Shown: positions 1-64,000 of the stretch, one piece after another | Layout: each line of letters opens with the position of its first letter | Position numbering within the stretch: the stretch's first letter is position 1 | DNA from: Pomphorhynchus laevis | Taxonomy: Eukaryota > Acanthocephala > Palaeacanthocephala > Echinorhynchida > Pomphorhynchidae | NCBI GenBank assembly: GCA_012934845.2 | Contig: WNNJ02003206.1 | Location: 1 to 64,000, forward strand | DNA length: 64,000 nt | Direction of reading: 5' to 3' | Program-made: the position numbers and the translations under genes | The notes under the pieces: generated by a model | Told to the model about the DNA's origin: nothing | What the model saw: the letters and a program-made list of their open reading frames with translations, nothing else | The model's database searches: none

Positions 1-118
1 AGCGAAACGTTTCAAAATAATACTCTGCAGCTGTCTCTGGTTTTTTCTTCAATGCGTAACAACTATTGTGCCGTATCCTCATTTAAGGATCCCAGAGGGT
101 GATTAAAAGAATCTCAAG

Positions 119-121
<3 letters not shown>

Positions 122-208
<87 letters not shown>
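122..208. repeat. (TA)n microsatellite
   Basis: An uninterrupted TA dinucleotide tract of about 85 bp lies in the presumed intron upstream of the exon at 306-437. The tyrosine/isoleucine open frame running through it has no coding meaning. Similar tracts occur at 8559-9217, 24300-24556, 25624-25675 and 32938-33035. Confidence 0.97.
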
Positions 209-211
<3 letters not shown>

Positions 212-305
212 AACGGATACACAAACAATGCATAAAAAATTTAAAAAAGAAATTAAACATTTAAGGCAAAATTTACTGTCCAGTATCTATTTCTTCTTCT
301 TTTAG

Positions 306-437
306 GTGCATTTCCGGGCAAGAAGAGCATTAATTAAAGAATATATAGATGAAAATTTGACCATTCTACACAGTTTTGAACATTCAATAGTACCTGCAAA
401 TGGCGAATGTAATTTTTCTGCATTGGAAAGCGACTAA
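306..437 (+). CDS. terminal exon of an unidentified host gene
   Basis: A pyrimidine-rich stretch (ttcttcttcttttag) gives a strong 3' splice site ending at 305. The following 43 codons are open (start VHFRARRALIKEYIDEN, end NFSALESD) and finish with TAA at 435-437. A polyadenylation signal AATAAA lies at 625-630. The length and codon composition look coding, unlike the flanking AT-rich DNA. The previous exon cannot be fixed: bases 1-77 are open in one frame up to a possible donor (gtaaca at 78) that would join in phase, but this is weak. I do not recognise the protein; the exon call is inference from splice-site quality and an open frame. Confidence 0.55.
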   Translation: MHFRARRALIKEYIDENLTILHSFEHSIVPANGECNFSALESD

Positions 438-906
438 ATGGGCTAGATGTATAGAATTTAATGATGGATGAACTAAATTGCTTATTGAATAATTATTGCT
501 TTTGTGATTTTTGTTGCTTTTAAGAATATAAAAATAGAGCATTCGACAAACAAATCGTACGTTTTTGATGATGAACGAGCAAAATATAATTAAATTTTTT
601 TTATTAATTCTTATCCCAAATTCCAATAAATTATAAAAGAACCGTTATTATTCTTCAAAGATTTCACATGATTAAGTAAAAATGCATAAAGCACAGATCT
701 ACCAATTACAAATATTAAGCCCCATTTCCGATAACAGTGGATAATACGAATCTAATTTTTTCAACTTAAAAATTTAAATCTTACAAGATCATCAATCCAT
801 AATGTTCAAACTAACATCAGCATATTCAGCAACGGATCACCGTACCGTTAATCAAAAACACTTCTAATGCAACCAAACTAATAATGAATATAATCATTAA
901 TGAATT
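438..906. other. 3' UTR and AT-rich intergenic DNA
   Basis: I see no coding exon or RNA gene here. The proximal part is probably the 3' UTR of the upstream gene (AATAAA at 625-630). The distal end abuts the terminal motif of PLE1 copy A. Confidence 0.5.
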
Positions 907-1112
907 AAATCAGCTAACTGAGTCTACGTATTTAATATAATTATAAAATAAACAAAACAAATTAATGCTAAATCAAAATTTAATAATTAAATAATAAAAT
1001 TAATAATTGTTCTTAGATTTCTATAATTTAAATCGACTTAAAATAAAAAAAATTGAAATTTAAAATAAACGTCATTTTTATGAATTGACTAATAACTAAC
1101 AGACGTTGTATC

Positions 1113-1253
1113 AGAATAAGAATTAGAGGTCATCAGGAGGAACTGCTATGCTATCAGGTTTCGGCCCCTAACTCCTCTACCCAACATAGCAGCGGGGCCA
1201 AATACATGCTAATGATGTAGTTCCTCTGAAATAACTATCTAGTATCTTATTCT
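1113..1253 (-). ncRNA. structured 3' module of PLE1 copy A (pseudoknot candidate)
   Basis: This is the reverse-strand equivalent of the copy B module at 14861-15001. The same helices can be drawn: GGCCCC/GGGGCC (1194-1199 with 1163-1168) interleaved with CTGCTATG/CATAGCAG (1185-1192 with 1143-1150). A GAGGAA/TTCCTC outer stem and AGAATAAG/CTTATTCT (1246-1253 with 1113-1120) enclose them. Pairing is complete in this copy although its RT is dead, which probably reflects recency rather than selection. Confidence 0.5.
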
Positions 1254-1263
1254 AATACAAAGT

Positions 1264-3037
1264 ATATTATTTATTATCCATCCATAAAAATTTGCCACTT
1301 AAGAGTTTAAATTTATTCTTTATATTATTGTGTTGATTTATATATTTTACTATTTTCTGCTTGATGTTATTTTTATAGTAACCTAGTTTAAAATATGTAT
1401 CTATTAAATTATTTAAATGATTTTGAAGAAAGCCAATATCATTACATATTGTTGCAATTCTTAAAATTTCATTATTTAATGTATTATATTTTATATTATA
1501 TGGTATGCATGAATGCTCATGCAAAAATATGTTTCTTGTAAATTTAAATATGTCATCTTTACGATATAAATTAATAGTAGTTTTAGTTAATGTTATTTAA
1601 TGTTCATATCTAGATATACACCTTCTTTATCATTAATATTGGTTTTGTTAAGAATAAGGCTTTCTGGATAAATGTGCTCACTAATTGAATAAAAATTATT
1701 AGAATTAAATACACATATATCATCAATGTATCGAAACATATATTTCATATATTTATATTGTTTAGATTTAGTTTTTACACAGTTATGAACAAATTCATAT
1801 TCTATAAAGCTTAAAAACAAGTCAGCTATAATTGGGCTACTATTACCACCCATTGGAACACCTTTAACTTGTCTAAATATAGATGTCCCTTCTTTTAAAT
1901 AATTTTGATTTATCAAAATATTTAAGGATTATATTAATTCAATTATATCCATATATTTATATTTACTTGATGGTTTAATTTTTGTTAGATAGGCGTTATA
2001 ATTATTATAACATATATATGTATATCTTTTTCTGAATATACGATTAATTAATTTTACTAACGCTCCTTTAATATCTACTAAATCTAAATTTGTATAAAGC
2101 GTGCTAAAATCGTATGTATTTATATTTTGAAAATTTATTCCTTTTGTCTGTTCTAAAAATTCTTTTGTAGAATTAATACTGAAATAGTGTTTTATACCAG
2201 TATTAATTTCGATTACCTTACAATATTTTTTGAAGTGTATTTTAATTACTAAGTATTTTATTCATATAAACCGAAAGTGATTTTAATGTACATTTAAACG
2301 CACTACATATGAACCTAGGTTTTATTGGATTTTTATGTAATTTTGGATTCCAATATAATATAGGTATAGTTTTATTATCTAATTCAACCTTTATACCCTT
2401 TTTATCCATTATTGAACAGTGACTTGTAATAATTGTTTCTAAACTCAACTTACTACGTTCATATGTTGGATTTACATTTAAATCATTAGAATTAACCTCT
2501 TTCATTAGTATATCATAATAAAGCTTTTTGCATATGAAGACAAAGTTATTACTAGCTTTATCAATAGTTGTTATTATATAGTTATCCTTTAATTTAGTAA
2601 GTTCTGTATACATATCTTTATTAATTTTATCTTTCCTTTTATAATTGTTTGTTTTTTTCATTTTATTTTTAATTTTATCAAATATATAATCTTTCCAAAT
2701 TTTTATCTTAGATATATTCGAGCTTTCACTATTAATCAGCCTACTAAAGTTATCATTTAAGTTATTATATAACGAACTGTAAATTTTATTTTTGTCGTTG
2801 TTGTTATTTAATCTATATTTATATCCTTTTGATAGCAGCTTTCTTAATTCACAATTTTCAATTAATTCTAGATTATGGGTACATATATGTTCATTTATTT
2901 TATCAAAACTAAGACTTTTACAATTGCATTCTGTTTCCATTATGTTTCTAATATTATCGTTACATATTGATTTTAATTCTATATTATAATTACAAATTTT
3001 TCGTCCTAATGGTGGTAGGAGTTTATACCTTATTTTC
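1264..3037 (-). pseudogene. broken reverse transcriptase of PLE1 copy A
   Basis: The coding remnant is split into three open pieces (2242-2940, 1593-1916 and 1267-1524). Compared with copy B there is a small deletion near 2248 that shifts the frame, a nonsense change near 1930 (GAA to TAA), and a one-base deletion near 1597. Motif B (VKGVPMGGNSSPIIADLF) and motif C (FRYIDD) are still readable. It keeps a Cys-Asn-Cys where copy B has Cys-Asn-Tyr, so in this zinc-finger-like spot the dead copy is closer to the expected form. It cannot make a full RT. Confidence 0.88.
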
Positions 3038-3040
3038 AGA

Positions 3041-5614
3041 ATGTTTTACAATATATTCCTAAAATATTTAATATATATTTAATAATATATATTATAATAT
3101 AATATTTATATTTGTAATGATTTACAAATATAAATCATTACAAAATATGATGTCAACAATGTTTTGCAACGATAAACCAAATTAACTTTTTGGAAAATTG
3201 AACAAACCAATTTAATTTTGTTTATATTAAAAATAAATCTTTCATATATTCATTTAATTTAGGAGCAAGGGCTACGAATTAAAAAATACACATATTACTT
3301 AAATATTTCGTTTCTTTTTAGCACTATTATAAGAAAAATTGATTATGCTTTAAAAATAAAAAGTTTAAATAATTGATCGTTTAGTTTTTATTTATGTGAT
3401 TGTTTTAATGTGTAATTTGTTTTTCATATATTTATGAACTTTAAATTAGATTATTTTTTATGAACTTTTTATACTCTTTACAATATTATATTTGTTTAAT
3501 ATTTACTAATGATTTTTTTCCGAAATGATTTTTCATATAATTAATATATTAATATTAATCTTTATATGTAAAATGTGTATGTGCAATATCACTATTAATA
3601 TAACTAATAATTTAGTGTTTAATTATCAATAGATGAAATTAATTTAAATTAAAAATAAATGCTTTTTATCTAAAAGTACATTCTTCAAATACGTAATTAT
3701 TGGGTTTGCTTAAGCTAGATTCTTCAATTAAATTATTTTTTTTGCGATAAAGACAGCGATAATTTGCTCCTTATAATTGTAAGATTTATGTAATCGATGA
3801 ACTAATGGACATAATTCAAAGTTGCCATCATTGCGCTATTGTTATAACGTTTATACATTACGTTCGTAATTTTTATCACCACTTATTTCCTAAATGATAT
3901 AATCCACTTTGATGTGTAGCAAATAAATGTGCATTATTTTTTATTGGTAATCAGAAACTCGTGTGCTTCATAATTAGGTGGTCTCAATTTCTCGAGTACT
4001 TTATAGTGAATGAGAAAATGTTTTGTTGCAAAATTATTAATTGCGCATATAACGTAGAGGTACATGCTTACGTAATTACCAGGTAGAATTAAAGTGCATC
4101 TAGTTAAAAGGTAAGAAAAAATTAAAATTAAATATTGAATGACAATTTAATAGCATTTTATCAATCTTAAAGATTATTCATTACTTTTCAAAGTCCGATT
4201 CGATACTGATATATAATAATCGTGCTCAAAGCAATTATTATTCTTTCCGAATTCAATACAATTCTTTATTCGAAAAATAAGATAACGATAATTCGAGGTT
4301 TTTACCAAAGCGCAATTCTACTTTGAAAAATATGCAACTTCAAGCTAAATTTCTTGGTTGTGTTGATTTAAGCGACGCTCAGCTCAACACATTTAAATAA
4401 AGCATTTTTCATTAATGAACGTTGGAGATTTTAAGCTAAAATGTATACAAATTAAATGTTGTTTTTTTTATCAATTAAAATAATAAAAAAATATAAAAAT
4501 GGTTTTAAGTTTTTTTATTTAATAAAAAATAATCACAATAAAGTTTTGAAAATTGTTTTATGTATTTTATTTCATGAATCTAATTAATTAAATTAATTGA
4601 TCTCAATATGCATTATTATAATTATAATTATAATTTATACTACTTTTGATTAAATAATTTATTTATTTATTTATTATAATTCCAAAATACTACTTTATAG
4701 AAGCAGCATTTAGTTTTGCGCTCAATAAGTCGCCAAAATTATAAATTAGTTGTCTAACTTTGTAATCTGTTGAATGGGTACACATCAATGTTTTAATTCG
4801 CGAAAAAATTCGTTGAGTTCATATCTACTACTGATTTACATTTTAATTTATTTAAGATAACATGAATTTATTATTTCTAAATTCACTTTGAAGTCACAAC
4901 TTATATCATAACTTATCAAACATAATATGAAAACTTTAATAATTTTGTTAAACACACAAAGTTGTTCCTCGGAATACTTGTTTATACTAAATTTGTAAAT
5001 TTAATCATTAAATTTATTAAATTTTATTAAATTTTAAAGTTTATTTTTTAAATACAAACTTTACTTGAATTAGTGCTTAACTTTACTCCTATTGCTGTAA
5101 TTCAATTTGACCTTGTTGATATCTTGAATATATGACTGTGTTAAGTATCAACAAATCCAGAACCACATAATATGTTACAGGACAACTGGTTATTTTTGCA
5201 AATTTAAAATTTTAATTGTACATTTTAATCAATTTTAATTTATCGATGTATCTATAAGCGCCTTCCTGATTGAGAATGGTAATTTTAGTACAATAAAACT
5301 ATCTGAGCATCTCAATTCATAAAAATATCTGTTTTGCTGATTTTGAGGTTATTAGCGCAATAAAATTTGAGTGTAATGGCACTTGAGTTGGCTGATTATG
5401 ATGCTAAATATTTTTTGAGTCTTTTCACATGTGCAGACTACCATTATCTCCCCTTAATGTGTTTGATTCAACGCATTATTTTTTCATATTAATAATTAAA
5501 ATATTACTGCATCACCTTTTAATTTATTGCTTTCATCTTTATTTTTTATAAAACTATTAAATTTATATATATCCGTATTTATTTAATTGTTTATTTAACT
5601 CATTTAAAATTTAG
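3041..5614. other. AT-rich non-coding DNA
   Basis: Very AT-rich sequence with no recognised transposon. The only coding-like pieces are a weak minus-strand candidate at 3728-3835 and the plus-strand exon that starts at 5615. I see no RNA gene or regulatory motif that I can support. Confidence 0.6.
3728..3835 (-). CDS. candidate exon, possibly broken
   Basis: After an acceptor-like aacaatag (minus strand), 35 codons are open (start RNDGNFELCPLVHRL) and end in TAA just after a run of eight A. In the next frame the reading continues as coding-like sequence (EESSLSKPNNYVFEE) to a stop at 3666-3668. A one-base slip in the homopolymer would join the two into about 56 codons, so this may be a pseudogene, a sequencing error or chance. 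Product not recognised. Confidence 0.28.
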   Translation of the reverse strand, partial: RNDGNFELCPLVHRLHKSYNYKEQIIAVFIAKKII

Positions 5615-5755
5615 TATTTAATGGCGTTGATACAAGGCCAGATAGATCAAACTGCAAATTACGAAATTTATCATGCGCACATAATGAATGTAATCCAAAG
5701 CATGACTAATCGATTAAAAAAATCTACAAAGCTTTTCAGAACAATCAAAATTGTG
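5615..5755 (+). CDS. internal exon of an unidentified host gene
   Basis: The exon is bounded by an acceptor (catttaaaatttag, AG at 5613-5614) and a donor (gtttgt at 5756). It holds exactly 47 open codons in phase 0-0 (start YLMALIQGQIDQTANYEIYH, end LFRTIKIV). The predicted peptide is rich in charged and helical residues and looks like part of a large helical protein. Its base composition is clearly less AT-rich than its flanks. No homologue recognised. It is on the same strand as the host exons at 23.6-24.0 and 40-61 kb, so it could belong to the same gene, but the phase link cannot be shown. Confidence 0.55.
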
Positions 5756-5979
5756 GTTTGTAAACATTTCCTTAAATTAATTATTCATTAACAAAATAAT
5801 ATTTAAATGCTTATCAAAAAATAAAATATCATGAAATATTATACAATTCAAACGTTTTCTCATTCAATATGAACCATAATTCATACTGCAGTCTAAATAT
5901 TATGACAATGTTACGCTCATTCGAATAATAGCGCAAAAAATAATACATGCTTTAAAATATCGCATGTAAATAATTTCAA
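5756..5979. other. intron start and satellite border
   Basis: AT-rich sequence between the exon at 5615-5755 and satellite array 1. Nothing else seen. Confidence 0.5.
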
Positions 5980-7725
5980 GTGTAAATATTATCGCGTGTA
6001 CATAATATCGCACATAAATATTATCGTGTGTAAATAATATCGCGTGTAAATAATATCGCGTGTAAATAATATCGCGTGTAAATAATATCGCGTGTAAATA
6101 ATATCGCGTGTAAATAATATCGCGTGTAAATAATATCGCGTGTAAATAATATCGCGTGTAAATAATATCGCGTGTAAATAATATCGCGTGTAAATAATAT
6201 CGCGTGTAAATAATATCGCGTGTAAATAATATCGCGTGTAAATAATATCGCGTGTAAATAATATCGCGTGTAAATAATATCGCGTGTAAATAATATCGCT
6301 TGTAAATAATATAGCGTGATCATAATTTAGAGTGTAAATAATATCGCGTGTAAATAATATCGCGTGTAAATAATATCGCGTGTAAATAATATCGCGTGTA
6401 AATAATATCGCGTGTAAATAAAATCGCGTGTAAATAAAATCGCGTGTAAATAATATCGCGTGTAAATAATATCGCGTGTAAATAATATCGCGTGTAAATA
6501 ATATCGCGTGTAAATAATATCGCGTGTAAATAATATCGCGTGTAAATAATATCGCGTGTAAATAATATCGCGTGTAAATAATATCGCGTGTAAATAATAT
6601 CGCGTGTAAATAATATCGCGTGTAAATAATATCGCGTGTAAATAAAATCGCGTGTAAATAAAATCGCGTGTAAATAAAATCGCGTGTAAATAATATCGCG
6701 TGTAAATAATATCGCGTGTAAATAATATCGCGTGTAAATAATATCGCGTGTAAATAATATCGCGTGTAAATAATATCGCGTGTAAATAATATCGCGTGTA
6801 AATAATATCGCGTGTAAATAATATCGCGTGTAAATAATATCGCGTGTAAATAATATCGCGTGTAAATAATATCGCGTGTAAATAATATCGCGTGTAAATA
6901 ATATCGCGTGTAAATAATATCGCGTGTAAATAATATCGCGTGTAAATAATATCGCGTGTAAATAATATCGCGTGTAAATATATATCGCGTGTAAATAATA
7001 TCGCGTGTAAATAATATAGCGTGTAAATAATATCGCGTGTAAACAATATCGCGTGTAAACAATATCGCGTGTAAATAATATCGCGTGTAAATAATATCGC
7101 GTGTAAATAATATCGCTTGTAAATAATATCGCGTGTAAATAATATCGCGTGTAAATAATATCGCGTGTAAATAATATCGCGTGTAAATAATATCGCGTGT
7201 AAATAATATCGCGTGTAAATAATATCGCGTGTAAATAATATCGCGTGTAAATAATATCGCGTGTAAATAATATCGCGTGTAAATAATATCGCGTGTAAAT
7301 AATATCGCGTGTAAATAATATCGCGTGTAAATAATATCGCGTGTAAATAATATCGCGTGTAAATAATATCGCGTGTAAATAATATCGCGTGTAAATAATA
7401 TCGCGTGTAAATAATATCGCGTGTAAATAATATCGCGTGTAAATAATATCGCGTGTAAATAATATCGCGTGTAAATAATATCGCGTGTAAATAATATCGC
7501 GTGTAAATAATATCGCGTGTAAATAATATCGCGTGTAAATAATATCGCGTGTAAATAATATCGCGGGTAAATAATATCGCGTGTAAATAATTTCAAGTGT
7601 AAATATTATCGCGTGTAAATAATTTCGCACGTAAATAATATCGTGTGTAAATAATATCGTATGCAAATAATTTAGAGTGTAAATAATATCGCGAGTAAAT
7701 AATATCGCGATATTATAAATAATAT
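5980..7725. repeat. 16-bp satellite array 1
   Basis: About 108 head-to-tail copies of AATAATATCGCGTGTA. Most are identical; variants (ATCGCTTG, AAAATCGCG, AACAATATCGCG, TTTCAAGTG, TTTAGAGTG) cluster near the ends. Because 16 leaves remainder 1 on division by 3, one reading frame passes through all three phases every 48 bp. The strand reading TACACGCGATATTATT has no stop in any phase, so frames of more than 500 codons appear there. They are not genes. Confidence 0.98.
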
Positions 7726-7727
7726 GG

Positions 7728-8540
7728 CTTGTAGCGTGTGCGGATTTTCTAGTTATTCTTAATATGCACAAATGCGTATCCGTTGGTTACGAGGGCAATG
7801 AATTTCTCACAGGATTTCGTTGGCTACTATTGATTTAAAATCCATATGAGCTGCTTAAAAACTGGACTTCGATTATCAGCTCTATCAGTCTTATGTATCA
7901 CTCCTAGACGCCCCTAACCACCCAGCAGTCATCGTCAGTCGGATGAAGTGGTTAGTTGCGTTTCGACTGCTTTTGTGATAACTATAAAGACACCAGCAAT
8001 TCCTCACGATGATTAACAAAACTAAGGTGTAGAATGCGTTTTTACTAAGGTTCGGACAACGTATTACTTTCGGAATCCTGTGATAAATTCAGTGCCCTCG
8101 TAACAAACGGATACGCATTTGTGCATATAAAATGAACACGCAACTGATACGCAACAAATACGCATTTGTGCTTTTTTAAACTCAGGTGCAGAAAACGTAT
8201 TCCTTTCAGAATCCTGTGAGAAATTCAGTGCCCTCGTGACCAACGGATACGCATTTGTGCATAAAAAGAATAATTAGAAATTCCACACACGCAACAAGCC
8301 AGTAAAAACGCTTTCTGCACCTGAGTTTTGTTTAGCATCGTGAGGAATTGCTGGTGTCTTTATAGTTATCACAAAAGCAGTCGAAACGCACTCTAACCAC
8401 TTCATCCGACTGACGATGACTGCTGGGTGGTTAGGGGCGTCTCGGAGTGATACATTAGACTGATGGAGCTGATGATCGAAGTCCAGTTTTTTAGCATCTC
8501 ATATGGATTTTAAATCAATAGTAGCCAGTTTAGGCTCCTG
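7728..8540. repeat. complex palindrome, outer end of left arm
   Basis: The outer half (about 7728-8110) reappears reverse-complemented in the inner half (about 8115-8540). Landmarks are GCACAAATGCGTATCCGTTGG, TTTCTCACAGGATT, CACCAGCAATTCCTCACGATG and CCACCCAGCAGTCATCGTCAG with their complements. The same sequences form the mirror structure at 24575-25350. The GC content is higher than the surroundings. I see no open coding frame; it may be a fold-back element or a decayed repeat cluster. Confidence 0.85.
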
Positions 8541-8555
8541 GACCACAGTTTCAAG

Positions 8556-9219
<664 letters not shown>

Positions 9220-9503
9220 ATTTGTCTTTAAGTTTAGAATATTCGTTCAAATGAAGCACATTGCATAAGACTAGTATTTTGTAGATCGCAACTTATAGAA
9301 GAATTTAAAATTGAATCGTAAAATGTAAACTAACCTACATAAACCAACCAATTAAAAATATTCTCGCCTGCTATTTAATCTCACCTAATTCACTAACAAA
9401 ATTAGACAAAATAAAAATTATACAAAAATTATTTCATTGTAATGAAACATAATAAATGCACATGCAGATAACAATAAAGTCAAAATTTTTATAATATCAA
9501 TAC

Positions 9504-9954
9504 CTGCTTATATTTAGCTGGAAAAACCTGTACTTTTTTCACTGTATCATTTGCAATCATGTACCATCCTCTAATTATCAAAATCGTTAATACAGAAATT
9601 GTGAAATGAATTCACATACCTGAAATAATTCTTTGCACTATCGAGTAAATTTTTAAATACTTCCATTAAACTTGATTTCATGTAAGCATACTTTGATTTA
9701 TCATACGTGTTTACTCTTAGTTCATGTTTAAACCGCTCAATTACACTATAGGCTCCGAATATGCTTATTTTGATACACAAATGAGTGTATTTCATCGATT
9801 CGATTATGAGCTACACATCAAAATAGCATATATACAAAATATTCAGCATAAAAAATGATAATTCAAATATTTACAAGCTTTCTATTATTTCAGTGGATTT
9901 CACAAATTCTCTAATGCTTTAAATAATTTCCTTTAATGATGTTATATCATTCAA
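9504..9954 (-). pseudogene. inverted duplicate of three host exons (left arm)
   Basis: On the minus strand three segments, 9875-9954, 9620-9810 and 9504-9570, duplicate the right-arm exons 23562-23641, 23706-23896 and 23946-24012 with their splice sites. The middle exon encodes the same peptide as the right arm. The first exon carries an in-frame TAA where the right copy has AGA (ATT TAA AGC against ATT AGA AGC). The left set is therefore the decayed duplicate and the right set, on the strand of the other host exons, is probably parental. Confidence 0.7.
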
Positions 9955-10165
9955 CTGCAATCATATTTAAAATATACGTTTTTATTGTCAAATGCAAATA
10001 AAGCTAGATACAAATAGCTTATACAATTATAATTAGAGATATTATATTAAATATATACATATTATATTAAAATATTATATTACATTAAAGATATAAAAGT
10101 AATTTTAAATAATCTAAATTTTTCTTCTTCACATGATAAAATCCCATATAATTCCCTATAATTTC

Positions 10166-10233
10166 AATAGGTTTTTCAAAATGATAAAGTGGATGAAAAT
10201 AATTCATTTTAACAATCAAACAATATTTAAATG
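10166..10233. repeat. 68-bp direct repeat, left copy
   Basis: Starts AATAGGTTTTTCAAAATGAT and ends AATATTTAAATG. It recurs in the same orientation at 12257-12324 with one clear mismatch (GTGGATG against GTTGATG). The two copies bracket a PLE-type 3' module plus satellite array 2, as a long target-site duplication would. Confidence 0.85.
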
Positions 10234-12256
10234 GTCTCGTTTGCGTATATATGCAAACGATGTATGTAAAGTAGATGAGTTAACTGAGTCTACGTATTTT
10301 GGACATAAAAATAAAGATCTTATTTAATTCAGATGTTTAAGTTAAGAAGTTTTTATAAGTAAATTTTTATACCGGGTTTCGACCCAATTAAATATTTTAA
10401 TCTTACGATCTCCTGCAATTCAGATTTTTAAATGTAAGAAATTTTAAGCTAAATTTTCATGATTTGATTAATATCATGAATTAGAATTAAATTAAGTGTC
10501 ATCTGATCCAGATTTGACGTTAGGTTATTAGATTTCGGATCCTATTACTCGACCCAAAACAGCGGCTAGGCAAATCAAATACATGATAATGATGTTTTAA
10601 AGCATTCACTAGATATTGCTTAAAGCATGCATGCGAGATTATTTACATACGATATTATTTACATGCGATATTATTTACACTCTAAATTATTTACACGTGA
10701 TATTATTACATACGATATTATTTACACTCTAAATTATTTACAGGCGATATTATTTACACGTGATATTATTTACTTTCTAAATTATTTACACGCGATTTTA
10801 TTTACACGCGATATTATTTACACTCTAAATTATTTACACGCGATATTATTTACACACTAAACGCGATATAATTTACACGCGATATTATTTACACGCGATA
10901 TTATTTACACGCGATATTATTTACACGCGATATTATTTACACGCGATATTATTTACACGCGATATTATTTACACGCGATATTATTTACACGCGATATTAT
11001 TTACACGCGATATTATTTACGCGATATTATTTACACGCGATATTATTTACACGCGATATTATTTACACGCGATATTGTTTACACGCGATATTGTTTACAC
11101 GCGATATTGTTTACACGCGATATTATTTACACGATATATTATTTACACGCGATATATTATTTACACGCGATAATTTTTACGTGCGATATTATTTACGCGC
11201 GATAATTTTTACACTTGAAATTATTTACACGCGATATAATTTACACCTGATATTATTTACAGGCGATATTATTTACTCGCGATATTATTTACACTCTAAA
11301 TTATTTACACGCGATATTATTTACACACGATATTATTTACACTCTAAATTATTTACACGCGATATTATTTACACGTGATATTATTTACACGCGATATTAT
11401 TTACACGCGATATTATTTACTCGCGATATTATTTACTCGCGATATTATTTACACTCTAAATTATTTACCCGCGATATTATTTACACACCATATTATTTAC
11501 ACTCTAAATTATTTACACGCGATATTATTTACATGCAATATTTTTTACTTGCGATATTATTTACACTCTAAATTACTTACATACGATATTATTTACACAC
11601 CATATTATTTACACTCTAAATTATTTACACGCGATATTATTTACACTCTAAATTATTTACACGCGATATTATTTACACTCTAAATTATTTACACGCGATA
11701 TTATTTACTCGCGATATTATTTACACTCTAAATTATTTTCACGCGATATTATTTACACACCATATTATATTCACTCTAAATTATTTACACGCGATATTAT
11801 TTACACACCATATTATATTCACTTCAAATTATTTACACGCGATATTATTTACACACTATATTATTTACACTCTAAATTATTTACACGCGATATTATTTAC
11901 ACACGATATTTTTTACACGCGATATTATTTACACACCATATTATTTACACCCTAAATTATTTACACGCGATATTATTTAAACACCATATTTTTTACACGC
12001 GATATTATTTACACGCAATATTATTTACTCGCGATATTTTTTACACTTTAAATTATTTACATACGATATTATTTACACACGATATTATTTACGTGCGATA
12101 TTGTTTACACGCGATAATATTTACACTTGAAATTATTTACACGCAAGATTATTTACACGCGATATTATTTACACTCGAAATTATTTACACGCAATATTAT
12201 TTACACCCGATATCATTTACGTGCTATATTATTTACACGATAAATTTTACACTTGA
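10234..12256 (-). mobile_element. putative non-autonomous PLE relative made of a 3' module plus satellite
   Basis: On the minus strand the unit runs from satellite array 2 (12250 down to 10640) into a non-coding module (about 10620-10280) that aligns with the 3' module of PLE1. Shared landmarks are ACATCATTA.CATGTA, TTGGGT.GAG, CCGAAA.CT.ATA and ATGAC. The unit ends with the family terminal motif (AGTTAACTGAGTCTACGTA on the plus strand at 10278-10296). It lacks any RT and is bounded by 68-bp direct repeats. The reading as one insertion is inference; independent expansion of a satellite next to an old PLE end is the alternative. Confidence 0.5.
10640..12250. repeat. 16-bp satellite array 2 (opposite orientation)
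   Basis: The same 16-bp repeat, reading TACACGCGATATTATT on the plus strand. It is more divergent than arrays 1 and 3: many units are TACACTCTAAATTATT or TACACACCATATTATT. Its first ~240 bp match the end of array 3 (22629-22889) variant by variant in reverse complement, so the inverted duplication extends into the satellite. Confidence 0.96.
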
Positions 12257-12324
12257 AATAGGTTTTTCAAAATGATAAAGTTGATGAAAATAATTCATTT
12301 TAACAATCAAACAATATTTAAATG
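12257..12324. repeat. 68-bp direct repeat, right copy
   Basis: Second copy of the 10166-10233 segment, directly after the last satellite units of array 2 and before the 5' flank of PLE1 copy B. Confidence 0.85.
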
Positions 12325-12420
12325 AATAGAGTTAAATGTCCGCTTGTTTCTCAGCCTCATATTGTTAAGATTTTGCGTAGTTTTTTCACATATATTTTTC
12401 ACATATATAATATACAGCAT

Positions 12421-12579
12421 ACTAGTCAAACTATATTTCATAAACATATAAGATTAATAGGACATGATATTAAAAACTGTGAATTATTTATTTAAGAACA
12501 TATTATCGAAGAAAACATTTCAATATTAAATCAAAAACTATTAGAAAAAGAAGATTTTTGGATTAAAACGCTTAATTCC
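12421..12579 (+). pseudogene. remnant of a GIY-YIG-like domain upstream of the RT
   Basis: In frame with the RT start, this segment reads HKHIRLIGHDIKNCELFI, then a TAA at 12493-12495, then EHIIEENISILNQKLLEKED and FWIKTLNS into MYPLGLND. From memory, the pattern [acidic]-FWI-x-x-L-x-x-x-x-P-x-GLN is typical of the end of GIY-YIG domains in PLE-like proteins with an N-terminal endonuclease (Chlamys-type, permuted order). The R-x3-H pair would fit the second GIY-YIG motif. The GIY and YIG strands are missing. Fragment E repeats the segment, also with stops. Confidence 0.5.
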
Positions 12580-14847
12580 ATGTACCCATTAGGATTGAAT
12601 GACGTGGTACAAGGAATTGGCAGAAGTAGTATAATACATAATAAACAACTATATTATAATAATCCGGTTAAACGCAAACCAAGAAGTCATGGTGATAAAA
12701 GGAATAGGAAAAATAGAGTTAAAATTATTAAAAAAAATATGTATATAAATGAACAGTTAAAAATATTAAAACAACTTTTTAGTGATAATAAGCTAAAAGA
12801 TCTTTATGTAAATATAGGAAGTTTTTCTAAAGATATCATATGTTCAATAAATCAAAAATTAATTAACGACTATGATAGGCTAAGTTGTATAATAGACAGT
12901 TATTGTAATACAAAATACTATAATCGTACACTAAATGTAAATAATAACAATAGAAAATATACATTAACCATAAACTTCATTAATAAATGTATTGATAACA
13001 TAAATATAGCCGGATTTTTACATAATTTAAAAAGTAAAGAAATAATAGGGTCAGATTTAAGTAAATATATTCCTAAAATAAGGTATAAACTCCTACCACC
13101 ATTAGGACGAAAAATTTGTAATTATAATAAAGAATTAAAATCAATATTTAATGATAATATTAGAAACATAATGGAAACAGAATGCAATTATAAAAGTCTT
13201 AGTTTTGATAAAATAAATGAACATATATGTACCCATTATCTTGAATTAATTGAAAATTGTGAATTAAGAAAGCTGCTATCAAAAGGATATAAATATAGAT
13301 TAAATAATAACAACGACAAAAATAAAATTTACAATTCGTTATATAATAACTTAAATGCTTACTTTGGTAAACTGATTAATAGTGAAAGCTCGAATATATC
13401 TGAGATAAAAATTTGGAAAGATTATATATTTGATAAAATTAAAAATAAAATGAAAATAACAAACAATTATAAAAGGAAAGATAAAATTAATAAAGATATG
13501 TATAAAGAACTTACTAAATTAAAGGATAACTATATAATAACAACTATTGATAAAGCTAGTAATAACTTTGTCTTCATATGCAAAAAGCTTTATTATGATA
13601 TACTAATGAAAGAGGTTAATTATAATGATTTAAATGTAAATCCAACATATGAACGTAGTGAGTTGAGTTTAGAAACAATTATTACAAGTCACTGTTCTAT
13701 AATGGATAAAAAGGGTATAAAGGTTGAATTAGATAATAAAACTATACCTATATTATATTGGAATCCAAAATTACATAAAAATCCAATAAAACCTAGGTTC
13801 ATATGTAGTGCGTTTAAATGTACATTAAAACCACTTTCTGTCTATATGAATAAAATACTTAAAGTAATTAAAGCACACTTTAAAAAATATTGCAAGGTAA
13901 TCGAAATTAATACTGGTATAAAACACTATTTCAGTATTAATTCTACAAAAGAATTTTTAGAACAGACAAAAGGAATAAATTTTCAAAATATAAATACATA
14001 CGATTTTAGTACTCTTTATACAAATCTAGGTTTAGTAGATATTAAAGAAGCGTTAGTAAAATTAATTAATCTTATATTCGGAAAAAGATATACATATATA
14101 TGTTATAATAATTATAACGCCTATCTAACAAAAATTAAACCATCAAATAAATTTAAATATATGGATAAAATTGAATTAATAGAATCCTTAAATATTTTGA
14201 TAAATCAAAATTATTTAAAAGTAGGGACATCTATATTTAGACAAGTTAAAGGTGTTCCAATGGGTGGTAATAGTAGCCCAATTATAGCTGACTTGTTTTT
14301 AAGCTTTATAGAATATGAATTTGTTCATAACTGTGTAAAAGCTAAATCTAAACAATATAAATATATGAAATATATGTTTCGATACATTGATGATATATGT
14401 GTATTTAATTCTAATAATTTTTATTCAATTAGTGAGCACATTTATCCAGAAAGCCTTATTCTTAACAAAACCAATATTAATGATAAAGAAGGTGTATATC
14501 TAGATATGAACATTAAATTAACATTAACTAAAACTACTATTAATTTATATCGTAAAGATGACATATTTAAATTTACAAGAAACATATTTTTGCATGAGCA
14601 TTCATGCATTCCATATAATATAAAATATAATACATTAAATAATGAAATTTTAAGAATTGCAACAATATGTAATGATATTGGCTTTCTTCAAAATCATTTA
14701 AATAATTTAATAGATACATATTTTAAACTAGGTTACTATAAAAATAACATCAAGCAGAAAATAGTAAAATATATAAATCAACACAATAATATAAAGAATA
14801 AATTTAAACTCTTAAGTGGCAAATTTTTATGGATGGATAATAAATAA
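12580..14847 (+). CDS. PLE1 reverse transcriptase, 755 aa
   Basis: RNA-directed DNA polymerase of a Penelope-like retroelement, which would copy element RNA at the genomic target. Residues 1-55 form a basic linker (KRKPRSHGDKRNRKNRVK). Residues 202-219 form a Cys/His cluster (C202, H215, C217, H219) followed by LRKLLSKGYKYR, as in PLE proteins just before the RT core. RT landmarks: IDKASNNFVFICKK (323-336), WNPKLHKNPIKPRFI (394-408), motif A YDFSTLYTN (474-482, catalytic Asp475), motif B KGVPMGGNSSPIIADLFL (557-574), motif C RYIDD (601-605, Asp604 and Asp605) and motif D-like YLDMNIK (640-646). All three catalytic Asp are present. The Met start is the first ATG after the upstream stop; the open frame extends back to 12496. 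Codon 204 is Tyr where copy A has Cys. Codon use is extremely AT-rich. Confidence 0.92.
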   Translation: MYPLGLNDVVQGIGRSSIIHNKQLYYNNPVKRKPRSHGDKRNRKNRVKIIKKNMYINEQLKILKQLFSDNKLKDLYVNIGSFSKDIICSINQKLINDYDRLSCIIDSYCNTKYYNRTLNVNNNNRKYTLTINFINKCIDNINIAGFLHNLKSKEIIGSDLSKYIPKIRYKLLPPLGRKICNYNKELKSIFNDNIRNIMETECNYKSLSFDKINEHICTHYLELIENCELRKLLSKGYKYRLNNNNDKNKIYNSLYNNLNAYFGKLINSESSNISEIKIWKDYIFDKIKNKMKITNNYKRKDKINKDMYKELTKLKDNYIITTIDKASNNFVFICKKLYYDILMKEVNYNDLNVNPTYERSELSLETIITSHCSIMDKKGIKVELDNKTIPILYWNPKLHKNPIKPRFICSAFKCTLKPLSVYMNKILKVIKAHFKKYCKVIEINTGIKHYFSINSTKEFLEQTKGINFQNINTYDFSTLYTNLGLVDIKEALVKLINLIFGKRYTYICYNNYNAYLTKIKPSNKFKYMDKIELIESLNILINQNYLKVGTSIFRQVKGVPMGGNSSPIIADLFLSFIEYEFVHNCVKAKSKQYKYMKYMFRYIDDICVFNSNNFYSISEHIYPESLILNKTNINDKEGVYLDMNIKLTLTKTTINLYRKDDIFKFTRNIFLHEHSCIPYNIKYNTLNNEILRIATICNDIGFLQNHLNNLIDTYFKLGYYKNNIKQKIVKYINQHNNIKNKFKLLSGKFLWMDNK

Positions 14848-14860
14848 TATACTTTGTATT

Positions 14861-15001
14861 AGAATAAGATACTAGATAGTTATTTCAGAGGAAATACATC
14901 ATTAGCATGTATTTGGCCCCGCTGCTATGTTGGGTAGAGGAGTTAGGGGCCGAAACCTGATAGCATAGCAGTTCCTCCTGATGACCTCTAATTCTTATTC
15001 T
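14861..15001 (+). ncRNA. structured 3' module of PLE1 (nested double pseudoknot candidate)
   Basis: Helices seen directly: AGAATAAG (14861-14868) with CTTATTCT (14994-15001); GAGGAA (14888-14893) with TTCCTC (14972-14977); hairpin ATACAT/ATGTAT (14894-14899 with 14907-14912). GGCCCC (14915-14920) pairs with GGGGCC (14946-14951), and CTGCTATG (14922-14929) with CATAGCAG (14964-14971). The last two interleave, giving the strand order of an HDV-like fold (P1, P2, P1', P2'). The 12-nt GAAACCTGATAG linker leaves no room for a P4 hairpin and I see no P3, so self-cleavage is not supported. It may serve as an RT-recognition structure. Confidence 0.5.
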
Positions 15002-15269
15002 GATACAACGTCTGTTAGTTATTAGTCAATTCATAAAAAATGACGTTTTTTTTAAATTTCATTTTTTTAACTTGATTTAAATTATAGAAAATTTAAATTA
15101 TAGAAAATTTAAATTATAGAAAATCTAAAAGCAATTATTAATTTTATTATTTAATTATTAAATTTTGATTTAGCATTAATATGTTTTGTTTATTTTATAA
15201 TTATATTAAATACATAGACTCAGTTAGCTGATTTAATTATTAGATCAAAGAGCTGAGTAATTATTATTA
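15002..15269 (+). other. AT-rich 3' tail of PLE1 copy B
   Basis: Includes a triplicated AATTTAAATTATAGAAA stretch (about 15088-15125) and the family terminal motif at 15211-15230. Similar tails follow copies A and G. Confidence 0.7.
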
Positions 15270-15275
15270 TATATT

Positions 15276-15312
15276 GCCAGAACTTTCGCCGCGTTAAGGC
15301 TTCCTCAGTGGC
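15276..15312 (-). other. CTGAGGA...GAAA motif, hammerhead-core-like
   Basis: On the minus strand: GCCA, CTGAGGA (15308-15302), a GCC/GGC stem (15300-15298 with 15090+200 region 15290-15288) closed over TTAACGC, GAAA (15287-15284) and TGGC (15279-15276), which can pair with the first GCCA. PLEs are known to carry hammerhead ribozymes with CUGANGA and GAAA core boxes. Here no stem III or cleavage triplet can be drawn, so I report similarity only. Confidence 0.3.
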
Positions 15313-15402
15313 TCATCTAAAACATAAAAACACATTGAACAGCGTCACACAATTTGAAAAGATATAAAACAAATAAACAAACACACAAACGATGAAATTC
15401 TG

Positions 15403-16062
15403 TCATATCATCGAGTCGAGCCATGCCACTGCTTCTTCTTTATTGTTTAAGATGTTGTCGCTATCCGAACTTGCTATCAGCATCGCCTCCATTACTTTCC
15501 GTGATACCTCGTTATCTGCTCTGTAAATTACTCTTGCGCTGCACTTTGGTTGCACATTCGGATGTTGTTGTGCATAATGCGTAGCCCATGTGTTACTGGC
15601 GTAGGAAGGCGCTGAGGGGTTCCGCGCTGCTCTTAAATGTTCCTTAAGCCGTTCAGACACAGGTCGCAGTGTTTCTCCTATGTAGCTGACACTCCTACCT
15701 GCATTATCACATTCGTCGCAAAAGAGTTCGTAGACCACATTTCGTTGGATGCACAATGAAACGTCATGGTGTTTGTTTTTGTGATTAACGATCGGACAGG
15801 ATCTCGTGCACGGTGAAGGCTCCTCATGAAAGTGACTTCGAATTAATCTTTTTCCTAAGTTCCTGGCATTCCCGTGAATTATGCGAACGTCTAGGTTGCA
15901 TCGTTTTGCCAAACGGTTCACTTTGCTTGTGAAAGCGTCGCTTATAAAAGGGATCTTCAGAATTGCTGAGTTACGCGATTGTCGCTGTGCTCTGTTAGGG
16001 CGCTTCCCTTTTTTCATATTTCTAAAATCACTATCCGTGTATCCTCTTTCCTTGAACATCAA
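15403..16062 (-). pseudogene. PLE2 GIY-YIG endonuclease domain
   Basis: A 219-codon open frame. The core reads VVYELFCDECDN...SYIGETLRPVSERLKEHL (about residues 109-144): the first strand is the variant VYE in place of GIY, followed by YIG, the conserved Arg (R-x3-R-x3-H region) and His. A Cys pair (CDEC) sits in the first loop, and Cys residues lie upstream (CTRSCP). Such domains nick DNA for target-primed reverse transcription. In an intact PLE it is fused to the C-terminus of the RT; here stops and frame changes separate it from the RT (16063-16268), so the element is broken although this domain stays open. Confidence 0.8.
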
Positions 16063-16268
16063 GTCGATCCTTCAGCATTTCTCATCCGCTACTCCACCAT
16101 CATTAGTGCACATCCGCGCTGTTTGCATCATGTTGAGGTAGATAACCTCTTCACACTATATGGATGTGCTGATCTTTTTTGTAGCGTGAGATTCAACTTC
16201 GCTGGCTTCTGGAACCATTCATAATTTTTTATATTGTTTTGGTCAAACGCGACATTTAAGAATGGCAC

Positions 16269-17237
16269 TTATCTATCCGTATCAGCCGACGTCAATTCAG
16301 CGGTCAAATGACGGTTGTTATCCATTGTATTAAAAGTGAAAATTAACGTTTGGCGGCATAAATTCGTATCGTGTACAATAAGGACGTCGTCTATGTAGCG
16401 GTAGTAATGTATGATTTCACGTGCGAGGGATTCATTGTTATAGATTAATGTGTTCTCAAGCCTATCCAAATACACGATCGCTAATATTGGTGCGAGACAA
16501 TTACCCATCGAAAGTCCTTTGATTTGCTGATAAAATTGATTGTCGCACTTAAAAATGTCACACCTAAGTAATGTTCTAACTATTTGCGTGATATCGTCGA
16601 TTCGGAGGCTAAGACCGAACTGATGTAGATCCACATTCTGTAGAGTCGTTTCTAATGAGTGAATTGCTGCCTCATTATCGACATTCGTATACAGTGCAGT
16701 AAAATCGATCGTCGTAACGCACTCTTGAAGTAGACTAGCTGTCGAATTTAACTTCTGTAACAGATAAGATGTATTTGAGAAATAGCTGTGTACATGCTTC
16801 AAAACTGGGAAGCACAGTCTTGTAATGACTTTTGAAATCCTGATAGCTGGACCATCTATAGCAGCGATGATCGGTAGGCATTTCAAAAGGGAAGCGTTAG
16901 TCTCATTTGTTACGAGCGTATTTGGTAATTTATGAGTTGTAATCATATAATATAACACCGGTATGACAGGAAACCTCTGTACACATCGTACTCTGATCTT
17001 CTTGTCGACTACGCGTTTCTTGCATATGTTAGTCCAGACTTTGTTTATATCAGCACAACGTTCATTGAAGGCTTTCTTACCATCGCTACCCAGCCATATG
17101 TAAGTGGTTGAGTCATTAAGGGTGTGTTGCAAAATTGATTTATCTATTTCTATTGAAGTTGCAACAAATCCGCCTCCTTTGTCCGACTTTGATATACGGA
17201 TCGTCCGCGTATTGACCGCTTCGTTTAGTTCCTTCAA
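16269..17237 (-). pseudogene. PLE2 reverse transcriptase domain, truncated
   Basis: A 322-codon open frame. Landmarks: ISKSDKGGGFVATS near residue 20, motif A TTIDFTALYTNVD with the catalytic Asp, motif B QIKGLSMGNCLAPILAIVYL and motif C YRYIDDVLIV with both Asp. The DKGGG box is normally well inside a PLE protein, so roughly the first 150-200 residues are missing on this strand. A matching N-terminal piece lies head-to-head on the plus strand (17243-17531). The frame closes at 16269 before the endonuclease, which argues against function. Confidence 0.85.
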
Positions 17238-17242
17238 AGAGT

Positions 17243-17531
17243 TTTAAAGGAACCTTCAGAACAGCGACTTATTTTCCTAAAACGATGCAGTGATGCATGG
17301 ATCATTCCAAAATTTTAAAAGCGTGGTGTAACGATAGACCCTCGCTTAATGAAAAATCTCAAGTTGTCTAATATTTATAATGAACTTCATCGCAGAATCC
17401 TCAATCGGTGTATTCGTAACACTCGCGCGTATACACAAAAGATGAAAACAGAATTAAGGAAAATAAAACAGACGACAGAGGATTGGTTGGAATATGAGAA
17501 AATAAAGGAATATTGCGAAAAAGTCTGCTAA
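17243..17531 (+). pseudogene. PLE N-terminal fragment in opposite orientation
   Basis: Reading LKEPSEQRLIFLKRCSDAW then IIPKF, a TAA near 17309, then KRGVTIDPRLMKNLKLSNIY and a basic coiled-coil-like stretch (NRCIRNTRAYTQKMKTELRK) to a stop at 17529-17531. The FLKRC...IIPKF pattern is what I expect near the N-terminus of PLE proteins. It faces away from the PLE2 RT, with the junction at about 17240, consistent with a 5' inversion during insertion or a later inversion. It is interrupted by at least one stop. Confidence 0.6.
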
Positions 17532-17569
17532 TACAATGAAGACACTGGTAAAAGGCAGACTTCAGAATT

Positions 17570-20500
17570 TATCGCGTGTAAATAATATCGCGTGTAAATA
17601 ATATCGCGTGTAAATAATATCGCGTGTAAATAATATCGCGTGTAAATAATATCGCGTGTAAATAATATCGCGTGTAAATAATATCGCGTGTAAATAATAT
17701 CGCGTGTAAATAATATCGCGTGTAAATAATATCGCGTGTAAATAATATCGCGTGTAAATAATATCGCGTGTAAATAATATCGCGTGTAAATAATATCGCG
17801 TGTAAATAATATCGCGTGTAAATAATATCGCGTGTAAATAATATCGCGTGTAAATAATATCGCGTGTAAATAATATCGCGTGTAAATAATATCGCGTGTA
17901 AATAATATCGCGTGTAAATAATATCTCGTGTAAACAATATCGCGTGTAAATAATATCCGGTGTATATAATATCGCGTGTAAATAATTTCAAGTGTAAATA
18001 ATTTCAAGTGTAAATATTATCGCGTGTAAATAATATCGCACTTAAATAATATCGTTGTAAATAATATTATATGTAAATAATTTAGAGTGTAAATAATATT
18101 GCGAGTAAATAATATCGCGTGTAAATAATATCGCGTGTGAATAATATCGCGTGTAAATAATAACGTATGTAAATAATTTAGAGTGTAAATAATATCGCGT
18201 GTAAATAATATCGCGTGTAAATAATATCGCGTGTAAATAATATCGCGTGTAAACAATATCGCGTGTAAACAATATCGCGTGTAAATAATATCGCGTGTAA
18301 ATAATATCGCGTGTAAATAATATCGCGTGTAAATAATATCGCGTGTAAATAATATCGCGTGTAAATAATATCGCGTGTAAATAATATCGCGTGTAAATAA
18401 TATCGCGTGTAAATAATATCGCGTGTAAATAATATCGCGTGTAAATAATATCGCGTGTAAATAATATCGCGTGTAATATCGCGTGTAAATAATATCGCGT
18501 GTAAATAATATCGCGTGTAAATAATATCGCGTGTAAATAATATCGCGTGTAAATAATATCGCGTGTAAATAATATCGCGTGTAAATAATATCGCGTGTAA
18601 ATAATATCGCGTGTAAATAATATCGCGTGTAAATAATATCGCGTGTAAATAATATCGCGTGTAAATAATATCGCGTGTAAATAATATCGCGTGTAAATAA
18701 TATCGCGTGTAAATAATATCGCGTGTAAATAATATCGCGTGTAAATAATATCGCGTGTAAATAATATCGCGTGTAAATAATATCGCGTGTAAATAATATC
18801 GCGTGTAAATAATATCGCGTGTAAATAATATCGCGTGTAAACAATATCGCGTGAAAATAATATCGCGTGTAAACAATATTGCGTGTAAATAATATCGCGT
18901 GTAAATAATATCGCGTGTAAATAATATCGCGTGTAAATAATATCGCGTGTAAATAATATCGCGTGTAAATAATATCGCGTGTAAATAATATCGAGTGTAA
19001 ATAATATCGCGTGTAATAATATCTCGTGTAAACAATATCGCGTGTAAATAATATGGCGTGTATATAATATCGCGTGTAAAAAATTTCAAGTGTAAGTAAT
19101 TTCAAGTGTAAATAATTTCAAGTGTAAATATTATCGCGTGTAAATGATTGCGAGTAAATAATATCGCGTGTAAATAATATCGCGTGTAAATAATATCGCG
19201 TGTAAATAATATCGCGTGTAAATAATATCGCGTGTAAATAATATCGCGTGTAAATAATATCGCGTGTAAATAATATCGCGTGTAAATAATATCGCGTGTA
19301 AATAATATCGCGTGTAAATAATATCGCGTGTAAATAATATCGCGTGTAAATAATATCGCGTGTAAATAATATCGCGTGTAAATAATATCGCGTGTAAATA
19401 ATATCGCGTGTAAATAATATCGCGTGTAAATAATATCGCGTGTAAATAATATCGTATGTAAATAATATCGCGTGTAAATATTATCGCGTGTAAATAATAT
19501 TGCGTGTAAATAATATCGCGTGTAAATAATTTGAAGTGTAAATATTATCGCGTGTAAATAATATTGGGTGTAAATAATATCGTGTGTAAATAATATCGCG
19601 TGTAAATAATATCGCGTGTAAATAATATCGCGTGTAAATAATATCGCGTGTAAATAATATCGCGTGTAAATAATATCGCGTGTAAATAAAATCGTATGTA
19701 AATAATTTAGAGTATAAATAATATTGCGATTAAATAATATCGCGTGTAAATAATATCGTATGTAAATAATATCGCGTGTAAATAATATCGCGTGTAAATA
19801 ATATCGCGTGTAAATAATATCGCGTGTAAATAATATCGCGTGTAAATAATATCGCGTGTAAATAATATCGCGTGTAAATAATATCGCGTGTAAATAATAT
19901 CGCGTGTAAATAATATCGCGTGTAAATAATATCGCGTGTAAATAATATCGCGTGTAAATAATATCGCGTGTAAATAATATCGCGTGTAAATAATATCGCG
20001 TGTAAATAATATCGCGTGTAAATAATATCGCGTGTAAATAATATCGCGTGTAAATAATATCGCGTGTAAATAATATCGCGTGTAAATAATATCGCGTGTA
20101 AATAATATCGCGTGTAAATAATATCGCGTGTAAATAATATCGCGTGTAAATAATATCGCGTGTAAATAATATCGCGTGTAAATAATATCGCGTGTAAATA
20201 ATATCGCGTGTAAATAATATCGCGTGTAAATAATATCGCGTGTAAATAATATCGCGTGTAAATAATATCGCGTGTAAATAATATCGCGTGTAAATAATAT
20301 CGCGTGTAAATAATATCGCGTGTAAATAATATCGCGTGTAAATAATATCGCGTGTAAATAATATCGCGTGTAAATAATATCGCGTGTAAATAATATCGCG
20401 TGTAAATAATATCGCGTGTAAATAATATCGCGTGTAAATAATATCGCGTGTAAATAATATCGCGTGTAAATAATATCGCGTGTAAATAATATCGCGTGTA

Positions 20501-22880
20501 AATAATATCGCGTGTAAATAATATCGCGTGTAAATAATATCGCGTGTAAATAATATCGCGTGTAAATAATATCGCGTGTAAATAATATCGCGTGTAAATA
20601 ATATCGCGTGTAAATAATATCGCGTGTAAATAATATCGCGTGTAAATAATATCGCGTGTAAATAATATCGCGTGTAAATAATATCGCGTGTAAATAATAT
20701 CGCGTGTAAATAATATCGCGTGTAAATAATATCGCGTGTAAATAATATCGCGTGTAAATAATATCGCGTGTATATAATATCTCGTGTAAATAATATCGCG
20801 TGTAAATAATATCGCGTGTAAATAATATCGCGTGTAAATAATATCGCGTGTAAATAATATCGCGTGTAAATAATATCGCGTTTATTTAACATCGCGTGTA
20901 AATAATATCGCGTGTAAATAATATCGCGTGTAAAAAATATCTCGTGTAAACAATATCGCGTGTAAATAATATCGCGTGTAAATAATATCGCGTGTAAATA
21001 ATATCGCGTGTAAATAATATCGCGTGTAAAAAATTTCAAGTGTAAATAATTTCAAGTGTAAATATTATCGGGTGTAAATAATATCGGACGTAAATAATAT
21101 CGTTGTAAATAATATCGTATGTAAATAATTTAGAATGTAAATAATATTGCGAGTAAATAATATCGCGTGTAAATAATATCGCGGGTAAATAATATCGCGT
21201 GTAAATAATATCGTATGTAAATAATTTAGTGTGTAAATAATTTCGCGAGTAAATAATATCGCGTGTAAATAATATCGCGTGTAAATAATATAGCGTGTAA
21301 ATAATATCGCGTGTAAACAATATCGCGTGTAAAAAATATCGCGTGTAAAAAATATCGCGTGTAAATAATATCGCGTGTAAATAATATCGCGTGTAAATAA
21401 TATCGCGTGTAAATAATATCGCGTGTAAATAATATCGCGTGAAAATAATATCGCGTGTAAATAATATCGCGTGTAAATAATATCGCGTGTAAATAATATC
21501 GGATGTAAATAATATCGCGTGTAAATAATATTGCGTGTAAATAATTTGAACTGTAAATATTATCGCGTGTAAATAATATCGCGTATAAATAATATCGTGT
21601 GTTAATAATATCGCATTTAAATAATTTAGATTGTAAATAATATCGCGAGTAAATAATATTGCGTGTAAATAATATCGCGTGTAAATAATATCGTGTGTAA
21701 ATAATATTGCGTGAAAATAATTTAGAGTGTAAATAATATCACGTGTAAATAATTTAGAGTGTAAATAATATCGCGTGTAAATAATATCGCGTGTAAATAA
21801 TATCGCGTGTAAATAATATCGCGTGTAAATAATATCGCGTGTAAATAATATCGCGTGTAAATAATATCGCGTGTAAATAATATCGCGTGTAAATAATATC
21901 GCGTGTAAATAATATCGCGTGTAAATAATATCGCGTGTAAATAATATCGCGTGTAAATAATATCGCGTGTAAATAATATCGCGTGTAAATAATATCGCGT
22001 GTAAATAATATCGCGTGTAAATAATATCGCGTGTAAATAATATCGCGTGTAAATAATATCGCGTGTAAATAATATCGCGTGTAAATAATATCGCGTGTAA
22101 ATAATATCGCGTGTAAATAATATCGCGTGTAAATAATATCGCGTGTAAATAATATCGCGTGTAAATAATATCGCGTGTAAATAATATCGCGTGTAAATAA
22201 TTTGAAGTGTAAATATTATCGCGTGTAAATAATATCGCGTGTAAATAATATCGCGTGTAAATAATATCGCGTGTAAATAATTTGAAGTGTAAATATTATC
22301 GCGTGTAAATAAATCGCGTGTAAATAATTTGAAGTGTAAATATTATCGCGTGTAAATAATTTGAAGTGTAAATATTATCGCGTGTAAATAATATCGTGTG
22401 TTAATAATATCGTATGTAAATAATTTAGAGTGTAAATAATATCGCGAGTAAATAATATTGCGTGTAAATAATATCGCGTGTAAATAATATCGTGTGTAAA
22501 TAATATCGCGTGAAAATAATTTAGAGTGTAAATAATATCACGTGTAAATAATTTAGAGTGTAAATAATATCGCAAGTAAATAATTTCGCGTGTAAATAAT
22601 ATCGCGTGTAAATAATATCGCGTGTAAATTATATTGCGTTTATTGTGTAAATAATATCGCGTGTAAATAATATCGCGTGTAAATAATTTAGAGTGTAAAT
22701 AATATCGCGTGTAAATAAAATCGCGTGTAAATAATTTAGAAAGTAAATAATATCGCGTTTAAATAATATCGCCTGTAAATAATTTAGAGTGTAAATAATA
22801 TCGTATGTAATAATATCGCGTGTAAATAATTTAGAGTGTAAATAATATCGCATGTAAATATTATCGTATGTAAATAATCT
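17570..22880. repeat. 16-bp satellite array 3 (largest)
   Basis: About 330 copies of AATAATATCGCGTGTA in the same orientation as array 1. Long homogeneous runs (for example 19785-20770 and 21760-22195) alternate with short blocks of ordered variants (near 18000, 19090, 19530, 21045, 21540, 22280-22590), a higher-order pattern. The apparent reverse-strand proteins of several hundred residues, a 16-residue repeat including FTRDIIYT, are a consequence of the 16-bp period. Confidence 0.98.
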
Positions 22881-22889
22881 CGCATGCAT

Positions 22890-23282
22890 GCTTTAAGCAA
22901 TATCTAGTGAGTGCTTTAAAACATCATTATCATGTACTTGATTTGCCTAGCCCCTGTTTTGGGTCGAGTAATATGATCCGAAATCTAATAACCTAACGTC
23001 AAATCTGGATCAGATGACACTTAATTTAATTCTAATTCATGATATTAATCAAATCATGAAAATTTAGCTTAAAATTTCTTACATTTAAAAATCTGAATTG
23101 CAGGAGATCGTAAGATTAAAATATTTAATTGGGTCGAAACCCGGTATAAAAATTTACTTATAAAAACTTCTTAACTTAAACATCTGAATTAAATAAGATC
23201 TTTATTTTTATGTCCAAAATACTTAGACTCAGTTAAGTCATCTACTTTACATACATCGTTTGCATATATACGCAAACGAGAC
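22890..23282 (+). mobile_element. PLE-type 3' module of the right arm
   Basis: Directly after array 3 comes GCAATATCTAGTGAG...ACATCATTATCATGTA...TTTTGGGTCGAG...TCCGAAATCTAATAACC...CAGATGACAC. This aligns with the PLE1 module (14868-14985) in order and spacing. The terminal motif TACTTAGACTCAGTTAA follows at 23220-23236. The distance from first to last landmark (about 340 bp) is close to the 363 bp in PLE1 copy B. The P1 and P2 helices of PLE1 are not preserved, so this is a divergent relative. Confidence 0.6.
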
Positions 23283-23561
23283 CATTTAAATATTGTTTGA
23301 TTGTTAAAATGAATTATTTTCATCCACTTTATCATTTTGAAAAACCTATTGAAATTATAGGGAATTATATGGGATTTTATCATGTGAAGAAGAAAAATTT
23401 AGATTATTTAAAATTACTTTTATATCTTTAATGTAATATAATATTTTAATATAATATGTATATATTTAATATAATATCTCTAATTATAATTGTATAAGCT
23501 ATTTGTATCTAGCTTTATTTGCATTTGACAATAAAAACGTATATTTTAAATATGATTGCAG
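23283..23561. other. AT-rich non-coding DNA in right arm
   Basis: Contains the reverse complement of the 68-bp direct repeat segment (about 23283-23350). No coding or RNA feature seen. Confidence 0.5.
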
Positions 23562-23641
23562 TTGAATGATATAACATCATTAAAGGAAATTATTAGAAGC
23601 ATTAGAGAAATTGTGAAATCCACTGAAATAATAGAAAGCTT
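23562..23641 (+). CDS. host exon, right arm, first of three
   Basis: Acceptor tatgattgcag (AG at 23560-23561). Open only in frame 0: LNDITSLKEIIRSIREIVK then STEIIES. The obvious donor (gtaaat at 23642) leaves two bases that would create a stop in the next exon. A weaker donor inside the exon (gtgaaa at 23613) would keep the frame, so either the end is 23612 or the gene is damaged. The left-arm copy has an in-frame stop here. Product not recognised. Confidence 0.45.
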
Positions 23642-23705
23642 GTAAATATTTGAATTATCATTTTTTATGCTGAATATTTTGTAAAAATGCTATTTTGATG
23701 TGTAG

Positions 23706-23896
23706 CTCATAATCGAATCGATGAAATACACTCATTTGTGTATCAAAATAAGCATATTCGGAGCCTATAGTGTAATTGAGCGGTTTAAACATGAACTAAG
23801 AGTAAACACGTATGATAAATCAAAGTATGCTTACATGAAATCAAGTTTAATGGAAGTATTTAAAAATTTACTCGATAGTGCAAAGAATTATTTCAG
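23706..23896 (+). CDS. host exon, right arm, second of three
   Basis: Acceptor gatgtgtag (AG at 23704-23705) and donor gtatgt at 23897. Sixty-three codons plus two bases are open (start LIIESMKYTHLCIKIS, middle GAYSVIERFKHELRV, end LLDSAKNYF). It splices in phase to the next exon: the leftover AG plus the first A gives Arg. The peptide looks helical and soluble. An intact inverted duplicate is at 9620-9810. Confidence 0.65.
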
Positions 23897-23945
23897 GTAT
23901 GTGAATTCATTTCACAATTTCTGTATTAACGATTTTGATAATTAG

Positions 23946-24012
23946 AGGATGGTACATGATTGCAAATGATACAGTGAAAAAAGTACAGGTTTTTCCAGCT
24001 AAATATAAGCAG
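23946..24012 (+). CDS. host exon, right arm, third of three
   Basis: Acceptor gataattag (AG at 23944-23945) and donor gtattg at 24013. One base plus 22 codons: GWYMIANDTVKKVQVFPAKY then KQ, ending in phase 0. The intron before it is only 49 nt. Phase agreement with the previous exon is the main evidence. Duplicate at 9504-9570. Confidence 0.62.
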
Positions 24013-24296
24013 GTATTGATATTATACAAATTTTGACTTTATTGTTATCTGCATGTGCATTTATTATGTTTCATTACAATGAAATAATTTTTGTATAATT
24101 TTTATTTTGTCTAATTTTGTTAGTGAATTAGGTGAGATTAAATAGCAGGCGAGAATATTTTTAATTGGTTAGTTTATGTAGGTAAGTTTACATTTTACGA
24201 TTCAATTTTAAATTCTTCTATAAGTTGCGATCTACAAAATACTAGTCTTATGCAATGTGCTTCATTTGAACGAATATTATAAACTTAAAGACAAAT

Positions 24297-24298
<2 letters not shown>
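24013..24298. other. AT-rich intron or flank shared by both arms
   Basis: No exon seen. The sequence matches 9218-9503 in reverse complement. Confidence 0.5.
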
Positions 24299-24384
<86 letters not shown>

Positions 24385-24481
24385 TTGTAAATTGTGGTTG
24401 AACCGCGCTCTGGGGTCATTCGAAGACTCACCAAATATTTTCAATGAAAGTGTTAAACCAGAATTCTGGTTTAACACTTTC

Positions 24482-24556
<75 letters not shown>
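24299..24556. repeat. two (TA)n tracts enclosing a short block with a perfect palindrome
   Basis: (TA)n at 24299-24382 and 24487-24556. The block between them contains a gapless 46-bp palindrome at 24441-24486 (two 23-bp arms starting TCAATGAAAGTG, centre GAATTC). The left arm has different blocks at the same position. Confidence 0.95.
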
Positions 24557-24559
<3 letters not shown>

Positions 24560-24574
24560 TAGTGCGAAAAATCG

Positions 24575-25350
24575 CTTGAAACTGTGGTCCAGGAGCCTAA
24601 ACTGGCTACTATTGATTTAAAATCCATATGAGATGCTAAAAAAAACTGGACTTCGATCATCAGCTCCATCAGTCTAATGTATCACGCAGAGACGCCTCTA
24701 ACCACCCAGCAGTCATTGTCAGTCAGTTGAAGTTGTTTGGGTGCGTTTCGACTGCTTTTGTGCTAACTATAAGGACACCAGCAATTCCTCATGATGCTAA
24801 ACAAAACTCTGGTGCAGAAAGCCTTTTTACTGGTTTGTTGCGTGTGTGGAATTTCTAGTTATTCTTTATATGCACAAATGCGTATCCGTTGGTCACGAGG
24901 GCACTTAATTTCTCACAGGATTCTGAAAGGAATACGTTTTCTGCACCTGAGTTAAAAAACGCACAAATGCGTATTTGTTGCGTATCAGTTGCGTGTTCAT
25001 TTTATATGCACAAATGAGTATCCGTTTGTTACGAGGGCACTGAATTTATCACAGGATTCCGAAAGTAATATGTTTTCTGCACCTTAGTAAAAACGCTTTC
25101 TGCACCTGAGTTTTGTTTAGCATCGTGAGGAATTGCTGGTGTCTTTATAGTTATCACAAAAGCAGTCGAAACGCACCTAACCACTTCATCCGACTGACGA
25201 TGACTGCTGGGTGGTTTGGGGCGTCTCGGAGTGATACATTAGACTGATGGAGCTGATGATCGAAGTCCAGTTTTGTAGCAACTCATATGGATTTAAAATC
25301 AATAGTAGCCTGTTTAGGCTCCTGGACCACAGTTACAAGCGATTTTTCGC
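24575..25350. repeat. complex palindrome, outer end of right arm
   Basis: Mirror of 7728-8540. CTGGCTACTATTGATTTAAA and CACCCAGCAGTCAT are present forward at 24598-24725 and reverse-complemented at 25120-25330. Repeated modules of about 100 bp (AATGCGTATCCGTTGG, TTTCTCACAGGATTC, GTGCAGAAA) are arranged both ways. No open coding frame. The structure could extrude as a cruciform. Confidence 0.85.
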
Positions 25351-25620
25351 ACTACCAATTTATAAAAAACGTATTCCTTTCGGAATCCTGTGAGAAATTC
25401 AGTGCCCTCGTAACCAACGGATACGCATTTGTGCATATAAAGAATAACTAGAAGGTCTACACACGCAACAAGCCAGTAAAAACGCTTTCTGCACCTGAGT
25501 TTTGTTTAGCATCGTGAGGAATTGCTGGTGTCTTTATAGTTATCACAAAAGCAGTCGAAACGCACCCTAACCACTTCATCCGACTGACGATGACTGCTGG
25601 GTGGTTTGGGGCGTCTCGGA

Positions 25621-25675
<55 letters not shown>
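25351..25675. repeat. extra copy of palindrome module ending in (TA)n
   Basis: A further copy of the module found at 8200-8450 (AACGTATTCCTTTCGGAATC, CCAACGGATACGCATTTGTG, CATCGTGAGGAATTGCTGG) runs into a (TA)n tract at 25624-25675. Confidence 0.85.
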
Positions 25676-25677
<2 letters not shown>

Positions 25678-25680
<3 letters not shown>

Positions 25681-25850
25681 GTATGGAATTGGATATCATG
25701 AAGGAAGGATTCTGTAGCTGGTTTTCAATGCGAAAGTCACCTCGTGTGACCTAGCAACTATTCGTTACATAAATAAGAATCCATCAAAGGATCACCAGTC
25801 CCGATTCCAATCGATCTTCATGATCTCATACGATAAAATCTATAATAAGC
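25678..25850 (+). mobile_element. truncated SINE tail
   Basis: A 5'-truncated copy of the tail of the SINE at 25926-26290. It starts GGTGTATGGAATTGGATATC, right after the (TA)n tract, and is essentially identical to 26122-26290. Confidence 0.7.
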
Positions 25851-25925
25851 ATGCCAGTGAAGCATCTCGGACAATGCAGTTTCTGGATATCATGATGGAA
25901 GGTTTCATATACTGTGTGAAATCTG

Positions 25926-26290
25926 GTAATCCTGGATTCGTAGCCTAGCAGTCAAGAGCGCAAGCCAAGTACGGAGAGCGACAGCTCGAATCTCGGATAA
26001 GTCAAATTTCAAAAGGCGAAGAGTTGGTAGTCAGCCATTTGATGAGCCCGGGGCTACCAACATGTGGCAAAAAGCGGGCGAAACGAAAACGGTTGTGGCA
26101 ATGGCGTTGTTAGTAGTCAGGGTGTATGGAATTGGATATCATGAAGGAAGGATTCTGTAGCTGGTTTTCAATGCGAAAGTCACCTCGTGTGACCTAGCAA
26201 CTATTCGTTACATAAATAAGAATCCATCAAAGGATCACCAGTCCCGATTCCAATCGATCTTCATGATCTCATACGATAAAATCTATATAT
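25926..26290 (+). mobile_element. tRNA-derived SINE
   Basis: The head contains an internal RNA polymerase III promoter. The A box TAGCCTAGCAG is at 25941-25951 and the B box GCTCGAATC at 25984-25992, the 43-base spacing of a tRNA gene. A body (ATGAGCCCGGGGCTACC...) and a tail (GGAATTGGATATCATGAAGG...) follow. A second, diverged family member at 61145-61400 shares the head, the ATGAGCC body and the GAAGGAA tail. Its higher GC content than the surroundings supports an inserted element. Mobilisation would depend on a LINE partner, not identified. Confidence 0.65.
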
Positions 26291-26989
26291 ATAATGGTGA
26301 ATTAAGAACATTATTAATTTAATCTATGAATATAGATTAGATAATCTTATTTTTACCCACTTCTACATTCTTCATGTGGAGATTAAGTATTTTCTACAAC
26401 TGATAATAATACAGTAATTTAAAAGTAAAATATACCAGGGTATCTTATACCCTGACACATGAAGTGTCAGGGTATAAGATACCCAGGCCTTACTTTTTTA
26501 AATCTGAAGCAAAGAAGAAAGAAAGGAAAGAAAATAAGTTTCGATTGAATCAATAAAACGTAAGCCCATGTCACTTAATACTGGGCACTGGAAGTTGCAG
26601 AACAAGAATTTTTTTATTCCAAAATTTACAGATACAATCATTGGTTTAGATATGAACCTGACATGTATTTAATTAAAAACGTTCATTGTATCGTGTTAAG
26701 TTCAAAAAATCCGATACTAATTCGTTTATTGTTCTGTCCAATATTTCACAATGCTGAAGGTAGTTTCTATATTAGTTGCTAACAGGTTGGATTTTTATAC
26801 ACCAGCTTGATAATGTATTTATGTTTGTAAGGTAAGCATCGAATCTTGAATTTATTTTGTTCGATTTGGATAAGATAAGTTTTAGATATTGCCGTTGAAT
26901 ACTGTCAAAATTCTAAAAGTATCTGATCTTCAAATTGTTCCAATAGGTTTGTATTCTGTAGGTAGCGATAGGGACTAACACTACATTAA
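26291..26989. other. AT-rich DNA with a perfect hairpin
   Basis: The notable item is a perfect inverted repeat: 21-bp arms at 26438-26458 and 26464-26484 (GGGTATCTTATACCCTGACA and one more base) around a 5-nt loop ATGAA. No open frame of interest. Confidence 0.75.
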
Positions 26990-28930
26990 ATAAATGCGTC
27001 GCAACATCTCTGCATTCAACATGGAATGACTATCGTCCTCGTGTGATGCCGTGTATATCCTCGACAAATAATTTTATACTGAGGGTATTAATTTTATACA
27101 ATGTTATTCGTTTTCCAATCAGCAACATAAATCACTTAAGGACATGATTATGAAATGACATTCCACTATGAAAGTGGAAAGTTGGACCGGTTGCCTTTGT
27201 AAAGAACTTTACAAATCAAGTGTCGCCATCCCTCAGACATAATTCCGTATTATAATCCCTTGTTAAAAGGTAACGACCTAAATATATCAATATAATAGAA
27301 ACTTGATTCAGTGTGATCATTTGTGATGTCGTCAAGACCTTCTGCTTAGTTATTCGCTAGATAAAGTATTGAGTATTCGAATTCTTCAAACGTAAATGCT
27401 TAATTTAATATTTGACAATGTCTATCTTTTTCTTGTGATGCCCATTATATCTTTGCCAAATCAGTTTCTCCTTGGTGTTTAAATAATTTAGTAATGTAAT
27501 CTTCTCATAAATGCATACTTATATTTAAATTAAAATTTGAATTTTTTCGACCATAATTTTAATGGAAGGGTATCGCTGATAATTCCGGTAATAATTAACG
27601 GTAATAATTCCTTATCCACTCTTGATTAATGATATAATATTTTTAGCTTTTATTTGATCTATTAGAATACGATGTTGCATTACGCTTTTATGTTTTATAG
27701 TTTCAGTATATAATAAGAGTTGTCTATTTAACATATTGAACACCTTTATAAACGCGTATTGTTCGTTCGGTAGTGTTAGTTGTTCAATATACTCTGTTAT
27801 TCGTTTTGCAATCATCAACATAAACCACTTAAGGACATGATTCTGAAATGACATTGTCCTATAAGAGTTGGTATATTTTGTTGGACTTGTACCTTGGTAT
27901 AGGACTTTACAAATCGAGTGTCGCCATCCCGCAGGTATAATCCCGTATTCTAAAACCTTATTAAATAGCTCAACTCAATATATACTAATATAAGAGAAAC
28001 TTTATTTAATGTGATGCCGTCAGGACATGCTACTTTGTGATTCGCTTGATAAAGTAGTGAGTATTTTAATTCTTCAAATGTTAACTCTTTATTTAATACA
28101 TGGAATGACTATCGTCCTCGTGTGATGCCATGTATATCCTCGACAAATATTTTTATACTGAGGGTATTAATTTTATTCTTCATACGTAAATTCTTTTTTA
28201 ATATTTGACAATGACTATATTCTTATTGTAATACTTTGTATATCCTCTTCAAATCTGTTTTTCTTTGGTTTTTTAATAATTATGTAGCGATCGTTTCATA
28301 AATTATCGGTAATAATTGACGGAAATAATTCCTTATTCACTCTTGATTGATGATCTAATATTTTTGATGATCTAATTTCTTAGAATACGATGTTGCATTA
28401 TGCTTTTATGTTTTATAGTTTCAGTTCTCTTGAAGATTCCATTATTTTTCTACATTTTAACTCATAATTTGTGGTAATTACAGATTGCCTTAACATTTTC
28501 CGTTACCTATGAATATTTTGGACTAAAATATTCTCAACATCGATCATTCTGCTCGTTTGTTATTTGCATATGTTGAAGTATCACAGTTTATGCCATACAA
28601 TGCCTAGATGGTGATGTTTGTGCAGGAAGGCGATATTTGAAGCAGTATCGACTTTAACAGATGCTCTATTTATATCCTATGTCCAAACAAGATTCACTAA
28701 ACTTCCTCTCGTATCTTTCTTTGATACGTAATATTATCTACATTATTGGATATAAAGAAAATCAGAGTTGCCATAAATTCTTCAAGGATTTTTACTTCGT
28801 CGTACATTTGCCTTTAAATCGTATACTAAAGTCATCTCCTAATATTGCCAGTTTAGCATTACTTTGCCTTTTTAAAATATAAGATATTGTGTCGATAATG
28901 CACGCCAATCACGATGCGGGTTTAAATACC
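26990..28930 (-). mobile_element. relics of a non-LTR retroelement (endonuclease and RT pieces)
   Basis: On the minus strand, 28060-27612 reads EYGIIPAGWRHSICKVLYQG, then YRTMSFQNHVLKWFMLMIAK and LPNEQYAFIKVFN. This is the classic non-LTR RT region (W+..+++PLYKG, YR.+S..N...K.+..+++.R+). A second diverged copy lies at about 27370-27090 (YGIMSEGWRHLICKVLYKGN). Near 28850 the frame LAILGDDFSIRFK resembles the ILGDFN box of an APE-type endonuclease. Direct repeats of about 80 bp (27056 and 28098) show later rearrangement. Many stops; the clade cannot be named. Confidence 0.6.
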
Positions 28931-29814
28931 AATTAATAAAATAAGGCCTTGTTTCTACAACCATTGAGTAGAGACCCATGAATGCAAACGCAGCACACAG
29001 TTCCTATTTTACGTGTCACTGATTGGTCTTGCTCAAAATGAGTTATAGGCTAACTGTTCAAAACATTCGAAGAGCTGAATAAACAATAATGAACCTTGTA
29101 ATGGCTCTATCCACATCATTACTTTGATCTTATGAATTCATGTTTTATAATTAAACGGTCTATCTTCATGGCATGAGCATTGCTTGTGTGCATAATTGAT
29201 CTAACTTGTGATGTAATGTAATCTGCTAGTTATTAGACGCGTCCTTAAATAATTCAACATGGATAAAAGAAATACAACCATTAACTGGGATCATACAGCT
29301 ATTAATTGAGTTGTCATATAAATGTAATATAATTGCCAATTCACATGATTATTTGACAACCACTTTTTTACCACCTCTATAGACGAATGCCAAAGAAACA
29401 TGAGAATTATTGGATATTGGACAGATAATGCTAGACAAGAATCTGAACACACTACATAATTTAAAATTGTGAACATAAATGTGGTAGCATTCTTTCGTAT
29501 CAAATACTATATATAATATAATATCAAGTGGTCCAGTTTCTTTTTTGTTATTTTTCATTCTTTCTTTTTGAGAACAAAAAAATTTTAACAGCTTAAACAC
29601 ACAAAATATTTATCCAAGAAAATTTAGAACTGTTCTAGCAAATTACAATCTAAAGTAAATACACAATATAATTGAAAATTGCAGTCCGACCACAAGACAA
29701 TTTGCTGATTATCTGGACAATTTAATAACTCACGAATTATGGTACTGTTATTGCAGAAGAATGGGGCTTAAATAAATCATCAAAATATCAAAATATTATC
29801 CTATTCATCTTTAA
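28931..29814. other. AT-rich DNA, no supported feature
   Basis: Open frames on the minus strand (29291-29600) overlap in different frames and have no recognisable domain or good splice sites. I leave them uncalled. Confidence 0.5.
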
Positions 29815-30429
29815 TTGAACTATCGAATCTACAAGATTGAAAAGAATACCAACGATTTTTATATTCAAAATTTGAGTGTCATCAAATCAGTCGTAAATTT
29901 AAAACTCAGCGATCGAGTGGTTTGCAATAACGACGCCATGTCAGGAAACTCAATTCCTCATCTACACCCTTCACATACCTCCTCGATTTGTTCAGTTTGT
30001 GGGCGAGTTATATCCATTACTAAGCTCGGACTCATAAAGGTACACGGACCAATACGTTCTCGATGCCTAGGATCGTCTCTTCCGCTAACTCCAATGGCTG
30101 CCACTACTAACGTCGCTGTTCCGCCGACAAACTTTTTGTTTCCGGAGAGTAAGCGTGTTAATGATGACATCTTCCTTAAAACGTCTAATCATACATCAAT
30201 TGAGGCTCACGTTGACGCGGTGAGTGAGTCATACATCACCTGGTCATTCCTTTGTGAATTATGGCAATCTAAAGTGCCTACTTTTCGACGCATTCCCTGG
30301 AATCTTCGAAGCAGGTCTGCTCGAATATTGTCAAGACTCATTGCTGATGCGCATATGCTTGTGTGCATGTTTAATTGCAAGTTTAATTGCACAAATGAAT
30401 TTGTGGTCTTTCCTGAATATTATATTTAG
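29815..30429 (+). mobile_element. 5' coding part of a non-LTR retroelement, 204 codons open
   Basis: The open frame encodes CSVCGRVISITKLGLIKVHG, then PIRSRCLGS: a Cys2..His..Cys cluster (C59, C62, H77, C84) like the zinc-finger segment at the N-terminus of R2/NeSL-like or related LINE proteins. It continues with KVPTFRRIPWNLRSRSARIL then SRLI, the region that usually precedes the RT. No RT follows; the frame ends in AT-rich repeats. GC content is well above the surroundings, as in the 62-63.5 kb relics. Whether they belong to one family is not shown. Opposite-strand frames are shadows. Confidence 0.5.
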
Positions 30430-30496
30430 CATATCATAATATTAACTAATTGAAAGATTATAGCATATCATAATATTAACTATTTTAAAGATCAAT

Positions 30497-30765
30497 TTCT
30501 AATAGATAAAGTAATGATCGATAAAGTAATAATGGATAAAGTATTGATCGATAAAGTATAGATTGCTAAAGTTCCGATGATCGTTATAATACTGATCGAT
30601 ACATTACTGACGTGGATAATTACTAATTATCCAAGTAGGTTTTTGATAATAAAATTACTAATTGATATAGAACAGATTGATAAAATACTGATCGATAAAG
30701 TACTGATTGATAACAGACTAATCGATAAAGTATAGATCGATAAAGTATTAATCAAAATAGTAGTG
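30497..30765. repeat. ~15-bp minisatellite (GATCGATAAAGTACT-like)
   Basis: Degenerate head-to-tail units around GATAAAGTA.TGATC, about 16 copies, interrupted at 30590-30670. Non-coding. Confidence 0.8.
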
Positions 30766-31039
30766 ATCGTTTCATAAATTATTTCATAAATTATTTTATT
30801 CATAAAATAACATAAATATAAGTTATAAGTTGGCTAAGTTGTATAACAGTCTTTTAAAATTAATTATCTAGTGTATCATATTCAAATACAATTATTCATC
30901 CATAAAGTTGATTTATAAAATACTAAAGATATTAATATTAATATTTATATTAATATTAATATTAACATCTTTAATACTAAAGATATTTAGTATTAAAAGA
31001 TAATAAAAGATATTAAAAGATTAATAGTGGAAACTTAAA
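30766..31039. other. AT-rich DNA
   Basis: Contains an alternating ATTAATATTAATATTTATA stretch near 30930-30975 able to fold back. No gene. Confidence 0.5.
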
Positions 31040-31905
31040 TACATCTAAGATAAAAATTTGGAATATGAAAATAACAAACAATTATAAAAGGAAAGATCAA
31101 ATTAATAAAGATATGTATACAGAACTTGGAAATATTACTGTTATTATTTTTGTTTTATTATTTTTGATATGTATACAGAACTTACTACATTAAAGGATAA
31201 CTATATAATAACAACTATTGATAAAGCTAGTAATAACTTTGTCTTCATATGCAAAAAGCTTTATTATGATATACCGATGAAGGAAGTTAATTATAATGAT
31301 TTAAATGTAAACGCAACATATGAACGTAGTGAGTTGAGTTTAGAAACAATTATTACAAGTCACTGTTCTATAATGGATAAAAAGGGTATAAAGGTTGAAT
31401 CAGATAATAAAACTATACCTATATTATATTGGAATCCAAAATTACATAAAAATCCAATAAAACCTAGGTTCATATGTAGTGCGTTTAAATGTACATTAAA
31501 ACCACTTTCTGTCTATATGAATAAAATACTTAAAGTAATTAAAGCACACTTTAAAAAATATTGCAAGGTAATCGAAATTAATACTGGTATAAAACACTAT
31601 TTCAGTATTAATTCTACAAAAGAATTTACACATACCAAATTTGTTAGTAAAAAATAATACATGAATTTGGATGACAATCAAAACCGATTAAATAGTTAAT
31701 TTGCAAGATATAGATCTACGTTCATATGCTACTGTTTTATATTTGCAGAATAATTAATTGCATATATTTGATAAAATTAAAAATAAAATGAAAATAACAA
31801 ACAATTATAAAAGGAAAGATCAAATTAATAAAGATATGTATACAGAACATTAAATTAAAGGATAACTATATAATAACAAGTATTGATAAAGCTAGTGATA
31901 ATTTT
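31040..31905 (+). mobile_element. PLE1 fragment C, internally rearranged
   Basis: 31166-31630 matches copy B residues about 307-457 (open, including IDKASNNFVFICKK and WNPKLHKNPIKPRF), then leaves the PLE sequence at AAAGAATTTACACATACC. Upstream, 31046-31127 matches residues about 292-311. It is separated by a 38-bp insert flanked by an exact 18-bp repeat GATATGTATACAGAACTT (31110-31127 and 31166-31183). A second short piece of the same region is at 31765-31905. The RT core is missing, so it is not functional. Confidence 0.85.
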
Positions 31906-32481
31906 GTCTTCCTTCGAGGTGCTAAGAATTAAACGTGCATGTACAGATAGTAATAAATTCAATCGACACGCTAAAAAATATTGTAGGGTAATGAAAATTA
32001 ATTTCCCAATGACAAACAATAACAAACAATGACATTTCCCAATGTCATTGTTTCGTTTATGCAACGTACCTTGCTGCGATTTGAGTGTTGAATAAATTGA
32101 AGTAATATAATATAACACACTAAACCAATGACGCTTTATTCAACAAATCTACGATATAAATACAGTTTTAAGATCATGACTGTATCATATATTATTTTAT
32201 ATTTTTAAAATTCATTTTATATTAAATTTTAATATATTTAATATAATTAATATAATATAATTAATTATATAATATTACTTCAGTAAATTTAATTTTTATG
32301 AACTCAACATAATCAACTCAACATATGAGGAATTATATGAAATAAAATATTTTATTCAAAAAATATTTTATTTTATGAACTCAAAATAAAAGGAAATAAC
32401 TAAAATCTGTAACGATGATATAAAAAATAATATCATCGTTTAATAATGATGTTAAATATCACTTTTAATAATGAAATTATT
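31906..32481. other. AT-rich DNA
   Basis: No gene seen. It includes a fragment (about 32140-32190, CTACGATATAAATACAGTTT) that is the reverse complement of part of the 305-bp tandem unit which follows. Confidence 0.5.
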
Positions 32482-33746
<1,265 letters not shown>

Positions 33747-34116
33747 TTCGAACACTTACTTAAAGATACAGAAAGAATCGCTATTCGCAATCTCGAGCAA
33801 TACCGATTCAAACGAAACTCTTATGATTATATATATAACAGTAATCTAGAATTAATTAAAAATATTTAATTATAAAAAGGCCTTTTAAATATTTACATTT
33901 TTATAGCACAAAATATGTGAGCTAATTAATTTATTCTTGTCCAAAATATAATGGTTTTCTGCAAATTAGAAATCATATGAAATATAGAATTATTTATTTA
34001 CTAATCAGATGATACTAATTATTTCAACGCTTTTTAAGATACAATGGTATACTATTGTACACCATTGTATATTATAGTATACAATAGTATACTATGGTAT
34101 ACTATTGTATTGTCCT
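33747..34116. other. AT-rich DNA with palindromic GTATAC block
   Basis: At 34045-34110 the sequence is built from GTATACTATTGTA and its complement, giving several overlapping inverted repeats. No gene. Confidence 0.6.
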
Positions 34117-34455
34117 TCACATGGTTACTTTCGTCTGGTTCCTCTCGTATGGTTCTCTTCATATGGTACATTTCAAATGGTTCCCTTCAAATGGTTCTCT
34201 TCATATGGTTCATTTCAAATGGTTCATTTCAAATAGTTCATTTCAAATGGTTCCCTTCAAATGGTTCTCTTCATATGGTTTCCTTCAAATGGTCCCTTTT
34301 AAATGGTTCCCTTTAAATGGTTCCCTTCAAATGGTTCCTTTCAAATGGTTCCCTTTATATAGTTCTCTTCAAATAATCTCCATCATATGGTTCCCTTCAT
34401 ATGGTTCCCTTCATAATGTTCCTTTCATATGGTTCCTTTCATATAGTTCCCTTCC
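34117..34455. repeat. 15-bp minisatellite (ATGGTTCCCTTCAAA)
   Basis: About 22 degenerate units of ATGGTTCCCTTCAAA / ATGGTTCTCTTCATA. The 15-bp period is a multiple of three, so each frame is a 5-residue peptide repeat (for example MVPFK). No start context or splice site, so not called coding. Confidence 0.9.
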
Positions 34456-35879
34456 ATCACAAAGGTTATATAGCATTTATTAAGTTCCTTTTTTGAACTT
34501 TAAAAATAAATTCTGTAAAGATACGGAATATCAAGTTCATGGAAAAACTAATATGTTCAAATAGTGATGATACAAACGACATAGGAATCTGTGAATGGGA
34601 AATATAATATGAATTGGGTGATACAATGTGATTTATGGTTAAAAGACAAAATATTTGACAAAAATAAAATGTGGGTAATTTGCGTGGTATCAAAATGAAT
34701 AATATATAAATAGATAATTATTAATGAAGATATAGTAATAATCTGGTACAAACACGCTTTAATACATTAGGAAACAAATGCTAATTCAATCGACATAAAT
34801 GATAAATGCAAACGGATATTTGGACCAAACAAGAAATGATGAATTTTATTTTTAATACATATTTTTAAATATATCATTTTAATAAACAATTAGTCAAATA
34901 TATTTTGATTATTTATTTTAATTTATTAACACTTGAGTTGTTTCAAAAGTCTTTTGAAATATTACGATGAACCTTATTTTATTTTTCAGATTTTAAAAAA
35001 TAATAATATTTTTATGCCCTTAATTATCCATAAGAGATTTCGTAAGTTACTTTGTCAAACTCGAACCTTCCAGTTTGACAGTCAGCTTCTAGACAGCGAC
35101 AGTTTCTCTTACTATACGCAGTTCTGCTAGATCTTTTTGGTACTACGTGAAAAGAGACAGTTTTATGCTCATTTAAATGTTTTAATTTTTATAGCGACAG
35201 TTTCTGTTACAATACGCAGTTTTTCTAGATTTTTTTGGTGCTACGTGAGAAGAGACATAGTTTCATGCTCATTTAAATGTTTTAATTTTCATTATAATCA
35301 TTGATCCAAATTATGCCATTTGAAAATATTATATTTTAATCAAGTCGCATTGTACTTTAGAAAGTATTATTTCAAGTTCATTACTAAATTATAGGTAGTA
35401 TACTTGACTAATTGTAGCGACAATTAATCGATTAGCAAATCCCCGAGTTTAATTCAAAAATCGTATTTTAAATAAATTCATTTATTAAAAAATATAATCT
35501 TGATTATAATCTTCAATATACCTTAGATTAAACCTTAGTCGATTATTATAGAATATGGATTCACTATTTTTTTAATAATTCTAATTATTGAAATAGTTAT
35601 TTAATTTAAAATATCAATGGTTTGATATATTAAAATGTACTTTTAAATTTGTTAAGCAATTAAACTTATGGAGTAAAATTGACATGTTAGACTCCATACA
35701 ATTTGGAATTCTTAATTTCTACTGGGATTTGATTAAATCGTCCTTTGACTTTATGAATACATTACTGGAGCAATTAAGATATTCAGGTATTTTCGAATGT
35801 TATAATGATTTTATTTCTATTTCAGTTCAAATAAAAAAATTTCATTTGTAAATTAGAACTTGTTATCATATTAGAACTT
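34456..35879. other. AT-rich DNA with a 98-bp tandem duplication
   Basis: 35095-35192 is repeated at 35193-35292 (AGCGACAGTTTCT..TACGCAG..CTACGTGA.AAGAGACA..TTTAAATGTTTTAATTTT). A short coding-like stretch at 34500-34605 (FMEKLICSNSDDTNDIGICE) lacks clear splice sites and is not called. Confidence 0.6.
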
Positions 35880-36604
35880 GTTATCGTCATCATACATCTC
35901 CCTTTCGCGCTCCTTCTGCATAAAAGCATAATCAGATACTGGATGGACTGGGAGTGCTTCTCCACAATGTCCTTGATTTCGCGCTATTCAAGTTACTCCT
36001 TTAACTGGTCCTCCTTTAGCCAGAGTGTTATCTTTGTCCCACGGCCCAAACGTTCACTTGTAGTGCCCTGGCGCACCGTGAAGTTTCTGCCCGCACTCGA
36101 CTCCCAGATGTACTGCTCGTCGTCATTATGCTTGGACACGACCGAAATCTTGTCCGCAATCAAATATGCCGAGTAGAAGCATACTCCAAACGGTCCAATC
36201 ATGCCGATGTCGGCTCCACTCTGTAGGGCATCCATAATGACCCGCGTCCCACTGCGGGCAATCGTACCCAAATTGTTCACAATGTCGCCCTTCGTCATGC
36301 AAATGCTGGTGTCGATGATGTGCAGCTTCTTGTTGTTCTTGTCGGGAATGATATTGATGTCGAGCTCCTTGCAGGAGTCGAGTTTGGTAGGGTCGATCAG
36401 GGGTTCGTACTTTATTTTGTCTAAGACAACAGATCCATTTGAAATGAGTTCAAGCAGAAAGATTTCCTTGTTCGAGTAGAACGTGGTTATAATGATACTG
36501 ATTAACTGTGCAACTTCCGCCTGGAATGCGGAGGTCTGAGATACACCGTCATCCCGAACGATCTCATTCGGCACATAATTGTGTTGGATGTCTGCTGACG
36601 CCAT
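35880..36604 (-). pseudogene. HSP90 N-terminal domain retro-pseudogene
   Basis: An intronless minus-strand frame starting at ATG 36604 encodes 203 residues of the HSP90 ATPase domain: [62 protein letters not shown] and [14 protein letters not shown]. After TAA at 35993-35995 it continues as REIKDIVEKHSQ. HSP90 is a cytosolic chaperone of about 720 residues; only a quarter is here. Conserved nucleotide-site glycines are lost: DTGIGM has become DTSICM and FGVGFYS has become FGVCFYS; ELISNASDALDK reads [12 protein letters not shown]. Intronless structure, truncation and stops indicate an old processed copy. GC content near 50% makes it an island in AT-rich DNA. Confidence 0.88.
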
Positions 36605-37173
36605 TATACTAGAATCATGGTTTGCTGCTGTCTCCCATAGCGAAAACCCTCCATTATTTTTGCGATTATCGTATTTTCTCTTTAATTTTCAATTAGTCAT
36701 CTTTTAAATTTCACTATTTCATCTTAATATCTTTGATTACTTGCTTTTATTCCTGTCTTTTTATGTAAAGAAATTATTTTGCTGATCAGTTTTTATTGCT
36801 CGATTCTTATTGCTAAATTAACGTATTTTTAATATTTTTAAATAAAGAAGTTGATTTGACCACAACACCAAAAGTGTTCTATCGTTTGGGTATTGAAAAA
36901 TACAAGAAAATTTAAGACACCTTGATCATATTTTACAAATTATAAAGATGTTCGTTTCCTGCACATACAAATTATTAGTTTATTAAAAAATATAATTGTT
37001 CCATATCATCAATATATTATATAAAGTAGATGCAATCACATCTACAATCAAATCTACAGATAAACTGGATACTTTGTAAAAATATGTCTATTTAGTTTTA
37101 GCACCTGCTCATATACTATTTTGACAAACCGCTCCATCTACACTACACTATGGTATGACATGTATATATAATA
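36605..37173. other. AT-rich DNA
   Basis: No supported gene, RNA or repeat. Confidence 0.5.
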
Positions 37174-38306
37174 TTTCATGCATACCATATAATATAAAAT
37201 ATTAAATATTAAATAGTAAAATTTTAAGAATTGCAACAATTTGTAACGATATTGGCTTTCTTCAAAATCATTTAAATAATTTAATAGATACATATTTTAA
37301 ACTAGGTTACTATAAAAATACCATCAAGCTTGAAATAGTAAAATATATAAATCAACACAATAATATATAGAATAAATTTAAACTCTTAAGTGGCAAATTT
37401 TTATGGATGGATAATAAATAATATACTTTGTATATTATTTATTTTGTAAAATGAATATATATCTAATAAATACATATTTTAAACTAGGTTACTATAAAAA
37501 TACCATCAAGCTGGAAATAGTAAAATATATAAATCAACACAATAATATAAAGAATAAATTTAAATATTAAATTAACAACAATTAAAACTACTTTTAATTT
37601 GTATCGCAAAGATGACATATTTAAATTTACAAGAAACATATTTTTGCATGAGCATTCATGCATACCATATAATAAAAAAAAATACATTAAATAATGAAAT
37701 TTTAAGAATTGCAACAATATGTAATGATATTGACTTTCTTAAAAATCATTTAAATAATTTTATAGATACATATTTTAAACTAGGTTACTATAAAAATAAA
37801 ATCAAACAGAAAATAATAAAATATATCAATCAACACAATAATATTAAAAATACATTTAAAATCCTTATATTTTAATACTACTCATCGTCGTACACGTCAT
37901 GTATTTTATATATAACTATAAAATAAAATCAAACAGAAAATAATAAAATATTTAAATTAATAGAATATTATTAAAAATAAATTTAAATTATTAATTAAAC
38001 ATTTTTCTTGATGTATAATAAATAATATGCTTTGTATTTGAATAAGGTACGCTAACTAATCAATTTTCATCAGAGGAAATACGTCATTGACACGTTTTTG
38101 GCCCCGCATTTATGTTGGTTCGGGGAATAGGGCTAGAAACCTGATAACATAGCAGTTCCTACTGATGACCCTTATTTAGTCAATTCATAAAAATTTATTT
38201 TTTTATTTTGAAAAAATATATAAATTTATATCATATAAATTGTATAAAATCTTACATAATTATTTATTATTTATATAGCATAAAATACGTAGACTCAGTT
38301 AGCTGA
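37174..38306 (+). mobile_element. PLE1 fragment cluster D (3' end pieces)
   Basis: Three pieces of the PLE1 3' end lie in one orientation. 37178-37434 matches RT codons about 678-755 and the stop region; 37468-37566 repeats codons about 713-742; 37567-37875 covers codons about 645-745 (IFLHEHSCIPYN, LNNEILRIATICNDI). A diverged 3' module follows (38038-38180, helices P1 and P2 no longer pair), then the terminal motif TACGTAGACTCAGTTAGCTG at 38286-38305. All are pseudogenic. Confidence 0.85.
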
Positions 38307-40348
38307 TCTAATTGTAAAGTCTTCTGCTTTTCACTGTTTCGCAAAGCAAGTAAATCAAGTTCATTTGTTATTTTATTGAATGCCATTGCGTCGTTAAACC
38401 TTTTCTCTATGGAATAAATTTTGATTTCATCATAAATTATGGGGAATGAATAAATTGAATTCCCTACAATTGATTTTATTATCAATTGTAGGGAATGTCA
38501 AGACCTAATTTGATCATGTCAAACTGGTAACCACAAACAAACTAACGGTTTCTGAATGATCAATTAAAGAACGCTTCGCCATTTTTAATCATATATTAAA
38601 ATACAGATTGTCAGAAAGTTGACTTTAAATACAGCACGATTAATTCCGAGATCGAGGATATAAATTTCTAGAATATAAATTATTCTTGTAATTTATTTTA
38701 CGAACAAATTTTTCAGATAGTTGACTTTTTTAAGTTGACATTAAAACGACCAAATCAGCACATTTATGAATATCCTTGTTACTCTTATTTATCATTTTCA
38801 ATTGAAAAATAAATTTATTTTAATTTCCCAATCCATACAGCATTTGCTAGCGTTGCAGGCATACAAAGATATAAAGAATTCATGTTGTCTTTCTCACTAT
38901 ATGTTTATATGCACAATATGCTTACGATATTATCGCCTCTTTCTTTATTAGCTGCTCTTACTTATATGAGCAGCTTATGGTTTCACAGTCTTAAAACAGT
39001 AATACAAAATGCACCTAAAAATATACACATCGGTGTAGTAGTCTTTCTTGGCACTTATGTTAAATGCATGAGAGAAACCTGTTCACGCTACACCAGGCTT
39101 TTGCTAAATATCAGGTGCATTTGTTTTCACCAAAGAACTTAATGTATGCAAATGTAAATTATAATTCCTATCAAAAGATGCAAACATAGTGAGATGCAAA
39201 TTACATGTTTCATTTAGTGAATTTATAAATTTAAAAATTTATAAATTAGATACAAATAGAGCTATCCATTAGCTTTTAAAATGTGTAATAATTGGTTAAA
39301 TTTAAATTTATTATCAAAATTTATTTGAATTTATTATCCAAAAGAGTGTCAAATTTATTTGTTTAAATTAACATATTGAAATATTATTTGTAAATAATCC
39401 ATAATATTTCGAATTTTATTATTTTAGAATTAAGAGCAGATTTGACTAGTTAAGACTCATCGTAAAAGTTAAGTTGAAAAATAGCGTTAAATATTATAGC
39501 ATTAAAAAATGACGTTAATTAATATTATTATAATCTACGGCAATTATATTATACTTAGACTCAAATAAACAAGTTTAAAGAAGTTAATCAGTTCACAGAA
39601 AGAATTTGAAATTTATTTTTAGCAATAAAATTTTTCAAAATAAAAAATAAAGCTAATTATGCTAGAATTAAATTCGTGTGCCATGTATTCTGTATTTTAG
39701 ACATTATTATCCACACTAAAAAACAATAAAATATTTTTTTTCTCGTGTGGATAATTAATAATGTCTAATAAAACTAATGTTGTGTAAAACTTTTTTTTTA
39801 ATTTTGCAAACAATTGAATTTGGAATAGATGAGTTTGGAACAATTAAGTTTCAGTCAGAACCAATACCCAGTCAACCTAGAAATTGGAACAGTAGATTTT
39901 AAAACTGATGTAAAGTATGAAATTTAAAGCGATTTTAACATTACTTTTATTAAACCAAATTGATATTAATAGCTTGCTTATCAGCAAAATAATAGCTTGC
40001 TTATCAGCCGAAACAGATGTTCCAGCTTAAACAAAGTACATTCAAAGACTTTACCGCAATTGCAAACGTGTTAACGACGCAAATAAATGTTAGTCTCAAT
40101 CTAAACACTTAATGCATTTTTAAACGAAATTTTGATAAATTTAATTTATAATATTTATAATATTAATAACATTTATAATATTAATTTTTATTTACTAAAT
40201 GATGTTTACTAATTGATGCTTCATTTATTAAATTTTCAATGTGTCAATGAATTTATTCGTTCGCGTCAAAATGAAGTATTTTCAATACAAATTTAATATT
40301 TGAAATATTAATATTATTAATAATATTAATAATATTAATAATATTTAG
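38307..40348. other. AT-rich DNA with a perfect hairpin and one weak exon candidate
   Basis: 38459-38474 (ATTCCCTACAATTGAT) is perfectly complementary to 38481-38496 around a 6-nt loop. At 39805-39892 a coding-like stretch (FGIDEFGTIKFQSEPIPS then QPRNW) is open, but its acceptor is unclear, so I do not call it. Otherwise AT-rich and featureless. Confidence 0.55.
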
Positions 40349-40545
40349 TGTTTACTAAATATAATTTTTGGAAAAGAAACATTTGCTATCGAAAGCATTT
40401 AAAATTTAATTTAGAAGTCAAAGTTGTCAAGGAAAACGTATCAAACCTCAAATATTTCCTTAAGAAGCTTAAGTTATTAGTTTACGTTAAAAAGGATGAT
40501 GTCACAATCACACAGATCAGATATGCTAGCTTAAATCAAATTCGT
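40349..40545 (+). CDS. host exon (40.3-41.7 kb group, exon 1)
   Basis: Acceptor aatatttag (AG at 40347-40348) and a strong donor gtaagt at 40546. Two bases plus 65 open codons (FTKYNFWKRNICYRKHLKFN..., YFLKKLKLLVYVKKDD, end YASLNQIR), ending in phase 0. Rich in Lys and Leu, helical. It joins in phase to the exon at 41466. The product is not recognised; it may be part of a large structural or motor-type protein, but I have no motif to prove that. Confidence 0.65.
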
Positions 40546-40668
40546 GTAAGTAAAAATTTCACATTTCTAAATAATTTTAAATATTATTTTTTAAATTTAA
40601 TATTTAATTTAGTTAAAATTCAACTTAAACACTTTATATTTTTGTAAATTTAATTACAATCAGATTGG

Positions 40669-40763
40669 GCAGATTGATTTTGATAATTTTATTGAATTAG
40701 GCAGATTGATTTTGATAATTTTATTGAATTAGGCAGATTGATTTTGATAATTTTATTGAATTA
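40669..40763. repeat. 32-bp tandem repeat, three units
   Basis: Three nearly perfect copies of GCAGATTGATTTTGATAATT plus 12 more bases, starting at 40669, 40701 and 40733, in the intron after the previous exon. Confidence 0.95.
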
Positions 40764-40818
40764 TTTGCTCGTAATTAGATGTCGTCAATTTTCAATTGAT
40801 CAATTTATTTATCTATTC

Positions 40819-41095
40819 ATCACGACAGAGTTGTCTTATCAGTGCGGCCCTGTAGCTTCACAACTTCGACAGTACTTGATCATCAGTAAACCTCTGAAAG
40901 GAATATCCATTCAGGAAAGTATAAACCTGCATGATTTTTTACAACCTTCGTCGGGAAGCTTAACCCAGAATGCGCTTACAACAGACGCCTAGCCCCCAAT
41001 GGGGCGTTTCGACCTTAGTCTACTCATCACTACAGAGTTGTCTTATCAGTGTGGCCCTATAGCTTCACAATTTCGACAGTACTTGATCCTTAGTA
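40819..41095 (+). repeat. ~72-bp direct repeat flanking a GC-richer block
   Basis: 40819-40890 recurs at 41024-41095 (ACAGAGTTGTCTTATCAGTG..GGCCCT.TAGCTTCACAA). The block between contains CGCCTAGCCCCCAATGGGGC. The GC content is much higher than the intron around it, suggesting a small inserted element. A 40-codon frame (QCGPVASQLRQYLIIS) has no recognisable domain. Confidence 0.7.
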
Positions 41096-41465
41096 GACAT
41101 CTAACATTAAGTCGCTAAGTACACGCGATTTAAATTTATTAAAATTTATTAAATATATTTATTTAATAATAAATTTAATTAAATAAATTTATTTATTTAA
41201 TAATATTATTAATTATTAGGTTGTAAAATTATTTTAATTTCCTTTTGAGAAAGTACTTCCATCGAAGCGATTTGATATAGTGATAAATTATTCTAGAGGC
41301 AAACATTGCAAATCTGGTGGCACCATTAAATACATAAGCATTATAAGCACATCGTTATTTAATCTCCACAACATGATTATTTTTAAGTCGACTGTATATA
41401 TAATTATATTAATTGTATTATTGATGTTGCTAGTGTCTTTACATATATTTATATTAATCAAATAG

Positions 41466-41559
41466 GATGCACATGTTGAAATATTAAGATTAATAAGTGT
41501 GATGAGCATTTCAAAAGACAGGAAATTCATTAATGATCAAAGAACCGCTAAAGCAATCT
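41466..41559 (+). CDS. host exon (40.3-41.7 kb group, exon 2)
   Basis: Acceptor attaatcaaatag (AG at 41464-41465) and donor gtaagc at 41560. Thirty-one codons plus one base: DAHVEILRLISVMSISKDRK then FINDQRTAKAI. Starts in phase 0, matching the end of exon 1, and its leftover T joins TT of the next exon to give Phe. Confidence 0.7.
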
Positions 41560-41604
41560 GTAAGCTTAATTAAACGGACTATTATTTACATTTTACATTT
41601 TCAG

Positions 41605-41669
41605 TTCACTCCAACGTGTATCGGGCACAAATTCTGATAAAGCATATGCAGATACAAAATTCATCTAAT
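41605..41669 (+). CDS. host exon (40.3-41.7 kb group, exon 3)
   Basis: Acceptor ttttacattttcag (AG at 41603-41604) and perfect donor gtaagt at 41670. Two bases plus 21 codons: HSNVYRAQILIKHMQIQNSS then N, ending in phase 0. The intron before it is 45 nt. Good splice sites and phase agreement on the 5' side make this one of the firmer exons. Confidence 0.72.
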
Positions 41670-42045
41670 GTAAGTTGTTATCATATAAAACAAAATAAAG
41701 ATATTAAAATGTAGCTTTATTAAATTGAATTTATTGAACACAATAAGTTCGCATGTTTAATTTTTACCATAATATTGACCAATGTGCATCTGTCAACTTA
41801 ATAGCTGATCATATAATAATCCTATGATAAATATGATCATATTATAATAGTTTATAATAATATTATACTTTTATATATTCAAAATGAAGAGTTTATTATG
41901 CAATTTTTATATCTTCATAAAAATGATTGTCCATTAGGATGTCCATTTTGGTTTGTTCAATAGAATCAATTTATAAATTCCAATGAATTCATATTAGAGA
42001 GCTCATTAAACCTTAAAATGTTTTTCCGATGGTGAACATAAATAG

Positions 42046-42188
42046 AAAAAATCAAATACAAAAGTCTTGAGAAAAAGGATTATCCGGTGCAACCAAATAA
42101 ACCTGATTTTATTTATTTTGAAGACTTAGACAAACCGACAAGCAATTATTTTCTCGGAGGTTCATTTTTGAAAGGACTTTACATTTAA
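42046..42188 (+). CDS. candidate terminal exon
   Basis: After cataaatag (AG at 42044-42045), 46 codons are open to TAA at 42186-42188 (KYKSLEKKDYPVQPNKPDFI, YFEDLDKPTSNYFLGG, end FLKGLYI). The composition looks coding, but the required phase does not match the end of the exon at 41669, so an unseen exon or a different gene must be assumed. Product not recognised. Confidence 0.3.
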
Positions 42189-43477
42189 ACACATTATCCA
42201 AAGAGGGAAAAAATTTTTTGCAAAATACATGTTATCATCGACTCGGAATTCTTATATTAAAATAAAGTTCATGAAGTGCTACTCTCCATATAAGTGATCG
42301 TTTGCCGCATTTGAGTATCTCCATTTATTTTGGATATATGCTGGAATATGAAATATAGCCGTATCTAGAACTTAAGAACTTTTGCTTACTGATTTTTTGT
42401 GTTTTCGGTAACAATTAGACGTAAAAGCTTGTGAAAGAATAAGCAAATTTGCCCATAGTTGATGCTCTTATCTTTTCACTTTTTCGTTACAAATGTTGCT
42501 TGAAATTTCAGCAGGATGTAGGTAAAATGACTAAATTTGTATATGAGTTACAAATTTCTTAAACAATTACTAGGAGGTAAGGTTACCCAAACGACAAGTA
42601 GACCACCTCTTTGAAAATTTATCACTTAAGATTTCGAAAATTTTACCTTCAGCATGTTGTAATCGCAAAATTTTTAAAGTGAGCGCTTGTATCTTAACAA
42701 ATTATTTGACAATATAAGCAGACTATCTGTGTTACGAACTGCCTCTATGTTCAGGGTTTGTACTTTAAGTTGCCCACGGTAATATTTAAAGTAAAAGCTA
42801 AATAGTAGAAGGTTTGATGGGTCACAGTTTGATTCTAAAATTATGAAAAGGTGTAGAAATCTACCAAAAATATTCGGATTTACATTCAACTTTTGAAATA
42901 AAAGACTTCTATCAACTATCAACAATCGAATGCACATTTAGAATAATAAACAATTATAAAAATGCTGGAAAGTGATTAGAAAAGTGTTTGTTGACTCGAT
43001 TTCGTACAATTGATGTTGCATATGTTGTCGATTTGCCTCGTTTTACCAATTGTTCACGTGGTAAAAGCCATTAAGATGTAATGCTAATGTATTTGTCATT
43101 AGATACGTCAATAGCTTATAAGAGTGGATATTCAGTAAGAAAACCCATTTGAATGATTCGACAGAGAAACAATGATACCAATGATTATGAATGAATTCAT
43201 AGAATGAACTTAATGAATTCACAGAATCTGGTTATCTATTGTCTTTATAAAAAAATATTGACTATTATGCTAATTGACTGAAAACTCGAAACTTACAAGC
43301 AGGACATAATAATTAGAGATCTAAAAGCTAGCAAGATAACTAAGGATAATCTAGCATGCTCTACAATTTGAAACCAAATTAAATTCCAATTAAATCAAAA
43401 TTAGGTTGAAGTTTTAAGAACTGATCATTTAAGGAGTTTGTAGTGGATTTGTATACGCTTTGTCATCAATTTAGACT
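42189..43477. other. AT-rich intron or intergenic DNA
   Basis: No supported exon or repeat. Confidence 0.5.
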
Positions 43478-44430
43478 TTATAATAATAAAACTATATTTC
43501 ATAAGCATATGAGATTAATAGGACATGATATTAAAAACTGTAAATTGTAATTTTAGAACATATTATTGAAGAAAATAAGGCAATATTAAATCAAAAACTA
43601 TTAGTAAAAGAAGATTTTTGGATTAAAACGCTTAATTCCATGTACCCATTAGGATTAAATGACGTGGTACAAGGAATTGGCAGAAGTAGTATAATACATA
43701 ATAAACAACTATATTATAATAATCCGGTTAAACGCAAACCAAGAAGTCATGGTGATAAAAGGAATAGGAAAAATAGAGTTAAAAATATTAAAAAAGATAA
43801 GTATATAAATGAACAATTAGAAATATTAAAACAACTTTTAAGTGATAATAAGCTAAAAGATCTTTATGTAAATATAAGAAGTTTTTCTAAAGATATCATA
43901 TGTTCAATAAATCAAAAATTAATTAACGATTATGATAGGTTGAGTTGTATAATAGACAGTTATTGTAATACAAAATACTATTATCGTACAATAAATGTTA
44001 ATAATAACAATAAAAAATATACATTGACCATAAAATTCATTAATAAATGTATAGATAACATAAATATAGGTAGACTTTTAAATAATTCTAAAAGTAAAGA
44101 AATAATAGGATTATATTTAAATAGTTATAAGCTGTTACCGTCGTTAGGACGATAAATTTGTAATTATAATAAAGAATTGAAATCTATATGTAACGATAAT
44201 ATTAGAAACATAATAGAAACTTGATGCGATTGCAAAAGTCTTAATTTTGATAAAATAAATGAATATAAATGCACTCATAATCTAGAACTAATTGAAAACA
44301 ATGAATTAAGGAAAATGCTATCAAAAGGGTATAAATATAGATTAAATAATAATAACAACAATAGAAATAAAATTTACAATTTGTTGTATAATGACTTAAA
44401 TTCGTACTTTCGCTGATTAGTAGCGAAACT
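43478..44430 (+). mobile_element. PLE1 fragment E (5' coding part)
   Basis: Matches copy B from the GIY-YIG-like remnant (TIFHKHMRLIGHDIKNC, near 43490-43550) through RT-protein residue about 265. From ATG 43640 the frame MYPLGLNDVVQGIGRSS is open for 171 codons, then hits TAA where copy B has AAA (CGA AAA). A further in-frame stop occurs at the Cys/His region. A short deletion removes the segment near residue 163. The RT core is absent. It supports the existence of coding sequence upstream of MYPLGLND in the ancestral element. Confidence 0.85.
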
Positions 44431-45129
44431 TAAAATAAATACGAAATAATTATTTAGAAAGATTATAAAAGAAAATTAAAATTAAATAATTTAAATTAAA
44501 TGATTAAAATTAAATGATTAAAATATTATTAAATGAAAAATAAATGATAACTTTAATTTTGATTCATTTAATTAAATGATTAAATTAAATGGTTAAAATT
44601 TAAAGATTAAATTTGGCAGGACTTTTAAAATTAAAAGATTAAAATTAAAGATTTGGCAGAACAAATCTTTGGTAGTCCAAATTAATTTAAATCTTTATTT
44701 GACGAATTAGTCTAGCCACGTATTGAATACGGTATTCAAACATTGTTTATTATGATCAAAGGTGAACTCGAGGATTTGGAGAGGATTCTTCTGAGAGGTA
44801 GCAAATTATGCCTGCAATTATACTGAAAGAATTACATGGACAGTTTGTCAATTCTTAATTTACAGAGTATCCGCGCTAAACTACTTTTATAAGATATAGT
44901 TGTAATTTGGCATATGGTCAGAAACCACGATGGTACCTTTATAAATACATTACTCTAAATGACAGATAGTCTCAGGGATCATTTCATTGAACTAAAAACA
45001 TTATCACATGATAATTGCTCGATGTTTACCAGACTTTTACACAGATCAATCAAATCATGAAATTGTCTTCCAGACCAAGTAGTGAGATCCGATTTGAAGC
45101 TATTAAAGTTCGCAATTCATGATTTCAAA
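44431..45129. other. AT-rich DNA with low-complexity AATTAAATGATTAAA repeats
   Basis: 44450-44650 consists of degenerate ATTAAATGATTAAA units. The rest has no supported feature. Confidence 0.55.
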
Positions 45130-46080
45130 GAAGCAATCAGATTAAAAGGAAAGATCAAATTAATATGTATAGATAGTATTGTTAAGTATTGATATTGTTA
45201 TAATACCAACTATTGATAAAGCTAGTCATAACAACTGATGTTGCTATTATATTATGTTGCTATTATGTTGCTATCATATTTTTTAATTTATTTAAATCAT
45301 TTATTAATAGCAACAGCTTAAATAAAGATAAACATTTGGAAAGACTATATATTTGATAAAATTAAAAATAAAATGAAAATAACAAACAATTATAAAAGGA
45401 AAGATCAAATTAATAAAGATATGTATACAGAACTTACTAAATTAAAGTATAACTATATAATAACAACTATTGATAAAGCTAGTAATAACTTTCTTCATAT
45501 GCAAAAAGCTATTTTATGATATGATGATGAAAGAAGTTAATTATAATGATTTTAATGTAAATCCAACATATGAACGTAGTGATTTAAATTTAGAAACAAT
45601 TATTACAAGTCACTGTTTAATATTAAATTGAAAGGGTATAAAGGTTGAATCAGATAATAAAGCTATATCAATATTATATTGTAATCCAAAATTAGATATA
45701 AATCCAATAACACATAGGTTCATATGTAGTACGTTTAAATGTACATTAAAACCACTTTCTGTTTATACCGACAAAAATAAAATTTACAATTCGTTATATA
45801 ATGACTTAAATGCTTACTTTGCTAAGCTGATTAATAGTGAAACTTAAATGCATAATGATAAACATTTGGAAAGATTATATATTTGATAAAATTAAAAATA
45901 AAATGAAAATAACAATCAATTATAAAAGGAAAGATAAAATTAATAAAGATATGTATAAAGAACTTACTAAATTAAAGGATAACTATATAATAACAACTAT
46001 TGATAAAGCTGGTAATAACTTTGTCTTCATACGCAAAAAGCTTTATTATGATATACTGATAAAAGAGGTAATAATTTCTA
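45130..46080 (+). mobile_element. PLE1 fragment cluster F, scrambled order
   Basis: 45328-45768 matches residues about 280-423 of the RT protein. It is followed directly by 45768-46078, matching residues about 246-345, so an earlier part of the protein comes after a later part. Another short piece lies at 45140-45225. Frames are broken (for example CTTTCTTCATATG against CTTTGTCTTCATATG). The second piece runs into a minisatellite at 46080. Confidence 0.85.
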
Positions 46081-46084
46081 CAAT

Positions 46085-46560
46085 TTTGAAACTTGTCTAA
46101 ATTTCTCCTTATTTCTACAATTTTATTAATTATTTCGATTACCCCTGATTTCTATAATTTTGACAATTTTCTCGATTGTCCTCTGATTATTACAATTTTG
46201 TTAATTGTCTCGATTACCCCTGATTTCTACAATTTTGCCAATAGTCTCGATTACCCCTCTGATTTCTACAATTTTATCAATTGTCTCGATTACCCCTGAT
46301 TTCTACAATTTTATAAATTATCTCGATTACCCTCTGATTTCTACAATTTTGCCAATAGTCTCGATTACCCCTCTGGTTTCTACAATTTTGTTAATTGTCT
46401 CGATTTCTCGTGATTTCTACAATTTTGTCAATTGTCTCGATTACCCCTCTGATTTCTACAATTTTGTCAATTGTCTCGATTACCCCTGATTTTTATAATT
46501 TTGTCAATTGTCTCGATTTCTCGTGATTTAGTCTGATTACAATTCAATTGTCTGATTACC
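46085..46560. repeat. ~38-bp minisatellite
   Basis: About 12 units of CTGATTTCTACAATTTTGTC then AATTGTCTCGATTACCCCT with small length variants. Open frames through it are repeat peptides without other support. Confidence 0.92.
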
Positions 46561-47019
46561 CCTGTCTAGTTTCACAATTGTATCCATTGTCCTAATATTA
46601 AGGATCAAGAGCATTTCAAAGATATAATTTCATGTAAAATAACCAATTAATTAAATTATGTTTAGTTAAAATTCGGTTGATATTTTAATATTAATTTATG
46701 CTAGACAAAATTTATTAATTTTATAATAATTTTATTATTAATAAAGCTTTAGATTACATTTACACTTTGTCCATTAATAACGTACAACAGGTATATTAAT
46801 TTGCACATTTCGCATCGGTACTGTTGTGCTGATTGCTAAATTTCATTTTTGGTCTTGTAAGAAGGGCAATACAAGTTATAATTTTCTTTAAAGTTATGTT
46901 ACATAATAGTTTGCGACTCTGTCGATAAAAATCAAATTATGTTTTTATTCTTCTGTCAATTCCTCCATGCTATTCTATAAGTAGTTTTTTTAGTTAGATA
47001 ACATCCCGCTGTTGCTTAG
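46561..47019. other. AT-rich intron
   Basis: No feature seen before the acceptor at 47018-47019. Confidence 0.5.
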
Positions 47020-47148
47020 ACAAGCACAGCATAATTCAGATAAAATATTGGAGCATCTGAAATTTGTAATTTCTCATGTTGTCATGGCTTACTGTAATCT
47101 ATTTGACACGTGGCCGAAAAGCAGCAATCAGCTTATATACCAAGTAAA
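47020..47148 (+). CDS. host exon (47 kb pair, exon 1)
   Basis: Acceptor cgctgttgcttag and donor gtaagt at 47149 (a weaker gtaaag lies five bases upstream). One base plus 42 codons plus two bases: QAQHNSDKILEHLKFVISHV, MAYCNLFDTWPKSSNQLIYQ then V. The leftover AA joins T of the next exon to give Asn. It needs two carried-in bases, which the exon at 41669 does not supply, so at least one exon between them is not seen. Confidence 0.68.
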
Positions 47149-47193
47149 GTAAGTAATCAAAAATAACTAAACGAAGTTATCGATTCTTTTTAG

Positions 47194-47368
47194 TGACCAC
47201 AATGATCAGAACGATAATGACAATGATATTGATAGAGCACTTTCCCCTCTTAAAACACGTAATAGATGTGATCTGACTCACCAACAGACAATTTTTGCAT
47301 TGTCAAATTGCAAATCCAATGCAATTGTTTACGATGAATTTCTAAATCCGAAATTAGACAATTTGAAG
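47194..47368 (+). CDS. host exon (47 kb pair, exon 2)
   Basis: Acceptor cgattctttttag and donor gtaacg at 47369. One base plus 58 codons: DHNDQNDNDNDIDRALSPLK, TRNRCDLTHQQTIFALSN, end VYDEFLNPKLDNLK. An acidic Asp/Asn tract opens the exon. The 45-nt intron before it and the phase match make the pair convincing. Product not recognised. Confidence 0.72.
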
Positions 47369-47584
47369 GTAACGTATAATTTAAAAGTAATTTTAAAGAA
47401 ATTACTAAGATTAAAACTAAGATCCTTTTGATTCAATCACATCTGAATTTGAGGCAAAATAATTTTAAAATTCAAAATAATATTAACTAAAATTTTTTGT
47501 TGATATTAAATACATATTTATATATTTTTCGTTCTACGATAATTTTATAAAATTAAATAGATTTTAGATCATGTAAATCTCTTA

Positions 47585-48010
47585 TCCCCTCCCTTCTTTT
47601 CCCACGTATTGATTACTGTCTTAGCCTTCTCGTTTTCTCTTCAAAGTCATCCCTTAAACCTCTTCAGCGCCTCATTAACACTGCGGTGCGCATCCTTTTT
47701 CGACTTCGTAAATTCGATCATATCTCTTCCTATTTATCAAAACTTGGATGGCTAAGTATTGAACATCGCGTTCGTTTTCGTCTGCTTTGCCTGACTTATC
47801 GCCTTCTCCATTGTAATTCTCCTTCTTATCTATATCTGCCAATTCTAAGTGAATCTCGCTATCTTTCTACTCACTTACGTTCCTGTGCTTCTCTTCTGCT
47901 ACACGTACCTCTTCACTAAACCAACTTCGGCCGTCGATCCCTACATATCGCTGCTCCTCTCCTTTGAAATTCCTTACCTAATCATCTGCGATCATCATCC
48001 TCACATGTTT
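47585..48010 (+). mobile_element. 3' coding fragment of a CR1/L2-like non-LTR retroelement
   Basis: One frame reads RIDYCLSLLVFSS, LKPLQRLINTAVRILFRLRK, FDHISSYLSKLGWLSIEHRV, RFRLLCLTYRLLHCNSPSYL. This is the C-terminal RT-thumb region typical of CR1/L2/Rex-type elements (RIDYCNSLL..LQR+QN.AAR+...HI...L..L.WL.+..R+.+K...+.+K.L...P.YL). After a stop near 47917 the end (SIPTYRCSSPLKFL) continues in another frame. No endonuclease or RT core is attached, so it is a 5'-truncated dead copy. Confidence 0.72.
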
Positions 48011-49074
48011 TATTATTTTTTATTATTTTTAATTTAAAATTTTTTCGTATTTTTAAATTTTCTTTAACGAAAGAAGTTATTTTTATTCTACAAAAAATGA
48101 ATCATCACCAGGAATTCACAACAGAGAAGTTGTGTTATAATTGTGATATTAATTATAATTAAAACTGAGCTTTTATGTTGTGAAATGCTGATGATTACAA
48201 AAGTTATAAAACTATAGAAATTTTCGAGTAAATATTTTTTGAATATAACAACTTTTATTTGTTATTTTTTTATAGATAAAACATGCGAAAAAAACATTAT
48301 GTACAAATCCTGTTGTATATCCAATTAAATATTCAAAATATTATTAATATAATATTTATCATATTCTAAATATTTTAAATATTATCAAAAATTAATAAAA
48401 TTTTATTAATTAATTTTATTAAAAATTAAATATTTTGGTTAAACAAGTGATTAATCTCTAGCCAAAATATATTAATTATGTTCAACACGAACTGATAGTA
48501 GTTTACGTTAGCATGTACACTGTTTATAAATACACGAGTTATATAGCCTGGGAAGTATACACTAGGTATATTTCAGGTTCTGAGCGATCTTATTATTTAT
48601 TTCTCCCAATTAGCAATTTTAAAATAACACGCAAATACATCATTAGGATAAACCGTTATGTGCCTCAAAAATATTATAAATGTCACACATATTAAATAAA
48701 AATTCATTTAGGCGATGTACATCCAATAACTCTGTTTATTTATAATTAAAAAAATCTTTGATATGATTGACTAATATCCCCAGTATTAGGGTCACGAGTT
48801 ATCCAGTGAATAGCAAATTGCTTACTTAACAAAGTTGTCGAAAATGATCATTCTTTATAGATCTCAAAGCGAATCTCAATTACTTGGAAATTTTACATAG
48901 GGACTGAAAAAAGTTTGAAAAAGTAATTTATATATAAATAATGTGTGAAATCTAAAGTTGTTATACTGCTTTATACTTTAACCCTAAACATGTGTCCCCA
49001 AACACGAATATCGTCAGATCAAGATGCAACACTATCAAAACAACAACTTCATCATGCGTCGACCATAGTATCTT
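48011..49074. other. AT-rich DNA
   Basis: No supported exon. A short plus-strand frame near 48513 has neither good splice sites nor a domain. Confidence 0.5.
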
Positions 49075-50652
49075 GGATTTAAATGTAAATCCAACATATG
49101 AACGTAGTGAGTTGAGTTTAGAAACAATTATTACAAGTCACTGTTCTATAATGGATAAAAAGGGTATAAAGGTTGAATTAGATAATAAAAACTATACCTA
49201 TATTATATTGGAATCCAAAATTACATAAAAATTCAATAAAACCTAGGTTCATATGTAGTGCGTTTAAATGTACATTAAAACCACTTTCTGTCTATATAAA
49301 TAAAATACTTAAAGTAATTAAAGCACACTTTAAAAAATATTGCAAGGTAATCGAAATTAATACTGGTATAAAACACTATTTCAGTATTAATTCTACAAAA
49401 GAATTTTTAGAACAGACAAAAGGAATAAATTTTCAAAATATAAATACATACGATTTTAGTACGCTTTATACAAATCTAGATTTAGTAGATATTAAAGAAG
49501 CGTTAGTAAAATTAATTAATCTTGTGTTCGGAAAAAGATATACATATACATGTTATAATAATTATAACGCCTATCTAACAAAAATTAAACCATCAAGTAA
49601 ATATAAATATATGGATAAAATTGAATTAATAGAATCCTTAAATATTTTGATAAATCAAAATTATTTAAAAGTAGGGACATCTATATTTAGACAAGTAAAA
49701 GGTGTTCCAATGGGAGGTAATAGTAGCCCAATTATAGCTGACTTGTTTTTAAGCTTTATAGAATATGAATTTGTTCATAACTGTGTAAAAACTAAATCTA
49801 AACAATATAAATATATGAAATATATGTTTCGATACATTGATGATATATGTGTATTTAATTCTAATAATTTTTATTCAATTAGTGAGCACATTTATCCAGA
49901 AAGCCTTATTCTTAACAAAACCAATATTAATGATAAAGAAGGTGTATATCTAGATATGAACATTAAATTAACATTAACTAAAACTACTATTAATTAATAT
50001 CGTAAAGATGACATTTAAATTTACAAGAAACATATTTTTGCATTAGCATTCGTGCATACCATATAATATAAAATATAATACATTAAATAATGAAATTTTA
50101 AGAATTGCAACAATTTGTAACGATATTGACTTTCTTCAAAATCATTTAAATAATTTAATAGATACATATTTTAAACTAGGTTACTATAAAAATAACATCA
50201 AGCAGAAAATAGTAAAATATATAAATCAACACAATAATATAATGAATAAATTTAAACTCTTAAGTAGCTAATTTTTATGGATGGAAAATAAATAATATAA
50301 TTTGTATTAGAATATGATACTAGATAGTTTTATCAGAGGAAATACATCATTAGCATGTATTTGGCTTCGCTGCTATGTTGGGTAAAGTAGTTAGGGGCCG
50401 AAACCTGATAGCATAGCAGTTCCTCCTGATGACCTCTAATTCTTATTCTGATACAACGTCTGTTATTTATTAGTCAATTCATAAAAATGACGTTTATTTT
50501 AAATTTTAATTTTTTTATTTTAACTTGATTTAAATTATAGAAAATCTAAAAACAATTATTAATTTTATTATTTAATTATTAAATTTTGATTTAGCATTAT
50601 TATGTTTTGTTTATTTTATAATTATATTAAATACGTAGACTCAGTTAGCTGA
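49075..50652 (+). mobile_element. PLE1 copy G, 5'-truncated with complete 3' end
   Basis: Starts at residue about 350 (LNVNPTYERSELSLE), covers motif A (YDFSTLYTNLDLVDIKEA), motif B and YIDD, and runs through the 3' module (about 50309-50449) to the terminal motif at 50632-50651. It is dead: a one-base insertion in GATAATAAAAACTATACC (near 49188) and a nonsense change AAT TAA TAT near 49995. In the module the P1 helix keeps pairing despite two changes: GGCTTC (50363-50368) against GGGGCC (50394-50399), through two G-U pairs. Confidence 0.88.
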
Positions 50653-51185
50653 TTTGATCAGTTGATCATCAGGGCGCAGACACTGAGTATTAACGTTTCA
50701 ACATGATGTAATACTTGGATGGCCTATAAATAATCCAGCTAGTCGTTGAAACATTGCACGAAACTCCTGCAAATTTTCCGAAGAGATTTTCCGAATTTTT
50801 CGAGACACCTTTTTCAAGTTTGCAGACACTTGGTTATTATTGAAGCATGGAGCAATATCAAATCCTTACATTTCACAATGTAAGGATGATATTTCACAAT
50901 GTAAGGATCCTTACATTGTGAACGTTATGTTCACAATGTAAAGATTTTTATAACATCCTTACATCTTACTAATTAAATGACCTGCTCTGGAAACCTACTT
51001 CGAAAAGTGTTAGATTTGTAAGGAGTGTATAAATTAACAGCAAAGATTCGTGCAATTGTTCAACGATTAGCTGGATTATATATAGACGATCCAAGTATAA
51101 CAGCATGTTGAAACGTTAGTGCTCAGGGTTTCGCCCGGATGATTCACTTAGTATTAATGTCGGCGCAGGATGATGTTAGTGGTTA
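50653..51185. mobile_element. possible MITE-like element with ~45-bp imperfect inverted ends
   Basis: 50664-50709 and the reverse complement of 51100-51143 align over about 45 bp (ATCATC..GGGCG...CTGAG...TAACGTTTCAACATG). The interior has fold-back TTCACAATGTAAGGATCC units (50870-50960). It begins directly behind PLE1 copy G. No transposase. Target-site duplication not resolved. Confidence 0.4.
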
Positions 51186-54100
51186 GGCCGTTTTGTAACT
51201 GGTTCGTAACGATATACGTACACTAGTTTGCAGACATATGGTAAGGATTTATACAGAGCAATATAAAATTCTTACATTTCACAAATTAAATGACCTGCTC
51301 TGGAAATCTATTTATTGAAACAAATTCATTGAATTTTAAGGGTGAATGGTAAAATCAATCGACATCCACTTTTAAACAGCATTGAATTTGGCACATTTTC
51401 GAATTTTGAAATATGAACTATAAATTAGTTTCTTGCTAGTAATGAGAGTGTACTGTGTATTCTGTCAAAAAAATATTAATAAAATAATATCTTTGTTAAC
51501 ATTTTCATTAACCTTTTATTTCACGAAATGAGATAATATCAATTTATTAAATCCAATTTATGCAATTTATTCTAAAAACTTATGTTTTCAAAAAACGCCA
51601 GACGCAGAAAAGACTTGCTTAAAATTATGAAACAAACCATATATGTCTAGTTAGATAATAGTAATTAACTGCAAAAATAGGAAGGTTTTCAAATTGAAGG
51701 TTGCACATTCTCTTACCAACGTTAATTTAATTTGAAATCAGAAATAATTGTAAATTGTTAAATGAATAGTATTTCATTCAATATAATTATTGCCAATACA
51801 GCATACGTGTAGAATGATTGTCAGTTAACATTAGAAAGAACAAATCGTGAAATCGTTCGAAAAAACGAATCGATGAAAACCATCATATAACGTACGGGTG
51901 TTTGCTAAAAATAATATAATATTTTATATTATATTTGTTATAAATTAATATTCATGTAGATTTGATTAATGAATACGGCTCACGTGCTTTGTTTCTCATT
52001 TATACTTAATATATCAAATTCTGTTATATCTTACCTATTATCCATTTGCATGCTATCTACCGACAAACGGGCATCATTTTTAATACTTTCGGATTGATCA
52101 TACGCCTAAGAAATGTTAAATTAGAAATGTTAGATTAGTAAAAAAAAGTAGTGAGCTGACGTAATTTTCGAAAGTAAAACTTTAAGGTAAGCTTAGCTAA
52201 TAATAAAATGTAAATTGAAATAAAATAATTATTTAGTATTTGGTATATAATTAAATTTATATAATTATTAAATAATTATAAAATCTAATTATTTAATATT
52301 ATTATTAAATTTAGAAGGAAGACTTCAGATATTTTAATATTATTTAATATTATGGCATATATAGTTAGTTTGAACATATTTATATTAAAATAGTTGGTAG
52401 ATATCGGAAATTCTGATTCATATATATATACAAAATGGTGTTGCTTATATATACATATATGTATATATAAAGTTAATTTTAATTTATAAAAAGTTAATTT
52501 TAAAATCATTTTTTATGAATCCTCTTGCACATGGCTAGTAACATCTCAATATTTGTGTACTACTTAAAATATGATGATTTTCATCTTGAAGGTGAAATTA
52601 ATATTTTAAAAGATTTCTTTTTATGAGATGTTTGCCAAATAATATTTAATTTAAAAAACTGTTTTCAATATATGATAGAATTGTCTCAATGTTTTAAATA
52701 ATTGTCCTCACAGAAAATTGTCAGTTCATATATTACGCATTAAATATTTAAATTTCTAAAATATAAAACTAAAATTATTCCCGTCACATAATACACAGTA
52801 TAGAGACGACGAATGAAATCTTAATCAAATCTTATTAAATTTTGAAGGAAGACTTCAGATATTTTAATAATATTTTATTAACATTTTAATAATATTTTAT
52901 ACGATATATACGTCTGTTTCATCCAAGCATTTCATAACTCCACATACCAAAGAATACTTGGCATTCTATCATTAGCAGAATTATTGATGCTATTAATTGT
53001 TATTGTTCAGTCATAAAAATAACGAAGCAATCGATAATTATGATGTTCTCTATATATATTTTAATCATATAACTCAATCATATACAAATATCTTTATTGT
53101 TTGTTTCGCTTTACTTCAACGGATATTTTATATAAATGATCCTGGATTAGGATTACATACTCGGAGTTCATCATAATTATTCATGTCGATAAAAATCATG
53201 TTTAAATGATAATTAAAAAATTCAGTTGATAGACATCCTAAGTATAAAGACAAAGTTAAATTTCAGTATAATTAAAAAGATTATACAATTAAAACATGTT
53301 AGGTGGTGATTTCTGCCTAGAATTATGCTTCATTTCAAATGACGATTTCACAGGGTCGTATAAATCCATGTATGTACTTCAACCGATATAAACATGAACC
53401 AGCTATCTCTAGCATCAACGGGCTGATTTATTATTAGTGAAATAATAAATTTTGTTTCATTTTTGATTTTTTAGTTTTTGAGTTTTAAAATTTTATTTTA
53501 TTTTTCAATTAAAATACATGTAGAATATTATGATTGAAAGTATCTCCAAACTCTTAAACCGGTCTACACTTTTGCTGCTCAATTACAAAGAAATGATGTT
53601 GATAAGAAAATAATTCATTAAGTCTAATTGTCAATAAAAGCAGATGAGTTGAGTGATCGTCAGCCAGCATTAAGATGACCGAAATGTGAAACGTATGTTT
53701 TGGATCAGCGGATGATGATGTCCACTAATACTAAAGATAGTGTACTGCTGTTGGCTAAGATGTAGGATTATAGCAGCGTGCAGAATAAAATAGTCATCAA
53801 AAATTTCAACAGCTAAAAGTGTTACCCAAGTGATCACAAATTGTTTTCAGTTACTAAGATCATCGTCGGTATTTTTTATTTATATTTATTTTTAAGCATA
53901 TTTATTTATACAGCATACTTTCGTATGCTGTAAAAATAAACTTGGCTACTCAATTACGGGTACGAGAACGATGATATCATAGAGACACTGATGTTTATTA
54001 ATTACCTAATTTAACTATTCTAATAATTATAAAATTAAATTGGTGAATATTTTTTAATTTTATAATTTCGTTGCATATAAATGCATAAAAAATATCATGA

Positions 54101-54592
54101 TATCTTTGCATATTCAAAATTTAAAAGTCACATTATTGTCAAAATTTTATCATCGATTAAGATTATAAGGTAATGATGTCAACTATCGTAAAAATAAATA
54201 ATTTTATTAGAAATAATATTTTCAAGCATATATTTTCAATACAAAATATATGAATATTATAAACCTGCCAATATTAGTAAATAAGGGGTTTAAAATTATC
54301 TAAATTAAAACATTTAATGTTATAACTGAAATATAATAGTTTTTTTGTTTCCTTTTTATAATAACCTATAATATATAATTTTTAACGAAATATCTAAAAT
54401 AAATATAAAAATAAATAAATTATTAAAAAATAATATATTTTTTATATATTTTATAAAAATAAAATTTATTAAAAATAAATATATTTCAATAGACTTTTGT
54501 ATAGTTTAATAGACTGCAATTAGACTTACAATATGCTTTCGTGCAATCAACACATTACTACGTAATCGTTAATAATTAATTTTTTATTTCAG
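51186..54592. other. long AT-rich intron or intergenic DNA
   Basis: No exon I can support. A paired AGGAAGACTTCAGATATTTT (52317 and 52847) is a short dispersed repeat. 53640-53760 is somewhat GC-richer, with similarity in style to the 50.7-51.2 kb element, but has no clear ends. Confidence 0.5.
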
Positions 54593-54669
54593 TCATCAAT
54601 GCATTTGATCAAAAAGTTATCAATTTTGTGAAACCAAATAATCTTAAATTATTGGTCTTTTGTTTTTCT
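54593..54669 (+). CDS. host exon (54.6-60.9 kb group, exon 1)
   Basis: Acceptor aattttttatttcag (AG at 54591-54592) and donor gtaaat at 54670. Two bases plus 25 codons: INAFDQKVINFVKPNNLKLL then VFCFS, ending in phase 0. It joins the next exon over a 40-nt intron. Confidence 0.6.
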
Positions 54670-54709
54670 GTAAATTACCAAGTATCGCATGAAATTATTT
54701 TAATTGAAG

Positions 54710-54928
54710 AATATACGCCCAGTCTTAAATGCACCATTTGACAAAACTTTGAAAGTAGCAAAAGAAGAAATGCATTACGAGTCTTTTAATACAGATATAA
54801 TTGATAGCTTGAAAGCTCAGATGGAAGAATACATATCGGCCCTTAATAAAGAAATACAGAAAATGAAGATCATTTGCCAAGAAGATTTGTCAAAAGAAAG
54901 TATTGCTGAAATTCAAATAGAAATTGTG
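54710..54928 (+). CDS. host exon (54.6-60.9 kb group, exon 2)
   Basis: Starts after ttaattgaag (AG at 54708-54709), donor gtaaaa at 54929. Seventy-three codons: NIRPVLNAPFDKTLKVAKEE, IIDSLKAQMEEYISALNKEI, end ESIAEIQIEIV. The charged heptad-like middle suggests a coiled coil. The frame cannot extend upstream past a TAA just before 54704, which supports the splice. The acceptor is weaker than the others. Confidence 0.65.
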
Positions 54929-55689
54929 GTAAAATATTTTAATTTCTAATTTCTTTCTTAGTTGCATTTATTATTTTTATCCTTGAAATTATTTTTTATA
55001 TTAAATGTGTTCTTTGTTTTTAAACTTTAAATGTGTTTTTAAGCAAACCTTTAAATGGTGCTTTACGCTAATAATCAATTCTTAATGCATAGAATCAATT
55101 ACTAAAATCATCTTACGGTAAAATTGCCACGGTGCACATCCTATGATGATAAGCATTTAGGATATTCACATGTTTTAAATGTCAGACAATAATTTTAATC
55201 CGATTCATTACGATTGTAAATGTTTTATAATTAGACGACAACTGATCTTCAGGTTAAGAAAACAAGTTAATATTTACATGCAAATTGCAGTCAAAACCAC
55301 GAATTGCAAAGAGCTAAATATAGAGTTTCTTATAAATTTTGTGATAAATCTACTTTTGTAAAATCTTTGATTAGTAAAACATGATCTAAGCTAATATTTA
55401 AATGATTAAGATCATTTAAGAATATTATTAAGAATAGATAGTACTGAATTGAAATGAATATTGTTTATCTGTCATATGATTTTGAATTTTTAATATTAAT
55501 TTATATTGGGTTATAAATTAAATCGACAAATTTAATATTAAATTACTAGATAGTGAATTGTGTAGTTCATAAAATTGATAATGGTACACTATTTGTGCCA
55601 ACAGTACCACCATTGACAAAAATGATAACCAAACAAGTTACTCAAATATATTTTAGATATTTTTTAATCAAAATAATTTTCGATTTTAG
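54929..55689. other. intron, AT-rich
   Basis: No feature seen before the minisatellite. Confidence 0.5.
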
Positions 55690-56415
55690 TGATTATTCAT
55701 TATCGGTTAGAGAACTGATTTTTTTCTATTCATTATTGGTTAAAGAACTGATTTTTTTCTATTCATGATTAGTTAAATAACTGACTTTTTTCTATTCATT
55801 ATTGGTTAAAGCACTGATTTTTTCTATTCATTATTAGTGAAATAACTGATTTTTTTCTATTCATTATTAGTTAAATAACTGACTTTTTTCTATTCATTAT
55901 TAGTTAAATAACTGATTTTTTCTATTCATTATTAGTTAAAGAACTGATTTTTTTCTATTCATTATTAGTTAAAGAACTGATTTTTTTCTATTCAGTATTG
56001 ATTAAATAACTGATTTTTTCTATTCATTATTGGTTAAAGAACTGATTTTTTCTATTCATTATTAGTTAAAGAACTGATTTTTTTCTATTCATTATTAGTT
56101 AAAGAACCGATTTTTTCTATTCATTATTAGTTAAAGAACTGATTTTTTCTATTCATTATTAGTTAAATAACTGATTTTTTTCTATTCATTATTAGTTAAA
56201 GAACTGATTTTTTTCTATTCATTATTAGTTAAAGAACTGATTTTTTTCTAATCATTATTAGTTAAAGAACTGATTTTTTTCTATTCATTATTAGTTAAAT
56301 AACTGATTTTTTTCTATTCATTATTAGTTAAAGAACTGATTTTTTTCTAATCATTATTAGTTAAAGAACTGATTTTTCTATTCATTATTGGTTAAAGAAC
56401 TGATTTTTTGTAACT
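55690..56415. repeat. ~33-bp minisatellite, about 22 units
   Basis: Units are ATTCATTATTAGTTAAAGAA then CTGATTTTTTTCT, with variation in the T run (5-7) and GTTAAATAACTGA alternates. It lies in the intron between the exons at 54928 and 57192. Confidence 0.96.
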
Positions 56416-57191
56416 CGATTCATTATTTTACACATTTAAGGGGAAGGGTATTGAACTTGTATAAAATTGATATTGTTCATCATTTGAAACAAACACATAT
56501 TTAAAATATAATATATAAATAATAAATGATCATTTATTTTTTCATTTATTATTTATCAATATAAATAATGATGACAGCACATTAATATATAACAAGATAC
56601 ATTAATATATTATTATAATATTATATAATTGGTTATATTTTAAGCTTTTTTTAATTATTATTAATGATAATTATTGTTTTTGTAAGTAATTACCGACTTT
56701 TATGGAATCTTCTTTTTGTCATTTTATAATTTTAATTGAAGTAATATATTACAATTATGTTGGCTTATTTAAACCTTTAGTCAATTTCACTTTATTTTTT
56801 ACTTAATTTGTATCGTGTATTTATTTAATGTAGATATTGCTATTTATATCTGGGGCGTTTATTTTCGTTGGTTTGTTTTCAAGCCACACTGTAAATTAAT
56901 TAATTTTAATTATAGATTTCATAATTTATTTTATTGAATTATAAAATTTAATTATTTTGTAAATCCTGAAATATTTCGCTAGAAAGTAAAATTTTTATTC
57001 TACCGTTAGATATATGTTCGCATAATATTAAAATAATTTAAAGTATTCAGTGTTCAAATCTTATATATTTTGTTTTACAATTAGCAAATAATTAAATTAT
57101 TAATTATTTGTTAATTATTTATTAATTTTTATTTAATTAATTCATTCAATTTACAATGTGCTAATTGTTTTGGTTAAAAATTTTGATTTAG
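56416..57191. other. intron, AT-rich
   Basis: No feature seen. Confidence 0.5.
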
Positions 57192-57282
57192 GAGTTTCAC
57201 AAATTTTATGATTATTGCAAACCTAAGATCATTATGTTGCTTACAAAAAGTGAGTCAGTTGAATACGATAAGAGCTGTGAAG
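57192..57282 (+). CDS. host exon (54.6-60.9 kb group, exon 3)
   Basis: Acceptor ttttgatttag and donor gtaaat at 57283. Thirty codons plus one base: EFHKFYDYCKPKIIMLLTKS then ESVEYDKSCE. Starts in phase 0, as the exon ending at 54928 requires. Confidence 0.7.
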
Positions 57283-57919
57283 GTAAATGTTGCGATCGTT
57301 TAGCATTTGTATAAATAATTAATGAATTTCAATATTTATAAATATAATCGAATATAATTACAATTATATAAGTTAAAACTACAACTAAATTTATAATTTA
57401 AATTATAATTATAATTTATAAATATAAATATAATAATTTCATATTGATATTTATTTATAAATATCTCACAAAAAGTGAGTTTACTATATCTCACAAAGTT
57501 TACATTAATATTTCACGATTGCTCATTTGAAATAACATTTTTATAACATTTACCGGTAAATTTTCACTAATCATGAAACTAATCACTAATCACTAACTAA
57601 GTGCATTTATTTACTCTCAAAAGAAAAATAATTTGAGAAAAGAAACTCCCTCTCTCTTATTTTGTCATATTTTCGTATTTAATTTGTTCAGAGTTATTTT
57701 TTGTTTTTAAATTCTATGGAGTCTTTTACTTTCCAATTCTATTTTTATTTTTAAATTCTATTTTTGCTGTTATCGCAACTGACAAATAGTCAAAATTCTG
57801 AAATTGGCATTTTATTCTTTTTCGGATTAAATGTTCGTTTAATTGACATTTTGATGTCAATTAACTCTTATTTAAGAATTGTAAAAACTGTAAATCAAGA
57901 TTTTATCATTGATTTTCAG

Positions 57920-57955
57920 TCTTTGCAGTTAGTGCAAGATGGAAAATTGCAATCA
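57920..57955 (+). CDS. host micro-exon (54.6-60.9 kb group, exon 4)
   Basis: Acceptor cattgattttcag (AG at 57918-57919) and donor gtatga at 57956. In the phase carried from 57282 the 36 bases read VFAVSARWKIAI and leave one base, exactly what the exon at 59520 needs. Very short, so it rests on phase and splice sites; a second acceptor seven to nine bases further on is possible. Confidence 0.45.
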
Positions 57956-59519
57956 GTATGAGATTCTATTATCCACGGAGAATTTAAAATTACACACAGG
58001 TCCTCTCAAACCGACGTAGTAAAGTACAACGTTTTTAAAAATACTACGACGTTTAAAATACTACGTTGGTTTTCTCAAACTACTTCAATACTTCATTTCA
58101 TCATAGACACATGAATTACTTTTTTATACAAAATATTTGCTGTTGATAATTCCGTTAAATGATTCCTCCGCCAGACTTTCATACTTCTGCAATGTCATTT
58201 TATTTTATAGCCATAATGCCACGTAAACGTTTTTCATTCTAATAGCTGTGTATAGCTGTTTCCGAGACATCTATCGATTATTCTTAAATTAAATTTTTTA
58301 TCGGAACATCTATTGTCTAAATCATAAAATGCATAAAAAATTATTACGCTTTTTTGAAAATATAACGGTTTGTTTATGGGATATCGCCTAAATATCAAAT
58401 TCTACTAGTTCTATTAATAGATTCTTTATCATGTAAGTTTTTGTTCTCACCTTTGCTTAAATGCTTATCTTAGCAACTTGACTATCGTTGAATATTGTAC
58501 TTTCGCATAACAATTAAAACCTTTATTCGGTTTCTTTTGCAACTTATTTTTTAACTATTTTTTTCTACCTATTTATAAATTAATGATTTTAAAACTGATC
58601 AATAATAAGTTGGAATCGTTTTTTAAAATATCGTTTTCAATAAAAGTAATGTCATACTAATTATATGGTTATAATAAAATTCATTGCGAATAATTACTTT
58701 TTGCTATATTGTAAAATAGTATTTAAAACTTTTTAAACGTATAAAATTTACTATTACTTACAATTCTGTTTATTAAGATCAGCAGGTTTTTGCTCTTTAT
58801 TGTATAAATGCTTATCTAGTGTCCAACAACTTTAGGGGCCTCGAGCTTTTGATTCGCCGGTTATTTAACCTCAGGAAGAATATGTTGAATGATGCTGTTT
58901 AATCTGCCAAAATAGGTTTCATCTATTCAAAATATTCATTTTCAATGTCATCTTTGTGATTACATAAGCATTTGTTTAAATCCTTATGTTTACTGCGTTT
59001 ATTATTCGTTATCCTAACCTTATTTTGTAATAAGGGATCCCTTATTTTTCATATAATAAGGGATTATATGCAAATAGGGATCCCTTATAAGGGATAAGGG
59101 ATCCCATATAATAAGGGATCCCTTATTTTGCAATAAGAGATCTCAACCCTTATTGCAAAGGGTTGTTATTATTCGCTATCCTATTGAGTGGGTGTTTGTT
59201 TCCGAGTTTCACATGTTTTAAGGATTATGTTACCTTTGATTAAAAGTTTATCGTATTTTGAGTTAGTAATTGGACAATAACTTTTGCATTATTATCGTGC
59301 TTATCGTTTCTATGCTATTATTTTCATATGTCATATATGTATTATTGTTTATATTATATTGTTGTCAATGTTTATTATATTTATTTATATACGTTCCAAT
59401 GAATAATGCTTAAACGTATTTTTTATACATTGAAAAGACTCTAAAATACAATCACCTCAATGGGTTTATATCTTAATATAAGTACAATTTCAGAATTATC
59501 ATTTTATATCTATGTTTAG
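57956..59519. other. intron, AT-rich, with GGGATCCC palindromes
   Basis: 59015-59165 contains several interleaved inverted repeats of AATAAGGGATCCCTTATT. Otherwise no feature. Confidence 0.6.
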
Positions 59520-59641
59520 GTAAAATTTCGTGGGAGCGATTCAATAATGTCAAATCGTTATCAAATATACTGAAAACAAAATTGGCCTGCTACAAAAATT
59601 ATCTTTATGATTTAGATCGAAAATTAGAGACAATAGAATCG
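59520..59641 (+). CDS. host exon (54.6-60.9 kb group, exon 5)
   Basis: Acceptor tatctatgtttag and donor gtattt at 59642. Two bases plus 40 codons: KISWERFNNVKSLSNILKTK, LACYKNYLYDLDRKLETIES, ending in phase 0. The peptide has a coiled-coil character. Composition is far less AT-rich than the intron. Confidence 0.72.
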
Positions 59642-60705
59642 GTATTTTTTATTTTAAAATTAAATTTCATCGAATTATTTATATGGATTCATCGAAGTTT
59701 ATATCAATCATAATTAAGTTTGTAATTAAGAATTATAGCAGTATTGCTTTATTAAAATTACATTGAAAACTTAAGTGTGATTGACAGAATAGGAAAAAAC
59801 AATTATGTGAAACTCAGCTTCTCAATGTTGCTTAAGTTCACAATGTTATAAAATTTTTGCAACTCAATGATGATATTTTCCTAAATTGGAACTTGAATTT
59901 TATATAACTATATAAGTAGCAATTTATTTTGAAAGTTAAGTTAAAAAATAAATTAATTTATTTAATTATTAATAAATTAATTTAATTTCAAATAATAAAC
60001 TTACTATGAAAAGTAAGATCGTCGCCTGTAATTCTTAATTTAGATGCCAAAATTAATGTCTGACATCCTCATTTGATGAGGTATTGACAAATATAATTAG
60101 GACATTATTTTATAAACCTGCAATACAATTAAATAATAATCTTAGTGTATAGACATTGTATTTATTCAAATGCGTTAATAAACATATTTGTCGGTGTGTT
60201 TTCATTCATCAATTAAATAAAAGTTATTTTGTAGAAATATAATTTTTAATAACAGACAAGTTATCATTAAAAGTGACGTTGAATGATGTAAATCATTACT
60301 CATCGTTAGCCTTAAACTCAGCGCAAACAGTGAAAATGTAATTAAATATTTCAATATTACAATGCCATGCTAATTAATTTAATGTATTGTTAATTGGAAT
60401 AAAATAGTTCAAATTAAAAAAATATCAAATGAAAAATAATTAAAAATAAAATATTACTTACATTAAAATACTAGTTTGTAACAATTATATCGTTTTAAAA
60501 ATAAATTTTATTTAATTTTAATTTTATATTTTTTAATAATTTAATGTTCCGTTTAATGTTATGTTAATAGTTGATCGTATATACTCAATAATTAAACAGC
60601 GCCTTAAAGGCGATTTTATAAAGATTAACAGCTCAAAATATGTTGGTAAAACAGTTCTATTAAATACTTCAAAACAAAGTACTTTGCTCATTAATTATTA
60701 TTTAG
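59642..60705. other. intron, AT-rich
   Basis: No feature seen. Confidence 0.5.
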
Positions 60706-60855
60706 CTCCAAAATATGGTAGACGTAACTAATCAGCAAGCAGACATCGACAATGTGCTTGCGACGGCTGATACCCAAACTCAATTCTTTAATAAAGATAA
60801 GATTAATGTCCATTCATTGACTACCAACTTGCCCATTAAAACAGAATTTAATACG
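60706..60855 (+). CDS. host exon (54.6-60.9 kb group, exon 6)
   Basis: Acceptor aattattatttag (AG at 60704-60705) and donor gtagga at 60856. Exactly 50 codons in phase 0-0: LQNMVDVTNQQADIDNVLAT, ADTQTQFFNKDKINVHSL, end LPIKTEFNT. It continues the frame of exon 5 without a stop. The rest of the gene lies beyond or is not recognised. Confidence 0.7.
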
Positions 60856-61144
60856 GTAGGATGAATCTTCAAAATTAATTATGAAATTTATTTACCATAA
60901 TTTGTTTTTAATGATTTTCTTAATCAAATAGACTTTCACATCTCTAGAATGTCAACTGTGAACGATTTGTTTATTTAAACATTTGTCCATTGAAAACCAA
61001 TATTTTATTAAATGTTATTTTGTTTCATAAATATTATGCTCATTTTTGTGTTTATATTAAATTTATTAATATAAAATAGTCAATACTTTGTTGCTTTTAA
61101 TTTATCATGGAAGTTATTAACTTATGTTTTATATAATGAGGAAT

Positions 61145-61400
61145 TCCTAGCTGTACTGGATAGTTAGCCTAGTCGGTTAGGCGTAGAACAATTTTTCGAA
61201 AGCACCTATGTTCTAATCTAAAAGTGTGAGTAGGGTTTAAAGTAAACTAAGGCGGTACACAGCCTTCTAATGAGCCTGGTTTTGTCATTGCACGGCATTA
61301 GCGGACGAAGCAATACTAATATGTCAGCTTACAATATGGCATGTGGTAAGTCAAGGTACATGGAGTTGGAAGTAATGAAGGAATGATACTGCTGCAAAAA
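61145..61400 (+). mobile_element. tRNA-derived SINE, second copy
   Basis: A box TAGCCTAGTCGG (61165-61176) and a B-box-like GTTCTAATC (61210-61218), 45 bases apart, preceded by GCTGTACTGGATAGT. The body CAGCCTTCTAATGAGCCTGG and tail GGAGTTGGAAGTAATGAAGG align with the SINE at 25926-26290 in order. The B box has lost the central CG, so promoter strength is probably reduced. Confidence 0.62.
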
Positions 61401-62107
61401 GAACTTTGTAATTCTCTCAAGAGTATCATATATTATAATTACGTGTACGTCAACGGCAAAAAGCAACAATTATTATTTTAGACGTTTCAGCCTAACGGGC
61501 CTTTGTTAAAATCTACAAATAGAGAAGTGAAGCAATAAATATGATTAAAGTTTTAGGTTGATTACGGTGGATCCCATTTGTAAATATGTTTATTGTTAAG
61601 ACCATCAGGATTGTCACACCTCAACTGACCTATCCCCTTATGTTAGCATCGGCATAACTCCGACTTATCTGCGATGCTTATTTCTACTATCGTGTATTGA
61701 AAACGTCGCTATTCAAAAATATTCTAAAACGTGTATTGAGAATACAATAATACACTAATGCATCGCTTGCAGTGAGTCTATTAATAGACAACTATATTTC
61801 ACCAAGATACTGTACCATACAATAGGAGCACGTGGCCGAATAGATAACGCCTACTGATGCACATGTCATTGCACACGATCATTTATAATAAATAAATAAA
61901 GGATTTGTTAAATAATAAATACATCTGTCGGAAAACCACGAAAATAAAAACTAGAGTTTAAAAAACGATAGTCTTTGTATTGTTATCTACCAACTTCTTC
62001 TGTTTTCTTCCAAACTCTTTACGGCCTCAGGTCCAGTGAGATCTGAGCCAGCCACGCTGCATAAGCGCGCCACCTCCGACTGAACCATTCGGGGAATTTC
62101 ATCCCCC
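61401..62107. other. spacer with a tRNA-like A box
   Basis: At 61829-61850 GCACGTGGCCGAATAGATAA resembles a tRNA 5' half (A box TGGCCGAATAGA), but no B box follows at the expected distance (near 61877). It is probably a truncated tRNA-derived SINE. Nothing else supported. Confidence 0.4.
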
Positions 62108-62560
62108 CTAAGAGTCTAGTCGAGGCGGACTATGGTCCGTAATCTCTAGATAAGGAGCTTGATTTTTCTTAGGTAAAGCTATACGTCGGCTAATATTGAT
62201 GCCGGCTACATCAGATGGTGAGACTAAAAGCATTGTGACGGCCACTTCTCTTCTTTGATTGTCTGTCAAAAGCTGACAAACTCGAGAGCAGAATAAAGCA
62301 ACGAATTTGGAGTGCCCATAAGTGGACCACATCAGTAAAGGATATCCGTAACAGATAAGTCACTGCACCTGAAGTCACCCCAAGGCGGAATTGGCTGGAG
62401 AGAAAGCGTGGCTCCATAGTTATGTAGGGCAAGTGACTCCTCCAAAACTCTATCAAGGCTTATGATCCCAATCCAACTTGATGCCCTCTCCCGCCAGCAG
62501 ACAATTTTCTCCTTCTTGAATATCTTCCAGGGTAAAGCCTGAGAGGGAGTAAGCCGAAAA
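62108..62560 (-). mobile_element. non-LTR retroelement relic, copy 1
   Basis: Minus strand, in shifting frames: LHNYGATLSLQPIPPWGDF, DLSVTDIL, then CQLLTDNQRREVAVTMLLVS, PSDVAGINISRRIALPKKNQ. The last segment is the start of an RT domain (motif 1, S-R-R-x-x-L-P-K-K). Stops and frame changes are present (for example a TGA after VTDILY). Confidence 0.65.
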
Positions 62561-63082
62561 TACTCGACCTGTCCCTACTCAGCTGAAGCCTATATCTATA
62601 ACTCTAGTATTCATTCGAGAGAACCTGCCTGATGGAAGCAAAGAGATTGAGAAGGTGTAGCATCTTCGCTAGGACCTTGTTTTTTGTTGGAGTTGGATTA
62701 TAAGTGCGACCTCTATATGTAGTCGACAGGATCCCCGTAGCTTACGAAGAGAGGTAGGAACTAAATTCGGTCAAACTCTCATTTTTTTATTCTGGGGAAG
62801 AGTTAGATAGCTGACTAAAAGAAAATGACTCTGATAGGATTAAAGTGGAACCTTTTTCTAAGCAACGAGTCTTCCTCTAGCCGGGTTGCATGAAGATTTG
62901 GATAGGCATTCAACCACTAATTGAGGAGGATAAAATGCTATCGGAAATGGTAGGCCGCTTTTTTCCTTAACGAAACGAACGTTGGTAACGTTATAGAGAT
63001 TCTCCTGGGCGTGGATGTCTGCTGCTTCAAGAACTGGTAATAAGCTTCGTAGTAACGAATCTTATTAAAGAGGATTCTATTT
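62561..63082. other. GC-richer spacer between two retroelement relics
   Basis: Probably decayed retroelement sequence, by its composition. No recognisable domain. Confidence 0.4.
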
Positions 63083-63490
63083 TTAAAAGATAAAGATAAA
63101 GATTTTCTTAAATTTTCTTATATAACTTAGTGTTATATAACAACTAAAAATAAAGATGAGGGAGTTTTGAATCGAAATAGGCCGCAGATCTTTGGGGCAT
63201 GTAATCGACTTCTTTTTAGGTAAAAATACTCGACGGCTAATATTAATGTTAGCAATGTCAGACGGGGAGGCTAATAGCATTGTTATGGCGACTTCCTTTC
63301 TCTGACTATCTGTCAAAAGCTGACAGACACGAGTGGAGAGTGGCGCGTGGGTTCTGGAGGTGCCCGGGAGTGGCCCCCAAGAGTTAAGGATATCTGTAAC
63401 AGATAAGTCCCTACTCCTGAAGTCACAGCAATGCGGGATTGGTTGGGGTGATTGAGTGGCTCCATAATTGTGTGGGGATAGTGACTCAAT
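63083..63490 (-). mobile_element. non-LTR retroelement relic, copy 2
   Basis: Continuously open on the minus strand from about 63482: ESLSPHNYGATQSPQPIPHC, SRDLSVTDILNSWGPL, CQLLTDSQRKEVAITMLLAS, NISRRVFLPKKKSITCPKDL, RPISIQNS. This is the upstream linker and motif 1 (RVFLPKK...PKDLRPISI) of a non-LTR RT, homologous to copy 1. The RT core is missing, so it is not functional. R2/NeSL-like affinity is possible but unproven. Confidence 0.7.
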
Positions 63491-64000
63491 TTTTAAAATG
63501 TTCAGTGAATTCTGTTATATTGAAAATTCTGTTCAAAAGCATTGAAAATGTTTTTGCGTTCCAATGGATACGCAAATTTAATGTTAATAAAATTTTGTAG
63601 TTTTGGCGCAGGGGAAGTTCCCATTGTTCAATCTGAGAATCGGAAAATAAAGCATCACTTACCCTTTTTGTTGAATAATTAGGTATTGCCTCTGCATTAG
63701 AAGTCGTTTATGTCGATTGAAAGCATGGACTCTCAGCATTCATTTCGGTTTTCTTTGATAGCTCCGACAGAATGGTAATTGTAATTACGCTGTAACTGCA
63801 AAAAATGATTTATAACGTTTCCTGTCTTTGCGCTAATTACACCACTATCAGTTGTACATATATTTTGGCAGCATTTTATTTTATTATAAATAAATAAGGG
63901 TTTTGTTAAAAATATGTTTTTAGTGATGCTACAAGCATACCATAATTTAATGAGCATGCGTACCATCATTTAGTGATGGAATGAAAAGCATTCTTGCAGT
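63491..64000. other. AT-rich DNA, possible minus-strand transcript pieces
   Basis: On the minus strand a pyrimidine-rich cattttttgcag (ending near 63801) and a strong gtaagt donor (near 63665) bracket about 135 bases, but no frame is open through them. This could be a UTR or non-coding exon. Not called. Confidence 0.3.

What the first reader, a model, noticed from the sequence alone, without database searches (positions are those of the whole stretch)
10166..12324. Satellite array plus PLE-type 3' module bounded by 68-bp direct repeats
Seen: a segment starting AATAGGTTTTTCAAAATGAT occurs at 10166-10233 and 12257-12324 in the same orientation with one clear mismatch. Exactly between lie a PLE1-like 3' module with the family terminal motif and array 2 of the 16-bp satellite. 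Inference: the whole 2-kb unit inserted as a non-autonomous PLE relative whose body is the satellite, leaving an unusually long target-site duplication. That would make a PLE a vehicle and seed for satellite DNA. Array 3 also abuts the same module at 22890.
Basis: partly seen in the sequence, partly recalled or inferred. Interest (0 to 1): 0.8.

Follow-up and report, generated by a model that had tools for sequence, protein, structure and literature searches.

The report
Nested retroelements beside a private satellite
Two near-identical 68-base repeats do flank a short retroelement tail and a tandem array, but one copy sits flush against the end of a second retroelement and the array was found only at this locus, so the case for a jumping element that carries satellite DNA is weak.

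Summary
In detail: X (10166-10233) and X' (12257-12324) are 68-bp direct repeats with one mismatch, enclosing a PLE-type 3'-UTR module and array 2 of a 16-bp satellite. (1) X was found at 3 places in the 249-Mb assembly, all on this contig; the third is the other arm of an inverted duplication, so "array 3 abuts the same module" is no independent insertion. (2) Satellite dimers with up to 3 mismatches: 408 in the assembly, 408 in this window. (3) The PLE module ends at 10269; 35 bp found only in the two arms separate it from X. (4) X' ends flush with the 3' terminus of a second, GIY-YIG-encoding PLE (PLE2, minus strand, 17567 to 12325), later split by PLE1. (5) The module's other matches are partial and 68-89% identical, while X and X' are 98.5% identical. 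Best reading: a nested-PLE, inverted-duplication locus in which X' belongs to the PLE2 insertion or rearrangement junction and the satellite grew locally. A true 68-bp target duplication of a satellite-bearing unit is not excluded.

The parts
9134..10165 (+). L: left flank; 9300-10165 was found in full only twice in the genome (here and inverted at 23351-24216)
10166..10233 (+). X: left copy of the 68-bp direct repeat
10234..10268 (-). f: 35 bp with a short palindrome (7-bp arms), between X and the PLE terminus; 2 places genome-wide at up to 3 mismatches (both arms); could be an element tail or old flank
10269..10598 (-). M: PLE 3'-UTR module, sense on the minus strand, with terminal motif TAGACTCAGTTA at 10281-10292
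10633..12239 (+). array 2 of the 16-bp satellite (degenerate satellite runs on to X')
12257..12324 (+). X': right copy of the 68-bp repeat, flush with the PLE2 3' end
12325..17567 (-). PLE2: RT and GIY-YIG in two separate frames; 3' terminus at 12325, interrupted by PLE1, 5' segment 17243-17567 inverted
12387..15238 (+). PLE1 copy inserted in the 3' UTR of PLE2, with a 13-bp tandem duplication (12382-12408) at its 5' edge; family homology from about 12400; truncated inside an N-terminal GIY-YIG-like stretch
17570..22883 (-). array 3 of the 16-bp satellite
22884..23350 (-). inverted duplicate of module, f and X
5956..7709 (-). array 1 of the same satellite, without full module or X

Best explanation
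The segment is part of a near-palindrome of about 17.5 kb (7822-25310). Each arm reads flank L, X, f, an old PLE 3'-UTR remnant M, then satellite, and the centre holds X' and PLE2. Shown: the arms, the restriction of the satellite to this window in the assembly, M's homology to PLE1-type 3' UTRs, and the abutment of X' on the 3' terminus of PLE2, which is itself split by a later PLE1 insertion. Inferred: a local 16-bp sequence expanded beside the old PLE remnant; the locus was duplicated in inverse orientation; and PLE2 inserted by target-primed reverse transcription from a nick at the f-side edge of X, with 5' inversion. X' is then the target segment duplicated or copied at that junction and joined to the array during the same insertion or a linked rearrangement. 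The satellite is a bystander, not a passenger of a PLE. The order of inverted duplication and PLE2 insertion is not settled.
For: X' ends where PLE2 begins: the 62 bp to its right have 39 other scored matches (80 candidates, 40 scored with the window), 33 of 39 starting at 12325-12327. That query could not reach left of 12325; the boundary itself is read in two copies, L095 and L097, whose flanks differ from X' and from each other, and X is found nowhere but on this contig. PLE2 resumes at 15239 and its match to other copies ends at about 17567, with an inverted 5' part. Satellite dimers: 271 exact and 408 with up to 3 mismatches in the genome, the same numbers in the window. M: 2 full copies, both in the arms; the other 43 matches are partial, 68-89% identical (75 candidates, 40 scored). 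X against X' is 1 change in 68; the arms differ at 19 of 1595 bases. PLE2's closest siblings are 91-98% identical (7 of 13 non-satellite matches outside the window), which fits the age of X' better than M does.
Against: A plain PLE2 target duplication predicts X at the 5' end of PLE2 and L beyond X'; instead array 3 and array 2 stand there, so a further rearrangement must be assumed. The order L-X-insert-X'-PLE2 is literally what a target duplication of the module+satellite unit would look like. M may come from a subfamily with few copies, which would undo the age argument; and PLE2 also has distant kin (6 of 13 matches at 73-77%; 85-95% for the 62-bp end). Target duplications of other PLE2 copies could not be measured: one try, C2192, gave a longest shared word of 7 bp, and its true 5' end is not known.
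Confidence: 0.6

Rival explanations
1. One reading: the unit satellite-M-f inserted on the minus strand as a non-autonomous PLE, f being its optional 3' tail, leaving a 68-bp target duplication. PLE2 was already beside X, or later used the same nick edge regenerated by the duplication.
For: L-X-insert-X'-flank order with the insert ending in a PLE 3' UTR. Penelope elements in a rotifer capture unrelated DNA and can carry a 31-bp tail (PMC3846280); f has 35 bp.
Against: No independent copy of the unit was found. The insert edge coincides with the PLE2 end to the base, which needs a second use of one nick. M is 11-32% from its matched relatives, X from X' 1.5%. Target duplications in the passages read of PMC3846280 are 8-10 bp or absent; PLE1 here left about 3 bp or fewer (read by eye). 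f is not found elsewhere at up to 3 mismatches.
Confidence: 0.2
2. X' is a templated filler copied from nearby X during repair of a break at the centre of the inverted duplication, and PLE2 cDNA was captured at or primed from the same broken end.
For: X' and PLE2 lie at the centre of the near-palindrome, between array 2 and array 3. At the X'-array junction only the 3 bases AAT could belong to either side (by eye).
Against: PLE2 has an intact 3' end, more typical of target priming than of random capture. 68 bp is long for a templated filler (recalled).
Confidence: 0.15
3. The inverted arm or the X' junction is an assembly artefact, for example two haplotypes about 1% apart joined through the satellite.
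For: The arms are 1.2% apart, a possible heterozygosity; satellites and AT runs of over 100 bp are hard to assemble.
Against: X' with one base change, the exact PLE2 end and the different array structures are hard to obtain by misjoining alone.
Confidence: 0.05

Closest known systems
Penelope elements of the bdelloid rotifer Adineta vaga (Pen1_Av, Pen3a_Av; PMC3846280: passages and section 6 read)
   Same: PLE terminal modules that enclose unrelated host DNA (0.9-1.5 kb spacers, a gene, non-coding stretches); an optional 31-bp tail; insertions with short target duplications or none; inverted copies.
   Different: There the captured DNA is bounded by two pLTRs or by pLTR and element, the target duplications in the passages read are 8-10 bp, and an empty allele was shown for one case. 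Here there is one module, a 68-bp repeat, no empty site, and another PLE at one repeat edge.
PLEs with N-terminal GIY-YIG domain (called Naiad in Craig et al. 2021; name recalled, title seen only in a reference list)
   Same: 3 of 4 PLE1 relatives scanned carry a Pfam GIY-YIG match between residues 68 and 170, before the RT; P0001, 95% identical to PLE1, gave no Pfam match but has a similar N-terminal stretch by its letters, as has genomic copy L096.
   Different: The window copy is 5'-truncated inside that stretch and its frame gave no Pfam match. No tree was built, so clade membership is untested.
Canonical Penelope/Neptune-type PLEs (recalled names)
   Same: PLE2 frames: RVT_1 (E 6.4e-9), then GIY-YIG (E 7.3e-4, 20.2 bits, below the curated 22.6).
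   Different: The copy is broken into two frames, split by PLE1 and 5'-inverted.
Satellite-like W-elements of Schistosoma mansoni (PMC8490949; five passages seen)
   Same: Satellite-like repeats proposed as mobile; one element was reported with flanking duplicate stretches that could be target duplications.
   Different: In the passages seen Penelope appears only in the reference list. Here one locus and a PLE module.
Local minisatellite expansions beside transposable elements (general knowledge)
   Same: Head-to-tail 16-bp array next to a retroelement end.
   Different: Confined to one contig of this assembly, so not a genome-wide satellite family.

Membership tests
PLE 3'-terminal module | homology to the 3' UTR behind a PLE RT frame, down to the terminal base | tested here: met
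   M against PLE1 3' UTR bases 45-391 of 391: score 54, largest of 500 shuffles 28, reversed-UTR control 22. UTRs behind RT stops in L009, L033, L012 and L008 score 67, 62, 64 and 55 against shuffle maxima 28, 25, 25 and 31, but these alignments cover only M bases 33-247, not the terminus. A stricter scheme was marginal.
PLE 3'-terminal module | RT frame attached | tested here: not met
   satellite takes the place of the frame at 10633-12239
Retrotransposed unit with target-site duplication | direct repeats abut both ends of the element | tested here: inconclusive
   they abut only if f (35 bp) is counted as element; the PLE terminus is at 10269
Retrotransposed unit with target-site duplication | empty site known | tested here: not met
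   X found at 3 places, all filled; one assembly only
Retrotransposed unit with target-site duplication | independent copies elsewhere | tested here: not met
   2 full modules, both in arms of one inverted duplication; satellite only in this window
Penelope-type PLE (PLE2) | RT followed by C-terminal GIY-YIG | tested here: met
   in two separate frames; the GIY-YIG score is below Pfam's curated cut-off
Penelope-type PLE (PLE2) | multicopy with a common 3' terminus at 12325 | tested here: met
   39 other matches scored, 33 starting at 12325-12327 (the query began at 12325); boundary read in 2 copies, L095 and L097
N-terminal-EN PLE (PLE1) | GIY-YIG before the RT | tested here: met
   relatives P0002, P0012, P0013 of 4 scanned; P0001 and L096 by their letters only
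Genome-wide satellite DNA | arrays at several loci | tested here: not met
   408 dimers in the genome, 408 in the window; unassembled arrays cannot be seen
PLE hammerhead ribozyme | hammerhead motif in the terminal module | tested here: not met
   no Rfam match at gathering for the window nor at E up to 1 for 12300-23400

The most novel reading that the evidence does not exclude
A satellite array with a PLE 3' module and a 35-bp tail was reverse-transcribed and inserted as one unit with a 68-bp target duplication, and a second PLE then used the nick edge regenerated by that duplication, so that PLE insertion both carried satellite DNA and made a site for the next insertion.
Probability: 0.15. 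Interest if true: 0.6.

Novelty: new member of a known kind. Interest (0 to 1): 0.25.

Why it matters
If a PLE really carried a satellite, it would link retrotransposition to the seeding of satellite DNA. The evidence here instead shows how an inverted segmental duplication and a nested retroelement can mimic a long target-site duplication. The general lesson is to test what lies just outside the repeat, and whether other copies exist, before calling a TSD.

Tried and rejected
Target duplications of other PLE1-type copies: 53 PLE ends (one of them the window's own PLE1) from the fetched loci were scanned for repeats of the 3' flank within the locus. Four hits reached 24 bp or more (L015, L084, L091, L093), against a longest control of 19 bp; the two longest (L084, 85 bp; L091, 67 bp) read by eye as recurring PLE sequence. 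Most 5' ends should lie outside the 1.5-kb flanks, so the survey is inconclusive. Two further window copies gave shared words of at most 7 bp near their presumed ends.

Hammerhead ribozyme in the modules: none. Satellite arising from X, f or M: no similarity beyond shuffles. f as a PLE tail shared by other copies: only the two arms have it. M against PLE1: the window self-comparison (E 1e-8, 60 bp or more) did not list it and a first pairwise test with a stricter scheme was marginal (39 against a shuffle maximum of 38 of 300); the milder scheme and the UTRs behind RT stops were clear. Array collinearity: arrays 2 and 3 agree for about the first 14 monomers next to the module and then differ, so the arrays cannot date the duplication.

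Rows dropped: one search left out pairs inside the arrays, pairs inside AT runs and matches under 60 bp; one search left out ends with under 60 bp of flank, ends before base 400 and repeated flanks.

Full report
What is there. Between them are 35 bp (f, 10234-10268), a PLE-type 3' UTR read on the minus strand (M, 10269-10598), a short join, and about 100 copies of a 16-bp unit. The window is bases 1-64000 of a 70,045-bp contig of a 249-Mb assembly.

The module is a PLE 3' end. M aligns with the 3' UTR of PLE1 (14848-15238) down to the last base (score 54, shuffle maximum 28 of 500) and, over about 210 of its bases for three loci and about 120 for the fourth, with UTRs that lie directly behind RT stop codons in L009, L033, L012 and L008. 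A stricter scoring was only marginal. The terminal motif TAGACTCAGTTA is found 6 times in the window where 0.26 are expected at up to one mismatch, and it recurs at PLE ends in the fetched loci, by eye most often followed by 11-12 shared bases and then by differing flank. By that rule M ends at 10269 and f is not PLE sequence known elsewhere: f has 2 places in the genome at up to 3 mismatches, both arms of the duplication.

The second module is not a second insertion. 9134-12259 matches 24382-21240 in inverse orientation. Over 9221-10815 there are 19 mismatches in 1595 aligned bases, and the match runs beyond X into flank L, of which 9300-10165 was found in full only twice. Full-length module: 2 of 45 matches, both here; the other 43 are partial and 68-89% identical (75 candidates, 40 scored).

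The satellite is private to this window in the assembly. The exact 32-bp dimer has 271 places in the genome and 271 in the window; with up to three mismatches 408 and 408 (the genome listings show only the first places, the counts are whole). Array 1 (5956-7709) has neither full module nor X beside it.

What lies outside X' changes the reading. 12325-12386 is a repeat with 39 other scored matches of 80 candidates (40 scored, the window included); 33 of 39 begin at 12325-12327 and 30 of 39 end at 12386. Because that query began at 12325 it cannot show the left limit; two copies, L095 and L097, do: both break off from X' exactly there, and X itself is found only on this contig. Both copies continue with the sequence that stands at 15239 in the window. 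So 12325 is the 3' terminus of PLE2, an element with RT and GIY-YIG frames on the minus strand, and PLE1 was inserted later into its 3' UTR. With L095 and L097 as the uninterrupted state, that insertion left a target duplication of about 3 bp or fewer, next to a 13-bp tandem duplication (read by eye). The other end of PLE2 is inverted and stops at about 17567, just before array 3. On the plus strand the locus reads: L, X, f, M, array 2, X', PLE2 (with PLE1 inside), array 3, M, f, X, L, where everything from array 3 on is inverted.

Interpretation. The f-side edge of X is the very base at which PLE2 starts at X'. A PLE2 junction can therefore fix one edge of the 68-bp repeat without any movement of M or satellite. 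The closest siblings of PLE2 are 91-98% identical (7 of 13 non-satellite matches outside the window; the other 6 are 73-77%), and its 62-bp end is 85-95% identical to the 39 others; that is nearer to the age of X/X' (1.5%) than the 11-32% that separates M from its matches. The simplest account is an old PLE remnant with a locally grown array, duplicated in inverse orientation, and a PLE2 insertion or repair event that copied X. The order is inferred; a plain PLE2 target duplication does not by itself put array 2 beyond X', so one more rearrangement is needed.

Against this reading. The order L-X-insert-X'-neighbour is what a target duplication of the inserted unit looks like. PLEs in a rotifer do enclose foreign DNA and can carry a tail of 31 bp (PMC3846280, passages and section 6); a green anole PLE starts reverse transcription inside its RNA, which its authors link to such tails (PMC11167929, abstract and passages).

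Literature. Of the seven paper searches made, four joined Penelope with satellite, minisatellite or target-duplication terms. They were seen as listings with the starts of abstracts (one search lists 20 of 83); I saw no title there that reports a PLE carrying a satellite. Passages of one listed paper on satellite-like W-elements of Schistosoma were checked: they mention a possible target duplication around one element, and Penelope only in the references (PMC8490949). Two searches returned nothing, and one search was on permuted PLEs. The 2021 paper on N-terminal-EN PLEs is not held, so the name Naiad is recalled.

Verdict. Real repeats, a correct PLE call, a mistaken or at least unproven insertion story; a complex but ordinary transposon neighbourhood.

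Noticed in passing
12400-12700 and genome-wide: The PLE1 5' stretch has 39 other scored matches at 99% over 301 bp (1119 candidates, 40 scored), which points to a recent burst of this PLE.
   Followed up: partly
7822-12259 and 21240-25310: Large inverted duplication, about 1.2% diverged over 9221-10815, with satellite arrays and PLE2 at its centre; real rearrangement or haplotype misjoin not settled.
   Followed up: partly
8574-8941: Repeated in the same direction at 8835-9202, 99% identical, including a long AT run.
   Followed up: no
33027-33745: 305-bp unit, 2.4 tandem copies at 99%.
   Followed up: no
46074-46529 and 55694-56409: Two other minisatellites, 37-bp and 33-bp units.
   Followed up: no
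35993-36688 (-): An open frame that by eye resembles the N-terminal part of HSP90; Pfam gave no family at 1e-3.
   Followed up: no
898-3049 (-), 49076-50668 (+): Two further PLE1 copies, 96% identical to 13061-15242 and 95% to 13627-15247.
   Followed up: partly
17243-17567: 5' inversion of PLE2 with an internal gap relative to copies in C2462 and C2192, like twin priming of LINEs (comparison recalled).
   Followed up: partly
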